46,037 nt of DNA from a virus (IMGVR_UViG_3300020583_000021:1-46037); one strand, 5' to 3'; counted from the first letter of the stretch, positions 1 to 46,037 are shown. Made by a program: numbers and translations. Notes: generated by a model not told the origin, from the letters alone.

Positions 1-138
1 TGAGACGAAAAGTCCGAACCATTCTCCGTTGGTGGTGTGGATATCAAGGCCGGAGGAAGTGGAATTCTTTCCGATGATGTCGTCGGCCACGCCCATCACA
101 TGCTTTACTTCCTTGCCGATCTTGCGCTCGCCGCTCAG
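1..138. repeat. Terminal redundancy, left copy
   Basis: Positions 13-138 are identical to 45912-46037. Positions 1-12 differ from 45900-45911 at three bases (1, 10 and 12). The simplest reading is that the contig closes into a circle of about 45,899 bp, from circular permutation or an assembler overlap. A true short direct terminal repeat is possible but less likely, because the repeat lies inside a coding frame. Confidence 0.9.
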
Positions 139-420
139 GGCCGAGTCCATCACCGTATCTAAATTATTTCCACCATCCGCCAGGTCGCGCTCGCTCAGGC
201 AGAGCATGGGAATCGGAACGGGCTCGGAATAGCGCTGGCCTTTCTTGCACGGCGGGATGGTGTAGCTTTTCCCGCCGCCCACGCCACGCCATTCCTTCGG
301 CCCCACGTTAAAAATGTAAACCTGCGGCAGATCAACCAGCGCGAGGTTGGCTTCGGCTTCGTGGATGGTGCGGTTGCGTTTCTGTAGTTGGGTGATACCG
401 CCCTGTACGGGAACCAGCAT
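1..420 (-). CDS. Zinc-ribbon structural-region protein, N-terminal part (cut by window edge)
   Basis: This is an ATG frame starting at 420, with GGAG eight bases upstream. It runs off the left edge after 140 codons without a stop. It continues in the same frame in the right-hand copy (45899 down to 45543), giving one protein of about 258 residues. The N-terminal part begins MLVPVQGGITQLQ and has no motif I recognise; the C-terminal part carries a zinc ribbon. It follows the 227-residue gene in the head-gene cluster, so a head or connector role is likely but unproven. Leu versus Val at one residue differs between the two terminal copies, caused by the edge mismatches. Confidence 0.8.
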   Translation of the reverse strand, partial: MLVPVQGGITQLQKRNRTIHEAEANLALVDLPQVYIFNVGPKEWRGVGGGKSYTIPPCKKGQRYSEPVPIPMLCLSERDLADGGNNLDTVMDSALSGERKIGKEVKHVMGVADDIIGKNSTSSGLDIHTTNGEWFGLFVS

Positions 421-435
421 GAGAATTCTCCTGAA

Positions 436-1119
436 TTAGCTTTCGATAATCGATTTTCCAGCTTTTCGCCCCTTGCGCCGGCGTTCGGCTTCGATGGCGC
501 GGGGCAGGGGATCGAGCGATGTGCGGATTCCGGTCGCCTCCGAGAGTTGTTCGAGCTTGCGCATCTCGCCCATGTTGTCGTCATAAACGTTTTCGAACTG
601 CTCGTGGAAGCCCTTTTCTTCGCGCGCGATCATTTCCAGGTCGTAGTTGCGAATCTGCCACGCCTGCAAGGCTTTCCCTTTTTCGATGCAGTGCAAAAGC
701 AGTCGCAGGTTGTCCGCCCCGAAGTCGTCGAGCGAAAGATACTCGGTCTCTTCGTAGGCCGGGTAATTCATCATGTCGCTCAAGCGCTGCTGAAAGGTGT
801 GGGTGTGGCAATACTCCCCGTCGGCGGGCTTTGGTCCGAAGGCCTGCTCGTGCCAGGTGCCGTAGAGTTCCCACGGTAAAAGCGTTTCTAGAATCCAGCG
901 CTCCCCGAGCTTCGGATACTTCATCAAATTCTTCTGCACATACTGATTGGTCTCGGGATTGAGGATGTTCATCGGCCTACGCCGGTCGGGATTCCAAATG
1001 ACACGGTAGCGCGGCAGTCCAGATTCTGTGATGCCAAAATCGGCGCACACTCGTTCCACCCATTCCGGGCAGGGATGGGCTTCGCGGCGTTCGATGGAGG
1101 CGTTGAGAAGGTCAGTCAT
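436..1119 (-). CDS. Conserved hypothetical head-region protein, 227 aa
   Basis: The ATG at 1119 overlaps the stop of the preceding Tat-like gene (ATGA), which favours this start over a longer frame to 1233. The protein is acidic and aromatic-rich. Its middle reads as a folded domain (IWNPDRRRP, LPWELYGTW), and it ends in a helical, charged stretch with a basic tail (ERRRKGRKAGKS). No enzyme motif is visible. Its position between the GroES-like gene and the split zinc-ribbon gene, downstream of the capsid gene, suggests a head-completion or accessory structural role; this is inference. Confidence 0.8.
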   Translation of the reverse strand: MTDLLNASIERREAHPCPEWVERVCADFGITESGLPRYRVIWNPDRRRPMNILNPETNQYVQKNLMKYPKLGERWILETLLPWELYGTWHEQAFGPKPADGEYCHTHTFQQRLSDMMNYPAYEETEYLSLDDFGADNLRLLLHCIEKGKALQAWQIRNYDLEMIAREEKGFHEQFENVYDDNMGEMRKLEQLSEATGIRTSLDPLPRAIEAERRRKGRKAGKSIIES

Positions 1120-1463
1120 GCAAGATTGCTGAAATATGCCGGATCGACAAGAAATGGGTACGAGGGCGGAATAATCACAGAGCCGGGCCCCATGTCGGCA
1201 GCACAATATCCGGAAACAAGTAGGCCTCTCCACGGTCGGCCGATTTTTTCGAAGAGAAGGGAATCGCGCTGCATGGCGTCAGTTATTTGACGAACGTAGG
1301 CTTCGAGCTGAAACTGAACGCGAGGATCGAAATAGCTTTGGTTCCATCCCTGCTTCGGCGCAAAGAAATAACTCCGCACCCGCTCCGCCAGTCCCAGCTT
1401 TTCGGCCAGCACGGCGCTCGGCAGTCCAATTCCGAGAGAGGCGAGAAAAGCACGTCGGTTCAC
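1116..1463 (-). CDS. Tat-like signal protein with a capsid-like N-arm segment, 115 aa
   Basis: The GTG start at 1463 overlaps the stop of the GroES-like gene (GTGA). Residues 2-20 resemble a twin-arginine leader (NRRAFLASLGIGLPSAVLA). Residues about 50-75 read QLEAYVRQITDAMQRDS and then F-KI-RP, closely matching the major capsid N terminus (QLEAYVRRITDALQRDS). The similarity is also visible in DNA: the block acgtaggcttcgagctg is shared. The protein is far too short to be a capsid protein. It could be a decoy or assembly partner, a decoration protein, or a relic of a partial duplication. The function is unknown. Confidence 0.75.
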   Translation of the reverse strand: MNRRAFLASLGIGLPSAVLAEKLGLAERVRSYFFAPKQGWNQSYFDPRVQFQLEAYVRQITDAMQRDSLLFEKIGRPWRGLLVSGYCAADMGPGSVIIPPSYPFLVDPAYFSNLA

Positions 1464-1966
1464 TTTGCTACTCCTACAATCTCCGGGTCCGCTTCCGCTC
1501 GCACTTTCTCGTAATCTGCGCGCGTCATGATGACCTGCATGATCTCTTCTTCTCTCAAGCAGAGTAGTGGTTCCGCGTTTTTGTTGGCGACTCCGAAGAG
1601 CGGTAGATCAGTTCCGGCGTACTTTCCGAACATCACAATCGCCCCGTTTTGCACGCGGATAGGAATGAGTTGGCCCACTAAGTTGTAGCGGCCCTGCCCC
1701 ACGCCGACGACCACGCCAAACGACGGCGGCTGCTTTCCGGTGTCCGGCAGCACGATCCCGTTGGCGCTCAACTCTGCGTCCGGAATTCGTTTCACGTTGA
1801 CGCGATCCCCGAGCGGCACGGCAACCGCATCGTCTCTCAGGGAATTCGAGCGCGTGTCGAGAACGACTTCGGCTTGCGTGGCAGCGTCTTTGATCTCGAG
1901 TCCAGTTGAGCCTTCGCCCGCGAACTTCAGGCGCTTGTCGGTGACGATGATTTCACCTTTTGCCAC
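1460..1966 (-). CDS. GroES-like co-chaperonin, 168 aa
   Basis: This protein is likely a chaperonin lid that works with host GroEL, as phage T4 gp31 does for capsid folding. Residues about 50-147 follow the Cpn10 pattern: DRVNVKRIPDAELSANGIVL, then PDTGKQPP, GVVVGVGQGR, VMFGKYAGTDL and LLCLREEEIMQVI. The mobile-loop IVL tripeptide that binds GroEL is present (residues 71-73). About 47 extra N-terminal and 20 C-terminal residues make it longer than the usual ~95-residue GroES. The GTG start at 1966 has GGAGGG eight bases upstream and overlaps the zinc-protein gene; a longer frame to 2119 is unlikely. Location close behind the capsid gene fits a capsid-folding role. Confidence 0.82.
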   Translation of the reverse strand: MAKGEIIVTDKRLKFAGEGSTGLEIKDAATQAEVVLDTRSNSLRDDAVAVPLGDRVNVKRIPDAELSANGIVLPDTGKQPPSFGVVVGVGQGRYNLVGQLIPIRVQNGAIVMFGKYAGTDLPLFGVANKNAEPLLCLREEEIMQVIMTRADYEKVRAEADPEIVGVAK

Positions 1967-2387
1967 AGTTGTGTCCCTCCGGATAGACGGTGATGACATC
2001 CTTTGCGGTGAGCGTCCCGCACTTCGGGCAACATGGATTATCTTCCCGGATGAGAAACCTTCCCCGATTCGCCTGTATGCAGTGTCCGCAGAAATGATCG
2101 CGTGGGCAATCGCAGCCAATTCCCCAGCGCGTGATAGTTACGGGTGCGCCTTCGAGGGATGTCTCGCATGGCTTCGAGTGTAACCCCAGAACTTCCCGCG
2201 TATGTTTCCGTTCCATATCCATCGCGGCATCGATCAGGAAATCGACCGAGGCCGCGATGACCGCTTTGTAATGCTGCTCTTGCCCAACTTCTTCCGGACT
2301 TCTTAAAACTGACGGCGGCGGAGAAAGAACGGGCTTCGACCGGAACTTCGGCCCGCCCATCAGTCTTCTCCGCCGCGCATCTCCCAT
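1953..2387 (-). CDS. Cys-rich zinc-binding protein, 144 aa
   Basis: This gene lies between the capsid and GroES-like genes. The C-terminal half carries clustered cysteines (CDCPRDHFCGHC near residues 92-103 and CCPKCG near 118-123), plus a final Cys, suggesting one or two zinc sites. The N-terminal 45 residues are basic and proline-rich; the middle is helical. The start is ATG 2387 with no strong ribosome site. Its stop lies 14 bases inside the GroES-like gene, so translation is probably coupled. I do not recognise a named family. Confidence 0.75.
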   Translation of the reverse strand: MGDARRRRLMGGPKFRSKPVLSPPPSVLRSPEEVGQEQHYKAVIAASVDFLIDAAMDMERKHTREVLGLHSKPCETSLEGAPVTITRWGIGCDCPRDHFCGHCIQANRGRFLIREDNPCCPKCGTLTAKDVITVYPEGHNCGKR

Positions 2388-2405
2388 TTACTTATTCGTC
2401 TACGT

Positions 2406-3662
2406 CTACGTGCCAGAAGGCAGGGCGCATCCATCGTAGTACAGGCCCAGCTTTGGCTGTTCAAGGCAAATCTGGAATCCGCCCCAGATGTAGTTGATGA
2501 CCGAGAAATCCAAGCCGCCATCGTCGCCATAGGTCTGGAATTCCGTCTGTCCGTTGCGGGTCAATGGGCCGGTCGGCTGCAGTTCGCCGCGGAACCATTT
2601 CTTGATTGCCAGCGCGTCGATGCGCCCTGGCGTGGCTAGCTTCGACACCAGCTTCTGATAGCCCGCCATGGTGGCCGCGGCCATCTTCTTCATCATGTCG
2701 ATGTTGCGGTCGCCCTTCGCTTCGTTCCAGAGAATCGTGGGATTCGCCTGGTAGGCGTAGTTCGACAGCGACTGCTGCTGGTCGAAGCCCATGTGCATGA
2801 GCAGGTCCATGGCTTCGCCCTCGTCATCGGGCAAAACCCGGCGCAGATACACCAGTCCCAGATCGACCGCCGACGGCACCACGGCGAAGTTGTTCATCGC
2901 CAAGTGCGGAGTCTTCAGTTGGCCGGGGAAGCTGCCGCGCGCCAGGTTGTTCCAGCTACCTGTATTCGCGTCGAGGTGATTCGACTGGAAGGAGCCGAGC
3001 GAGGAGTTGACGATGCCCGGAGAGCCATCGACCGCCAAGACGTAACCGGCCGCCGCACCCCCCGGCACCGCGCCGGTGATGTAGAGCAGCTTGGCGTTGA
3101 CGTCGATGTTCAGGGTGGTGATCGCGCCAATGGAGGCTTGGCCAACCGCCGGCAGAACCTGATAGACCTTGTTGCCCTGAAATTTGTTGGCGTTATTGAC
3201 CCCGATCTGGTTGCCGCTGATCGATGTGATGGTGTCGAGGATGCCGGCGGCGTTCAGGTCGGAGTTGAGCAGCGATTCGCAGAGATTGCGGAACTGCGAA
3301 ATCTGCTTTTCGAGATTCCGTTTCTTGTAATCCCCGACGGCTTTCTTCGAGCTGTCGGTGGCCGACATGGCGAGGTCGGTCATCTCGGTGCAAGCCAGAA
3401 AAAAGGCGGCCTGCACTTGGGCGCGCGCCTGGGTGATGGCGGCGCCGCGTCCCGCCGATCCTCCATCGGGATCGACCTGGCGGGTGAGGGTTCCAGGCAC
3501 GAGGTCGAGCGCCCACCAGAGGACGCGCGAGCTCATGACTTCAGTGGGGCGCTTTTCGATCTTGTCGAAAGCCATCGAATCGCGCTGCAACGCGTCCGTG
3601 ATTCGACGGACGTAGGCTTCGAGCTGTGAGGCAAGGGCTTGGGCATTGTTTCCTTGGGCCAA
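2406..3662 (-). CDS. Probable major capsid protein, 418 aa
   Basis: The assignment rests on size, on position directly after the portal and scaffold-like genes, and on composition (Ala/Gly/Asn-rich, mixed alpha/beta, few Cys) typical of HK97-fold capsid proteins. The N-terminal 40 residues form a charged helix (QLEAYVRRITDALQRDS), followed by a long helix (about 75-140) and a beta-rich body. The ATG at 3662 has AAGGA five bases upstream. A related copy of the N-terminal helix occurs in the small Tat-like protein at 1116-1463. No catalytic motif is visible. Virion proteomics would confirm the role. Confidence 0.72.
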   Translation of the reverse strand: MAQGNNAQALASQLEAYVRRITDALQRDSMAFDKIEKRPTEVMSSRVLWWALDLVPGTLTRQVDPDGGSAGRGAAITQARAQVQAAFFLACTEMTDLAMSATDSSKKAVGDYKKRNLEKQISQFRNLCESLLNSDLNAAGILDTITSISGNQIGVNNANKFQGNKVYQVLPAVGQASIGAITTLNIDVNAKLLYITGAVPGGAAAGYVLAVDGSPGIVNSSLGSFQSNHLDANTGSWNNLARGSFPGQLKTPHLAMNNFAVVPSAVDLGLVYLRRVLPDDEGEAMDLLMHMGFDQQQSLSNYAYQANPTILWNEAKGDRNIDMMKKMAAATMAGYQKLVSKLATPGRIDALAIKKWFRGELQPTGPLTRNGQTEFQTYGDDGGLDFSVINYIWGGFQICLEQPKLGLYYDGCALPSGT

Positions 3663-3881
3663 GAGGCACCACCTTCATCAGTGGGCTTCGAGGTCGTCTC
3701 CGTTTTATTCGCGAGGAATCAGCTTCGAGACGTGGTGCTGTGTGTGGGACCGTCGAGCGTGCGCCGGTTTGCAGTACTAGCGCGGAACTGGCGAGAGTCA
3801 CTCTCGCGGGGCTTTCCGATTCGCCGCCGTTTTTTGGGCTGAGTCCGGCTCTCAGAGGCGAAGCGGAAGGCAGAGCTTTTT
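3663..3881. other. Gap between scaffold-like and capsid genes
   Basis: This 219-base stretch has no convincing gene. It holds a small hairpin (GCGAGAG-tga-CTCTCGC read on the minus strand, about 3794-3811) without a T run, and an AT-rich spot on the minus strand (GAATAAAAC) that could be a weak promoter for the capsid gene. Frames across it in either strand have basic, low-complexity translations and no ribosome site. Confidence 0.5.
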
Positions 3882-5282
3882 CTAGTAGCTGACGACTACT
3901 TTCCTGCCGTCGTTCAAAATGTATTTGCCGTCGAGCGCCATGGCGGTGGTTGTCTTCGAGTAGTTGATGGCGGATTGCTCGGGCTTTTTCGGGACACGAG
4001 TCCAGCCTTGATTGGCGTTGGCGTTATTGTCGCCCCGGTTGTTCTTGTCGCCCTTGTCGGCGTTCGGGGTGTTTGTTTTCTTGCCCCGGAAGATGCCAGA
4101 GCCTTCAAACATCATGCGCACCGCTTCGCCGATTACTTCCGCGTGTTTCGCGTCGGCAAGCTTCACGGCTTTCTGAATGTCACCCTTGGTCAAGTGCGCG
4201 TGGAAGTTCCGTAGAAAGCGCCCGTCCTTCATGGTTAGCTTGTTGACCCGATCATGAATCTTCGAGACCAGATCGACATATTCGCCCTTGTAGTCTTTCG
4301 CGAGTTTCGCTAAATCCAAGCCACGCGCCTGCGCTTCGGCGCGGATACTGCTTCCGATCCGAGCTTGGAGTGCTGGTTTAATTTCGGTGCGCGCCTGCGC
4401 CTCGCGGACACCCATTTCCTTCTTGCTAACTTCAGCTTCGCGCGCACTCAAAGCTTTGCTTTGCGCGTCTACTTTTTTCTCGGGGACTTTCTTCGATGTC
4501 TCCAGTCGACCGTTGTAGTAGTCGGCAAGTTGCTTAGCCAGACGTTGCGCCTCCGGATTGTCTTTCATCGCCGCCAGCGCGCCGTGAATCCCCCGGATGT
4601 CGAGCGCGCCAAGGTCGTTCACGATGACTTTCGCCATCAGGTGATCATAGTGTTCGGGATGATGCTCTCCCACATAGTCAAGGCTGTGAGTAAAGAGCTT
4701 TAATGCGGAGTCGGGGTTCTGCTGGAAGCCGGATTCAACCCATGAAGGATCGCCCTTGGCGAAGAGGTCCGCATCTCCGCGCAACTCTTCCATGTCAGTC
4801 TGCAATTGCTGGACGCCTTCGATTCCACCCAGCGCTTCGATGTCTTTCGCGAGTTGGATGGCTCCGTTGGTTCCGCCGGGAATGGCCTTGAGTAAGCGCT
4901 GCTCGGCGTAGATTAACTGCTTTTGCCGCTTGAGCGCTTTCGGGCCTGCTTTTTGCGCGAGGTCGATGAGCTTTTTGTCTTCGGCCGAGACTTGGCGGCC
5001 GTCGACGAGGGCGGGGGCGTTGGGATCGGAGTTTGGCGCGTTGGGATCGTCAGGATCGGCATTCGGATCTATGTTGGGATCCGCATCGTTCGGATCTCCG
5101 CCACTCCCCGGGTCGTCTGGATCCACTGCACCCGGGTCAGCGCCTGGATCGGAACCTAGGTCCCCACCTGGATCACCGCCGCCCCCAGGATCGGAGCCAA
5201 TTCCGGGATCCGCAATCGCACCGGCGGCTAACATCATTCCAAAAATCGGCAGCAACCAAACATTAAGCAGAAATCGCAGCAC
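3882..5282 (-). CDS. Scaffold-like protein with DP-rich repeat region, 466 aa
   Basis: The gene sits between portal and capsid, where scaffolding proteins normally lie. Residues about 95-400 are highly helical and charged, with a coiled-coil stretch near 255-310. The start is odd: GTG at 5282 with a perfect GGAGG five bases upstream gives a hydrophobic leader (LLNVWLLPIFGMMLAAGAIA), then about 65 residues of Asp-Pro-Gly and Asp-Pro-Asn repeats resembling acidic calcium-binding repeats. A scaffold with an export-like N terminus is unusual; it may anchor assembly at the membrane or be an exported protein. The C terminus is basic and Asn-rich. Confidence 0.68.
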   Translation of the reverse strand: MLRFLLNVWLLPIFGMMLAAGAIADPGIGSDPGGGGDPGGDLGSDPGADPGAVDPDDPGSGGDPNDADPNIDPNADPDDPNAPNSDPNAPALVDGRQVSAEDKKLIDLAQKAGPKALKRQKQLIYAEQRLLKAIPGGTNGAIQLAKDIEALGGIEGVQQLQTDMEELRGDADLFAKGDPSWVESGFQQNPDSALKLFTHSLDYVGEHHPEHYDHLMAKVIVNDLGALDIRGIHGALAAMKDNPEAQRLAKQLADYYNGRLETSKKVPEKKVDAQSKALSAREAEVSKKEMGVREAQARTEIKPALQARIGSSIRAEAQARGLDLAKLAKDYKGEYVDLVSKIHDRVNKLTMKDGRFLRNFHAHLTKGDIQKAVKLADAKHAEVIGEAVRMMFEGSGIFRGKKTNTPNADKGDKNNRGDNNANANQGWTRVPKKPEQSAINYSKTTTAMALDGKYILNDGRKVVVSY

Positions 5283-7716
5283 TGGAGCCTCCTATGGGTA
5301 TGGGCGGTGGTAGGGCAGCTCCCGGAAGAGCGGGGCCGCCGGGTGATTTGGGTAAAGCTGGATGAGGAGCGCCCGGCGGCCCCGCCGCCGAAGGTACACT
5401 TCCAGGCGCGCCCGGAACACCCGGCAACGGCGGCGGCGCTGGAGGGGGAACGATCCCCAGCAAATCCGGCGGAATCACGATGCCCGACTGTTGCGCCTTG
5501 GTCAGGTGCGCGATGAGGTGCAATTCCAGATCGTGAACCACTTCCTGCTGAGTGGTCAGCATTTCCAACGTCTTCGCGTCGTTTAGGATTCTTACGCAGG
5601 TGCGAGCTTCTTCGATGTGATCATCGGCTAAACGGATAGGCACACTGGAGGTTTCTTCAAATTGTTGGGGCGGCGGAACCGGCGGGGCTTGCGCGCCCGG
5701 CGAAACGCTTGATACAACCTGCTGGGCTTGTTGTTGTGCGGCTTGTTGTTTCGCTTCCGTGGCTGCGATGTCGGGTATCGGCCCATCTTCCGACTGCATC
5801 ATCTCCCACTCGGCTAACTGCTTATCGCGTGCGGCCGCTCCCTTGATGACCAGATCGAGCCCGGTCGCGTCTTTGAAAGCAACGAGATTATCCGGCTCTT
5901 CGCGAAACAGTTGCGCGGAAATCCCTTGCGGATTCTGCTCCGCCGCCTGATACAAGCCCATCCACTTATTTGCTTTATCGGTGTGCGACTCCGGGAAATT
6001 CTGGTCGCTCACCGGCTTGCAAACGAAGCCGCCCCTTCCTAGTACGCTGGTATCGAGCGAGATGGTTTTGGACCGGCCGTTTTTCTGCGGCAGCACCACC
6101 GAGATTTTGGTTTCCTCTCGCTGGGCCGACAAGCGCGCCGCCTGCCAGCAAATCCCGCTCTTGAATTCAAGGTAGGGAGTCCAGACGATCGCCATCACGC
6201 CGAGCGACATGTCTTTCGCCTGGGCGTAGGCTTTCGCCGTCTTTTGGTCTTCCATGTTGCCGCCGAACATAGCGGGTTGGATGTTGGCGAGCTGCTGGGG
6301 CAGGGAAGCTTGAAGATTCTGTATCCACATCTCCATGGAGGCTGGAACGTCAAAAGGAGTTTCCTGGAAAATGTTAGCTTCAAGTCCCAGCGCGTTGTCC
6401 GGATTCAGCGCGGTGTATTCCCCCCAGCGAGAGAACTGCGCAACGATGGCCGCCATGGAATTTTCCTGCACGTTCAGAAAAGTGCGCGGGATGCACTTGT
6501 GGTACATCTGCGAGAGCATCCCCATAGCGTCGTTGAATTCCATCTGTACTGGCACGATGCCGTCCGATTTCGATCCTCTGGCATTGCCGGTGCCGGGGTT
6601 GGTATGCATCACCTTGATTTGCGCGTCCATCGCGGAGATCGGTTTGCCATTCGCCTTAAACACTTTCGCGCCCGCGTACACACCGCCGATCCACTTCAGG
6701 CTGCAACCCTTGGGAAATAAGCCGGGAATTTTGGTTTTCTGGCCGGTCTCATCTTTTTGTGTACCGCCGATCCAGAAGGCTTGCTGGTCTTTGTCCAAAT
6801 GGCGAAAGGCAGAGGGGCGCAACCACCATCGATCTTCGGTCACGAGATAAGCCAGCGTATCGGACGAGACTTGCGCGATTCCTTCATCCACCGCGATGCG
6901 CGACATGCGTGCGATTTCGTTGTTAGGGATTTGGCCTTTGGCGTTGGCTTCCAGTTTGTCCGCGATGTCCGGGTTATCGTCCTTGGCGGTGGTGATGTCC
7001 AGTTCGCGCGAGGCTCTGAAGTAGGGCCAGGTTTTGAATTTGCCGACGATAGGACACTTCGATTCCAGCACACCAATGAAGTGGGTAAACTCCGCCCCAA
7101 GTGGATTACCGTTTTCATCAACGCCACATTGTTCTTCGTCTTCCGCGTATTCAGTGATCGCACAGATTCTCCCGTCGGTCCACATGAGCCGAGCCACGTC
7201 AGACTGCTGCACTTTAGGCGGATTGTATTTTTCGTAGACTTCAACGTATTTTTCCGCCTCTTTTGAAGCTCTCACCGAATCGGACGACAGGTTCGAGGAC
7301 TCGACTCGCGTAGGCACTGCGGTTTGCGAGAAGACGGAGTTGAATACGTCGTGGTAACCCCGGTAGATGTTGAACTCTTCCTCGAAAAACTCTTCCGCGT
7401 TTTCGTCTTCGTCGCCAAGCGTGACGCCCGAAGGCCCGACCTGGAACTGCCCCGCATCGGCGTTCCAGGTCGGGTGTTGCTGGCCGATCAAAAAATACCT
7501 GCGCAGCGTGCAGCGGATGATCTCGATCATCCGCGCCCATTCGTCGCGCTGGTCCATTGCCGCGCAGATGGAACGCAATTCCTCGATGCGATCTTCCGCC
7601 AGATTCGAGAAGTCGTCGGCATAGGGCTTGCCGTCGGTGGTCTCGTAGACTTCGCCAGAATCTTCGCTCTGATCCTGCTGCGAGTCCCGTTCGAGTTCTT
7701 CAGTTACGTCAAGCAT
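5263..7716 (-). CDS. Portal protein, about 817 aa
   Basis: The dodecameric portal forms the head vertex through which DNA enters. Support is size, position between terminase and capsid genes, and composition like podovirus portals: an acidic N terminus, a long alpha/beta core with many Trp/Tyr motifs (EDRWWLRPSAF, AMFGGNMEDQKTAKAYAQAK), then a Gln-rich helix (KQQAAQQQAQQ) and a Pro/Gly/Ala-rich tail of about 60 residues. ATG 7716 overlaps the previous stop by eight bases; an in-frame TTG at 7746 would add ten residues. The end overlaps the scaffold start by 20 bases. Confidence 0.78.
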   Translation of the reverse strand: MLDVTEELERDSQQDQSEDSGEVYETTDGKPYADDFSNLAEDRIEELRSICAAMDQRDEWARMIEIIRCTLRRYFLIGQQHPTWNADAGQFQVGPSGVTLGDEDENAEEFFEEEFNIYRGYHDVFNSVFSQTAVPTRVESSNLSSDSVRASKEAEKYVEVYEKYNPPKVQQSDVARLMWTDGRICAITEYAEDEEQCGVDENGNPLGAEFTHFIGVLESKCPIVGKFKTWPYFRASRELDITTAKDDNPDIADKLEANAKGQIPNNEIARMSRIAVDEGIAQVSSDTLAYLVTEDRWWLRPSAFRHLDKDQQAFWIGGTQKDETGQKTKIPGLFPKGCSLKWIGGVYAGAKVFKANGKPISAMDAQIKVMHTNPGTGNARGSKSDGIVPVQMEFNDAMGMLSQMYHKCIPRTFLNVQENSMAAIVAQFSRWGEYTALNPDNALGLEANIFQETPFDVPASMEMWIQNLQASLPQQLANIQPAMFGGNMEDQKTAKAYAQAKDMSLGVMAIVWTPYLEFKSGICWQAARLSAQREETKISVVLPQKNGRSKTISLDTSVLGRGGFVCKPVSDQNFPESHTDKANKWMGLYQAAEQNPQGISAQLFREEPDNLVAFKDATGLDLVIKGAAARDKQLAEWEMMQSEDGPIPDIAATEAKQQAAQQQAQQVVSSVSPGAQAPPVPPPQQFEETSSVPIRLADDHIEEARTCVRILNDAKTLEMLTTQQEVVHDLELHLIAHLTKAQQSGIVIPPDLLGIVPPPAPPPLPGVPGAPGSVPSAAGPPGAPHPALPKSPGGPALPGAALPPPIPIGGSSAAISA

Positions 7717-8020
7717 TAAAGTTGAGACATCTTTCAGCTTGGTCAATCATTACGCTCTCTGGGTTCCCGAAGGCGCAGAAGCGAATGATCGCGTACTTCC
7801 AGCCGCGTTCAAGACAGACAACTTTTATAAATTCACCTTTGTCCGGCAAGCCTAGGTCATTCGGCAGACGGAGAAAATCCGGCACCGCGCCGCTGCCCGG
7901 TTTAACTAAGTAGCCAACGGAATAATTCACGAGTCCGCCCGAGGCCCCATAAACAGCGAAGCGCTTTAAGTCGCCAAGTGCCAACCATGCCAAACCATTC
8001 GGCTGAGGCCAGAGTTTCAT
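7709..8020 (-). CDS. Hypothetical protein upstream of portal, 103 aa
   Basis: The chosen start is ATG 8020 (MKLWPQPNGLAWLALG); a longer frame to 8071 reads as random. The protein is compact, with alternating hydrophobic and charged residues and three Cys, and shows no motif I recognise. Its stop overlaps the portal ATG by eight bases, so the two are likely translated together, pointing to a head or connector context. Confidence 0.65.
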   Translation of the reverse strand: MKLWPQPNGLAWLALGDLKRFAVYGASGGLVNYSVGYLVKPGSGAVPDFLRLPNDLGLPDKGEFIKVVCLERGWKYAIIRFCAFGNPESVMIDQAERCLNFNA

Positions 8021-8124
8021 TTGTGCAAATCCCCGCCCTTCATGAACCGCTTCCCCGTTGCGCCGCTGCACGAGTCAACGCGCCCGGATGCCGGATAGCT
8101 TTCTTGATGAAGTTCGCCATGAAG

Positions 8125-8367
8125 TTATTTCGTTTTCAGGGAAGAGTCCGGCGGCCCTAGAACCGTGGTCAATCGTGCGGCCACTTTTTGCTCATACTCG
8201 CATTCCGCGCACGGCCCCGGCTTCTGCCACAACGGAGCTGCTTTGCTGCAAGTGTGGCGTTGCTTTTGGGTATTGGAGGGACGCGGAGCCGGGCGAGAGC
8301 CGCCGGTTTTCCGCGCCCACTCCCGCAATGTACGGAGCGACTCAGCGTGCTGTTTCGTGAACGGCAT
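8125..8367 (-). CDS. Small basic protein with CxxC motif, 80 aa
   Basis: The frame starts at ATG 8367 just after the stop of the secreted 570-residue protein. It is basic and Ser/Pro-rich, with a single CAEC near residue 53. There is no clear ribosome site, so this may be a spurious frame; the absence of any better frame in 8025-8375 is the main argument for it. Confidence 0.45.
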   Translation of the reverse strand: MPFTKQHAESLRTLREWARKTGGSRPAPRPSNTQKQRHTCSKAAPLWQKPGPCAECEYEQKVAARLTTVLGPPDSSLKTK

Positions 8368-8375
8368 CGAAGCTA

Positions 8376-10088
8376 TTAGTTAATCGGCTCAATGCTGAAG
8401 GATTGCAGTTGTGGAGGCGTGGTCGATTCCGCCGCCGAGGTTTGCAGGAACGCAACATACAGCAAATCCTCGTCGAGCACGTCCGCCGTGATGGCACCGG
8501 TCGCCGATTCCACCGCAACCGAGGGCGAGGTTGTTGTGCCAGCCTGTAACTGGAAGATGGAAAAGCCGTCCGGCATGATCGTGCCGGTGGTTCCCGTGGC
8601 GTTGGTCGTCCAATCGCACTGGAACTGGCCGTCATAGGCCGCCGTGGTGATGGTGCCGGTAGTGGTCAGAGTGCAAACCGCTTTGGGCGTTCCCGTGGTG
8701 AAGTCGGTGATGTCGCCGATCCCCACAAGTATCTGCACGCTGCCCGAGGTGCTAGGGGTCAAAGTCAGTTTGCCGGTCATGCGCAGCTTGCGCGTGATGG
8801 TATTCAGGAATTGAATCGGCAAAGCCACCGTACCGAGAACGCTCGCTTGCCCAGCGGTCAGAGCTCCGGTAGCCGGGAAAGGGCCAAAGCTGGTCTGAAA
8901 GCCGAGCGACGGAACTCCCGAGGGTTGGTAAGCAAACGTCGTGTGACTTTGGAAGACTGGGTTGTACGCCGCCGCCACGCCCGCCGCCGCGGGATAGAGT
9001 GCGAAGGTGGTGAGTGGTTTCGAAACGAAAGCGTTTGATCCCGTTTGATTGAAGTTGGTATTGGTGATGGCGCAGGCCGGCACCACGGTTTCAATCGTGG
9101 TCAGGGTACAGTTGGCCGACGTTACGGGAATCCAGTAAGCCGCGGCATAGGAGGTCCCGATGCCGAATATCCAGCCCACCGCGCCCGTGGAAGCCGCCGG
9201 GGCTATGAATTCAATCTGGACTGCACCCGCAGAGGTGTAATTCGCCGTAGCTGACGCCGGCCCGATGCCCCCGAGTATATCCACGTAAGCGACCCAAACA
9301 TATTGCGCCGCGTTGGTGAAGCCACCGGAAGCAACCGCGATAGAAGTATCGCAAACCGTGTGAGTGCCGGTGCAATTCGCGGTTGAACCTACACGAGTCG
9401 TGGGAGTCGCCAGAGCAGACAAGGTGCTGGGCTGGGGGGTCCAGTAGCGGATGTTATTCGAACGCGTGTCCTCGAACTGGACATTCGGCTCGACCGGAAG
9501 GTTCGCCATGGCGTTCGCCAAGCTGGTGTAGCAGCCGGTGCAGGATGTGTTCAGTGAGAAACCAGGCGGAATCACCACTGTGCCGCCGCCCTGGTTGTAG
9601 GCATCCTGATTCGCTTCGGCTACTCCTCCAGTGGCGCTCATCACGGTAGCTCCCAGGCCATGTAGGAAAGTGAAGCTGCCGGTCAGCGTGCAGGTCACCA
9701 GCACCGCATCCTGGTTCATCCCTTTCGAGTTGTAGCATCCGGAAGGATTCGCGGTCAGCGTTACCAATTCAGGATTAGCGTCGTTGATGAGGATGGGCAC
9801 ATTGATCGCCCACGGCATCACAGCGCGCCCGTCCTTGAGTACGATGTAGCCGCCACGCACGGTGATCGTCGAGGAACCAGTGGCGGCGTTGCCCTGATAA
9901 ATTGCGGCGTTGGCAAATAGGCCGCTGGAGCTCGCGTACTCGTTAGCGACAAAGCGGCCAGCGACGAAAGATATAGCCGAACCGCTGCTTGAATTGGCGT
10001 TGGAGTTGGGAGAGCTTTGCGCGATCGCCCCGCAGGCGAGCAGCACGCAAACGGCGATGATGGAGGCGATTCTGCGCGTGAAATTCAT
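8376..10088 (-). CDS. Exported Cys-rich beta protein, 570 aa (possible tail or decoration protein)
   Basis: ATG 10088 has AGGAG six bases upstream. The first ~24 residues are a signal peptide (RRIASIIAVCVLLACGAIAQ) with an LLAC-G lipobox-like site as well as an AIAQ cleavage option. The mature part is Thr/Ser/Ala/Gly-rich, beta-strand-like, and holds many paired cysteines, as in exported disulphide-bonded proteins. It lies between the terminase block and portal, where a tail fibre or decoration gene would be plausible. No catalytic motif is seen. It resembles in style the exported proteins at 32192-36527. The role is inferred only. Confidence 0.72.
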   Translation of the reverse strand: MNFTRRIASIIAVCVLLACGAIAQSSPNSNANSSSGSAISFVAGRFVANEYASSSGLFANAAIYQGNAATGSSTITVRGGYIVLKDGRAVMPWAINVPILINDANPELVTLTANPSGCYNSKGMNQDAVLVTCTLTGSFTFLHGLGATVMSATGGVAEANQDAYNQGGGTVVIPPGFSLNTSCTGCYTSLANAMANLPVEPNVQFEDTRSNNIRYWTPQPSTLSALATPTTRVGSTANCTGTHTVCDTSIAVASGGFTNAAQYVWVAYVDILGGIGPASATANYTSAGAVQIEFIAPAASTGAVGWIFGIGTSYAAAYWIPVTSANCTLTTIETVVPACAITNTNFNQTGSNAFVSKPLTTFALYPAAAGVAAAYNPVFQSHTTFAYQPSGVPSLGFQTSFGPFPATGALTAGQASVLGTVALPIQFLNTITRKLRMTGKLTLTPSTSGSVQILVGIGDITDFTTGTPKAVCTLTTTGTITTAAYDGQFQCDWTTNATGTTGTIMPDGFSIFQLQAGTTTSPSVAVESATGAITADVLDEDLLYVAFLQTSAAESTTPPQLQSFSIEPIN

Positions 10089-10150
10089 TGGTTTCTCCTA
10101 AGTTGTAAAAGCTGGAATTTGCGGAAATGGGGTAAATCTACAAACTTGTT

Positions 10151-10471
10151 CTAATTGCAGTCGGCGGCGCGACCGTAGCTGCCCGCGATGTCACTGGCGT
10201 TCATATCTCCGACGGAACTCTCGCCACCGTCTTTATCATCGTCACCCTCACCTTTGCCGAAGTCCTGATCCATCTTGTCGCGGGCTTCTTCGTAGGTGGT
10301 GTGGTCGTCATGGTCTTCGTGGCCATTGGGATGCGTATGCACAGAGTGGTAGCCGCCGCCTTCGTCTTCGTCGATGGTGTGGTGGTGCATTCCGTCGCCC
10401 TGCATCTGCTCTTTGCCGCCTGAGCGCTCGGCTACGATTTCTGACATATCTTCTGGATCTTGGTCAAACAT
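10151..10471 (-). CDS. His/Asp/Glu-rich protein, 106 aa
   Basis: This strikingly polar protein has clusters such as HHHTIDEDEGGGYHSVHTH and GHEDHDDH between residues about 29 and 57, then acidic Lys/Gly-rich sequence; it has almost no hydrophobic core. Such composition suggests metal binding or intrinsic disorder. It lies in the head cluster between a 137-residue protein and the exported 570-residue protein. No family is recognised. Confidence 0.7.
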   Translation of the reverse strand: MFDQDPEDMSEIVAERSGGKEQMQGDGMHHHTIDEDEGGGYHSVHTHPNGHEDHDDHTTYEEARDKMDQDFGKGEGDDDKDGGESSVGDMNASDIAGSYGRAADCN

Positions 10472-10522
10472 GGTCCGGTTCCTCGGTTTCGTGTGAAGTG
10501 GGGTGAAGCGCGGACGGGATGA

Positions 10523-10936
10523 TTAAGCGGAGGCTTTTTCTGCAGCTTCTGCCTTTTCCTCTAGGGCCACTTCCTTTACCGGTGTGTCTATGGCTTCCAC
10601 GGCGTACTCGCTCCATTCCGCATGGCCGCGCTGCGCGGCGATCTGGGCTGGAGTTGAGCCGTGCTTGCGCTTAAATTCTTCGTCGAATTCGTGCGAGGCG
10701 TGAACCACGTCGTGCTCAATCTGGATTTCCGGCACGGCGACGGCCGCTTGGAATACAGTTGGCTTCTTATGCGGCTGGCTGGGCAGCGCTTGTTTGACGA
10801 AGGCCAGGGTGAGCAATGGTTCGCCATTCTTGCCGAGGTGCGAGACTTCCCCGAAGCGTGCCGATAAGACGAGCGCGGGAAGAGTCTGGCCGTTGATGGA
10901 AATCAAAACGATGGAGGGTAATTTAGCTTGCGACAT
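10523..10936 (-). CDS. Hypothetical head-region protein, 137 aa
   Basis: ATG 10936 has AGGAG seven bases upstream and overlaps the preceding gene by 14 bases, which fixes the start; the longer frame to 11206 is antisense-like noise. The N-terminal half looks like a small beta domain (IVLISINGQTLPALVLSARF); the C-terminal half is helical, ending in a Glu/Ala-rich tail. The function is unknown. Confidence 0.75.
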   Translation of the reverse strand: MSQAKLPSIVLISINGQTLPALVLSARFGEVSHLGKNGEPLLTLAFVKQALPSQPHKKPTVFQAAVAVPEIQIEHDVVHASHEFDEEFKRKHGSTPAQIAAQRGHAEWSEYAVEAIDTPVKEVALEEKAEAAEKASA

Positions 10937-11333
10937 GAGTTTTCTCCTGAGTTGTGGATACGGGAACTTTTTGCTTTTCGAGCGCGCTGGCGAGCGCGTC
11001 GGTCTTTTGCTGCGGGGTGTTCGAGAGCTTGCGCACTTCGTTGAAGAAGTTTTTCCAGGAACCTTGGCGGCGCAAGCGAGGTCGAGTATCTGGAATAGAT
11101 TGCTGTGAAGGAGGAGCTTTTGCCGAGGCGAGTTCGCCGTTTTCCGCGCGCGCAACAGCAGGGAAGAGCAGGTTCCGGAAAATTTTGGCCTCGTCTCTTG
11201 CCGCATCTCGCTCCTCTTCCAGTGTGGCGATCATCTGGATATGAATTGCGGCCTCGCGCTCATAGGCTGATGCAATCTGATACCAACCCAGCCCGAACAC
11301 AGCCGCGAATAAGACGCCGAGAAGATAAATCAT
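10923..11333 (-). CDS. Membrane-anchored coiled-coil protein, 136 aa
   Basis: The ATG overlaps the preceding stop (ATGA). Residues 2-22 form one transmembrane helix (IYLLGVLFAAVFGLGWYQIA), followed by a charged helix (YEREAAIHIQMIATLEEER) of coiled-coil type and a basic, disordered tail. This architecture resembles inner-membrane spanins or other lysis accessory proteins, but its place directly after the terminase makes a structural role equally possible. Confidence 0.72.
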   Translation of the reverse strand: MIYLLGVLFAAVFGLGWYQIASAYEREAAIHIQMIATLEEERDAARDEAKIFRNLLFPAVARAENGELASAKAPPSQQSIPDTRPRLRRQGSWKNFFNEVRKLSNTPQQKTDALASALEKQKVPVSTTQEKTHVAS

Positions 11334-11647
11334 CGCCTGCCGCTCCTCACAATCGACCGCCGCTTCCGTTTCGTGGGCCGTGTGTGCTGCTCTTTGAAAA
11401 TCCCGTGCTGCATGAACACTTCCTGGCGCAACTGCCGCATATCGTCAGAGTTCATCACCTTCGCCCCGGCGGCGAGAACCTCCTCGAGTGATTCCTCCGG
11501 CACATAACCTAAACGCCCGGTCGGAGCTAGCACGCGCACGCCTTGTGGGGCCTCCCGAATCAAAAAGGGCACGTTCCATTGCGGTCGGGAACCGGCTTGC
11601 TGTACGCGAACCATAAAATCTTCGAGAATTTGATCTGCCGCGCTCAT
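11330..11647 (-). CDS. Hypothetical protein following terminase, 105 aa
   Basis: The ATG at 11647 overlaps the terminase stop (ATGA), implying coupled translation. The N-terminal part is a small alpha/beta fold (VRVLAPTGRLGYVPEE) and the C-terminal 25 residues are strongly basic (RPTKRKRRSIVRSGRR), which could contact DNA. No family is recognised. Confidence 0.75.
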   Translation of the reverse strand: MSAADQILEDFMVRVQQAGSRPQWNVPFLIREAPQGVRVLAPTGRLGYVPEESLEEVLAAGAKVMNSDDMRQLRQEVFMQHGIFKEQHTRPTKRKRRSIVRSGRR

Positions 11648-13272
11648 GATTGCTTTTTCTTAGCGGCCTGCCCGCCGAACTTCTCAAACCAGTCTTCTCC
11701 CGGCTTCTCCGGCTCGACTCTAGCGGCAAAGCGCATCCGGACCTCGTGCAATTGCTCTTCGAGTTTCACCGCGTCGGGCTTGACTGCCGTTCCGATCATC
11801 CACTGCAAGCCAACTCCTGCTGAATCGACTGGATCGTCGCCGATTTGCGCTTCGTTCCAATTGACCTTCAACATCTCTTCCGGCTTGTTGTGATCGGTGT
11901 CCCGGATCATGGAAGGGATGGATTGAATCAACTTCTGGCAACGATTCGAGATGAACCAGACTGGCGGCTGGGCTAACAACTTCCGTTCCGGGTCTGCTGG
12001 ATAGCCAAGAGTTTGCGACATCAATCGAGCGCGCACCAGCCTCATACCCGGCCTTGAATCCGCCGGAAACGGACGCGGAATGTTCGGTCCTAATCCATCT
12101 TTGAGCAATTGCCCGATAGATTTGGGATCGTCCTTTTGCGCGCGCGGGGAGAGTTTGCCTTCGTCCCACACAAAGACAAAAGCCCGCAAGGGAGCGAGTT
12201 GGTGATATTGCGCCTCGCACGCCGTGATCCTGCGCCCCACTTCGGTCTCGTGAATTTGCCGGTCCCATAATTCGTCGTACGTGATGACTACGTTGCTTTC
12301 ATCCTTGGCGTGCCAGTGAAAGCAGTGGGGATGGTCGTAGCCCCAGTCGCCCGAAAGTGTGCGGAAATGAAAGGGGCGGATGCGAGCCATCGCTTCGGCG
12401 TGGGGGATGACGTGTATCTTCGGCGTGAAGTAAGGAAAGTATTGACCGGTGAAGATGTCCCAGTTGCCGTGTGCGACGCGGTTGGCCATGTCCGGCGGGA
12501 GTGTGCAGTTTCGGGTGTGATAGTCCTCGTTGATGTAAGGATTGTCGCTAGCGAGGAATGTGACCCGCTCAAACTGGTCGGTGATGTCGAACGGCTTCCC
12601 GAATTGATTGCTCTTGCACTTGGGACAAGACCCGTCGCGCCATACCAGTCGGCATTGGAGACACTTAACCCCCTTAAACTCCGGCGGGTAGTCTTTCGTG
12701 ATCCAGTATTTCTTAACCCAGGCGTGTCCTGGGCCACCGGAATTTGTGCCGGCACCGAATTTAGGCCGGTCGATTCCCGGCCAGCGCAAGCGGAAGCGCA
12801 GATCGTTGAATACCGAGAGTTGGTGCCGAGTAAGTTCCTCGACGGCTTCCGCCGCGAACTCGGCGGAGAAATACTTTGACGGGTCGTCCAAATTGCGGAG
12901 TGCGATAACCCCGGACCCATATTCAGGCCGCAACACATAATCAAGAGCACCATCGGTTCGGCGCAGCGAGCCCAGCCACGGCGGAAACTCCACGCGCATT
13001 TTAGAGATGTGGCGGTCAAGCAACGTTGGATAATCTTCGCAAAACAGGCCAGTGCGTACCGATGTAAGGCCGAGGGTTTGAAACGCATCGACAAGGAAGT
13101 CCACCAGCCACCAGCGCAGCGCATAGCTTTTGCCTCCCGAAGCTTCCCCCTCAGCCAGGACAAAATCATATTTCGCGATTTTTTCCAGAAACTCATACTG
13201 TCTTGGTTCGGGCCTAATTAACTCGGCGAGGGTGCGCGGGGCTACTCTCGAAATGACTGGGGAGGTTGCCAC
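11644..13272 (-). CDS. terL: Terminase large subunit, 542 aa
   Basis: This is the motor ATPase/nuclease that packages DNA into the head. The N-terminal ATPase shows a terminase-type Walker A (GEASGGKS, residues 42-49) and a candidate Walker B/acidic pair in the stretch after 135 (AAEAVEEL). The C-terminal domain shows an RNase-H-like start (LSGDWGYDHPH, near 310) expected for the nuclease. Unusual is a zinc-ribbon insertion near 204-219 (CLQC then CPKC). The start is GTG 13272, overlapping the upstream gene by 59 bases. The length is normal for the family. Confidence 0.85.
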   Translation of the reverse strand: MATSPVISRVAPRTLAELIRPEPRQYEFLEKIAKYDFVLAEGEASGGKSYALRWWLVDFLVDAFQTLGLTSVRTGLFCEDYPTLLDRHISKMRVEFPPWLGSLRRTDGALDYVLRPEYGSGVIALRNLDDPSKYFSAEFAAEAVEELTRHQLSVFNDLRFRLRWPGIDRPKFGAGTNSGGPGHAWVKKYWITKDYPPEFKGVKCLQCRLVWRDGSCPKCKSNQFGKPFDITDQFERVTFLASDNPYINEDYHTRNCTLPPDMANRVAHGNWDIFTGQYFPYFTPKIHVIPHAEAMARIRPFHFRTLSGDWGYDHPHCFHWHAKDESNVVITYDELWDRQIHETEVGRRITACEAQYHQLAPLRAFVFVWDEGKLSPRAQKDDPKSIGQLLKDGLGPNIPRPFPADSRPGMRLVRARLMSQTLGYPADPERKLLAQPPVWFISNRCQKLIQSIPSMIRDTDHNKPEEMLKVNWNEAQIGDDPVDSAGVGLQWMIGTAVKPDAVKLEEQLHEVRMRFAARVEPEKPGEDWFEKFGGQAAKKKQS

Positions 13273-13648
13273 GTTCTAGCGCCGCTTGCGTCTCGCGCGT
13301 GTCCGCAGTGATCGTCGGTTGCACGGGTTTGCCAAGCTGCCACAGTAGGAGGTCTTTGAAAAACGCCTTCGCTCCTGCATCCTGAGTTACCAGTAAATTG
13401 AGCGCCATGTCTTCAGCGCTTTTGATCTCTTTGCCGTTTGCGGCTTTAAGATTCAACTCCTTGATTCGCGCAAACACCCGCGTCGCAAAACCCTTTCCGA
13501 ATTTAACGTCGTTCGCCTCGGGAACGTTCTTTTTCCGGCCCGCTTTGCTGTGATCTCCGCTGCCCCGTTTTTCCTCATGCCCGCAAGCTCCGCAGACTTT
13601 TCCCTCGCGTTCCGCTCGGCACACCTTGCAAGTCTTAGTTTTTGCCAT
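13214..13648 (-). CDS. Possible terminase small subunit with zinc ribbon, 144 aa
   Basis: The assignment as DNA-recognising packaging subunit rests on position directly before and overlapping terL, the size, and the basic helical middle (KAGRKKNVPEAND, FARIKELNLKAANGKE), with a stretch typical of small-terminase-like phage proteins (FFKDLLLWQLGKPVQPT). The N terminus is a four-Cys ribbon (CKVC ... CGAC, residues 7-21). There is no good ribosome site before ATG 13648. Other DNA-binding roles are possible. Confidence 0.6.
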   Translation of the reverse strand: MAKTKTCKVCRAEREGKVCGACGHEEKRGSGDHSKAGRKKNVPEANDVKFGKGFATRVFARIKELNLKAANGKEIKSAEDMALNLLVTQDAGAKAFFKDLLLWQLGKPVQPTITADTRETQAALERGNLPSHFESSPAHPRRVN

Positions 13649-13665
13649 GCACGGAAATAAAAGAA

Positions 13666-14268
13666 TTAAGCGCCGAGAACCCCAAACGCGGTACGTGCTT
13701 TTTGTGCCGACGCCGAGCGTTTCGGGTTGAGATAAGGCTTCAGTGAATTTAAGTCTTTGTGTCCGCTTTCGTTTTGCAATGCCTCAAGGTCCATGAAATC
13801 ACGTAGATAGTCGATCCCTGAGCTTTTCATCGTGTGCGGATGACAAGCCACGGCAGGCAATCCTGCGTCTACTCCGAACCGTTTAATCCAACGTTGAAAG
13901 GTCCGCGCCGTCACCGGAAACAACTTTTGATTCCCCTGCCTTTTTGAACACAAATTAAGCATCGCCTGGCGCACATTCAACAGTGGATTTTCGTGTTCGT
14001 CTAATTCACCGTCGATTGGATTCGACCCCTTCAACCGGGTCACCTTAAAACGATTTCCCACTACATTCGCGGCCGTAAGTCCGGGATAGTAAACCCGCTT
14101 TTTCTCTTTCGTTTTCTTATTCTTCCAGCTACACCAGCCGCCGACGACTTCGTGTGCTCGCATGTGGAACCGGAAAGCCAGATAGCACATCAGCCATGCC
14201 TCCACGCTATGCTTCATCGCTTCTGCCAAAATCTTCAACACCTCATCCGGCTCCAAAAAATGCGGCAT
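13666..14268 (-). CDS. Short tyrosine recombinase (integrase-like), 200 aa
   Basis: The catalytic domain of the phage integrase/XerD family is visible: Arg37 (FHMRAHEV), a beta-hairpin Lys near 80, His145-x-x-Lys148 where HxxR is usual, His170 (SGHKDL) and Tyr179 (PYLNPK). The N-terminal arm/core-binding domain of a standard ~300-residue integrase is missing, and an in-frame stop lies immediately upstream of the ATG, so this is a natural short form or a truncated gene. A 9-bp inverted repeat with a 7-bp centre lies 26 bases upstream (14294-14318). It may integrate DNA, resolve dimers, or be inactive. Confidence 0.75.
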   Translation of the reverse strand: MPHFLEPDEVLKILAEAMKHSVEAWLMCYLAFRFHMRAHEVVGGWCSWKNKKTKEKKRVYYPGLTAANVVGNRFKVTRLKGSNPIDGELDEHENPLLNVRQAMLNLCSKRQGNQKLFPVTARTFQRWIKRFGVDAGLPAVACHPHTMKSSGIDYLRDFMDLEALQNESGHKDLNSLKPYLNPKRSASAQKARTAFGVLGA

Positions 14269-14293
14269 TCAATATCGCAAAACAATTAACTTT

Positions 14294-14318
14294 TGTCCGA
14301 GTCCTGCAAACTCGGACA
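14294..14318. repeat. Inverted repeat beside recombinase, possible core site
   Basis: Perfect 9-bp arms TGTCCGAGT and ACTCGGACA flank a 7-bp centre (CCTGCAA). Inverted arms around a 6-8 bp overlap are the geometry of tyrosine-recombinase core sites, and the recombinase gene starts 26 bases away. No T run follows on either strand, so a terminator is less likely. Confidence 0.5.
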
Positions 14319-14328
14319 CACACATCAC

Positions 14329-14751
14329 CTAGCAGCCAAAGGTCTCCAGCAGATTCATGCGGTAGCAGCGCAACGGCGTCTCCAGCTTCGACAGCTCCTT
14401 GAATCCATAGCGCTCGGCAAATTTGCAGGTCGATTCATCGTGACCAAGAAAGTAAACATCCCCAACATCGCGGCGATAGGCTTCCTCGATCGTATGCTCC
14501 GCCAAGCGCACAATCGCTTGCCCCGTCTCTGCGAGGGAAAGACCTGGCCGAAAAATCAAGTGCTCGATCATCAGCGGTTGCGCGATCGGGGAATAACCTT
14601 GTGTTCCGTTCTTGTTGAAAGCTTCGAGAGTAAAGGTCGATGCGTGCTTGAACACGTCGAGATCGATCAGTTCGCCGTCGCGCGTGGTCCGGGCAAATTC
14701 CAGAAGCTGTTCTGGCACATCGCAACGTGTTTTTACCAGCAGCCGTTCCAT
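14329..14751 (-). CDS. GNAT-like acetyltransferase-fold protein, 140 aa
   Basis: The C-terminal third (DVYFLGHDESTCKFAERYGF near 98-117) follows the pattern of the last GNAT motif, with a residue-rich turn, a helix with Ala, and Tyr-Gly-Phe before the final strand. The N-terminal half contains strands compatible with the fold. Such proteins occur in phage head regions, often without a known substrate. The start ATG 14751 lies three bases after the upstream stop. The fold assignment is moderate and the activity unknown. Confidence 0.6.
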   Translation of the reverse strand: MERLLVKTRCDVPEQLLEFARTTRDGELIDLDVFKHASTFTLEAFNKNGTQGYSPIAQPLMIEHLIFRPGLSLAETGQAIVRLAEHTIEEAYRRDVGDVYFLGHDESTCKFAERYGFKELSKLETPLRCYRMNLLETFGC

Positions 14752-14754
14752 CTC

Positions 14755-15168
14755 TTACTCGACCGTCACCGTCACCGGATTCGTGGGCGCCGTCGTACAC
14801 AATACCCGCAAGAACTTCGCCCGGATGATCAGCTCGACTCGTCCCACTCCGCTCGCGTTCAAATTCGCAGCAGCCACAGTGCCAGGTGTGCCGCCATTGA
14901 AATTCTCCGAGGTATATTCGGCGGCCGCGTCGAAGTCCGCCGTCTGGATCTGGAACATGCCCGCCCCTAAACCCAAGGGGCAGGAGAAGCGCACCGAGAC
15001 CGGGGTGAGTTGGCCAGTTGGGGTCGTGGGCATCAAAGCCACAGCAAGAGAGGCTGCGTTGGCGGGAGGGGTTTCGGCCGAGAGCAGAACCGCTGGCACA
15101 ATTTGATCGCGGGTGACCGAAACCAGAGGAGAATTGGAAGTGATTTGGGAACCGTAAGCTGGGGACAT
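14755..15168 (-). CDS. Putative virion surface or structural protein, 137 aa
   Basis: This protein is Thr/Ala/Pro/Val-rich and strand-forming with few charges (SPAYGSQITSNSPLVSVTRD at the start, TTAPTNPVTVTVE at the end), like small capsid decoration or fibre proteins. There is no signal peptide. The start ATG 15168 has only a weak ribosome site. Position in the packaging cluster fits a structural role, which is inferred. Confidence 0.65.
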   Translation of the reverse strand: MSPAYGSQITSNSPLVSVTRDQIVPAVLLSAETPPANAASLAVALMPTTPTGQLTPVSVRFSCPLGLGAGMFQIQTADFDAAAEYTSENFNGGTPGTVAAANLNASGVGRVELIIRAKFLRVLCTTAPTNPVTVTVE

Positions 15169-15179
15169 AGATTAGGAGC

Positions 15180-15533
15180 TCATTTCAGGAACTTCAGCAG
15201 CGCCAGCACCCCGGCCACCACGGTTAAGAATGCGTTCACCACAGCCAATGCCTTGACTGCCAAAGTCATCCATCCCAAGGTTTGCTGTATTTGGTCTTTT
15301 TCCCGGATTAATCCTTGAGTGACGTGATGGCAGTGGCTCAGACTTTTGACGATGCCGGCCGCCGATTCTCGAGGGAATTCCCTCGGTTGGGTTCGATCCC
15401 CGACGTAGTAAGGGCGCTTTTCCATCGCTAGTACCGCAATGATTTGCAAGGCGTCAGGCTTGAGATCCTCTCCACCAGGAGCCGAAAGAATCTCGGTGAT
15501 AAGAATGCGGTCGCGGATGGAGCCGAAGAACAC
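15180..15533 (-). CDS. C-terminally membrane-anchored protein, 117 aa
   Basis: A GTG start at 15533 (VFFGSIRDR) is preferred because the longer frame to 15653 overlaps the preceding gene by 110 bases and its start reads as noise. The last 32 residues form one long hydrophobic helix (TLAVKALAVVNAFLTVVAGV...) ending FLK, so the protein is a tail-anchored membrane protein with the N terminus inside. It could serve in lysis (holin-like) or membrane association. It lacks other motifs. Confidence 0.6.
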   Translation of the reverse strand: MFFGSIRDRILITEILSAPGGEDLKPDALQIIAVLAMEKRPYYVGDRTQPREFPRESAAGIVKSLSHCHHVTQGLIREKDQIQQTLGWMTLAVKALAVVNAFLTVVAGVLALLKFLK

Positions 15534-15543
15534 ATCAGGCGCT

Positions 15544-15846
15544 TTACAAACCTTCGAGCTGAAGGGCGTGCAGGAATGTCTTGCGCATCTGCCAGACGGG
15601 AATTCCGCCGGAGGGAAATTTCTTCCAGGCATTCGTGAAGCTGACCGCCACAATATGCCCCGTCTCCGTCACTAACATTCGTAGATGGGACGGTGCGCGT
15701 TTTTTAATCGCGCGGCGGCCGTCGCCGTCAATGATGTAGTCGGCGCTCTGGGTTAGAACTGACGATGCTGCAGAGGAATCGGAACAACGGTAGGCAAAGC
15801 GGTCAACGGCTGGGTTTTGATCCCAGTCATACACACGGGTGCTCAT
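15544..15846 (-). CDS. Hypothetical protein at head of late region, 100 aa
   Basis: This is the most upstream gene of the minus-strand late block. ATG 15846 (MSTRVYDWDQNP) is preferred to GTG 15879. The sequence reads as a small alpha/beta protein (DYIIDGDGRRAIKKR, MLVTETGHIVAVSF) without a known motif. There is no clear ribosome site. Confidence 0.6.
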   Translation of the reverse strand: MSTRVYDWDQNPAVDRFAYRCSDSSAASSVLTQSADYIIDGDGRRAIKKRAPSHLRMLVTETGHIVAVSFTNAWKKFPSGGIPVWQMRKTFLHALQLEGL

Positions 15847-15995
15847 ATTTTGTGGGTTGAGTGACTTCCGGGCGCGCACTCGGCGAACTTCGCAAAGATG
15901 AGACCTTCACCCTACGCGAGCGCGTCAATATTGCACAAGATACCCGGCGAAGATTCTCCAGTTACCAAAGTACTAGATGAGGCAGGAATCCGGAC
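15847..15995. other. Gap upstream of late region
   Basis: No gene is seen. On the minus strand, TTGTGC-18-TAGGGT (about 15918-15947) is a weak promoter candidate for the late genes, and GCGAAGTTCGC (near 15892-15902) is a small dyad. Neither is convincing alone. Confidence 0.4.
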
Positions 15996-16241
15996 ATGAC
16001 CTTCCGTTACTAGGAGTTCAGACCGAAGTTTGATAATGCAGAGAGCGAGAGCTATGGGTTTCTCATCGAACAGAACGTGCAGAAACTATTGTCCAATCCG
16101 CAGTCTTTCGAGAGGTTCCGGGAGTTCCTTACTCAGGAGATCGAGGGATTGGACCGCCTGACGGATCAGGTGATGTATCAGGCCATGAAGAAGAAGCCGA
16201 AGAGGGTAGAGCAGGTAAAAGAGGCGTGTGTGGGGACTTAG
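15996..16241 (+). pseudogene. Small plus-strand gene interrupted by an amber codon
   Basis: ATG 15996 with AGGA eight bases upstream opens a frame that meets TAG as its sixth codon (16011-16013), then runs open to the stop at 16239. The downstream part reads as a genuine charged helical protein (FLIEQNVQKLLSNPQSFERF, then a basic tail). A C-to-T change in a Gln codon would explain the stop. The frame ends three bases inside the end of the convergent minus gene, as real neighbours here do. It may be a nonsense allele, a sequencing error, a suppressed amber, or a gene starting at GTG 16077. Confidence 0.55.
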
Positions 16242-16426
16242 CGAACAATGTTGTTGCGGCGGAGCTTTTGCAGTGCTGCCTCTTGCTCAACAGAATTACA
16301 CTCGATCCTTCCGTTATTTCGCATGCCTTCCCGGAGCAGAGCTTTTTCCTCCTCGGACAAGTGGTGTAGGTGCCACATGGCGAAAGGCTGACTCAGCCAG
16401 CGCCAATAAGTTCGCAGGGTACTCAC
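16238..16426 (-). CDS. Small helical protein, 62 aa
   Basis: The GTG start overlaps the stop of the basic 51-residue gene (GTGA) with AGAAGG upstream, so the two form one unit. The sequence is rich in Trp/His early (YWRWLSQPFAMWHLHH) and then helical (SEEEKALLREGMRNNGR). It lies in the divergent switch opposite the early plus operon, so a regulatory or superinfection role is conceivable. No family is recognised. Confidence 0.65.
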   Translation of the reverse strand: MSTLRTYWRWLSQPFAMWHLHHLSEEEKALLREGMRNNGRIECNSVEQEAALQKLRRNNIVR

Positions 16427-16578
16427 TTCTTTTCCTTCTTCTGTTTGAACCGGGCCTTTCCTGAAGCCTTGCCTGCTTTTTTGGCAATTTCTTGCCGTTT
16501 CTTTGCCGATAGGTTAGCAGCGCGGGCCAATCCGCCGGATCGCCCCAGAGCCACGGCTGCGGGATTCTTCTCTTCCAT
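16423..16578 (-). CDS. Small basic repressor candidate, 51 aa
   Basis: This Lys/Ala-rich, very basic protein (NPAAVALGRSGGLARAANLS, then KKRQEIAKKAGKASGKARF) belongs by pattern to a widespread uncharacterised family of short GKARAxxLS..R.EIA.KAA proteins, probably DNA binding. Its ATG at 16578 lies six bases after a -10-like TAAGTT, with TTGCTT 17 bases further up, which predicts a leaderless message. One copy of the CTTAGCGC(T/C)AAG operator overlaps that -10 and the other overlaps the divergent early promoter, so autoregulation by this or a host protein is plausible. Confidence 0.65.
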   Translation of the reverse strand: MEEKNPAAVALGRSGGLARAANLSAKKRQEIAKKAGKASGKARFKQKKEKK

Positions 16579-16584
16579 GTCCCA

Positions 16585-16613
16585 AACTTAGCGCCAAGCT
16601 GGGGGAAAAGCAA
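16585..16613 (-). promoter_or_regulatory. Minus promoter of the switch
   Basis: Read on the minus strand: TTGCTT (16613-16608), a 17-base spacer, then TAAGTT (16590-16585), six bases before ATG 16578. An operator copy (16587-16598) overlaps the -10. The match to consensus is modest; the mirror-image arrangement to the plus promoter is the main support. Confidence 0.5.
16587..16598. promoter_or_regulatory. Operator half of the switch, imperfect copy
   Basis: CTTAGCGCCAAG differs by one base from the perfect palindrome CTTAGCGCTAAG at 16640. It overlaps the minus-strand -10 box. Confidence 0.6.
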
Positions 16614-16624
16614 GAAAATAATGC

Positions 16625-16653
16625 TTGACAGCTAGTGAACTTAGCGCTAAGAT
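16625..16653 (+). promoter_or_regulatory. Early plus-strand sigma70-type promoter
   Basis: A perfect TTGACA (16625-16630), a 17-base spacer and TAAGAT (16648-16653). The expected start site falls at about 16660, exactly on an ATG. The operator palindrome overlaps spacer and -10, so repression by occlusion is expected. Confidence 0.8.
16640..16651. promoter_or_regulatory. Operator palindrome of the switch
   Basis: CTTAGCGCTAAG is a perfect 12-bp palindrome overlapping the -10 of the early plus promoter. The second, one-mismatch copy lies 53 bases away over the opposing promoter. Confidence 0.7.
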
Positions 16654-16791
16654 CGTTGCATGATGCAGGGCGGCGCGGGTAAAATCGAGCGACCACGAAA
16701 CGCTTCGGTGAATCCACCCGGTAATTCTTTAGGCCGATCTACTGGCCCGGCTGACTCTGCATCTTTATCCATGATGACGGAGGGCAAGACG

Positions 16792-16986
16792 ATGATCCAC
16801 CACGAAACGCTCGAAGTTCTCAGCACCGACAATCGCATCCAGATTCATCACCTACTCGCGCCACTGAGCGAAAGAGCCGCTCGTTTTCTGAATACATTCG
16901 TCGGGCGCACGATCTGCCTGACGGAAAAAGAATTTGAAAGCGTTCAACTTGAGATGGGAGCGCACAACTGCTGGCTTATCGACTAA
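16792..16986 (+). CDS. First gene of early plus operon, 64 aa
   Basis: ATG 16792 has GGAGG eight bases upstream and opens a natural-looking small alpha/beta protein (ETLEVLSTDNRIQIHHLLAP, ending HNCWLID). The frame is open without a stop back to ATG 16660, which coincides with the predicted transcript start, so a 108-residue leaderless form is an alternative; its extra 44 residues are low in complexity. The function is unknown. Confidence 0.65.
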   Translation: MIHHETLEVLSTDNRIQIHHLLAPLSERAARFLNTFVGRTICLTEKEFESVQLEMGAHNCWLID

Positions 16987-17068
16987 TTCATTAACTTTTG
17001 ACGCTGCCGAGCGAGTGTATCTAGCACCCGCCCGGAGCTAACCAGATCGCATCGCGAAAGGATGCTCA

Positions 17069-17347
17069 ATGGCTCACACGAATGTACCGCAACTCCCCCA
17101 CTCTGGTTTTCCACAGCCCTTCTCGCAGTTCACTCAAGAGGTTCATGAAGCTCTAGACGCGGGTCCGCTCGTAATCAAATCCTGCTCCTACGATTCAGTC
17201 GAATCCATTCCGGGCGCATGCGACGGTGGTTGGCCCTGCGGCGATCCAGTGAGTGAAGTCATTGATGGGCAGGGATTCTGCGCTCCGCATGCCCGACGTA
17301 TGAGACTTCTCGCTTCGCTTGACAAACTGGCGGTGCCCCGTGGCTGA
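17069..17347 (+). CDS. Hypothetical early protein with Cys/His pairs, 92 aa
   Basis: ATG 17069 has AAAGGA about eight bases upstream. The C-terminal half holds CSYDS, CDGGWPC and FCAPHARR, a spacing compatible with one zinc site; the N-terminal part is Pro/Phe-rich. It is followed with an eight-base overlap by the next gene. No family is recognised. Confidence 0.7.
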   Translation: MAHTNVPQLPHSGFPQPFSQFTQEVHEALDAGPLVIKSCSYDSVESIPGACDGGWPCGDPVSEVIDGQGFCAPHARRMRLLASLDKLAVPRG

Positions 17348-17615
17348 AATCCTCGATGCCATCGAATTCCAGCGTTTGTACGACTCCCGCGAACTGGCAG
17401 CGCTCAACTGCGTCAACGCCATTCAATTCGTCTTAGCGATGTTCGAGGAGAAAGAGTTCGCGAAAGCCCGTCCCCACTTGCAACACGCTCTCGGCCTGCA
17501 CAAAGAGGCCGATGACGCAATCACCGAATGGCACAAATCGCAAACTCGGAAAAAGGAGAACACCAATGTCCAGCTACATGAAAGCCTCACTCAGCGGTCC
17601 GAACGGCACGGGTAA
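17340..17615 (+). CDS. Hypothetical helical early protein, 91 aa
   Basis: GTG 17340 overlaps the previous stop by eight bases. The body is all-helical (FQRLYDSRELAALNCVNAIQ, FEEKEFAKARPHLQHALGLH) and looks like a small helix-bundle protein. The stop lies 50 bases inside the ATPase gene, a longer overlap than others here. Confidence 0.65.
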   Translation: MAEILDAIEFQRLYDSRELAALNCVNAIQFVLAMFEEKEFAKARPHLQHALGLHKEADDAITEWHKSQTRKKENTNVQLHESLTQRSERHG

Positions 17616-18810
17616 GTCTGGCACCACCGCCCGGTTGCTGGTCGGCATCTCGAAAGAACTCTGCAACTCCGCTCCCGTCGTCGTCTATTCCTCCGATGAC
17701 CGCTGGCGCATTTATAAACGGACGATCTTCGACGTGGAGAAAGTTCCGCTCACCGTCATCTCGGGCGAAAGTTTGACTCAAGTACAGGAAGCCCTCACTC
17801 TCGCCGAAAAAGGTTGCTGCGCCCTCGGAGCGGATGATCTCACCGTACCGTGGAAGGAAGGCTTGTCAGAATTCAGCTACAGCGACGGTTTTCTTCCTTT
17901 CGAGCGGCGCGAACAGTTGATGAACGAGTGGCGTCCCATTCTGCGCGGCTTCCGGTTAGGGAACTTCCATGCCATCGGCGTCGGGCGCATAGGATTCGAG
18001 TGGTCCAAGCAAGAGGATGAGCAAGGTCGCTTGCAACTCACTCAGGGCAACTCCAAATTCAACGCGGGCGGCGGCGAGAATTTCGGTTACGAAGCGGACC
18101 TCGAATTGGAAATGTCCCGCAACCGCCGCAAGATTCGCCAACTGCTGCGCGCAAGAATACAGCCCGAGTACATCTGCGACGTCATCAAGGATGCCACGGC
18201 GGGCTTGCTCAATGGAGAGCAATTCATTTTCGAGGCGAAGAAAGGAATGTACGCAGTGGGAGACTATAAGCCCGTGTTTCAAGCCTTCCGTTCTTACATC
18301 AACTTCATGGCGCAGATCGACGCGCCTGCTCCCCAACCATCGAACACGCGAGACTTGATCGTCTTCGGCAAAACTCCAAGGGCACAAGATCAGGCGGCGC
18401 GCAAAGGCTATCTTGAAGAACTCAGCAACCTGCTCGATCATTGCTTCCCCGGCGGCGAAAAACGTTCCAAAATCGACGCCATGTACAAGAATCTCACCCT
18501 CGAGTACCTGAATGGATTCAGCTCCGTCTCGCGGATGGAAGAGGAAGTCTCCACCATCAACCTAAAACGCAACGTGGAGATCGTGAAGGCGCTCCGCACC
18601 CGCATGGACCAAGGCGAGAAAATCACCAACAACGCCTCGCACACCGCCCTGATGCATCTGGCTTCGGAGGACGTGCTCAAGCCGGGGCATGGTGTCACCC
18701 TGCTGGAATTGATGACGGCGCAGAGCCTCGCCGCGGTACAACCGAAGGGACCGCAACCCGTCGTGCCGCTTATGGACAGGTATCCGGACCGAGAACTGAC
18801 TGGAGACTGA
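17566..18810 (+). CDS. RecA/AAA-fold ATPase, possibly Sak4-like, 414 aa
   Basis: ATG 17566 has AAGGAG seven bases upstream; the longer frame to 17512 is not supported. The Walker A motif is GPNGTGKS (residues 11-18), with a candidate Walker B (CCALGADD, near 84-91). The domain order and the early position next to an HNH gene fit the phage AAA_24/Sak4 group of recombination ATPases, which help single-strand annealing proteins, but the C-terminal ~170 residues are unlike anything I can name. It probably acts on phage DNA in the cytoplasm early in infection. Confidence 0.72.
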   Translation: MSSYMKASLSGPNGTGKSGTTARLLVGISKELCNSAPVVVYSSDDRWRIYKRTIFDVEKVPLTVISGESLTQVQEALTLAEKGCCALGADDLTVPWKEGLSEFSYSDGFLPFERREQLMNEWRPILRGFRLGNFHAIGVGRIGFEWSKQEDEQGRLQLTQGNSKFNAGGGENFGYEADLELEMSRNRRKIRQLLRARIQPEYICDVIKDATAGLLNGEQFIFEAKKGMYAVGDYKPVFQAFRSYINFMAQIDAPAPQPSNTRDLIVFGKTPRAQDQAARKGYLEELSNLLDHCFPGGEKRSKIDAMYKNLTLEYLNGFSSVSRMEEEVSTINLKRNVEIVKALRTRMDQGEKITNNASHTALMHLASEDVLKPGHGVTLLELMTAQSLAAVQPKGPQPVVPLMDRYPDRELTGD

Positions 18811-18943
18811 GGATCGACTTGGGGGCCGGAGGACGCCCGTACATAAGCTTATCCGGGGTTGCTGGTTGGGGAACTCGGACGCGAAGAAGCGGAGGGGCTG
18901 GCCCCACAAATTCTAAAATGCTTGTCGAAGAGGAGAACTCAAC
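18811..18943. other. Gap in early plus operon
   Basis: No gene is seen. It contains the palindrome ATAAGCTTAT (near 18843), a GGGGCTGGCCCC hairpin (near 18894-18905) and a TAAAAT box before the next gene, so processing, attenuation or an internal promoter is possible. Confidence 0.4.
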
Positions 18944-19174
18944 ATGGAACTGCACATCGAATTGCCAAGCGTACTCGGAGACTGGTTATTCATCGACGAC
19001 AAGGGCGTTACAGTGGCAGAAGTACGTCTCCTGGTTCGCGCCGCCGCACCGGACATCGTCAATGCAGTGAACGCGCACACAGAAATTCTCAAGCTGCTCC
19101 TGGATTCTCGCGACGGAATTAGCTGGGACTGGAAAATGAAGCGCGACAAACTGTTGGCAAATCTTGAGCGTTGA
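18944..19174 (+). CDS. Hypothetical early protein, 76 aa
   Basis: ATG 18944 follows GAGGAG by about eight bases. The protein is small and acidic with a strand-rich N terminus (MELHIELPSVLGDWLFIDDK) and a helical C terminus. No motif is recognised. It is expressed with the neighbouring plus genes. Confidence 0.7.
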   Translation: MELHIELPSVLGDWLFIDDKGVTVAEVRLLVRAAAPDIVNAVNAHTEILKLLLDSRDGISWDWKMKRDKLLANLER

Positions 19175-19200
19175 TCCCGCGCTCCCAAGGAAGGAGAACA

Positions 19201-19446
19201 ATGGCCGCAAAGGAACGGTTCACAGTCGAAGAGCTTGACCAACTCGTTGAGATCAACTTCGCCGTAGCTCCGACGGCAGAATTCGCCGCACGCTATGGGT
19301 ACATTCGCCAGATCGTTGCCGACTCAAAAGAAAGCCTCCATATTCTCGCTACGATCTGCGACGCCAGTAAGAAATATGAAGCAGCTTATGGTGCCTTTGT
19401 CTCAGGAATCATCATGGGATTGCTGCTGGCAGAAACTAGAAAATGA
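19201..19446 (+). CDS. Hypothetical early protein, 81 aa
   Basis: ATG 19201 has a strong GGAAGGAG site seven bases upstream, which rules out the longer frame from 19171. The protein is helical, with a hydrophobic C-terminal stretch (FVSGIIMGLLLAE) that might touch the membrane. Its stop overlaps the HNH gene (ATGA). Confidence 0.72.
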   Translation: MAAKERFTVEELDQLVEINFAVAPTAEFAARYGYIRQIVADSKESLHILATICDASKKYEAAYGAFVSGIIMGLLLAETRK

Positions 19447-19790
19447 CTTTCCGCCGCCGCCCCATCCCCAAAGTCAGAGTGAAGCCGGAATTCTCCCAGC
19501 ACTACGAAACCATCCTCGATGGAGCAGTCCTCAAATACCGGGACGGAAGGGAAGTCTGCCAGGATTCCTCCGCCGGCTGGCGCGAATACAAGCGCCGCGT
19601 GGAGGCCATGCTCTTGCGTCAGGGAGGCCGCTGCTGCCTCTGTAAGAAGCGGTTGGCCCTCGTACAAGCCACTTTTGAACATCAACGGCGTAGAGGGATG
19701 GGAGCGGCATGGAGAGACGACAGAATCACGAAAGACGGTCAAGATTGGAACGGGGCGGCGCACTGGATTTGCAACTCGGAGAGGGGTTAA
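19443..19790 (+). CDS. HNH-type nuclease-like protein, 115 aa
   Basis: The second half shows an HNH/zinc pattern: CCLCKKRL (near 63-70), a TFEHQRRRG segment (near 77-85), then NGAAHWICNSERG at the C terminus, matching the C..C-x-EH...N..W.CN arrangement of small phage HNH endonucleases. It could nick DNA during recombination with the neighbouring ATPase. The ATG overlaps the previous stop. The 3' end overlaps the convergent minus gene at 19726 by 65 bases. Confidence 0.65.
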   Translation: MTFRRRPIPKVRVKPEFSQHYETILDGAVLKYRDGREVCQDSSAGWREYKRRVEAMLLRQGGRCCLCKKRLALVQATFEHQRRRGMGAAWRDDRITKDGQDWNGAAHWICNSERG

Positions 19791-19950
19791 GATCGTCAAG
19801 AAGCGCCTCCGATGTAAGGTGAGGTTTCCCCAGAAATCGAACCAATGCGCGGCCTAGACATTTTTCATCGTCCGAAGATTCCTCCGGAAGTTGCGTCAGA
19901 TCGTACAGCAGCTTTACGGCCAACTGGCGAACTTTAAGATTTCTTTTCAT
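19726..19950 (-). CDS. Hypothetical protein A with repeat-element leader, 74 aa
   Basis: This is the last gene of the long minus operon. ATG 19950 has GGGAG five bases upstream; the 36-bp repeat copy at 19961-19996 ends ten bases before it. The N terminus is a basic helix (KRNLKVRQLAVKLLYDLTQL) followed by an acidic segment. Its 3' end overlaps the HNH gene on the other strand. No family is recognised. Confidence 0.6.
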   Translation of the reverse strand: MKRNLKVRQLAVKLLYDLTQLPEESSDDEKCLGRALVRFLGKPHLTSEALLDDLNPSPSCKSSAPPRSNLDRLS

Positions 19951-20233
19951 CGACTCCCGTTTGGTACGGCCTATAGTTCGGGTTGCCGGAGTTGAGACGG
20001 TCACAGGTTGCCGCGGCTATTTCTTCTGGCGTTCTTCGTCGGTATTTGCGCCGCAATCCATCGCCATCATGCGCCCGCACTTGAGATTCTTCCAAGATAA
20101 TCAGCAGTAAAGTGCGCAATTCGTCGCGCTCCAACGGAAACGCGCAAGCATCGATTACCCTCTCAAACACAGCCGGATTGAATGCCTGTTTTCTCCGGCG
20201 ATAACTCGCACCCCCTTCTTTCAACCTAGCCAT
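19934..20233 (-). CDS. Hypothetical protein B with repeat-element leader, 99 aa
   Basis: ATG 20233 has GAGG six bases upstream. The 36-bp repeat copy at 20244-20279 ends ten bases before it, the same spacing as for gene A, and the other copy encodes residues near its own C terminus (LNSGNPNYRPYQ). The protein is basic and helical (KYRRRTPEEIAAATCDRL). The end overlaps gene A by 17 bases. Confidence 0.62.
   Translation of the reverse strand: MARLKEGGASYRRRKQAFNPAVFERVIDACAFPLERDELRTLLLIILEESQVRAHDGDGLRRKYRRRTPEEIAAATCDRLNSGNPNYRPYQTGVDEKKS
19961..19996. repeat. 36-bp direct repeat, copy 1
   Basis: Identical over 36 bases to 20244-20279. It lies ten bases before the start of gene A and inside the C-terminal coding part of gene B. 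The minus strand reads as an open frame LNSGNPNYRPYQ. Confidence 0.9.
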
Positions 20234-20243
20234 TTTTGACCTC

Positions 20244-20279
20244 TTGGTACGGCCTATAGTTCGGGTTGCCGGAGTTGAG
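20244..20279. repeat. 36-bp direct repeat, copy 2
   Basis: Identical to 19961-19996, ten bases before the start of gene B. In the frame that is coding in copy 1 it would read LNSGNPNYRPYQEVKNG and then stop, but a stop also precedes it, so it looks like a vestige of a duplicated 3' end or a shared leader element. Confidence 0.9.
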
Positions 20280-20344
20280 GCCCGGATTTTCTCAGCATTC
20301 ACTCTCCGAGCCGAGATGTCGATGGGATGGGTCCCTGCCCACAA

Positions 20345-20680
20345 TTAGTTTGCTGATGGCGAGTTATGGCACTCATGGCGATTCGAGCCATCGTCCGTTA
20401 ACTTTCCCAGCCGATCAATTTCTTTACCGAGATCTATACGCATGCGATACAAAGAGACGTGCTCACCACGTATTCCCCCAAAATGTCTCAATACCCCAAC
20501 TTGCCCCTCAGATAGAAGCCGCTTTGCCTCTCGCAACTGCTTAAGCCACCATCTTGGGTAACTGCTGGGTGGTTGGCGCACCTGCCTATGAACTTTTGTC
20601 GATTTCGGGCGAGGCAGGCTGATGCAATCAACAATGAATTGTTTTTTTAGGCTGCGTAAGTTTGACTTTTTTGCGCTCAC
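20345..20680 (-). CDS. Hypothetical basic protein, 111 aa
   Basis: GTG 20680 with GGAGGG about five bases upstream is a better start than the ATG at 20851, which would overlap the previous gene. The N-terminal half is basic (KKSNLRSLKKQF, RPKSTKVHRQVRQ); the second half is amphipathic (VSLYRMRIDLGKEIDRLGKL). DNA or RNA binding is possible. No family is recognised. Confidence 0.6.
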   Translation of the reverse strand: MSAKKSNLRSLKKQFIVDCISLPRPKSTKVHRQVRQPPSSYPRWWLKQLREAKRLLSEGQVGVLRHFGGIRGEHVSLYRMRIDLGKEIDRLGKLTDDGSNRHECHNSPSAN

Positions 20681-20765
20681 TCTTCCCTCCAAATATTCGC
20701 CCGCTCCTCGCCGACTTCCTTCTCTATGTTGAGCCACCACTGATTCGACTCTCTGCGGCCTTCGA

Positions 20766-21461
20766 TCACACTGCGAACTTCTCGATCTTTCCTTTACTGA
20801 GTTTTTTGTGCAGGTAGGCGGAGTTCTGCATGTTTTGCGCCAGCCGTACATCGTCCTCCGCTAACTCGCTGGGCGACAGCTCTCCCTTCGCCAACTGGAA
20901 CAACATGTTCCGACCATCCTGAACGCCACCAAGGTAGGCCATCTCCGCGAAGCGCGCGGCGTGGTCCCAGAGTTTTCGCAGAAGGTCGAGAACGGTGCTA
21001 TCGATCCTGCCAAAGTATCCAAGATCGCCTGAATTGCCATCACTCGATGGGTATTTCGCCGGTCGAGCATAGTGCTCGTCTGGTTTCTTGGGAAAACGCA
21101 CGTCTGGCTTAAAGAACAAAGGCTGTGCCCCTTCTCGCTCCTTGTGGGGAACATCCTTCCAATCCAACAGCGCCGCACACATTCGCTTGCCAAGTGCCGC
21201 AAATGTTATTGCCAACGCCTGTCGCGTCTCACTGAAACCCTCCGGCTGATCACGAGGACCACATCCATAGAATTGTGGATACCAATGCCAAGCGCCTTTG
21301 ATGATCACGGTCGCAAACTCTTTCTTCTGCGAAAACTCTGCCGTGTGCTGGGCCCAGCTATCGAGCACATGACGACAATTACTACAAACTTCATCTACCT
21401 TGCGATACTGATCAGTAGCCCCACAGCCAGGACAAGGTTTCTTGATTCGCCTTACACTCAT
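20766..21461 (-). CDS. Zinc-ribbon hypothetical protein, 231 aa
   Basis: The ATG overlaps the stop of the small membrane protein (ATGA). The N terminus is a zinc ribbon (CPGCGATDQ ... VCSNCRHVL, residues 9-32), followed by a mixed domain with aromatic patches (GAWHWYPQFYGCG) and a C-terminal helical part. The ribbon suggests nucleic-acid or protein contact. It lies in the early minus operon. Confidence 0.72.
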   Translation of the reverse strand: MSVRRIKKPCPGCGATDQYRKVDEVCSNCRHVLDSWAQHTAEFSQKKEFATVIIKGAWHWYPQFYGCGPRDQPEGFSETRQALAITFAALGKRMCAALLDWKDVPHKEREGAQPLFFKPDVRFPKKPDEHYARPAKYPSSDGNSGDLGYFGRIDSTVLDLLRKLWDHAARFAEMAYLGGVQDGRNMLFQLAKGELSPSELAEDDVRLAQNMQNSAYLHKKLSKGKIEKFAV

Positions 21462-21589
21462 TTAACCTTTCTCCCTTCCTGATACCCTCGCCAGTAACCC
21501 CGTCCGTAAATCCAATCGCACAGCAACAGGAGTAACAGCAGGCCAGCCAGTACGAATGCGGCGATCCCGAGAAGGATGTTCCAGTTCAT
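21458..21589 (-). CDS. Small single-pass membrane protein, 43 aa
   Basis: A perfect hydrophobic helix follows a short head (NWNILLGIAAFVLAGLLLLL, residues 2-21) and then a basic tail (YGRGYWRGYQEGRKVK). Both ends use ATGA overlaps with neighbours, which strongly supports the gene although it is short. Holin, superinfection-exclusion or membrane-tether roles are possible; none is proven. Confidence 0.72.
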   Translation of the reverse strand: MNWNILLGIAAFVLAGLLLLLLLCDWIYGRGYWRGYQEGRKVK

Positions 21590-21864
21590 ACGTCAGCCTT
21601 CTGCTCGGCAGTTAATTTAGCCAGCTTGCGCGCTGCCTTTCTGGAGTTCGTCTCACGCTCGCAGAAGGCGGCAATGTCGCGAAGGCATTCCTGCTCAAAG
21701 ATGCAGGCGTCGAAAGTGAAAAATGAGTAGCGCCGCCATGGGGAGTACCAGCGGACTTGGCCGAGTAAAACTCCGTAACGGGTGAGCACGCGCCAGTCGT
21801 AAGTGACTTTATTTTTCATCCGCGCCGGCAGCCGCTCGAATTCAACCCATGGCCGTGTACTCAT
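21586..21864 (-). CDS. Hypothetical conserved-looking protein, 92 aa
   Basis: ATGA overlaps at both ends. The core is aromatic and strand-rich (YDWRVLTRYGVLLGQVRWYS, WRRYSFFTFDACIF), then a helix with a Lys-rich tail. It reads as a small folded phage protein of the early operon. I cannot name a family. Confidence 0.7.
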   Translation of the reverse strand: MSTRPWVEFERLPARMKNKVTYDWRVLTRYGVLLGQVRWYSPWRRYSFFTFDACIFEQECLRDIAAFCERETNSRKAARKLAKLTAEQKADV

Positions 21865-22247
21865 TCGCTTCTTGGACCTTTCCCGTCCGCGCAGTCCGCC
21901 CCCTCTTCTTCGTCTGCGCGGACGGCCCCGCCCTCTGAGGGAAGCGAATCAGAGGATGGAGAAACTTGAGATCCCACCGCGTCAGAATTGGCGATGGGCG
22001 CCGGCATCATTGCTGGCCGCAAACTCTCTGCTCGTCTGGCCGCGTTCGCGAGCTGGCGCAAGCACCTGTCGAAATCTGTGATGTCGCGCAAGAGATGCAC
22101 CGTATTGTCATCGCTGTCGTGGACTTCGATTTCCCGCACATGGTCCGCCGTGAAGCGCCAGATCAAGCGGGCGTAAAGCAAGACTTCTTCCGCTGGTCGG
22201 TCGGGGCGGAGGGCGCGAAGGTCGGGGATCAAGGAGGAGGGGATCAT
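21861..22247 (-). CDS. Hypothetical protein with acidic tail, 128 aa
   Basis: ATG 22247 overlaps the previous stop (ATGA), so the longer frame to 22298 is not used. The N-terminal 85 residues look folded (FTADHVREIEVHDSDDNTVH); the C-terminal 40 are disordered and acidic (ADEEEGADCADG). The function is unknown. Confidence 0.68.
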   Translation of the reverse strand: MIPSSLIPDLRALRPDRPAEEVLLYARLIWRFTADHVREIEVHDSDDNTVHLLRDITDFDRCLRQLANAARRAESLRPAMMPAPIANSDAVGSQVSPSSDSLPSEGGAVRADEEEGADCADGKGPRSE

Positions 22248-22417
22248 GCAGCCTTCTCGATTTTGAACGGAGTCAGGAGCCCACACTTGGGACAACACAC
22301 GATGACGTAAAGATCGTGGATTTCCACCGTGCTGCGAGAGGGAAGACGAGACTCACAGTAAAAACAGTTCAGTGGAATCGGAACGCTGAAATCGGCCAAT
22401 GTTTTCGGTTTACTCAT
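22244..22417 (-). CDS. Zinc-ribbon protein, 57 aa
   Basis: ATG 22417 has GGAGG five bases upstream. Four cysteines in two knuckles (CFYC near 18-21 and CCPKC near 41-45) with strands between give a classic zinc ribbon filling nearly the whole protein. It may regulate host or phage transcription, as small phage ribbons often do; this is inference. Confidence 0.7.
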   Translation of the reverse strand: MSKPKTLADFSVPIPLNCFYCESRLPSRSTVEIHDLYVIVCCPKCGLLTPFKIEKAA

Positions 22418-22466
22418 GGTGCCTCCATCTCCGGCGCAAAGCGCAAGCTCCAAGACCAGCGCCGCG

Positions 22467-22772
22467 TTAAAATAACTCCTGTTGCGTTTCCAGCGCCTTC
22501 TGTGGACTAATTACCCGTGCGGCAGCGTCCGGGCCACGCCGATGCTTCCAACTCTCCCACGCGGCCTGATGCGCGCGGCAAAGGTGCTTATTCGGGGCTA
22601 CCTCAACAGCGCAGCGCTTACAAACGGATTCGTCACAGGTCCCGGATTTCCTGTCTGATACTTTCCAGTCGCAGAGCAGATCGGCGGCGCGTCCGCATTT
22701 ACAAAATCGTGTGCGGGTATGTCCGCCGCAGAGAATCACGACACCATCGCCCATCGGCATCTTGATGCACAT
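22467..22772 (-). CDS. Cys/His-rich zinc protein, 101 aa
   Basis: ATG 22772 follows AGGAGTGAGG. Ten cysteines and several histidines (CGGHTRTRFCKCG, SVCKRCAVEV, HLCRAHQAAW) suggest two or three zinc sites. The C-terminal 25 residues are polar. It is likely a DNA or protein adaptor; no family is recognised. Confidence 0.7.
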   Translation of the reverse strand: MCIKMPMGDGVVILCGGHTRTRFCKCGRAADLLCDWKVSDRKSGTCDESVCKRCAVEVAPNKHLCRAHQAAWESWKHRRGPDAAARVISPQKALETQQELF

Positions 22773-22825
22773 TTAAGCCTCACTCCTCTCCCGGAAGGTC
22801 CGCAACGCCTTCCGTCCCCCAGAAC

Positions 22826-23257
22826 TTATCGCTCTCGCAGCTTTTCGCACGCTAGAATCGGATTTTCAAGTTGCGAAATCACGAGCACGCGGGCTTCTTC
22901 AAATTCAGCAGGATCGCATGGAATCCAACCCATCTCTGGATTTGGAAAACTCTTCTGATTTGCATTCACCAAATCGAAATGAAGTGTCAGGTCGGGTACT
23001 CCCGTATCAGTGCGCAGCGAACATTCTTCGGAGATAACCCAAGCGTGAAGAGAGCCAAACTCCACACCCTTGACCTTACGAAAAACATCCCATCGATCCT
23101 CACCACCGGATGAATTATTGCGGTACGCAAACGTTTTGCCGATAGCCTGCGAAATCAGCGGTCGCAAGTAGTTGCGAAAATTCTCCGCCTCCAATCGCAT
23201 CCTCTCCGAACTTAGCTCCGACAATTGCTTGTTCACTTGCTCTAAAGTTTTTGGCAT
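22826..23257 (-). CDS. Hypothetical protein with N-terminal coiled coil, 143 aa
   Basis: Residues 1-30 form a charged helix (EQVNKQLSELSSERMRLEAE), then a globular alpha/beta domain (FGSLHAWVISEECSL, DLTLHFDLVNAN). The start ATG 23257 has AGGTGG upstream. An overlapping frame at 23115-23339 on the same strand was judged spurious. The function is unknown. Confidence 0.72.
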   Translation of the reverse strand: MPKTLEQVNKQLSELSSERMRLEAENFRNYLRPLISQAIGKTFAYRNNSSGGEDRWDVFRKVKGVEFGSLHAWVISEECSLRTDTGVPDLTLHFDLVNANQKSFPNPEMGWIPCDPAEFEEARVLVISQLENPILACEKLRER

Positions 23258-23335
23258 CGATGCTCACCACCTTTCCTAAAAGTTTACGGGCAGGGACCCG
23301 GTTTGCACTCGCCCACGTCTCCGCCGCGTAGACGA

Positions 23336-23617
23336 TCACTGAGCCTTTCTCAGCGCGTTGCGGCTCGTCACCGTCTGAAAGCCATCGGGGAATTCAATCA
23401 GACAGGAGTTTCGCTTGCCACGCACCAACACCTTGCAACGCTGCCCTTTCCGTATGCCACCAAGCACTGGCATGCCTAAATACCGTGCCCAGCGATACAC
23501 ATAGGGCCACTGCTCGATGACAACCACCGATAAGATTCCCGGTCCCAACAGCGTCATCCCGGCGGCCTTCCCGATGGCGAGGGCGAAGAGGTAGAGGTTC
23601 CAAAGTTCAGCCTTCAT
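23336..23617 (-). CDS. Hypothetical membrane-associated protein, 93 aa
   Basis: ATG 23617 overlaps the methyltransferase stop (ATGA). Residues about 5-35 are hydrophobic (NLYLFALAIGKAAGMTLLGP) and could span the membrane; the C-terminal half is a basic beta-like domain (GIRKGQRCKVLVRGKRNSCL) resembling small KOW/SH3-like folds. The assignment is weak. Confidence 0.65.
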   Translation of the reverse strand: MKAELWNLYLFALAIGKAAGMTLLGPGILSVVVIEQWPYVYRWARYLGMPVLGGIRKGQRCKVLVRGKRNSCLIEFPDGFQTVTSRNALRKAQ

Positions 23618-24390
23618 GCGAAGACCTCCGATGTTCTGGCGTCGCTTCGCACGATCGTGACGCTTGGTTGATCCGTATAACGGGCCCAAGCGCGACGGAT
23701 TGCTCCGGAGCCGGGAAATAAATCGTCTAATCGATCGGCACGCGACGCCCCGAGCTGCCGGAACATCCATTCAGCGAACGCGGGCGGCTTCATCCCGATC
23801 ATCGCGCCGGGGAAGCGTCGAAATCGGCCGACCGCGACCAATCCGTCGGCCAGGTCTTGAACAGCATCTACTCGTAACGGACGGCCACCTGCGACGATTA
23901 GCGGCTCCCACGAAACCAGAGCGCGGCGGCTCTTCGTGTAGCGCGGCCCTTTGAACCACGCGCAAACTCTGACTCCGCCTGGGCAGAGCGACAGAACGTC
24001 GCGTAAGGCCTCGGACGACGTGGAGAGTGCCCAGCCATCGGGATAGTCTTTCGTCAAACGCTCGCAGAGCGACGCGTGATCGACTTCCGATTTCTCGGCG
24101 TAGTAGCCGGCTTTGCCGGGATAAGGCGGATCGGCGTAGGCAAAAATCATCGGGCGGTCCGTCGCCTCGATATCGGCGCGACACACACGAAAACGCCATG
24201 AGGCCTGTCGGCAACGCTTGCCGCAAAACTTAGAATCCCGTCGCGCCCCTGCAGGAAGGACGGCTTGACACCAAAGGCAGCGTCGCTCGTCGACGTCGGA
24301 GTTGGATCCACGCGACACGTCGCTTGCGCCGGCAAACGCGACGGCTCCGCACGAGTCGTCTGACGCCGGCGAGACACGACAGGTTCCCAT
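23614..24390 (-). CDS. DNA adenine methyltransferase with zinc knuckle, 258 aa
   Basis: This protein probably transfers methyl from AdoMet to adenine N6 in phage DNA. Motif IV DPPY is at residues 87-90 (YADPPYPG) and the AdoMet-binding FPGSG is near 225-229 (DDLFPGSGAIR), an order with the catalytic motif first, as in circularly permuted (beta-type or MT-A70-like) enzymes. The N terminus has a knuckle (CLWC ... FCGKRCR, near 38-61) seen in several phage methyltransferases. No cognate restriction gene is nearby, so protection against host restriction is the likely use. Confidence 0.8.
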   Translation of the reverse strand: MGTCRVSPASDDSCGAVAFAGASDVSRGSNSDVDERRCLWCQAVLPAGARRDSKFCGKRCRQASWRFRVCRADIEATDRPMIFAYADPPYPGKAGYYAEKSEVDHASLCERLTKDYPDGWALSTSSEALRDVLSLCPGGVRVCAWFKGPRYTKSRRALVSWEPLIVAGGRPLRVDAVQDLADGLVAVGRFRRFPGAMIGMKPPAFAEWMFRQLGASRADRLDDLFPGSGAIRRAWARYTDQPSVTIVRSDARTSEVFA

Positions 24391-24392
24391 TT

Positions 24393-24593
24393 TTAGCCCA
24401 CCTCACTCGTCACCCGGCTGAAGGGGATCACGCGCTCGTCTCCGCAACCCGTGCATTCCACTCGCCGACTGTTCGCCAGAATTTCGACAGCCTGCTTTTT
24501 ACAGGTCCGATTGCAGGCGTCGCAGAATTCATCCCATTGCAGCGGCAGCAAAACGCGAATCGCTTCACAGATCGGAATGGAGGCGGCGCTCAT
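24393..24593 (-). CDS. Small zinc-ribbon protein, 66 aa
   Basis: ATGA overlap with the previous gene. CDACNRTC and CTGCGDERV form a likely zinc ribbon in the second half. The N terminus is a short helix. It is one of several ribbon proteins in this operon, with unknown partner. Confidence 0.7.
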   Translation of the reverse strand: MSAASIPICEAIRVLLPLQWDEFCDACNRTCKKQAVEILANSRRVECTGCGDERVIPFSRVTSEVG

Positions 24594-24820
24594 GCGGATT
24601 CTTCCTTATCCTCGAAAATCGGACAGACCACACACTCAAGTCGCCACTGCCCCTCGTATTTCCAAGGCACGTAGGTAGCTCCACAGCCTTCTGGACAACC
24701 GAAGGATTTCATGCCGTCGCTCTTATCGAGCTGCAATTCGCCCTCTGCGCCGCAGCCCTCGCAAACGAAATTGAAAACGATGTGCTCGGCGGTTTCTTTA
24801 GTGCAAACACTCTTACTCAT
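24590..24820 (-). CDS. Zinc-ribbon protein, 76 aa
   Basis: ATG 24820 overlaps the previous stop; the longer frame to 24934 is antisense-like. Cysteines CEGCGAEGE, CPEGCG and CVVC, about 20 residues apart, suggest a ribbon with extra ligands. The C terminus is acidic. Confidence 0.7.
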   Translation of the reverse strand: MSKSVCTKETAEHIVFNFVCEGCGAEGELQLDKSDGMKSFGCPEGCGATYVPWKYEGQWRLECVVCPIFEDKEESA

Positions 24821-25134
24821 CTGGCGCACCTTCCATCTCCCGCACTGAACACCACAAACTGCGGCTCTCCCCTCAACTCCGCGTAGAGCTTCGCCATGCA
24901 CTCCGGGGCGTTGCAGATTCCGGGAAGGAACCAAAAACAGGTAACGCTTAAAGTCGCTTCTACTTCAGTCCGCGCCAGGTACCAATCCCCAGCTTCGTCC
25001 TCGCGTACGGGAATCACGCACGGCTTCTCTTCATTGCAGTTACAGAAGCGGCAGCAGACACCGGGTTCGACCCAGATGCGGTCCTGCCTGAGTTCGAGGG
25101 AGAGATGCGGCGGAGTTGCGAGTAGGGCGCTCAT
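24817..25134 (-). CDS. Cys-rich protein with CRFCNC motif, 105 aa
   Basis: ATGA overlaps at both ends. Cys clusters VCCRFCNCNEEKPC (near 26-39) and a later CNAPEC (near 74-79) suggest zinc or iron-sulphur binding. The middle is strand-rich. The gene directly follows the HerA-like ATPase and may be its partner; this is inference from coupling only. Confidence 0.7.
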   Translation of the reverse strand: MSALLATPPHLSLELRQDRIWVEPGVCCRFCNCNEEKPCVIPVREDEAGDWYLARTEVEATLSVTCFWFLPGICNAPECMAKLYAELRGEPQFVVFSAGDGRCAR

Positions 25135-26684
25135 GCGACCGTCCTCACTTCCTTCACGTTCACCTTCATGCCGGGAACCGTCTTATAGCCTTCCTTTCCG
25201 TCCTTGCCTTCTTTCGACAGGAAGCCCAATTCTGCAAGCTTGGCTATTTCGCGGTAAAAATTAGCTTGACCGGGATTGTGGCCGCGGCGCTCCAGCTCAG
25301 TCAGGCCGGCATATGCTTTCTTGGTTTGGTCAAAGAAACCTTCGGAAACCAACAGCGCTATTTTTCCGAACAAAGTGTCTGTATTCGCCTCAATGACATA
25401 TATCCGCTTAGTCAGATCGATCACTGGTAGCTTCACGTCGAGGGACATTGCGACTTCGCCAGAGCTGGAAACTGGCGCGGCCTGCGGAGAATCTGCGCGG
25501 GGAGTCGGCAGGGAATTACCCTTGGTGTTTGAACCGCGCTCCAATTGCGCAATCCGCTCCTCTAGCCTGCGAATCGTCTGTGTCGCCTCTTCCCATGCCG
25601 CTTTGTAATCCATGTTTTCCTCTTCCTGCCGGGTATTTTCCGGCCGATACTGTTTCACCGCGTCCAGCAACTCCCGCTCTGCCGCCGCACCGGGCAGCGA
25701 AAGCGCAATGTGCCGAGCTACCGCTGCGGGCATCCATGCGGGCAAGACATAGACGTGCTTCATCACGTCGCCAAACGACACATAGAATTGGCCGCGCCGC
25801 AACCGCATCACATCTTCCGGTTTCGGCTTCGCTTTCTTGGGCAACGCCATTTGCGCGAGAGTGTGTTCGACTTCGTTGATCTCGCGCTGCACTCCGAGAA
25901 TCCAGACTCCAACCTGTTTCAGCAGCGGCTTATCGACGCCCGCGATGTCCTGCGAATCGAGCCACATCAAATTGCCCGCGCCCAGCCCTTTGCGAACTAG
26001 GGATACCGCAGCCACTTTTACTGGCGTGTTTTTGCCCTGCGGAATAAACTCCCACGCCTCCGGGATGACACTGATCACGCCGCGCATCTTGTAAACTTTC
26101 TCGAACGAAGACGCGATGCAGAGCGATTGCATCTCCAGCGAATACTCGGTGAGGTCCATCACGTTCAGTCCGGGCAATAAATCGAGTCCAGCACTATCCC
26201 GCGACATGCGGACCTTGAGCCGCTTCAGCTCTGGCAGGATGAGTTTGAAATATTCCGACAGTTGCAAATACATTCCCGCCGCATACCCACTCGCCGCCTT
26301 CGCGTGCTTGCCGTCGCCGTGCAGCGCGCGCTCCGTATTAGCCGCCACTTCTTCGAGCGATCCGGCGCCCTTGCAAACTCGGATGATCCACTGGCGCTCA
26401 TACTTCATGCGCTCCTGCATCATGGCTTCGAGAATCGATTCGACGAACTGCCAGTCGGCCCGGTCGCGGAAAAATGGCGGGATGCGATGCGCCCCAGCGA
26501 ATGCGCCCTCGGCTTGCTTGGTTGCAAAGGCAAGCGCAACTTTTCCATCGGCCCGGGAGATCATCCCTTCGAGCGTCGTAGTCTTGCCGCTGGCCTGTGT
26601 CTGACCGCAAACCACGGTGTGCGCGTAGGGAACCCGCACTTCCTCGCCAGTCCCGATTTCGTAGCCCAGCAGAATTTCGCTCAC
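25131..26684 (-). CDS. HerA/FtsK-like ATPase with C-terminal coiled coil, 517 aa
   Basis: This is a hexameric-type DNA-translocating ATPase by pattern. Walker A GQTQASGKT at 27-35, right after a short beta N terminus, and a Walker B-like stretch NLMWLDSQD near 235-243, followed by a sensor-like VWILGVQRE. Residues about 350-400 form a coiled coil (WEEATQTIRRLEERIAQLER), then a Pro/Ser linker, and a C-terminal segment (430-517) reading like a winged helix (AYAGLTELERRGHNPGQANF). The GTG start overlaps the previous stop. It may pump or load DNA during replication or recombination. No NurA-like partner is seen. Confidence 0.72.
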   Translation of the reverse strand: MSEILLGYEIGTGEEVRVPYAHTVVCGQTQASGKTTTLEGMISRADGKVALAFATKQAEGAFAGAHRIPPFFRDRADWQFVESILEAMMQERMKYERQWIIRVCKGAGSLEEVAANTERALHGDGKHAKAASGYAAGMYLQLSEYFKLILPELKRLKVRMSRDSAGLDLLPGLNVMDLTEYSLEMQSLCIASSFEKVYKMRGVISVIPEAWEFIPQGKNTPVKVAAVSLVRKGLGAGNLMWLDSQDIAGVDKPLLKQVGVWILGVQREINEVEHTLAQMALPKKAKPKPEDVMRLRRGQFYVSFGDVMKHVYVLPAWMPAAVARHIALSLPGAAAERELLDAVKQYRPENTRQEEENMDYKAAWEEATQTIRRLEERIAQLERGSNTKGNSLPTPRADSPQAAPVSSSGEVAMSLDVKLPVIDLTKRIYVIEANTDTLFGKIALLVSEGFFDQTKKAYAGLTELERRGHNPGQANFYREIAKLAELGFLSKEGKDGKEGYKTVPGMKVNVKEVRTVA

Positions 26685-26925
26685 TGCTTCCTCTCCAGAT
26701 CCACCACAATGCGGCCCTGCACATGGCCGGGCAACAATTCGAATAACCGTGCCGTCTGCGGCTTGCGTTTGGGCAGCGCTTGCACTTCGTCAATGATTTC
26801 CTCCATCAGCGCGTACTCGGCTTCGTGCTGCCAGAGCTTATGTTCGGCCATGCGTTGCTCGACGATCGCGGGAACAACTCGCCGGAGACGGGGTAGAAGA
26901 TTCGGGTGTCTTTCGTTCGATCCAC
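26681..26925 (-). pseudogene. Small gene with apparent one-base frameshift
   Basis: GTG 26925 with AAGGAG upstream opens a plausible start (DRTKDTRIFYPVSGEL) that goes out of frame near 26885. A second frame there continues as VVPAIVEQRMAEHKLWQHEA ... DLERKQ and ends with a GTGA overlap with the ATPase start. Adding one base near 26882-26888 joins both into an 81-residue helical protein. It may be a sequencing error, a real mutation, or frameshifting; ATG 26851 would give a 56-residue form. Confidence 0.6.
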
Positions 26926-26938
26926 AGGCTGCTCCTTT

Positions 26939-27184
26939 TCAATCGGCTGCGTAACTGAAACCCAAAGGTTTGACAGATCGCCTCATCGCGCGTTTCCCTG
27001 ATGGGTGGAGCGGAATCAATTCGAATTCCACTTCCGCGCCATCTGCGATCTGACTCATTCCCTCCGGCAAAGCGTCTTCATAAAAAAACACTTGCTTGTC
27101 CCGCTCCTGCGGTTTCACTCCATCGGGGGTGATAATCCCCCAACGCTTATTGGGATTGAAGAACTTCACCCGCCCGATGCTCAC
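26939..27184 (-). CDS. Cold-shock domain protein, 81 aa
   Basis: RNP1-like KRWGIITPD (13-21) and RNP2-like VFFYED (32-37), plus the opening GRVKFFNPN, place it in the cold-shock fold that binds single-stranded RNA or DNA. The GTG start overlaps the previous stop (GTGA). In a phage early operon it could act as an RNA chaperone or ssDNA-binding helper. It is about ten residues longer than CspA, with a basic tail. Confidence 0.82.
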   Translation of the reverse strand: MSIGRVKFFNPNKRWGIITPDGVKPQERDKQVFFYEDALPEGMSQIADGAEVEFELIPLHPSGKRAMRRSVKPLGFSYAAD

Positions 27185-27621
27185 GGCGAAGTTGCCTCCT
27201 GCAAGCGCGCCATAAACACGATGTAAGCGCCTTTATTCCGCCATCGCGAATCCTCGAACCAGAATCGGTCGATGGTGTTGTCCTTCACAGCTAGGTATTG
27301 ATCCAGGGACGAGGGGCAAACGTCATAACATCCCGACTGATAGTTTGCCGCCATTGCGATGACCGCCGCCGCCTGCCTGATCGAGATGCCGCTGTAATCG
27401 GCTTCGCTTTCAATCGCCAGCCGGATGGTTTGGAGATTCGGCCAGGTGCGCGTCATTCCGAGCTGGCGCGCCAGCTCGGCCGCCAGCTTCAGGGCGAGGG
27501 AGCGGGAGTTTTCAACAGGGAGAGAGGGATTTTCCGCAGATTTTTCGCTTGAATCGACGGGCGAGTTGTGGAATGCTCCCAAGTGAGTCTCCTTCGCTAA
27601 GGGTGACTTGAAACTGTGCAT
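27181..27621 (-). CDS. Hypothetical early/replication protein, up to 146 aa
   Basis: The frame begins at ATG 27621, inside a 12-bp hairpin arm, but TTG 27582 with AAGGAG six bases upstream is the better-supported start (about 133 residues). The C-terminal 90 residues form a helical domain (ISIRQAAAVIAMAANYQ, DRFWFEDSRW). Position after the origin-proximal genes suggests a replication role, such as a helicase loader or initiator, but no motif proves it. Confidence 0.65.
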   Translation of the reverse strand: MHSFKSPLAKETHLGAFHNSPVDSSEKSAENPSLPVENSRSLALKLAAELARQLGMTRTWPNLQTIRLAIESEADYSGISIRQAAAVIAMAANYQSGCYDVCPSSLDQYLAVKDNTIDRFWFEDSRWRNKGAYIVFMARLQEATSP

Positions 27622-27649
27622 CGGCGCGAATTGCGAGTTCGCGCCGATG
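27619..27649. repeat. 12-bp perfect inverted repeat with 7-base loop
   Basis: Arms CATCGGCGCGAA and TTCGCGCCGATG flank TTGCGAG. On the minus transcript this is a very stable hairpin between two genes of the early operon with no T run after it. It may control processing or translation, or be a protein or recombinase site. Confidence 0.75.
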
Positions 27650-27654
27650 ATGTT

Positions 27655-28185
27655 TTACGCGACTTTACTGGCCGCGGTCCCGCCTCCTTCGCGCTCCGCT
27701 GCCTTCTTTGGAGGTAGCATGAGCGAATCGACATCTCCGCCGCGCCAGAGATCGTTTTCGTCGTAGAGCGCGCTGTAGAGCGATCCGCACTGCGCCTTGC
27801 GCCGGGCTACAATCGCGGGCCAGACTTTATCCGGATGCAGCCCGAGCGTATCGATGGTCGCCCGCACATGAGGGGAGCAACAGCTGCAATCCTCGCGCGC
27901 CGCATAGAGCACGGTCAGGTAGGCGATGTGAACGTCATCGCGCAGATGGGGATTCGATTCGTTCCGTTTCGATTGCTCTAACCGTGCGAGGACATGCTCG
28001 CTCCAACGCGAGAGACGCCTGTGGCTGGCCATCCGGCTTTCCTGGGGGGAAGCGCCTTGGACTGCCACCGCAAAAGGCTGAATGGTATAAGCGAGCGGAG
28101 AGTTGCCGTCAAGCGCCAGAGTTGGACTCAACAGCAATAGCAGAGTGAGGGCCGCGAGAGCGCGGCGGAAGTTATGCAGCCGCAT
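27655..28185 (-). CDS. Hypothetical protein with signal-like N terminus, 176 aa
   Basis: ATG 28185 has GGGAGG five bases upstream. The first 25 residues look like a signal peptide (RRALAALTLLLLLSPTLA). The rest is helical with a CSCC motif (near 99-102), ending Gly/Ala-rich. An early operon gene with an export signal is unusual; an internal Met near residue 52 could give a cytoplasmic form. The function is unknown. Confidence 0.62.
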   Translation of the reverse strand: MRLHNFRRALAALTLLLLLSPTLALDGNSPLAYTIQPFAVAVQGASPQESRMASHRRLSRWSEHVLARLEQSKRNESNPHLRDDVHIAYLTVLYAAREDCSCCSPHVRATIDTLGLHPDKVWPAIVARRKAQCGSLYSALYDENDLWRGGDVDSLMLPPKKAAEREGGGTAASKVA

Positions 28186-28597
28186 CGAGACCTCCCGGAT
28201 TAGAAGCTTCTACGGCAGGCGGGATGGGCTGATCTAGCTCATGTCCGATAACAGGTAAAACGCAAAGTTGTGGATCGATTATTGGAACGTGCTTCTCGTG
28301 CTTGCCGTTCGGAAACATCGCAAACAGGGGCGCGGTCTCCGGCTGGGCACGCTTCACCCGCTTTGCGCTGACCGATTCCGGCTTCGCAAATAGCGTCATC
28401 TGCCGCCGCTTCCCGCCACCACCCGGGCCGCCATCGTCACCGCCGTGCTTGAGCCGATTCCGATGAGCGCGCACTCCCATGCGAATGCGGCATCGATCAC
28501 TGCAATAAATCTGGTCAATGCAGTAGGGCTGGAAACGGACAGGCTTACCGGTTTCCGGGTCACGGCACTTGTCGGCAGCGCAGGTCTTGAGGCTCAT
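28172..28597 (-). CDS. First gene of early minus operon, zinc-binding protein, 141 aa
   Basis: Cysteines C6, C11, then YC (near 26), IYCSDRCR (near 30-36) resemble the zinc knuckle in the phage methyltransferase N terminus; a basic stretch follows (RAHRNRLKHGGDDGGPGG) and then a Pro-rich tail. ATG 28597 lies only eight bases after the -10 TACATT, so the message is probably leaderless. Being first after the palindromic promoter makes a regulator role plausible. Confidence 0.7.
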   Translation of the reverse strand: MSLKTCAADKCRDPETGKPVRFQPYCIDQIYCSDRCRIRMGVRAHRNRLKHGGDDGGPGGGGKRRQMTLFAKPESVSAKRVKRAQPETAPLFAMFPNGKHEKHVPIIDPQLCVLPVIGHELDQPIPPAVEASNPGGLDAAA

Positions 28598-28605
28598 GTC
28601 AACGA

Positions 28606-28634
28606 AATGTAAACGCGGCGGTTTACATTGTCAA
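28606..28634 (-). promoter_or_regulatory. Early minus promoter with embedded operator
   Basis: Minus strand: TTGACA (28634-28629), a 17-base spacer, TACATT (28611-28606), then eight bases to ATG 28597. The 24-bp inverted repeat AATGTAAAC-6-GTTTACATT spans 28606-28629, covering the spacer and -10. Confidence 0.8.
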
Positions 28635-28688
28635 GCGCTTTCCTAGGTTCGCCTGTGCAAAAAGCGAAAATCCAATGCCGCGCAAAAA

Positions 28689-28939
28689 GCAGAAAAGGCG
28701 AAAGCCCGCAGCAGCAGAAAAATCTTTATTCCATTTCGGGAGCTACTAATAGAAGCAGAAGCAGAAGAATCTACTACCACTACAGCAGAAGAAACACCAC
28801 AACCGCAGAAACTACCAGCAGAAACTTCTTAGCAGAAAACCCTCCAGCAGAAAGTACAAAGGCAGAAAGGGCAATCGGTTGCGCGCACAAAACGCGCGCC
28901 TATTTAGTAAACATCGCAGCAGAAAAATCAACAGCAGAA
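28689..28939 (+). repeat. Iterated (A)GCAGAAA motif, 12 copies
   Basis: GCAGAA begins at 28689, 28714, 28755, 28761, 28785, 28805, 28818, 28832, 28847, 28862, 28919 and 28934; most copies are preceded by CA or CC and followed by A. All lie in one orientation, as replication iterons do. Confidence 0.75.
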
Positions 28940-29054
28940 AACCCTTGCCTGTTAAAGCGGCAAAGCAAGGCGAGGGCCAAAGCAGGAATGGAAATTTCGA
29001 GAGGCGGGGGGCGGGAAAGAAGGGCGGGATTACTGACTTGGTGCGGGGAAAAAG

Positions 29055-29294
29055 TTAAACGGTGTCTGCTGGAATCTCCACGATGTTCCAGTCGCGTGCG
29101 AGCAGATCGGTTTGTGAACAGAGCCACGGAACGAGATTTGCGTCAGCGGTGCGCATGTACACGTAGGGCAAGCTCATTTTCGAGTGCGCGTCGGGAACTT
29201 GCAGCGCGAGCCACATGTTTTTGCCATTCCAGCCGGCGCGTGCAACCCGATGTCCCTCTTGCATTTCTTTGACGGCCTGTCCGATTCCAAACAT
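29055..29294 (-). CDS. tad2: DUF2829 protein, Tad2-like anti-Thoeris, 79 aa
   Basis: The family pattern is clear: VARAGWNGKNMWLAL (18-32), a short insertion, then MRTADANLVPW and SQTDLLARDW near the end. Tad2 proteins bind and sequester the cyclic signalling molecule made by Thoeris sensors, so the host's defence effector is not triggered. It is one of two related copies here (the other at 29678). ATG 29294 lies at the end of the late region. The activity is inferred from family only. Confidence 0.82.
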   Translation of the reverse strand: MFGIGQAVKEMQEGHRVARAGWNGKNMWLALQVPDAHSKMSLPYVYMRTADANLVPWLCSQTDLLARDWNIVEIPADTV

Positions 29295-29303
29295 AAATTT
29301 CTC

Positions 29304-29618
29304 CTAGGGGTTCACCACTTTGGGATCGAACTGGCGCACGGCTCCGTGGCCCCAGCCGAGAATTCCCTTTTCGTCGGCGGCCGCTTCACGCAACTGGAGC
29401 TGTTTTCCGTTTTCGTCGATGCGGATGAGGTGTTTCTTTTTAGCGAGTTCGGCGATCTGTGACCGCATCTTGGTGAGCTTGGGACCTTCCAGTTCCCGAA
29501 CGAGCTTCATTAAAATTCCATCGGCCTTGTCGTACTGTTCCTTCGCTTTCTCCTTCACTTTTTCGTAGCGGCGGAGCTTGGCAGCGATGGAGCGCTCGCG
29601 TTTAGAAAGCCCTGGCAT
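29304..29618 (-). CDS. Charged coiled-coil protein between the DUF2829 genes, 104 aa
   Basis: The first 60 residues are Lys/Glu/Arg-rich helix (RRYEKVKEKAKEQYDKADGI) of coiled-coil type, then a polar segment. No motif is known. Location between two anti-defence genes suggests a counter-defence role by association only. Confidence 0.7.
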   Translation of the reverse strand: MPGLSKRERSIAAKLRRYEKVKEKAKEQYDKADGILMKLVRELEGPKLTKMRSQIAELAKKKHLIRIDENGKQLQLREAAADEKGILGWGHGAVRQFDPKVVNP

Positions 29619-29677
29619 GGTCTTTGGTGACGATCACGGTTTCGAGTTTGGCGGCGGTAGAGGACATCAGGGAGTTT

Positions 29678-29932
29678 TTACGCGGCGGGAAGAACGGTCC
29701 AGTCTTCGGCGAGGAGGTCGATGTTGTTAGGGTTCCACGGCACAAGCTTGCCATCGACAGTTTTCAGGTAGATGTAAGGCAGACCCATCTTCGAGTTGGC
29801 ATCGGGCACCTGAAGCGCGAGCCACATTCCCTTTCCATTCCAACCATCTCGCGCAACTTTTCGCCCGCTGCGGAGCGCCGACAACGCGCCGCCGAAACAT
29901 CCTGAGAACTGTTCTCCTGTTCCTTCATTCAT
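29678..29932 (-). CDS. tad2: DUF2829 protein, Tad2-like, second copy, 84 aa
   Basis: Same core as the 29055 copy (VARDGWNGKGMWLAL, VPDANSKMGLPYIYLKT, LVPW), but the SQTD segment is replaced by NPNNIDLLAEDW, and a 12-residue N-terminal extension is present. ATG 29932 has AGGAG eight bases upstream. The changed segment lies where the ligand pocket is expected, so the two copies may bind different signals. Confidence 0.8.
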   Translation of the reverse strand: MNEGTGEQFSGCFGGALSALRSGRKVARDGWNGKGMWLALQVPDANSKMGLPYIYLKTVDGKLVPWNPNNIDLLAEDWTVLPAA

Positions 29933-30027
29933 AACTTTTTCTCCTGAGAGTCGAGCCTATTCACTCCCGCCATTGACTAACAAGATTACCGAGGTCACAA
30001 GGGGATGGTAGAGTGGGGAGCGAGATA

Positions 30028-30063
30028 GTTTCTTAAGAAACTCTTTCCGGTTTCTTAAGAAAC
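30028..30063. promoter_or_regulatory. Tandem perfect palindromes, operator pair
   Basis: GTTTCTTAAGAAAC occurs twice (30028-30041 and 30050-30063), separated by eight bases, with centres 22 bp apart (two helical turns). The first extends to a 16-bp palindrome. The pair ends 14 bases before the 30078 gene in the divergent space to the 29932 gene. Confidence 0.8.
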
Positions 30064-30077
30064 ATGGGAGGAGATCA

Positions 30078-30455
30078 ATGGGACGCCCGCGACAATCGCA
30101 AGTTTGCTGTTCATGGAAGTGCCGACGCGAGATTCAGCCGCACGAAAAAGGCATCGCAATCACGATGTTCGGCCAAACCCTCGGCATGGGGAAAATGCGA
30201 ACTTCCAAATCCGAGCGCCTCTATCTCTGTCCGCAATGCGCCGCCCATCTCGCGACCGATACCGTTCCAGCAAAAAGTGCCCCTGTCGATCTCGCGTTTT
30301 TCAAGGTCGCGCTCGATTTAGCCGGGAAAGATAGCTGCGTCTCCGAGGCGATGTTCGAGCAGCTTCAGCAACGGCGGCAAGATATTCTCTATCCGCTGGC
30401 ACTGGAAGAGGGAGAGATACTTTCCCCGGTGAAGCGCCTGCAAGCCGCGAGCTAG
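30078..30455 (+). CDS. Plus-strand zinc-finger protein, probable regulator, 125 aa
   Basis: ATG 30078 has GGGAGGAG seven bases upstream. The N terminus has VCCSWKC (near 9-15) and later LCPQC (near 50-54), a likely zinc site; a helical domain follows. The tandem palindromes just before it suggest self-control or control of the divergent DUF2829 genes. It stands against the direction of the surrounding late genes. No family is recognised. Confidence 0.7.
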   Translation: MGRPRQSQVCCSWKCRREIQPHEKGIAITMFGQTLGMGKMRTSKSERLYLCPQCAAHLATDTVPAKSAPVDLAFFKVALDLAGKDSCVSEAMFEQLQQRRQDILYPLALEEGEILSPVKRLQAAS

Positions 30456-31006
30456 AACCGAAAGTTCGGCCCAGCCGCCAGGCTCGGAACCCAATGCGGC
30501 GAATCCGCACCCGCGTATCCGGGAAGGTAGTTCGCCTGCGCTTCAAACGCCATGTTGAAATTCTGCGTTCCCCCCGGTGCATAGCGCAGAAACAATCCCA
30601 CGCGCCCGCCCCACTCATTTTTCACCGCCGCTTTCACCACACCTAAACTGCTGGTAAAGCCCGCCTGAAAATTTCCTCCGGTCAGCGCCGTGTGATTTTG
30701 CAGATACTTGGCCACAGCAGGGAACAGGCGCTCATAGCGGCCCCCGATGAAGGTGGATTGTCCAATCAGGGTGGTCTCGCCGAGGATGTTGTTCGTGGTG
30801 AAGGCAAATAAGGCGTCGCTCTCCGCGCCGGAAATCGAGCTACCCAGGTTCGGCAAGGTGATGGGCGAGAGGTTGAAGTTGAAAGTAGTAGTCGAGAATG
30901 CGTTGACTGGGGCCGTGGGTGCCGTCTGCGCCTGAATGGATCCAATCATCGTTAGTGCGAGGCAGAGGAATGCGAGAGCAAGAGTTTGCTTCATTGTTTT
31001 CTTCAT
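30452..31006 (-). CDS. Exported outer-membrane-like protein, 184 aa
   Basis: A clear signal peptide (LALAFLCLALTMIGSIQAQ, cleavage near 26-28), then beta-strand-rich sequence (NFNLSPITL, GGRVGLFLRYAP) and a C terminus ending in Phe (AGPNFRF), as in outer-membrane beta barrels. It is about as long as an eight-stranded barrel. A phage-borne surface protein could block receptors or alter the host surface. The late-region position leaves a tail role possible too. Confidence 0.65.
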   Translation of the reverse strand: MKKTMKQTLALAFLCLALTMIGSIQAQTAPTAPVNAFSTTTFNFNLSPITLPNLGSSISGAESDALFAFTTNNILGETTLIGQSTFIGGRYERLFPAVAKYLQNHTALTGGNFQAGFTSSLGVVKAAVKNEWGGRVGLFLRYAPGGTQNFNMAFEAQANYLPGYAGADSPHWVPSLAAGPNFRF

Positions 31007-31030
31007 CGTTAAATCTCCTTGGAAAGTTTT

Positions 31031-31288
31031 TCAGAGTAAGTCTTCAGGCTTGATGCCCTTAATTACGAGAACCGGGCTGCCCCGTAAGGCCATGCGGGCG
31101 GTTTGCAATCCGAGTTTGTAGCCAGCCTGAAAGTCGGGCGTGATTCCGCTTGCACCAACCATCTGTGCGCGGGCGTCTCCGAGTGAATTCAGTTCCTTTG
31201 CCTGACTGGCGAGCATCTGCGAATCGGCACTTTTCAGGCTGTCGATCGCGGATTCGATGAACATGACTGCGGGTGAGAGCCAGCTCAT
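31031..31288 (-). CDS. Hypothetical helical protein, 85 aa
   Basis: ATG 31288 has AAGGA about seven bases upstream. Amphipathic helices (MFIESAIDSLKSADSQMLAS, YKLGLQTARMALRG) may bind membranes or proteins. It lies between the outer-membrane-like gene and the two-helix membrane protein, in a possible lysis/host-interaction cluster. No family is recognised. Confidence 0.65.
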   Translation of the reverse strand: MSWLSPAVMFIESAIDSLKSADSQMLASQAKELNSLGDARAQMVGASGITPDFQAGYKLGLQTARMALRGSPVLVIKGIKPEDLL

Positions 31289-31300
31289 AAGGTGTCCTTG

Positions 31301-31306
31301 TAGAAT
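31301..31306 (+). promoter_or_regulatory. -10-like TAGAAT before 31313
   Basis: TAGAAT lies six bases before ATG 31313; no good -35 box is seen at the usual distance. The same word occurs before 31822 and 45278. Confidence 0.5.
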
Positions 31307-31312
31307 CAGTAA

Positions 31313-31504
31313 ATGGAAATCAGGGGTTCGCTACAATACTGCGCGGAATGTCGAGGTGTTCTCTACGTGCTTGTTCAATATCACGATCATTGGTACGCGC
31401 GCTGCCGTGGGTGTAACACTGACTACGAGTTATTTCCGGGCGAGATTCAGTTGATTAAGAAGGGCGCTCCTTCGTCTCCGTTTGAGCCAATCCCTGCGAA
31501 CTGA
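31313..31504 (+). CDS. Plus-strand zinc-ribbon protein, 63 aa
   Basis: CAEC (near 10-13) and CRGC (near 31-34) with aromatic strands between (VLVQYHDHWYA) form a small ribbon. There is no ribosome site; a TAGAAT box six bases upstream suggests leaderless expression. Its end overlaps the convergent membrane protein gene. It lies inside the late minus region, moron-like. Confidence 0.65.
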   Translation: MEIRGSLQYCAECRGVLYVLVQYHDHWYARCRGCNTDYELFPGEIQLIKKGAPSSPFEPIPAN

Positions 31505-31769
31505 CGGCCTGCCCCGCTTGCAGCTCCGCCTCAACCTGCTGGCCGAACGGCGAGTGCAGGAAGTAAAAGAACACCGCCACTCCGCCGACGTGCAACCCCG
31601 CGTAGAAATATTCCAGAATGCAGTGCTCGGTTAAGCAGCCGTGATCGGCCACATACATGTGGCGGATGACGCCCGAAGATGAGGCCGCGACCAAGACAAT
31701 GCAGGTCTTCAACCAGGCGGGCAGGGAATTCCAGTAGGCGAGGAGCTTCTGGGGCAGCTTTTGTAACAT
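31455..31769 (-). CDS. Two-helix membrane protein, holin candidate, 104 aa
   Basis: ATG 31769 has AAGGA nine bases upstream; longer frames to 32036 are not used. Two hydrophobic helices are visible (LKTCIVLVAASSSGVI near 20-38 and LHVGGVAVFFYFLH near 60-75), with a polar Gln/Glu tail. Size and topology fit a small holin. No endolysin is adjacent, so lysis is only a candidate role. Confidence 0.68.
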   Translation of the reverse strand: MLQKLPQKLLAYWNSLPAWLKTCIVLVAASSSGVIRHMYVADHGCLTEHCILEYFYAGLHVGGVAVFFYFLHSPFGQQVEAELQAGQAVSSQGLAQTETKERPS

Positions 31770-31806
31770 GAGAGATTTTCCTTGTGGGTGAGTTAGTAAG
31801 TGGGAG

Positions 31807-31812
31807 TAGAAT
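31807..31812 (+). promoter_or_regulatory. -10-like TAGAAT before 31822
   Basis: TAGAAT nine bases before ATG 31822, with TTGTGG about 19 bases further upstream. It is a weak but repeated pattern. Confidence 0.45.
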
Positions 31813-31821
31813 GCGTCGGGT

Positions 31822-32187
31822 ATGGATCCTAAAACGATGAAAGCTACGGCAATAATTGCGGTTGCCTGGTTTTTTTGCGGCTGGATGGCAGGACGATACT
31901 TTTTCCCCAAGCCTTGCTCATTGCCGATTACATTCAACGGCTCAAAAGCGTGCCGTCTCACATGTCCCCAAGATGCCGACGTGTATACGATTCTGAGCGG
32001 CTCGGACGCGCCCGGAGTTTTTATTCCCACCAGCACAAAGCGTGATCTTCCGTGGCCAGCCTATCTCATCGGAGCAGTCGGTCTCGCGGTCGTGGGGAAT
32101 TACATCTACCAGATTTTCTTCGCGAAGCGCGGCCCCGAACCGGAAGAGCACGATGAGAATGATGACAAATTCGGCGGATGGACCTAA
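31822..32187 (+). CDS. Plus-strand two-pass membrane protein, 121 aa
   Basis: Helices near 8-27 (TAIIAVAWFFCGWMAGRYFF) and 80-100 (AYLIGAVGLAVVGNYIYQIF), a polar loop with Cys residues, and an acidic tail (EPEEHDENDDK). ATG 31822 lacks a ribosome site. It lies opposite the late genes and could be a superinfection-exclusion or lysis protein. No family is recognised. Confidence 0.68.
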   Translation: MDPKTMKATAIIAVAWFFCGWMAGRYFFPKPCSLPITFNGSKACRLTCPQDADVYTILSGSDAPGVFIPTSTKRDLPWPAYLIGAVGLAVVGNYIYQIFFAKRGPEPEEHDENDDKFGGWT

Positions 32188-32191
32188 ACCT

Positions 32192-34429
32192 TTATTGCAG
32201 CCTCTCCCAAACACAGCCGCCCGTAGTCGTCGATAACCCCACATCCTGAAGGACGATCACTGGGAAATTCCCCGAGGAAGCCGTCGGCATCGTAAGCGTG
32301 GCCGCGCCGTCGATGGTTTCCGTGGCATACGCTCCCGATGCCTGACTCTGCGTTTTAATCACCCATGGACTTGTGGTGTTTGAGTTCTTGATGTGAACCA
32401 GTGAACCGGTCAGCCCTTGGCAGGTTTCGAGAGTGAAGGCCGGAGAAGTCGCGCTCCCTGCCAGCGTCACCCATCCGTCGGTATCGAGCTGGGTCGCAAC
32501 CGAGGCCACGCCGAACACAGTGCCCGCACCCAACCCGGAATTGACATTGAGGCAGGTAATTGTGGTTGCTGTCGAGGTCAGGACATGGCAGATCGTGTCC
32601 GCCGAGGTCGTGTTGTAGCCCGCCGGCGTCACTCCCGTGATGTAGACATCGGCACCGACGATGAAGGTGGCCGGAGTCGCGCTGAAGGTGAACGTGGCCG
32701 TATTCCCGGATTCCGACGCGGCAGTGATGGTAGCGGCCGCAGGTGCCGTGGTTGTGTAGGTGCTGCCGCTCGTGAAGTCATTCGCCCCAAGAATTTCCCG
32801 GTTCAGCGATCGTTGCCAGATCGCTCCAACGATGTTTTGCCCAACCGCCGTAGGATGCAAGCCGTCCGCGAAGAACGTTAAATTGGTCGAGGCTCCGTCC
32901 GCGCCCATCGAGGGAGACGCCCCGATGTCGGCGAACGCATCGACCATCGTCGGCCAGTACTGCCGCATCAATTGATTGTTTGTGTTTTTCCCGGCGTCAT
33001 GGCTGGTCGCGTCCATGTTGGAGCCCAGCACCGTTTTGAATCCGCAGCCCCGATACATCCGGCTGGCCTGCATCATCGAATTGATGAATCCTGCAGAGCC
33101 GAGCGTGTTCGCGCCAAACCATTCGTGAATCACGGAGAACCCATTCGGCGCAACAAATTGGCAGGTGTTGATTTGCTCAAGGCTGTAAGAACCAGACGAT
33201 GGTCCGTTGATGAAAGGATTCGGAGGAGCCCCCGCGCCGCTTTGCGAAATCAGTATCGGACTCCACGCTCCACTTGTGTTGCTCGGAGCCATGTAACCGA
33301 AGTAGCCGTTGGATGCTGCGTCCTCGGAGTCGCCGCGGCTTACCAAAATATTCCCGGCGAGGTTGGTGCCGAGTCCAAACGGAAGCTGGTTCGCGAGATT
33401 CGCAGGAGGTTGGGCGGTGATGTTCACGCCCCGGTTGTTCATGATCTGCTGCACCGCGTTGTAGTTCTGGATGATCTGCGCTGCTGTGAGTTCGGTGCTG
33501 TAAGCCAGCGCGTAAAAGATCGTGCCGGTCCACCATGAATTATTGCCGTTGATAAAAAACGGGCGTCCCCCAAACTGATACACCCCGGCAGTCTGAGTTC
33601 CCTGCGAGTGGCCGTTGGTGGGAGTAGCCAGCGGACCGAATCCGTTGATGTAAATTTGATCCGTGGAATTATCGAGCGCCCAGGTCAACATTCCAGTCCC
33701 AGTAAAGCCGCTAAGCGTGCTGACTTGTGAAGCCCCGCCGTACGTTCGTATGCCGGGTTCCAGCGGTGAAACCGAGGTATTATTTGGGAAGGCAGTTCCA
33801 CCGACAAATCCTTCCACAAACCCCACTCCAGCGGAATTCGCTGCTGTGCCATTCCCTACGATCACGAACGGATAAGTCGCAGATGAGGTCCCGGTTGCCT
33901 GGATCTGATGCGTCATGTAAATCTGCCACGTCTTCACACCGTTCAAAGCTGAAGGCAGAGTTACGCATTGCGCATTGGCCGCGTTGAAGACAAGTCCGCC
34001 GCCCGCGTTCACCGCATTCCAGGTTGGCGCGGCCGTCGAGGCGCACAGCGTCCCATTATTACCGTTCCCTGAAACATCAGTGAGAACGGTGCCGGAGCCT
34101 TCGTTAAAATCGTATTGTGCAACAAGGCCAGATTGCACAATCTGCGAGGTCACCGCTCCGGTCGGAAGTCCGCCGAGCGCAGCCCATACTGTCCCGTTGT
34201 ACTGGCACGCGACGGTATTTGATCCTCCTCCTGTGGTGCAATCCGTTGATGTCGTTCCATCGGTGACGCTGGCGATGGTTCCTGCTTTGGTTCCACAGCT
34301 TGAGGAGAGTTTTGAGACGGTCGTGATGCAGGAGCTGGACGAGCCGCCGAAGTTATTCTGGTTCGCCTGGGCGTGCGCCTGCAGAGCGAACAGGGAAAAT
34401 CCCGCAAGGAGCAAAAGAAGTTTTCGCAT
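32192..34429 (-). CDS. Exported LamG plus SGNH hydrolase tail-type protein, 745 aa
   Basis: Signal peptide at 1-20 (LLLLLAGFSLFALQAHA). Residues about 100-325 form a LamG/concanavalin-like domain (LVAQYDFNEGSGTVLTDVSG ... GNNGTL). Residues about 355-545 have SGNH hydrolase blocks: GDS with Ser368, GAN near 439-441, and DGLH with Asp522 and His525. The C-terminal 200 residues are Thr/Ser/Ala-rich beta sequence. It may remove acyl groups from host surface sugars during adsorption. ATG 34429 is chosen; the much longer frame to 35227 runs through the preceding gene. Confidence 0.75.
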   Translation of the reverse strand: MRKLLLLLAGFSLFALQAHAQANQNNFGGSSSSCITTVSKLSSSCGTKAGTIASVTDGTTSTDCTTGGGSNTVACQYNGTVWAALGGLPTGAVTSQIVQSGLVAQYDFNEGSGTVLTDVSGNGNNGTLCASTAAPTWNAVNAGGGLVFNAANAQCVTLPSALNGVKTWQIYMTHQIQATGTSSATYPFVIVGNGTAANSAGVGFVEGFVGGTAFPNNTSVSPLEPGIRTYGGASQVSTLSGFTGTGMLTWALDNSTDQIYINGFGPLATPTNGHSQGTQTAGVYQFGGRPFFINGNNSWWTGTIFYALAYSTELTAAQIIQNYNAVQQIMNNRGVNITAQPPANLANQLPFGLGTNLAGNILVSRGDSEDAASNGYFGYMAPSNTSGAWSPILISQSGAGAPPNPFINGPSSGSYSLEQINTCQFVAPNGFSVIHEWFGANTLGSAGFINSMMQASRMYRGCGFKTVLGSNMDATSHDAGKNTNNQLMRQYWPTMVDAFADIGASPSMGADGASTNLTFFADGLHPTAVGQNIVGAIWQRSLNREILGANDFTSGSTYTTTAPAAATITAASESGNTATFTFSATPATFIVGADVYITGVTPAGYNTTSADTICHVLTSTATTITCLNVNSGLGAGTVFGVASVATQLDTDGWVTLAGSATSPAFTLETCQGLTGSLVHIKNSNTTSPWVIKTQSQASGAYATETIDGAATLTMPTASSGNFPVIVLQDVGLSTTTGGCVWERLQ

Positions 34430-34449
34430 GATAGTGAGTTCTCGAATTT

Positions 34450-35205
34450 CTAGGGAGTGCAGGGCGGGTGAATCGCGGGCGTGGTGCCGGTTAAAGTACC
34501 GTTCAAAACGTTGCCGCTCAAGTCCGGCTCCGGTGAAGTTACGCCCCACAATGGAAAATAGCCAGCAGGTTGAGGAAAGCCCATGCGCCGCGCCGAAGCT
34601 CCCACCGGACAAACCGCAGCAAGCGCCTTCATCTGGCCGAGCGAGAGTGTCGTATTCCATACGGCAATTTCGGCGATGATCCCGGTTGCCGGATAAGACG
34701 TTCCCGGCGTCTGGTTGCCGATGGTGAAGTTGTGCTGCCCGGCAAAGATGGTTGCCCCATCCCAGCCCGTGCTGATATTGCAGAACGTCCCGCCATTGAC
34801 CAGCAACCCCGTGCTCGTGCCATTGATCGACCAGAGCACGACCTGATACCACTTGTTCGCGGTCGAGGCGCTCGCGCAGTTCGCGTAAGACTCTCCGGTC
34901 ACGGCTCCGCAGCAACCAACGCCGTACCCCAACTGATTCGCCGCCGCAATGCCCGAAGGCACGCCCAGACCGACCCAGAATTGCGATCCGCCTACCCCAT
35001 TGCTGAAGTGAGCCACCGCGGCCTGCGTTCCACTGCTCACGCTGGCCGGATACCACCAGAACGACACGGTTAAATTGCCGCCGCTGATGTCCAAAGCTGT
35101 GCCGATTCCGTTGGCGGTGATCTTGTCGGTCGATCCGTTGAAGGAGCGGCCGGCATGGAGCGGCAGAGCGAGGACAAGCGCGAGAAAGAAGGCGAGATGC
35201 TTCAT
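34450..35205 (-). CDS. Exported LamG-like protein, 251 aa
   Basis: ATGA overlap with the preceding gene. Signal peptide at 1-18 (MKHLAFFLALVLALPLHA). The mature part is one LamG-type jelly roll (FNGSTDKITANGIGTALDIS, LTVSFWWYP, NHTFTIGN-like strands) with many Cys, ending in DLSGNVLNGTL. It is probably a surface-binding or tail component acting with the SGNH protein. Confidence 0.7.
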   Translation of the reverse strand: MKHLAFFLALVLALPLHAGRSFNGSTDKITANGIGTALDISGGNLTVSFWWYPASVSSGTQAAVAHFSNGVGGSQFWVGLGVPSGIAAANQLGYGVGCCGAVTGESYANCASASTANKWYQVVLWSINGTSTGLLVNGGTFCNISTGWDGATIFAGQHNFTIGNQTPGTSYPATGIIAEIAVWNTTLSLGQMKALAAVCPVGASARRMGFPQPAGYFPLWGVTSPEPDLSGNVLNGTLTGTTPAIHPPCTP

Positions 35206-36527
35206 AACACAAAGTGCGGGTACACAAGCATGTTGGCGGTAGGCGCGGTGCCTGTCGTCGAGGTCAGAATTTTCACCACCAGAATCGATCCGTTCGAGAG
35301 CGTCGATTGCACGTTGAAAGTCAAAGTGACGCGGTTGTACGCGGTCGACGTCGTCGTAAAGGTTTGCGCCGCGGCACAAGTGAGCGAACCCGTGTTGATG
35401 GTTCCGGAATTGATGACTCCATCACAGGTTTGAAAGTTTGCGGTGTGGCCTGCGGTCCCGTCGTTCGCCGCGATGTCCAAGACGATGGTTGCGCCCGTCG
35501 CCGCTGTGGGAATATAAATCGTGCAGTTGATGTAAGGCGAACCTGTAAAACCGGTGCAGGTCGACGTCGACGCGCAGAATTGCCACAAAGCCGCGAAATA
35601 ATTGGTGAGCGAGGTAACGCTGTAGAACGTGAAGCCGCTCTCATCCGGGGTGCAGTTGTCGAGCGTGGGATTCCCGCCGCCCGATCCGCTGCTACCAGGT
35701 ACAAGTTCCGGCGCGAATTCATCGATCTGGTACGTTCCCGGAGAGGCATTCGTCGATAGCACTCTGCCGATAACATCGCCGCCCGAGGTAGGAAAGACTG
35801 TCGACCCGGTATCGAGGCAATTCCCGCCAGTGGTGCCGCTGCGCTGCACATAATCATTGACCGTGGTCGCATTCGAGAATACGCACTTCACCAGGCCCGA
35901 GCTTTGAATCGTCGCGTCTCCCGTTGTGCCCGCTCCCGCCGTCACGATTCCGACAAAACCTGTCGTATCGGTGGTGGACATGATGACAACAGTCGAGTTC
36001 GGCGACCCATTGAGCTTGGTGAGTGTGTTTAAGGTAGTCCCCGTCACCGCGTCGTTCGGCAAAACAAAGCTGGTATAAGCTGCGCCGGTCGATGGAACGT
36101 CCAAGGTCAGCGTGTACGGCCCGCTCGCAACTCCATTCACTGTGAGCGTGTAGGCATAGGTTCCGCTCACCGTGTAGACGCCCATGTTTCCAAAGTTGTC
36201 TCCGGTGGATTGACAGGTGGAGGAGCCTTGCAACACTACTTGCTGATTGGTCGGACACGGCGTGGTCGAGGCGAGCGTCGGATAGGTGTTCGCGTAATTG
36301 GTGCAAGGAATCGCGTTGGCCGGGTAGTTGCAGAAGTTCAGAATGGCGCCCGGTTGGGCAAACAGCGGAGATAGGCCAGTTCCCCCAGCGGCCACAGCCC
36401 CAGCCGAACCAGGCGCACCGAGGTCCCAGCGCACATTTTGCGAGTTGGCGTAGGTCGCCGCCAGAACCAGGGCGAAGGCAAACAGCAGGCGCGCCCAGAA
36501 GGGATGAGTGTCGAAAAAGCGGGTCAT
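35202..36527 (-). CDS. Exported Cys-rich fibre-like protein, 441 aa
   Basis: The N terminus has a hydrophobic leader after 11 residues (FWARLLFAFALVLAATYANS). The rest is Thr/Ser/Gly/Ala-rich beta sequence with many Cys pairs, no charge-rich helices and no catalytic motif, like tail fibres or adhesins. It follows the internal-virion-like genes, the expected place for fibres. Export of a virion fibre would be unusual. Confidence 0.68.
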   Translation of the reverse strand: MTRFFDTHPFWARLLFAFALVLAATYANSQNVRWDLGAPGSAGAVAAGGTGLSPLFAQPGAILNFCNYPANAIPCTNYANTYPTLASTTPCPTNQQVVLQGSSTCQSTGDNFGNMGVYTVSGTYAYTLTVNGVASGPYTLTLDVPSTGAAYTSFVLPNDAVTGTTLNTLTKLNGSPNSTVVIMSTTDTTGFVGIVTAGAGTTGDATIQSSGLVKCVFSNATTVNDYVQRSGTTGGNCLDTGSTVFPTSGGDVIGRVLSTNASPGTYQIDEFAPELVPGSSGSGGGNPTLDNCTPDESGFTFYSVTSLTNYFAALWQFCASTSTCTGFTGSPYINCTIYIPTAATGATIVLDIAANDGTAGHTANFQTCDGVINSGTINTGSLTCAAAQTFTTTSTAYNRVTLTFNVQSTLSNGSILVVKILTSTTGTAPTANMLVYPHFVL

Positions 36528-36549
36528 GGAAATCTGTGAGTGAGGCTTC

Positions 36550-37584
36550 TTAGTTCGGCCGGGCGATGCGCGCGGCTTTTTCGGCTTTCACTTTCGCTAC
36601 GCTCTTTCTCAGGATCGAAGTCAGTGGCTTATCGTTGGGCTGGATTTTTGGTTTCGCGATCTCGGACTCCGCCTCGTCTTCGGCTTTTAATTTTTCCATG
36701 TTCTTTGCCAGCCGTTCCCCGATCCGTTCGGTCAAGGGCGGGCGCGGCGTGCCTTCCACTTCGCTTCCCAGCGCTTGACCAGCGTCCCACTCTTTTTTCG
36801 GAATATCACGAAGCGTGGGAAGCGGTTCGTCTGGTTCGGCAATCGATTCCACCATCGAACCGGCTTTGCCCGGAGTGGCGATGCGTCCGAGTCCGGCAGA
36901 GGGATCGGCGATGGTATGCCCGCCGGCCGCAAGCCCGCGGGAATTTTCCAACTCCTGATTGATGCGAGTTCCGCGCAGCTCTTGCGGCGTACCGAAATCG
37001 GGCGGAACTACTGGCGTTTTCGGGGCAGGCGCTTCTTCTGGGGCGATCTTCGGCCCCCGCACGATGTAATCGATATCTTTTGCCGCCTGCACGCCGGGGA
37101 TGCGTCCGACGCGGCGCACAGCCACTTCTCCAGCACGGCCTATCATTCCGGGCGCGGCATCGGGGGAAGATTTCGGCGCGGCCACTCGCGGCGTTGGACG
37201 CGCGATTCCCGGCTCTGGGATTGCATCCGGCTCACCCATTTCGCCCGCCATCATCAGCGTGGCTTTTTCGGGAACGTCTCTGAGTTGGCCTTCGCCGGGA
37301 TATAGATCGCCCGACGGTAAAAGTCCGTGACGCTGCAAAAGCCGGTGGCCGATGACCGGCGCAGTCACATCGGCAACATTTTTCAACACGCCCGCGCCAA
37401 GTTCGCCAACCGATTGGAGAATCGGCTTCGGTGGAATTGTTCCCGAGAAAGAGCCGCGATGCTGATTCAGCGTGACAGGCGCCTGCCCGTCATTATTCGA
37501 CGCGATAGGCGGCGGCGCTCCATACTTCGCCCACGGCCCCGCTTCTGCGGCTTGCGGCTGATAGTTATCCCACGGTCCAGCCAT
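36550..37584 (-). CDS. Internal-virion-like protein with PWxxY motifs, 344 aa
   Basis: The N terminus has repeated PWDNY and PWAKY motifs, then Pro/Ala-rich, largely disordered sequence, and a basic helical C terminus (RKSVAKVKAEKAARIARPN). It begins directly after the previous stop. By position after the nozzle gene it may be an ejection protein of a podovirus-like particle. The function is inferred from context. Confidence 0.68.
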   Translation of the reverse strand: MAGPWDNYQPQAAEAGPWAKYGAPPPIASNNDGQAPVTLNQHRGSFSGTIPPKPILQSVGELGAGVLKNVADVTAPVIGHRLLQRHGLLPSGDLYPGEGQLRDVPEKATLMMAGEMGEPDAIPEPGIARPTPRVAAPKSSPDAAPGMIGRAGEVAVRRVGRIPGVQAAKDIDYIVRGPKIAPEEAPAPKTPVVPPDFGTPQELRGTRINQELENSRGLAAGGHTIADPSAGLGRIATPGKAGSMVESIAEPDEPLPTLRDIPKKEWDAGQALGSEVEGTPRPPLTERIGERLAKNMEKLKAEDEAESEIAKPKIQPNDKPLTSILRKSVAKVKAEKAARIARPN

Positions 37585-39111
37585 TTACTTCGCCACTACT
37601 TTCTCCCAACTCGATTGATGCGACGGGTCGCCGCCCTTGAATTTGTAGCCGCCTTCGATGGTGCCGATTGCGGGAGTTTGGTGAGTGCCACCTTGCGCGC
37701 CTGTCTGTGCTCCGCCGCCACCCGGCGCTGGTAACGGTTCTTCATCGGTCAGCCCGTAGCGTTTCGAAATGCGCCCGTGCTCCGATGAGTATTTTTTGTA
37801 GCTGGCCTGTTGAATTGTGTCGGCCAGTTGAGATAAATCTTTCTGCAAATCCGCATCCATCGGCTGTCCGGCGGTCCACTTGCCGAGTTTGCCGCGCGCC
37901 TTATCCCAGAGCGAACCCGCTCCCGTGGGAATTCCGAGTTCGACCGCATTAATGCGCTTGACTCCTTCCATCGTGGTGATGCCAAGAGTGGCGAGCATCC
38001 CCTGGAAGCTTGCTGCTATCTTGTTGCCCGCCTGCGCCTGCGCAATGGAATCGCGGATCAATTCCGCTTTACTGGCAGCATCCTGATAATCGCTTTCGAT
38101 CTTGGTGATGTGCTCACGGCCTTTTTCCTGCTTCTGGAAGTCTTCGCTCTTTGTCTGGCGATCCGCTGTTGCCGCCTGTCCGCTGGCCGCCACATCTTTC
38201 TGCTCTTTTACGTGTTGGCCGTGGGCCCGATTCGCCGAGTCCACTAAAGGCTTCAGCGCGGGCGGGAGATTCGGGTCGTTAATGTCATAGGTCTTTTTGT
38301 CCGGACCAGTCACGCTCACTGGAATTCCAGCGTCGTAGTTGATATGTGCGGCGACCGTGGGTTCCGGCTTCGCGCCCGCCTTGGCCTGCATCACCGCGTT
38401 GTATGCGCCGAAGTAGGTGTAAGGTTGCTGTGTTTCAGGATCGACGCGCGGCTGCCCGTTATTTCCCGTCATCAGATCGTGAATCGTAACTTCTTCGGGC
38501 GTGAGACCTTGTTTGGGATTTCCCGCAACCGCAGCTTCTTCGCGCAGCTTAGCCGCATCCGCAGTATCCTTCTCCGCTGCCGCTGCCGCTTGTTCCGTCC
38601 TCGCGCCAGCTTCTCCGATGGCTCCCTGTTCTTTCTGTTCTCCCAGGTCTTCACCGATGCGCCCGGTCTGCTGCCTTATCAGTTGATTGTGGTGCTCTTC
38701 GGTGCCGGGGATGGCATTTAGAATGGGCCTCGCTTGCGGGCTGAACGCGGTAGCGATTTCTCCAGCGGCATTCAGGCCGCGAAGAATTCCTCCGGCGAAC
38801 GGATGTGCTCGCGCGATCTGCGAGACGCCGCTGCCGGTCGATTGCAGCCGTCCAAGTTCAGCCTGATCCGCAGTAGTTTTCGCTTCAATCGGCGAAGGCG
38901 AGGCAATGGGACGCGGCGCAATTCTCGACGCCGAAGCATGCTGCTCTAAATCTTCCGTGCTGCCGGGTGCAGGCGTTGGCGAAGGAGCGGGCGCACCAAG
39001 GCCGCGCAGCATGACTGGCGGAATCTGGCTGCCCGCGCTGGGGCGTGCGATCTGCGCCGGCTGCCGCTCGTTACTGTCCGGATCGAGTTCGTCGTCGAGT
39101 TCGTCCGCCAT
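37585..39111 (-). CDS. Internal-virion-like coiled-coil protein, 508 aa
   Basis: The first 100 residues are acidic then Pro/Ala-rich; the middle is highly helical (AEKDTADAAKLREEAAVAGN, SKAELIRDSIAQAQAGNKI) and the end Gly-rich. ATG 39111 follows the previous stop without a gap. Length, helix content and position between nozzle and fibres fit an injected internal protein. No lytic transglycosylase motif is seen. Confidence 0.7.
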   Translation of the reverse strand: MADELDDELDPDSNERQPAQIARPSAGSQIPPVMLRGLGAPAPSPTPAPGSTEDLEQHASASRIAPRPIASPSPIEAKTTADQAELGRLQSTGSGVSQIARAHPFAGGILRGLNAAGEIATAFSPQARPILNAIPGTEEHHNQLIRQQTGRIGEDLGEQKEQGAIGEAGARTEQAAAAAEKDTADAAKLREEAAVAGNPKQGLTPEEVTIHDLMTGNNGQPRVDPETQQPYTYFGAYNAVMQAKAGAKPEPTVAAHINYDAGIPVSVTGPDKKTYDINDPNLPPALKPLVDSANRAHGQHVKEQKDVAASGQAATADRQTKSEDFQKQEKGREHITKIESDYQDAASKAELIRDSIAQAQAGNKIAASFQGMLATLGITTMEGVKRINAVELGIPTGAGSLWDKARGKLGKWTAGQPMDADLQKDLSQLADTIQQASYKKYSSEHGRISKRYGLTDEEPLPAPGGGGAQTGAQGGTHQTPAIGTIEGGYKFKGGDPSHQSSWEKVVAK

Positions 39112-39669
39112 TTATCCGCCGCCTGCCATCATCCCTTGGGCCGCCGCCTTCTCGCCGTTCAAGATGTATTGCTCCCCGAAGTTATTGGCGAGGCTCGTCC
39201 CTGAATTCTCTCCATTCAACGCCGATGTGGACGAGTTCAAATATCCCAGTGCCGTCGCTTCATCCACCCCATAGAGCGATTGCAACGCCGAAAGCGCCTG
39301 CTGTCTTTGCTGCTGCTGTAAATTGGCCTGCGACTGCTGGATACCCAGCGCGTTTGTGGAAAGCTGTCGTTGCGCCGAGCGCGATCCACTGCCAATCGCC
39401 CCTTGGAAGCCGCCTGTATTTCTCGTCCTGGCTGCGGTCAAATTCGCCTGCCCGGTGATGCCCGCAGTTGAGCCTCCCAGTGACTGTTGGCTCGCCGTGT
39501 TCATGTAGGCCAGTTGCTGCGGGGTGTAGCCTTGCGGGTTTGTGGCTTGCGACTCGAGTTGCGGCGTCAGAAAACTGTTGATGTCGGAACCAGAATTGAA
39601 TAGCGACTGGTTATTGGCCTGTCCGACGCCGGAGTTCGAGAGAAGCTGTTTGTTCGCGCCTTTTCCCAT
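39112..39669 (-). CDS. Gln/Asn-rich internal-virion-like protein, 185 aa
   Basis: Rich in Gln, Asn, Ser and Ala with a helical core (QQSQANLQQQQRQQALSALQ) and a Gly tail. This composition is common in podovirus ejection proteins preceding the larger internal proteins. ATG 39669 has AGGA about eight bases upstream. The role is inferred. Confidence 0.7.
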   Translation of the reverse strand: MGKGANKQLLSNSGVGQANNQSLFNSGSDINSFLTPQLESQATNPQGYTPQQLAYMNTASQQSLGGSTAGITGQANLTAARTRNTGGFQGAIGSGSRSAQRQLSTNALGIQQSQANLQQQQRQQALSALQSLYGVDEATALGYLNSSTSALNGENSGTSLANNFGEQYILNGEKAAAQGMMAGGG

Positions 39670-39678
39670 AAATAATTC

Positions 39679-42600
39679 CTAGACTCCGCTCTGCCGGAAG
39701 GCCGCGACCGGGTTCTTCATCATGTGCACGATGAATTTCTGCAATCGGATCTGCACGTCCGTCGCTCCCGGCAACGGAATCACCGAAACCCGGAAGAAAA
39801 TGCGATTGCCGCGGATGCCCGTCGTCCACTCCAGATCGTCCGCCAGGCAGTTCGAGGCGTCGGTGTCGGCGACCAGAAGGCGCGGCGAAAGCGACGGCAG
39901 AAAGTTGTAGAGAGAGTTCACGATGGGCGTGATGATCACTTGCCCCACTCCGGTCACGAAGGCGTGTACCTGTTTAACCAGTTTTGAGTCCGCTCCCAGC
40001 CCTAACGCCTGTTCCTGATCGTGATCGGTAAAGGCGTAGGTCGTGTAGTAGGGATAGATTTGCCCGTAGTCGTCGTCAGTGAGTTTGGCCGGATTGAGCG
40101 AATAAATATTTCCGAAGGATGCGCCGCCGGGGAAGGCTCCGCCCGCAAAGAAGATTTGCCTTTGGTTCTGCGGCCGCACCAGAATCTCCACATCGTTGGC
40201 CGCAATGTTCCACGCGCTCCACTTGCGCGTGAGATCCGACGATTTCATTTTCCCCTGAATCGTGATGTGCAAGGGCGGAGCACCCGCAATCTGTGTCGCG
40301 GTGTCCATCTCGCGGTAGTCGAGCACAAAGACGACGTTTGGTGTAGTGGCGCCATTAATCGGAACGGAAAAGTAAGCGCGCCGTGTGGCCGGATCGTTTT
40401 TAGCGACGACAGTTTGGCCCGCGCCCCAGTTGATGTCATCCCAGGTTTTGCGCGGATCCTGCGCCTGTGGCAAAGTCCCTCGAGAGATTTCCTGCGAGAC
40501 CTTCCAGAACTCCGCCCCGGCAAACAGGTAGACGCCGTTTTTCGCCGCCACCACGGCCCAGTCTTCCGCCGCGTCTCCCGTGCCGAACTTTCCCGGGTCG
40601 CCCGCTCGAACACTTAACGCGCCGGCCGCTCGCGTGAGTTGGTTCACGTTCCAGTCGTCCGGCTCTGAGGTATTGTCTTCGAAGATGTGAACTCCCTCTG
40701 CGGTTTCGAGCAGCGAGGATTGCCTTAGCAGGGCAAAGCAACGGATCGGGGACTCGTCATCGTCGGGCCCGAGATTGCCTGTCGTTTGGGCGAAGGCTTC
40801 CGGGTTTTCCACATAGGACCAGCGGCTTTGATTGTCGCGATAAGGGTTGTCGGTGAAAACGAATTCGTGCTCGGTCACGATGATGGTCGCAGCGTGGTTC
40901 AAGCCGATTTCATAGATGGAGAGAATCAGGTCCGAGGGAATCGTGGCCGGAGTTTCCGCATTAAACGTGGCAAAGGGAGTGAGCGCACCAGCGGTCGACA
41001 AAGTGTTGATGGCAATCTGCGCGGTCGCGGTGAAACTCGCCAAAACGCTGGATAAAACCACAAAATAATTCCCCGAGAGTCCGGCCGCGCTGGCCTTCGC
41101 CCAAAATCTGACCGAGTATTGCGTGCTCGGCGAAAAAATCGCATCGCCAAAGGAATCCTGATACCCGCTCTGGGTGAGCAAGCCTTTCTTGTTGCCGCTG
41201 CCGTCTCCCGTGATCCTCCAGCTCATCCCCGAGGCCCACGAGCCGCCGTTGACCAGAGTTCCACCCACATTAGAACCGGCATTCCAGCCGAGAGGCGCGG
41301 TCAACACTCCCGAGAGATATCCACCACAGAATCCCGTGTTCAGCAGGTTTTCGATCTTGTTGTAGTCGCCCCAGCAGGCCAGCCGTGAGGCGTAGGCGAA
41401 GAAGCCCAGCATGGGACCAAGCACAACCTGGTCGAATAGATCGTTGCCGATTTGGTCGATAGGTACGGCAGCTAATAACGTGTTGTCGGGAACGTCGAAC
41501 ACGTAAGAGGTCGAGGTATTGTCGGGGACGATGGTGGATTGCACCACGATGGGCGTCCCGGTTGGACTAGTGGGATTCGGCAGCGTGACCGAGGCTGGGA
41601 TGATGAAGAAGTTGTCGCCGCCCGCCGCCGTGAAGCCAAATATTCGAGCGATGACGTTGGCCGGACCGATCGGGAGATTCGTCAACTGCCACTGCGAATT
41701 CCCAACCGAAACAAATGAAACCGTCGGAGATGGAGCGGGAATCGCGCCCTGCCGGGTCAGCCACATACAGACGACTTGATGCACGCCGGGAGCAGACTGG
41801 CCGCCGAGAGAGACAGTGCCAGCCGCCGCGGTGGGCGTGATGACGACAGTCGCAGGCGCAGTTGCAAACGAAAAATAAATGCTCCAATGACCGAAGCCGA
41901 AAACCAGTTGAGTGACCACCCAGTTTGCGGGATTCCCCGCCGTGTTGTTGTCAAGGCCGCTGCCCGTGCCAATCAAAATGATGGTGTCGCCAACATTGAC
42001 GTTGGGCTTGGTGCTGCCCACTTCCGCGAAAGCCGTAGCCGGTCCGCAATCCCCACCACCAGAATTCGCCAACCCGGTTGCGGTGATGATGTAGGTGAAA
42101 GTCGTGGTCGAGGGAACGGTGCCGACCGTTTGCAGCCCGTTGTACCCGGCCACTCCCACGTTATAGACAAAGACAATCTGGTCCGGAATGAATCCGTGCG
42201 CCGAAGTGGTGGTGATTGTGACGACATTTCCACTTTGCGTGGCTCCCGTTGGCGATGCCGCGATGGCAAAAAAGGGCGTGTTGTCTACGCCAAGAACTGC
42301 AACACTATTCTGGTAATCCACGACCGTCGGCCCCGCTCCCGGCCCATCCATCGTCACCCGGTCTAAGTTGGTTCCGTCGTATTGCAGCGGAATCCCTTGG
42401 CCATGCAGCAGATCGGAACAGGCAAGGTATTCCCGTCCGAATTCCGAGACCGATTGCGCATAGAGACCGGGCGTGATCTGGAAAATGCTGGAGACGGTAC
42501 CCGGCGAGTTGCCCACGTCTTCCACCCAGAGCTTCCCATCCGAGGTCAGAATTAAGGTGAGGGGATCGTCGTTCGGCTGGATGTAGGTCTTTTCGTAGAG

Positions 42601-42810
42601 GACTTGGGTTCCGGCGGTGAGCGCGCCCGTGGCGAAAAGTTTGGCGAGGCCGGGGCGGGATACCCATTCTCCGGGGACGTAGCACCCATCCTGCTCGTCA
42701 GGAGTTAAGCCTTCGGGAATGTCTGACGGGGCAATGTCGCTCTTGCGCCCCGCAAACAAGGCGAGAGTGACATCTTTGACATCGGGTGGGGCGAATGCGG
42801 AAGAGGCCAT
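39679..42810 (-). CDS. Large tail nozzle-like structural protein, 1043 aa
   Basis: The largest protein in the genome; beta-rich with repeated Gly/Asn turns and no signal peptide. The N terminus (GLTPDEQDGCYVPGEWVSRP) resembles the start of podovirus nozzle or stabilisation proteins that form the distal tail. The C-terminal half has a propeller-like pattern (RAYFSVPINGATTPNVVFVL). It is followed by internal-virion-like genes as in podoviruses. The family call is by pattern and context. Confidence 0.7.
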   Translation of the reverse strand: MASSAFAPPDVKDVTLALFAGRKSDIAPSDIPEGLTPDEQDGCYVPGEWVSRPGLAKLFATGALTAGTQVLYEKTYIQPNDDPLTLILTSDGKLWVEDVGNSPGTVSSIFQITPGLYAQSVSEFGREYLACSDLLHGQGIPLQYDGTNLDRVTMDGPGAGPTVVDYQNSVAVLGVDNTPFFAIAASPTGATQSGNVVTITTTSAHGFIPDQIVFVYNVGVAGYNGLQTVGTVPSTTTFTYIITATGLANSGGGDCGPATAFAEVGSTKPNVNVGDTIILIGTGSGLDNNTAGNPANWVVTQLVFGFGHWSIYFSFATAPATVVITPTAAAGTVSLGGQSAPGVHQVVCMWLTRQGAIPAPSPTVSFVSVGNSQWQLTNLPIGPANVIARIFGFTAAGGDNFFIIPASVTLPNPTSPTGTPIVVQSTIVPDNTSTSYVFDVPDNTLLAAVPIDQIGNDLFDQVVLGPMLGFFAYASRLACWGDYNKIENLLNTGFCGGYLSGVLTAPLGWNAGSNVGGTLVNGGSWASGMSWRITGDGSGNKKGLLTQSGYQDSFGDAIFSPSTQYSVRFWAKASAAGLSGNYFVVLSSVLASFTATAQIAINTLSTAGALTPFATFNAETPATIPSDLILSIYEIGLNHAATIIVTEHEFVFTDNPYRDNQSRWSYVENPEAFAQTTGNLGPDDDESPIRCFALLRQSSLLETAEGVHIFEDNTSEPDDWNVNQLTRAAGALSVRAGDPGKFGTGDAAEDWAVVAAKNGVYLFAGAEFWKVSQEISRGTLPQAQDPRKTWDDINWGAGQTVVAKNDPATRRAYFSVPINGATTPNVVFVLDYREMDTATQIAGAPPLHITIQGKMKSSDLTRKWSAWNIAANDVEILVRPQNQRQIFFAGGAFPGGASFGNIYSLNPAKLTDDDYGQIYPYYTTYAFTDHDQEQALGLGADSKLVKQVHAFVTGVGQVIITPIVNSLYNFLPSLSPRLLVADTDASNCLADDLEWTTGIRGNRIFFRVSVIPLPGATDVQIRLQKFIVHMMKNPVAAFRQSGV

Positions 42811-42812
42811 AC

Positions 42813-42818
42813 TATAAA
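42813..42818 (+). promoter_or_regulatory. -10-like TATAAA before 42827
   Basis: TATAAA eight bases before GTG 42827, in the divergent space from the nozzle-like gene. No clear -35. Confidence 0.5.
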
Positions 42819-42826
42819 ATGTCGGA

Positions 42827-43036
42827 GTGGAGTTGCCTAAACTACCGGAATTGCCCGAAGTCGGCGTCTGCGAGGCAGACCGGACGATTCACATCTATTT
42901 GCCGAACGGAAATCACGCTTTAAAACCAATTTCAGCAGATCGAACGAAAGAACAAGCCCTCGCCGAAGTTCAGCAAATGCTTCGCGAAATGGGCTACATC
43001 GCATATCGCGAAAGAGACGTTCACAAAGCGAGTTAA
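42827..43036 (+). CDS. Plus-strand hypothetical protein, 69 aa
   Basis: GTG 42827 (MELPKLPELPEVG) opens a natural small alpha/beta protein (RTIHIYLPNGNHALKPI, then a helix). No ribosome site; a TATAAA lies eight bases upstream. It is directly followed by the Tat-like gene, with which it forms a two-gene plus-strand island inside the late region. Confidence 0.65.
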   Translation: MELPKLPELPEVGVCEADRTIHIYLPNGNHALKPISADRTKEQALAEVQQMLREMGYIAYRERDVHKAS

Positions 43037-43288
43037 ATGATGGACCGGCGGAAATTCATCTCAACTCTGATCGGCGGAGTGGCTGCCAGTGCGGCGGTGC
43101 GGACGTTTCCGTTCCGGGTGTTCAGCTTTCCGAGTAAGATCGAAACCGGCGACTGGAAGGGAATCCACATCGACTCTTATCCAGGAATTCTGCAAACGCC
43201 TTATTACGGCAGAGGTTGTGCGATTACTCCCGAGATGATTCAGCGAGCCATCGCCAGAGAACAGGCGCGCAGACTTTTGGGAATCTAG
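43037..43288 (+). CDS. Plus-strand Tat-signal protein, 83 aa
   Basis: Starts with DRRKFISTLIGGVAASAAV, a near-textbook twin-arginine leader (RRKFI), followed by about 50 residues (WKGIHIDSYPGIL) that end in a helix. ATG 43037 lies immediately after the previous stop. It is the second Tat-like protein of the genome. The mature part matches nothing I know; it probably acts in the periplasm. Confidence 0.7.
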   Translation: MMDRRKFISTLIGGVAASAAVRTFPFRVFSFPSKIETGDWKGIHIDSYPGILQTPYYGRGCAITPEMIQRAIAREQARRLLGI

Positions 43289-43305
43289 CCCTACATTTGC
43301 ATCAC

Positions 43306-43749
43306 CTAGAACGTGACCGCCTTCGGGCTAGCCTGCCCTCCGTAGTACACATACGAAGAGGGCTCCGAGGTGTAAAACGTCGAAGCCACCCGGAAGAAAA
43401 GCGTCTGCCCCTTCAAATACTGCAGAAAACTTTTTGAGATGCCGTTGTCGATCTGCACTGTTGTCTCAGGCGTGAACGTCGGAGTGCTGGAATACTCGAT
43501 CAGGTAAGCCGTGCCTCTGGGCGAATTGTTGTGCGTGATTGAAACCGTGCCAAAGCCGTTGGCGGCTGAAACGGAAATCGAAGTTGGAGTCGAAGGCGCG
43601 GGTTGGCTGGCTTGCGGGGAGGCATTGGTCTGGTTTCCGATGTTCTTATCGGCGGAAGCGAGCGCGTCCAGCGCCTCCGCAAAGAACCGGTCTTTCCCCA
43701 TGATGTAGGCGCGGTTCGGATAGGCCGCACCGGTTTGTGTGAGCGCCAT
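43306..43749 (-). CDS. Fibronectin-III-like structural protein, 147 aa
   Basis: Residues about 55-147 look like one Fn3 domain (SISVSAANGFGTVSITHNN, YLIEYSSTPTFTPE, LFFRVASTFYTSEPSSYVYY). The N terminus is helical (FFAEALDALASADK). It lies between an adaptor-like gene and the nozzle, so it is likely a tail or head-surface protein. ATG 43749. Confidence 0.65.
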   Translation of the reverse strand: MALTQTGAAYPNRAYIMGKDRFFAEALDALASADKNIGNQTNASPQASQPAPSTPTSISVSAANGFGTVSITHNNSPRGTAYLIEYSSTPTFTPETTVQIDNGISKSFLQYLKGQTLFFRVASTFYTSEPSSYVYYGGQASPKAVTF

Positions 43750-43756
43750 CGACTTC

Positions 43757-44200
43757 CTACGGCATCACAAAAATAGCTTCGCCCTGAATGGTGTCGTTCA
43801 GGACGTTCGCGGGATAGTTGCCCGCCGTGAGTTCGGTCAGCGCCGATTGCGCGGCCGCCCCAGTGAAAACCTGCATGGTGCCGTTGGTTAGGCTGGTTCC
43901 GGGCGCGTAGCTGTACTGATACATGCCGCTGCTCCCAGCTGCCCCTTGCGGGCGGGCGGAATTGAGTTCCACTTTTACAACTCCCTCAAACGTGGGCAGC
44001 ACCTGGCCCGGCATTCCCGCCAGTAGGCTCATGAGTTGCGTCAGGTCGAGCGTGTCCCCGCCCGCCACATACGGGTTGGCATTCGTGCCGGTATTGACGT
44101 TGGTGGGTGTGATGTAAAACAGCATGTGAAACATCTTGCCGGTTTTCCAGGTGAGCGGCTGGCCTGTCTGTGAGCCGGTTTGTACTTTGACGAATAGCAT
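43757..44200 (-). CDS. Structural protein in adaptor region, 147 aa
   Basis: ATG 44200 has AAGGAG nine bases upstream, which corrects the longer frame to 44497. The sequence is strand-rich (KMFHMLFYITPTNVNTG, VVKVELNSARPQ). Size and place after the 341-residue protein suggest a head-tail connector or minor tail protein. Confidence 0.68.
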   Translation of the reverse strand: MLFVKVQTGSQTGQPLTWKTGKMFHMLFYITPTNVNTGTNANPYVAGGDTLDLTQLMSLLAGMPGQVLPTFEGVVKVELNSARPQGAAGSSGMYQYSYAPGTSLTNGTMQVFTGAAAQSALTELTAGNYPANVLNDTIQGEAIFVMP

Positions 44201-44234
44201 CTTGGGTTTCTCCTTGGGGAAAAATCTGTTTGGT

Positions 44235-45260
44235 TCAGGCGGAGTGGCGGCGGCGAAAACGGCTGCCCCACGGAATGCGGGAGTAGCTCGCCCGTTGCTG
44301 CAGCTTGGCGTAAGAATTCGTGATTTGCGAGATAGCAGCGTCTCCGGCGGCGTCGAAATTCGGACCAAGCAAGGAACCTCGCGGAGTGACGAAAATCGCT
44401 GCGGCATAATTCGCCAGAGGTTCGGCACAGCCCATGATGGGTACGGGGGTTGCAGCAAAGCTGGACGAAGGGGCAATGTCCGGAAGATAAGCGGCATAGC
44501 GCGATTTCACATCCATCGGCACAATCGAGCCACGGAAATAGATCGCATCTTCCCGCCAATCGAAGTAGCGGTTCCAGCTTCCCTTGGCCTTTGATCGCAG
44601 TCCGTCCGGCGCAGGGTGCATCGGCCGCAAAACGTTCAAGTTCGGATTCGTCGCAGTCGCCCCACTCACGCTCTGCCGCTCTTCCAAGCGCAAGGGAGAA
44701 ATAAAATCCGCTGGCAATGTCGGACATCCTGAAAGTGTCTCCGGAGTCCAGAACGTCACCCCGTCGAAAAATCCCGCCCAGTTGATGTATTGTTCGACCG
44801 CCGGATCAAGATTGGCGATGACTGGGAAGCCGATCATTAAAGTAGTGCTCTCTAAGCGCGGGTGGCCTTTGTCGGCAAGTTTTTTCTGTACCTTCCGGAA
44901 CGCCAGATTGATCGTAGGGACGACGTAGGCTTGCGAGTCGGCGAAGATGTCTCCGGTCGGAATGGTTAACTCGTAGGGCAGTCCGTTCGCGACCGCGGCC
45001 TGGTTCAGCAAGTTGGCCGTGGTCGGCGAAGTCACCATCGCAATTTCGTTGGCTACGCCGTTGATGACGATGGCCACCCCATTCATCAAAGCGGTAAAGG
45101 TATTCCCCGAGGCCCATGTGATTGTTAGTCCACCCGCGTTGACGTTGACCGTGCCGGAGTTGGCGGGCTGAATATTTTGGATGTAGTCCCCCAGATAGGT
45201 CCGCACCATTTGGGTAACGGTGGCAAGGGAATCGTAGGGAGCTGAAGGAGGAAGGGGCAC
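44235..45260 (-). CDS. Head-tail adaptor-like structural protein, 341 aa
   Basis: No signal peptide. The pattern near 230-300 (DAIYFRGSIVPMDVKSRYAA, MGCAEPLANYAAAIF) recurs, as far as I recall, in adaptor-type proteins of phage head-tail junctions. The N-terminal half is strand-rich. It follows the split zinc-ribbon gene and an opposed small gene. The role is inferred from pattern and position. Confidence 0.65.
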   Translation of the reverse strand: MPLPPSAPYDSLATVTQMVRTYLGDYIQNIQPANSGTVNVNAGGLTITWASGNTFTALMNGVAIVINGVANEIAMVTSPTTANLLNQAAVANGLPYELTIPTGDIFADSQAYVVPTINLAFRKVQKKLADKGHPRLESTTLMIGFPVIANLDPAVEQYINWAGFFDGVTFWTPETLSGCPTLPADFISPLRLEERQSVSGATATNPNLNVLRPMHPAPDGLRSKAKGSWNRYFDWREDAIYFRGSIVPMDVKSRYAAYLPDIAPSSSFAATPVPIMGCAEPLANYAAAIFVTPRGSLLGPNFDAAGDAAISQITNSYAKLQQRASYSRIPWGSRFRRRHSA

Positions 45261-45265
45261 GGGAT

Positions 45266-45271
45266 TAGAAT
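45266..45271 (+). promoter_or_regulatory. -10-like TAGAAT before 45278
   Basis: TAGAAT six bases before ATG 45278, in the divergent gap to the adaptor gene. The -35 region is weak. Confidence 0.5.
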
Positions 45272-45277
45272 TGAACG

Positions 45278-45571
45278 ATGCTGACAGCGAAGGATATTTA
45301 CGAGGGGCTTGTCGACCAGTTAAGCGGCGAAGGGTCTTGCCACTACATTGAGCAACAGCGAAGCGATAGCGATTTTACGAATGTGACCGTGGACGGGGCA
45401 ATCGACTGCAAGCAATTCGCGGAACACATACTCACGAAAATCCGGACTGACCCTGCCAACCTAGTCTTCGGAAGGCCCATCAACGAAATCTATAAGTTGA
45501 TTTTGGAAGACGACCGGCAAACCGAAGAGAAACAGCGAACCGTTAGTTGGTCGCCTCCTCCTCTTCCTTGA
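45278..45571 (+). CDS. Plus-strand hypothetical protein, 97 aa
   Basis: ATG 45278 lacks a ribosome site but follows TAGAAT by six bases. The protein has a helix-strand pattern (AKDIYEGLVDQLSGEG, FAEHILTKIRTDPANLV) and a Pro tail. It is inserted between two late minus genes and overlaps the end of the zinc-ribbon gene. No family is recognised. Confidence 0.65.
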   Translation: MLTAKDIYEGLVDQLSGEGSCHYIEQQRSDSDFTNVTVDGAIDCKQFAEHILTKIRTDPANLVFGRPINEIYKLILEDDRQTEEKQRTVSWSPPPLP

Positions 45572-46037
45572 CCATCTTCGCGGCATCTCGTTCGCGTTTC
45601 TTCTGCCGCGCGGCCACGCTGGCTGCGTCGATGTCTTTGCCGCAGTGCTTACACACCTTCGCCCCGGCTCGAATATCTTCTCCACACTCCGGGCATTGGT
45701 CGAGCGTGTGATCGAGCGATCCCCAGAGCGGCGGACGGCCTAAGTAAGCGGCGGCTTCGTTATAGCGCGGGCGGTCCATCATCGAAACTTTTTCCCCGGC
45801 CTGCACTTTTTCGGAGCCTTGCGCGTAAATCAGATCCATCATCTGCGCCAGCTTGCCCCGCGCCCCTTCGATCTCATCTTCTTCCGGCTCTTCGTTTTGC
45901 GAGACGAACACTCCGAACCATTCTCCGTTGGTGGTGTGGATATCAAGGCCGGAGGAAGTGGAATTCTTTCCGATGATGTCGTCGGCCACGCCCATCACAT
46001 GCTTTACTTCCTTGCCGATCTTGCGCTCGCCGCTCAG
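45543..46037 (-). CDS. Zinc-ribbon structural-region protein, C-terminal part (cut by window edge)
   Basis: Continues the gene starting at 420. Within this copy the frame is open to 46037. The middle is helical and acidic (QNEEPEEDEIEGARGKLAQM) and the C terminus has a zinc ribbon (CPECGEDI ... CKHCGKDI) and a charged tail. Joined protein: about 258 residues. A ribbon at the end of a head-region protein may bind DNA or a partner. Confidence 0.8.
   Translation of the reverse strand: MSGERKIGKEVKHVMGVADDIIGKNSTSSGLDIHTTNGEWFGVFVSQNEEPEEDEIEGARGKLAQMMDLIYAQGSEKVQAGEKVSMMDRPRYNEAAAYLGRPPLWGSLDHTLDQCPECGEDIRAGAKVCKHCGKDIDAASVAARQKKRERDAAKMVKEEEEATN
45900..46037. repeat. Terminal redundancy, right copy
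   Basis: Matches 1-138; see the left copy. Supports a circular map of about 45.9 kb. Confidence 0.9.

Follow-up and report, generated by a model that had tools for sequence, protein, structure and literature searches.

The window, the whole stretch of 46,037 bases analysed here, is the IMG/VR virus record IMGVR_UViG_3300020583_000021. Its gene order is podovirus-like and runs on the minus strand throughout: terminase, a gene for a 570 aa protein, portal, scaffold-like gene, coat, adaptor and tail genes, and then the cluster that an earlier note on this DNA had singled out. Among the layout genes, PHROGs backing is restricted to the terminase (11644-13272; E=2e-5) and, weakly, the coat (2406-3662). 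The portal (5263-7746), the scaffold-like gene (3882-5282) and the adaptor and tail genes (45260-36550, with the record read as a circle) are named from size and order. Relatives of the portal are found in other uncultured contigs at 40-67% identity, and no match is present among 50,697 deposited phage records. The cluster genes for proteins of 441, 251 and 745 aa come immediately after the tail/internal-protein genes and share their strand; the gene for the 570 aa protein is located between terminase and portal.

The 441 aa protein (35202..36527, minus strand) consists of a signal peptide (residues 1-29; 36441..36527, minus), a conserved N-domain and a variable C-terminal part. The signal peptide reads MTRFFDTHPFWARLLFAFALVLAATYANS and is followed by Q, with the predicted cut between YANS and QNVRW. 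The mature chain, starting with QNVRWDLG, contains 12 cysteines, including Cys 66, 75, 91 and 105 in the N-domain. In close homologs the cleavage position and the +1 Gln are constant and the leader sequence is variable; in relatives (G002, G003, L035, L036, G005, G006, G017), leader and mature N-domain are kept and the rest is exchanged. The AF2 model of this protein is uninformative (pLDDT 41).

The 251 aa gene (34450..35205, minus) overlaps the 441 aa gene at ATGA. Its product carries a signal peptide of residues 1-18 (35152..35205, minus; MKHLAFFLALVLALPLHA, followed by G, cut between LHA and GRS), a LamG/concanavalin-A-like domain (Pfam PF13385, E=5e-12) and 6 mature cysteines. The true start of the 745 aa protein (32192..34429, minus) is the internal ATG at 34429 rather than that of a 1011-aa ORF. 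A signal peptide of residues 1-20 (34370..34429, minus; MRKLLLLLAGFSLFALQAHA, followed by Q, cut between AHA and QAN) precedes a Cys-bearing N-domain, a LamG-like domain (about 101-335), an SGNH/GDSL esterase-like domain (about 345-543) and C-terminal beta domains, with 12 cysteines in the mature chain. Over residues 101-543 the protein is 31% identical (E=1e-19) to gp342 of the cultivated phage Tunturi_5, which is annotated as 'tail fiber protein' and read by Pfam as LamG plus GDSL. Pfam gives no direct GDSL match for the 745 aa protein itself, in which the SGNH blocks appear as GDS (the block of the catalytic Ser) at 366, GAN (GxN) at 439 and DGLHP (DxxH) at 522. By homology to gp342, the protein appears SGNH-esterase-like.

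The 570 aa protein (8376..10088, minus) has a signal peptide of residues 1-23 (10020..10088, minus; MNFTRRIASIIAVCVLLACGAIA, followed by Q, cut between AIA and QSS) behind a strong Shine-Dalgarno sequence, AGGAG, and comprises a conserved N-terminal beta domain and C-terminal beta domains. The earlier note had described it as alike to the cluster proteins, in agreement with its leader and 10 mature cysteines. Predicted disulfides are C118-C133, C183-C186, C239-C246, C327-C339 and C472-C491. Its AF2 model is weak (pLDDT 61), with the N-domain alone being fair, and weak Foldseek matches include the KP34 depolymerase, the phi15 tailspike, a pre-neck appendage protein and lectin domains. The 441 and 570 families are both modular, with a conserved N-domain and variable C-terminal ends, and the N-domain may serve to dock the protein onto the particle.

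The 184 aa protein (30452..31006, minus) has a signal peptide of residues 1-26 with the cut between IQA and QTA. Its single cysteine sits in the leader, leaving none in the mature chain, and it lacks a significant Pfam or PHROG match. The C-terminus, ...SLAAGPNFRF, combines a terminal Phe with alternating hydrophobic residues, as in the beta-signal. From these sequence features, the protein is probably an outer-membrane beta-barrel, unlike the other four. A small protein with two transmembrane segments is also encoded within the cluster (31455..31772, minus; the start is probably an internal MLQKLPQ codon). Its hydropathy suggests a holin, and homologs are found in G002 (45067-45357) and G003 (7595-7837).

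Database searches contributed little to these assignments. The phage-collection search returned no match for the 441, 251 or 570 aa proteins, PHROGs gave nothing useful for the signal-peptide-bearing proteins of the window and little for their relatives, and the full 441 and 745 aa proteins alone found no matches as queries against viral contigs. The relatives described here were obtained with alignments and portal queries.

All five leaders (441, 251, 745, 184 and 570 aa proteins) are of the Sec/signal peptidase I type, in which a basic n-region leads into a hydrophobic core and then a small-x-small cleavage site. Signal peptides were called with a home-made rule-based scorer with a cut-off of 4.0, which all five proteins pass with values of 4.5-6.5; with the same scorer, 63 structural proteins from T7, P22, crAss001, Tunturi_3 and Tunturi_4, each 180 aa or longer, all fail to reach the cut-off. 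The leader is kept in about 20-21 homologs of the 570 family and in 7 of the 441 family. The earlier note's reading of clear signal peptides on the 184, 745, 251 and 441 aa proteins is borne out by tripartite leaders and passing scores and, for the 441 aa protein, by retention in homologs. In the 570-family alignment (nine signal-peptide-bearing rows), leader columns are 28% identical versus 47% for mature residues 38-171. As judged from these comparisons in the 570 and 441 families, the leaders are not a product of chance.

Alternatively, the N-terminal hydrophobic segments could be membrane-interacting or oligomerising parts of ordinary tail proteins assembled in the cytoplasm. Cleaved N-termini are found in virion proteins of other phages, such as P22 gp7, which is cut by the host OpdA protease, and a hydrophobic N-terminus is conserved in the scaffold-like gene of this phage. 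We consider this alternative highly improbable, however: the leader varies freely while the type of cleavage site and the mature start are kept, and two properties of the cysteines described below, their parity and their joint gain and loss, argue against it as well.

Exported proteins in an oxidising compartment favour an even number of cysteines (PMC7678975). With the home-made scorer we curated a set of 57 signal-peptide-bearing proteins encoded by the window, by its relatives or by two cultivated phages, and mature cysteines are present in 56 of them. The mature count is even in 53 of these 56 (binomial p=4e-13) and odd in three. With one protein per sequence cluster, 22.7 of 25 are even on average, and at least 22 of 25 would be expected by chance with a probability of about 8e-5 (simple binomial). 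Genes lacking a signal peptide in the same genomes are split into 65 even and 85 odd (43 and 48 where at least 4 cysteines are present). The even parity only emerges once the predicted leader is removed, since the full-length proteins are even in just 35 of 56 cases; all 18 proteins with an odd number of cysteines in the leader become even after cleavage. Cysteine density is 2.1 per 100 aa in the mature signal-peptide-bearing proteins and 1.1 in genes without a signal peptide. The earlier claim that three of the cluster proteins are Cys-rich stands in its counts (12, 6 and 12 mature cysteines), with an enrichment that is only mild; what is remarkable is the even, paired state of the cysteines rather than their abundance.

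In the alignment of the 570 family, cysteines are acquired and lost together at six pairs of columns (Jaccard 0.92-1.0). Pairs that covary in this way correspond, in the window protein, to C118-C133, C183-C186, C327-C339 and C472-C491 among others, with C239-C246 being weaker. The idea that the cysteines merely reflect composition was rejected on the parity and pair tests. Sec export and complete disulfide pairing of the signal-peptide-bearing proteins are thus strongly supported, on comparative grounds that also back cleavage of the leader.

Homologs of the 570 aa protein that lack the signal peptide provide a natural control. In addition to about 20-21 distinct homologs with a signal peptide, most of which have a Shine-Dalgarno sequence and a leader ending in A or G before Gln, the family includes full-length members without one (L032, L056-L064) that form four distinct lineages. 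Their reading frames open directly with the mature domain, behind a strong Shine-Dalgarno sequence and close to an upstream in-frame stop, and encode 1-2 cysteines in about 505 aa. In L032 the leaderless homolog is likewise located between terminase and portal. A single genome, G017, encodes both a leaderless 570 homolog with 2 cysteines and a signal-peptide-bearing 441 homolog with 20 mature cysteines, so that cysteine content tracks the leader per protein and not per host. On the tree of the 570 family, signal peptide state changes only once or twice, with weak support; the contrast in leader and cysteines is therefore strong in kind and few in events.

The same features are found in cultivated phages of Acidobacteriota (Tunturiibacter). 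Tunturi phages 1-3 have podovirus and Tunturi 5 has myovirus morphology (PMC11924767); Tunturi_5 is a jumbo myovirus. All of gp337-gp342 of Tunturi_5 carry leaders, and 18, 6, 14 and 12 mature cysteines are present in gp337, gp338, gp341 and gp342, respectively. A part of gp341 after the signal peptide matches a Streptomyces-phage tailspike (E=3e-3). In Tunturi_2, leaders are present on four large late proteins, a tail fiber and a pectate-lyase-like protein among them, with 20, 10, 20 and 34 mature cysteines; the tail-fibre segments of Tunturi_1 and Tunturi_2 share 99.7% identity. In Tunturi_2 and Tunturi_5 the trait falls on tail-fibre, pectate-lyase and GDSL proteins, and genes annotated as tail-fibre, pectin-lyase and virion genes carry the leaders, annotations that are apparently similarity-based; signal peptides or cysteines are not mentioned in PMC11924767. 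Both phages resemble the window in leaders and even cysteine counts and differ from it in that the window portal is unmatched there. The fibres of Tunturi_3 are without a leader, and the trait is absent in Tunturi_3, Tunturi_4, T7, P22 and crAss001. The assumption that the host always requires a signal peptide was rejected, as strain X5P2 is host to both Tunturi_2 (with signal peptides) and Tunturi_3 (without).

Leaders and cysteines might also have been inherited passively with captured domains of secreted host proteins and be functionless in the phage. LamG and GDSL domains are common in secreted bacterial proteins, which speaks for such an origin. Against this, the leaders have survived deep divergence, occur in more than one family and are shared by unrelated phages (a podovirus and a jumbo myovirus), and cysteine pairs are retained or lost as pairs; we regard passive inheritance as extremely unlikely. 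Since leaders persist widely and cysteine pairs move jointly, both look selected. Together, the data point to a widespread, selected trait, in which tail-type proteins are exported and fully paired by disulfides, in uncultured soil phages and in cultivated Acidobacteriota phages.

Morphogenesis of tailed phages is taught as wholly cytoplasmic, and their tail proteins are not known to fold with disulfides outside the cytoplasm; searches of the open-access literature found no description of tail fibres that carry signal peptides. P22 gp9, T7 gp17 and Klebsiella capsule depolymerases are likewise large, modular, beta-rich, carbohydrate-binding or -degrading proteins encoded with tail genes. Known tail fibres and tailspikes, in contrast to the window proteins, have no signal peptide (none among the 63 structural proteins scored) and fold in the reducing cytoplasm. 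The receptor-binding protein pIII of filamentous phages (Ff/M13) carries a Sec signal peptide and forms disulfides in the periplasm, and in this it is similar to the window proteins as read here. It differs in its C-terminal helix anchor and in belonging to a particle that is extruded through the envelope, whereas the window proteins are anchorless (sequence reading reveals no transmembrane stretch at the C-termini MLVYPHFVL, CVWERLQ, IHPPCTP and FSIEPIN) and are encoded by a capsid-forming tailed phage. Lambda Lom and Bor and T5 Llp are Sec-exported phage products at the host surface. By its size and the pattern at its C-terminus, though not by family match, the 184 aa protein is like a Lom-type barrel. 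Lom, Bor and Llp are single small genes, unlike the window set of large multi-domain proteins after the tail module.

The earlier note had proposed that export and disulfide bonding would mean either a different assembly or a secreted infection-altering system. Export and disulfide bonding are strongly supported by parity, cysteine covariation, the Cys-poor leaderless homologs and leader conservation; the sequence is compatible with both outcomes. We moderately lean towards exported, oxidised receptor-binding or depolymerase proteins that join virions at or after lysis. The 441, 251, 745 and 570 aa genes would then be the ones by which a podovirus-like phage recognises its host. Each product would be made as a Sec pre-protein, exported across the inner membrane and cut by signal peptidase I, usually after A or G and before Gln, and all cysteines of the mature chain would be oxidised to disulfides in the periplasm, as the comparative data suggest. 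The folded proteins may be held there and dock via their N-domains on DNA-filled, otherwise complete particles at or after lysis, so that the virions would bear receptor-binding or depolymerase appendages hardened by disulfides. P22 tailspikes, which are added late to otherwise complete particles, are a precedent. The 184 aa protein would be exported as an outer-membrane barrel acting at the surface of the infected cell.

Virion membership of the signal-peptide-bearing proteins is the step on which a second explanation diverges: the proteins may be exported and disulfide-bonded without ever being virion parts, acting as secreted enzymes or lectins on the infected-cell surface or the surrounding polysaccharide. 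Their roles could include slime clearing for release and spread or receptor masking against superinfection. The evidence for export and disulfides fits this equally well, polysaccharide is the target of esterase- and pectate-lyase-like domains either way, the barrel-like 184 aa protein suits a surface-altering set, and no route has been described from an exported pre-protein back to a cytoplasmic tail. On the other side, in the relatives read here each genome encodes several large modular proteins of this kind, for the most part after tail genes; a conserved N-domain with a swapped C-terminus is typical of receptor-binding proteins; and one relative has a leaderless version in the terminase-portal block. 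The window and its relatives also show content resembling receptor-binding proteins (LamG, GDSL, pectate lyase-like and, weakly, K1-lyase C-terminal domains, and N/C module exchange). As no gene of the window without a signal peptide looks like a receptor-binding protein, those with one are, by elimination, the best candidates. Domain content, modularity and position favour receptor-binding or depolymerase proteins that would end on the virion, and a purely secreted role, the main rival, appears less likely.

More generally, several unrelated lineages of tailed phages may finish their virions outside the cytoplasm by adding receptor-binding and depolymerase appendages, Sec/disulfide-matured by the host in the periplasm, at or after lysis, a proposition to which we assign an even chance. 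If true, Caudoviricetes would possess a second assembly compartment and disulfide-hardened fibres, suggesting how such fibres become stable in soil. A leader combined with an even number of cysteines is a simple rule for spotting such proteins in viral metagenomes. The existing laboratory phages Tunturi_2 and Tunturi_5 make the virion location and timing of the exported proteins directly testable, with the leaderless sister versions at hand for comparison.

Acidobacteriota can be guessed as hosts of the window phage from the match to gp342 and from the trait that the phages have in common. In the portal genome scan, an alignment of 11 sequences was too divergent and one of 5 sequences was used, which yielded a single portal relative, on a contig assigned to a MAG with the label Betaproteobacteria. 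This label was not trusted as a host assignment, as the phage contig is possibly mis-binned. The 570 homolog in that contig likewise bears a leader, with 10 cysteines in its mature chain.

A scaffold-like protein is encoded in the portal-coat interval of the window (3882-5282, - strand) and has counterparts in four related contigs (G001 14162-15535, G002 21043-22479, G003 25142-26539 and G004 11464-12858). Its N-terminus is hydrophobic and conserved (MLRFLLNVWLLPIFGMMLAAGAIAD in the window, ...FLFAGTMFFAAG... in the relatives) and is followed by an acidic Gly/Asp-rich stretch, and the protein contains 0-2 cysteines. The hydrophobic N-terminus is absent from the scaffolds of the relatives L032 and G017. 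Head assembly is possibly tethered to the membrane via this protein. The G003 record (44,516 bases) is probably a complete circular genome, since a direct repeat of 110 bases is found at its termini.

Outside the tail module, the window gene at 27655-28185 (-) codes for a protein of 176 aa that bears a signal peptide, a CSCC...C motif and, in its mature part, four cysteines. The highest cysteine richness among the members seen is that of an 1824 aa protein with a predicted signal peptide, found in the relatives G005 (27-5501, -) and L082, which has 68 mature cysteines (an even number) and no match in Pfam.

Twin-arginine-like N-termini are found in two ORFs of the window, namely a small ORF at 43037-43288 (+; MDRRKFISTLIGGVAASAAVRTFPFRVFSFPS) and a second one at 1116-1463 (-; MNRRAFLASLGIGLPS). 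The former lies on the strand opposite to the adjoining genes and is kept in relatives (G003 21648-21923; G004 7927-8349).

A putative tyrosine-recombinase-like protein, named from its motif, is encoded near the terminase gene in both the window phage (13666-14268, -) and the relative L090 (2036-2644). It may be a sign of lysogeny or genome resolution.
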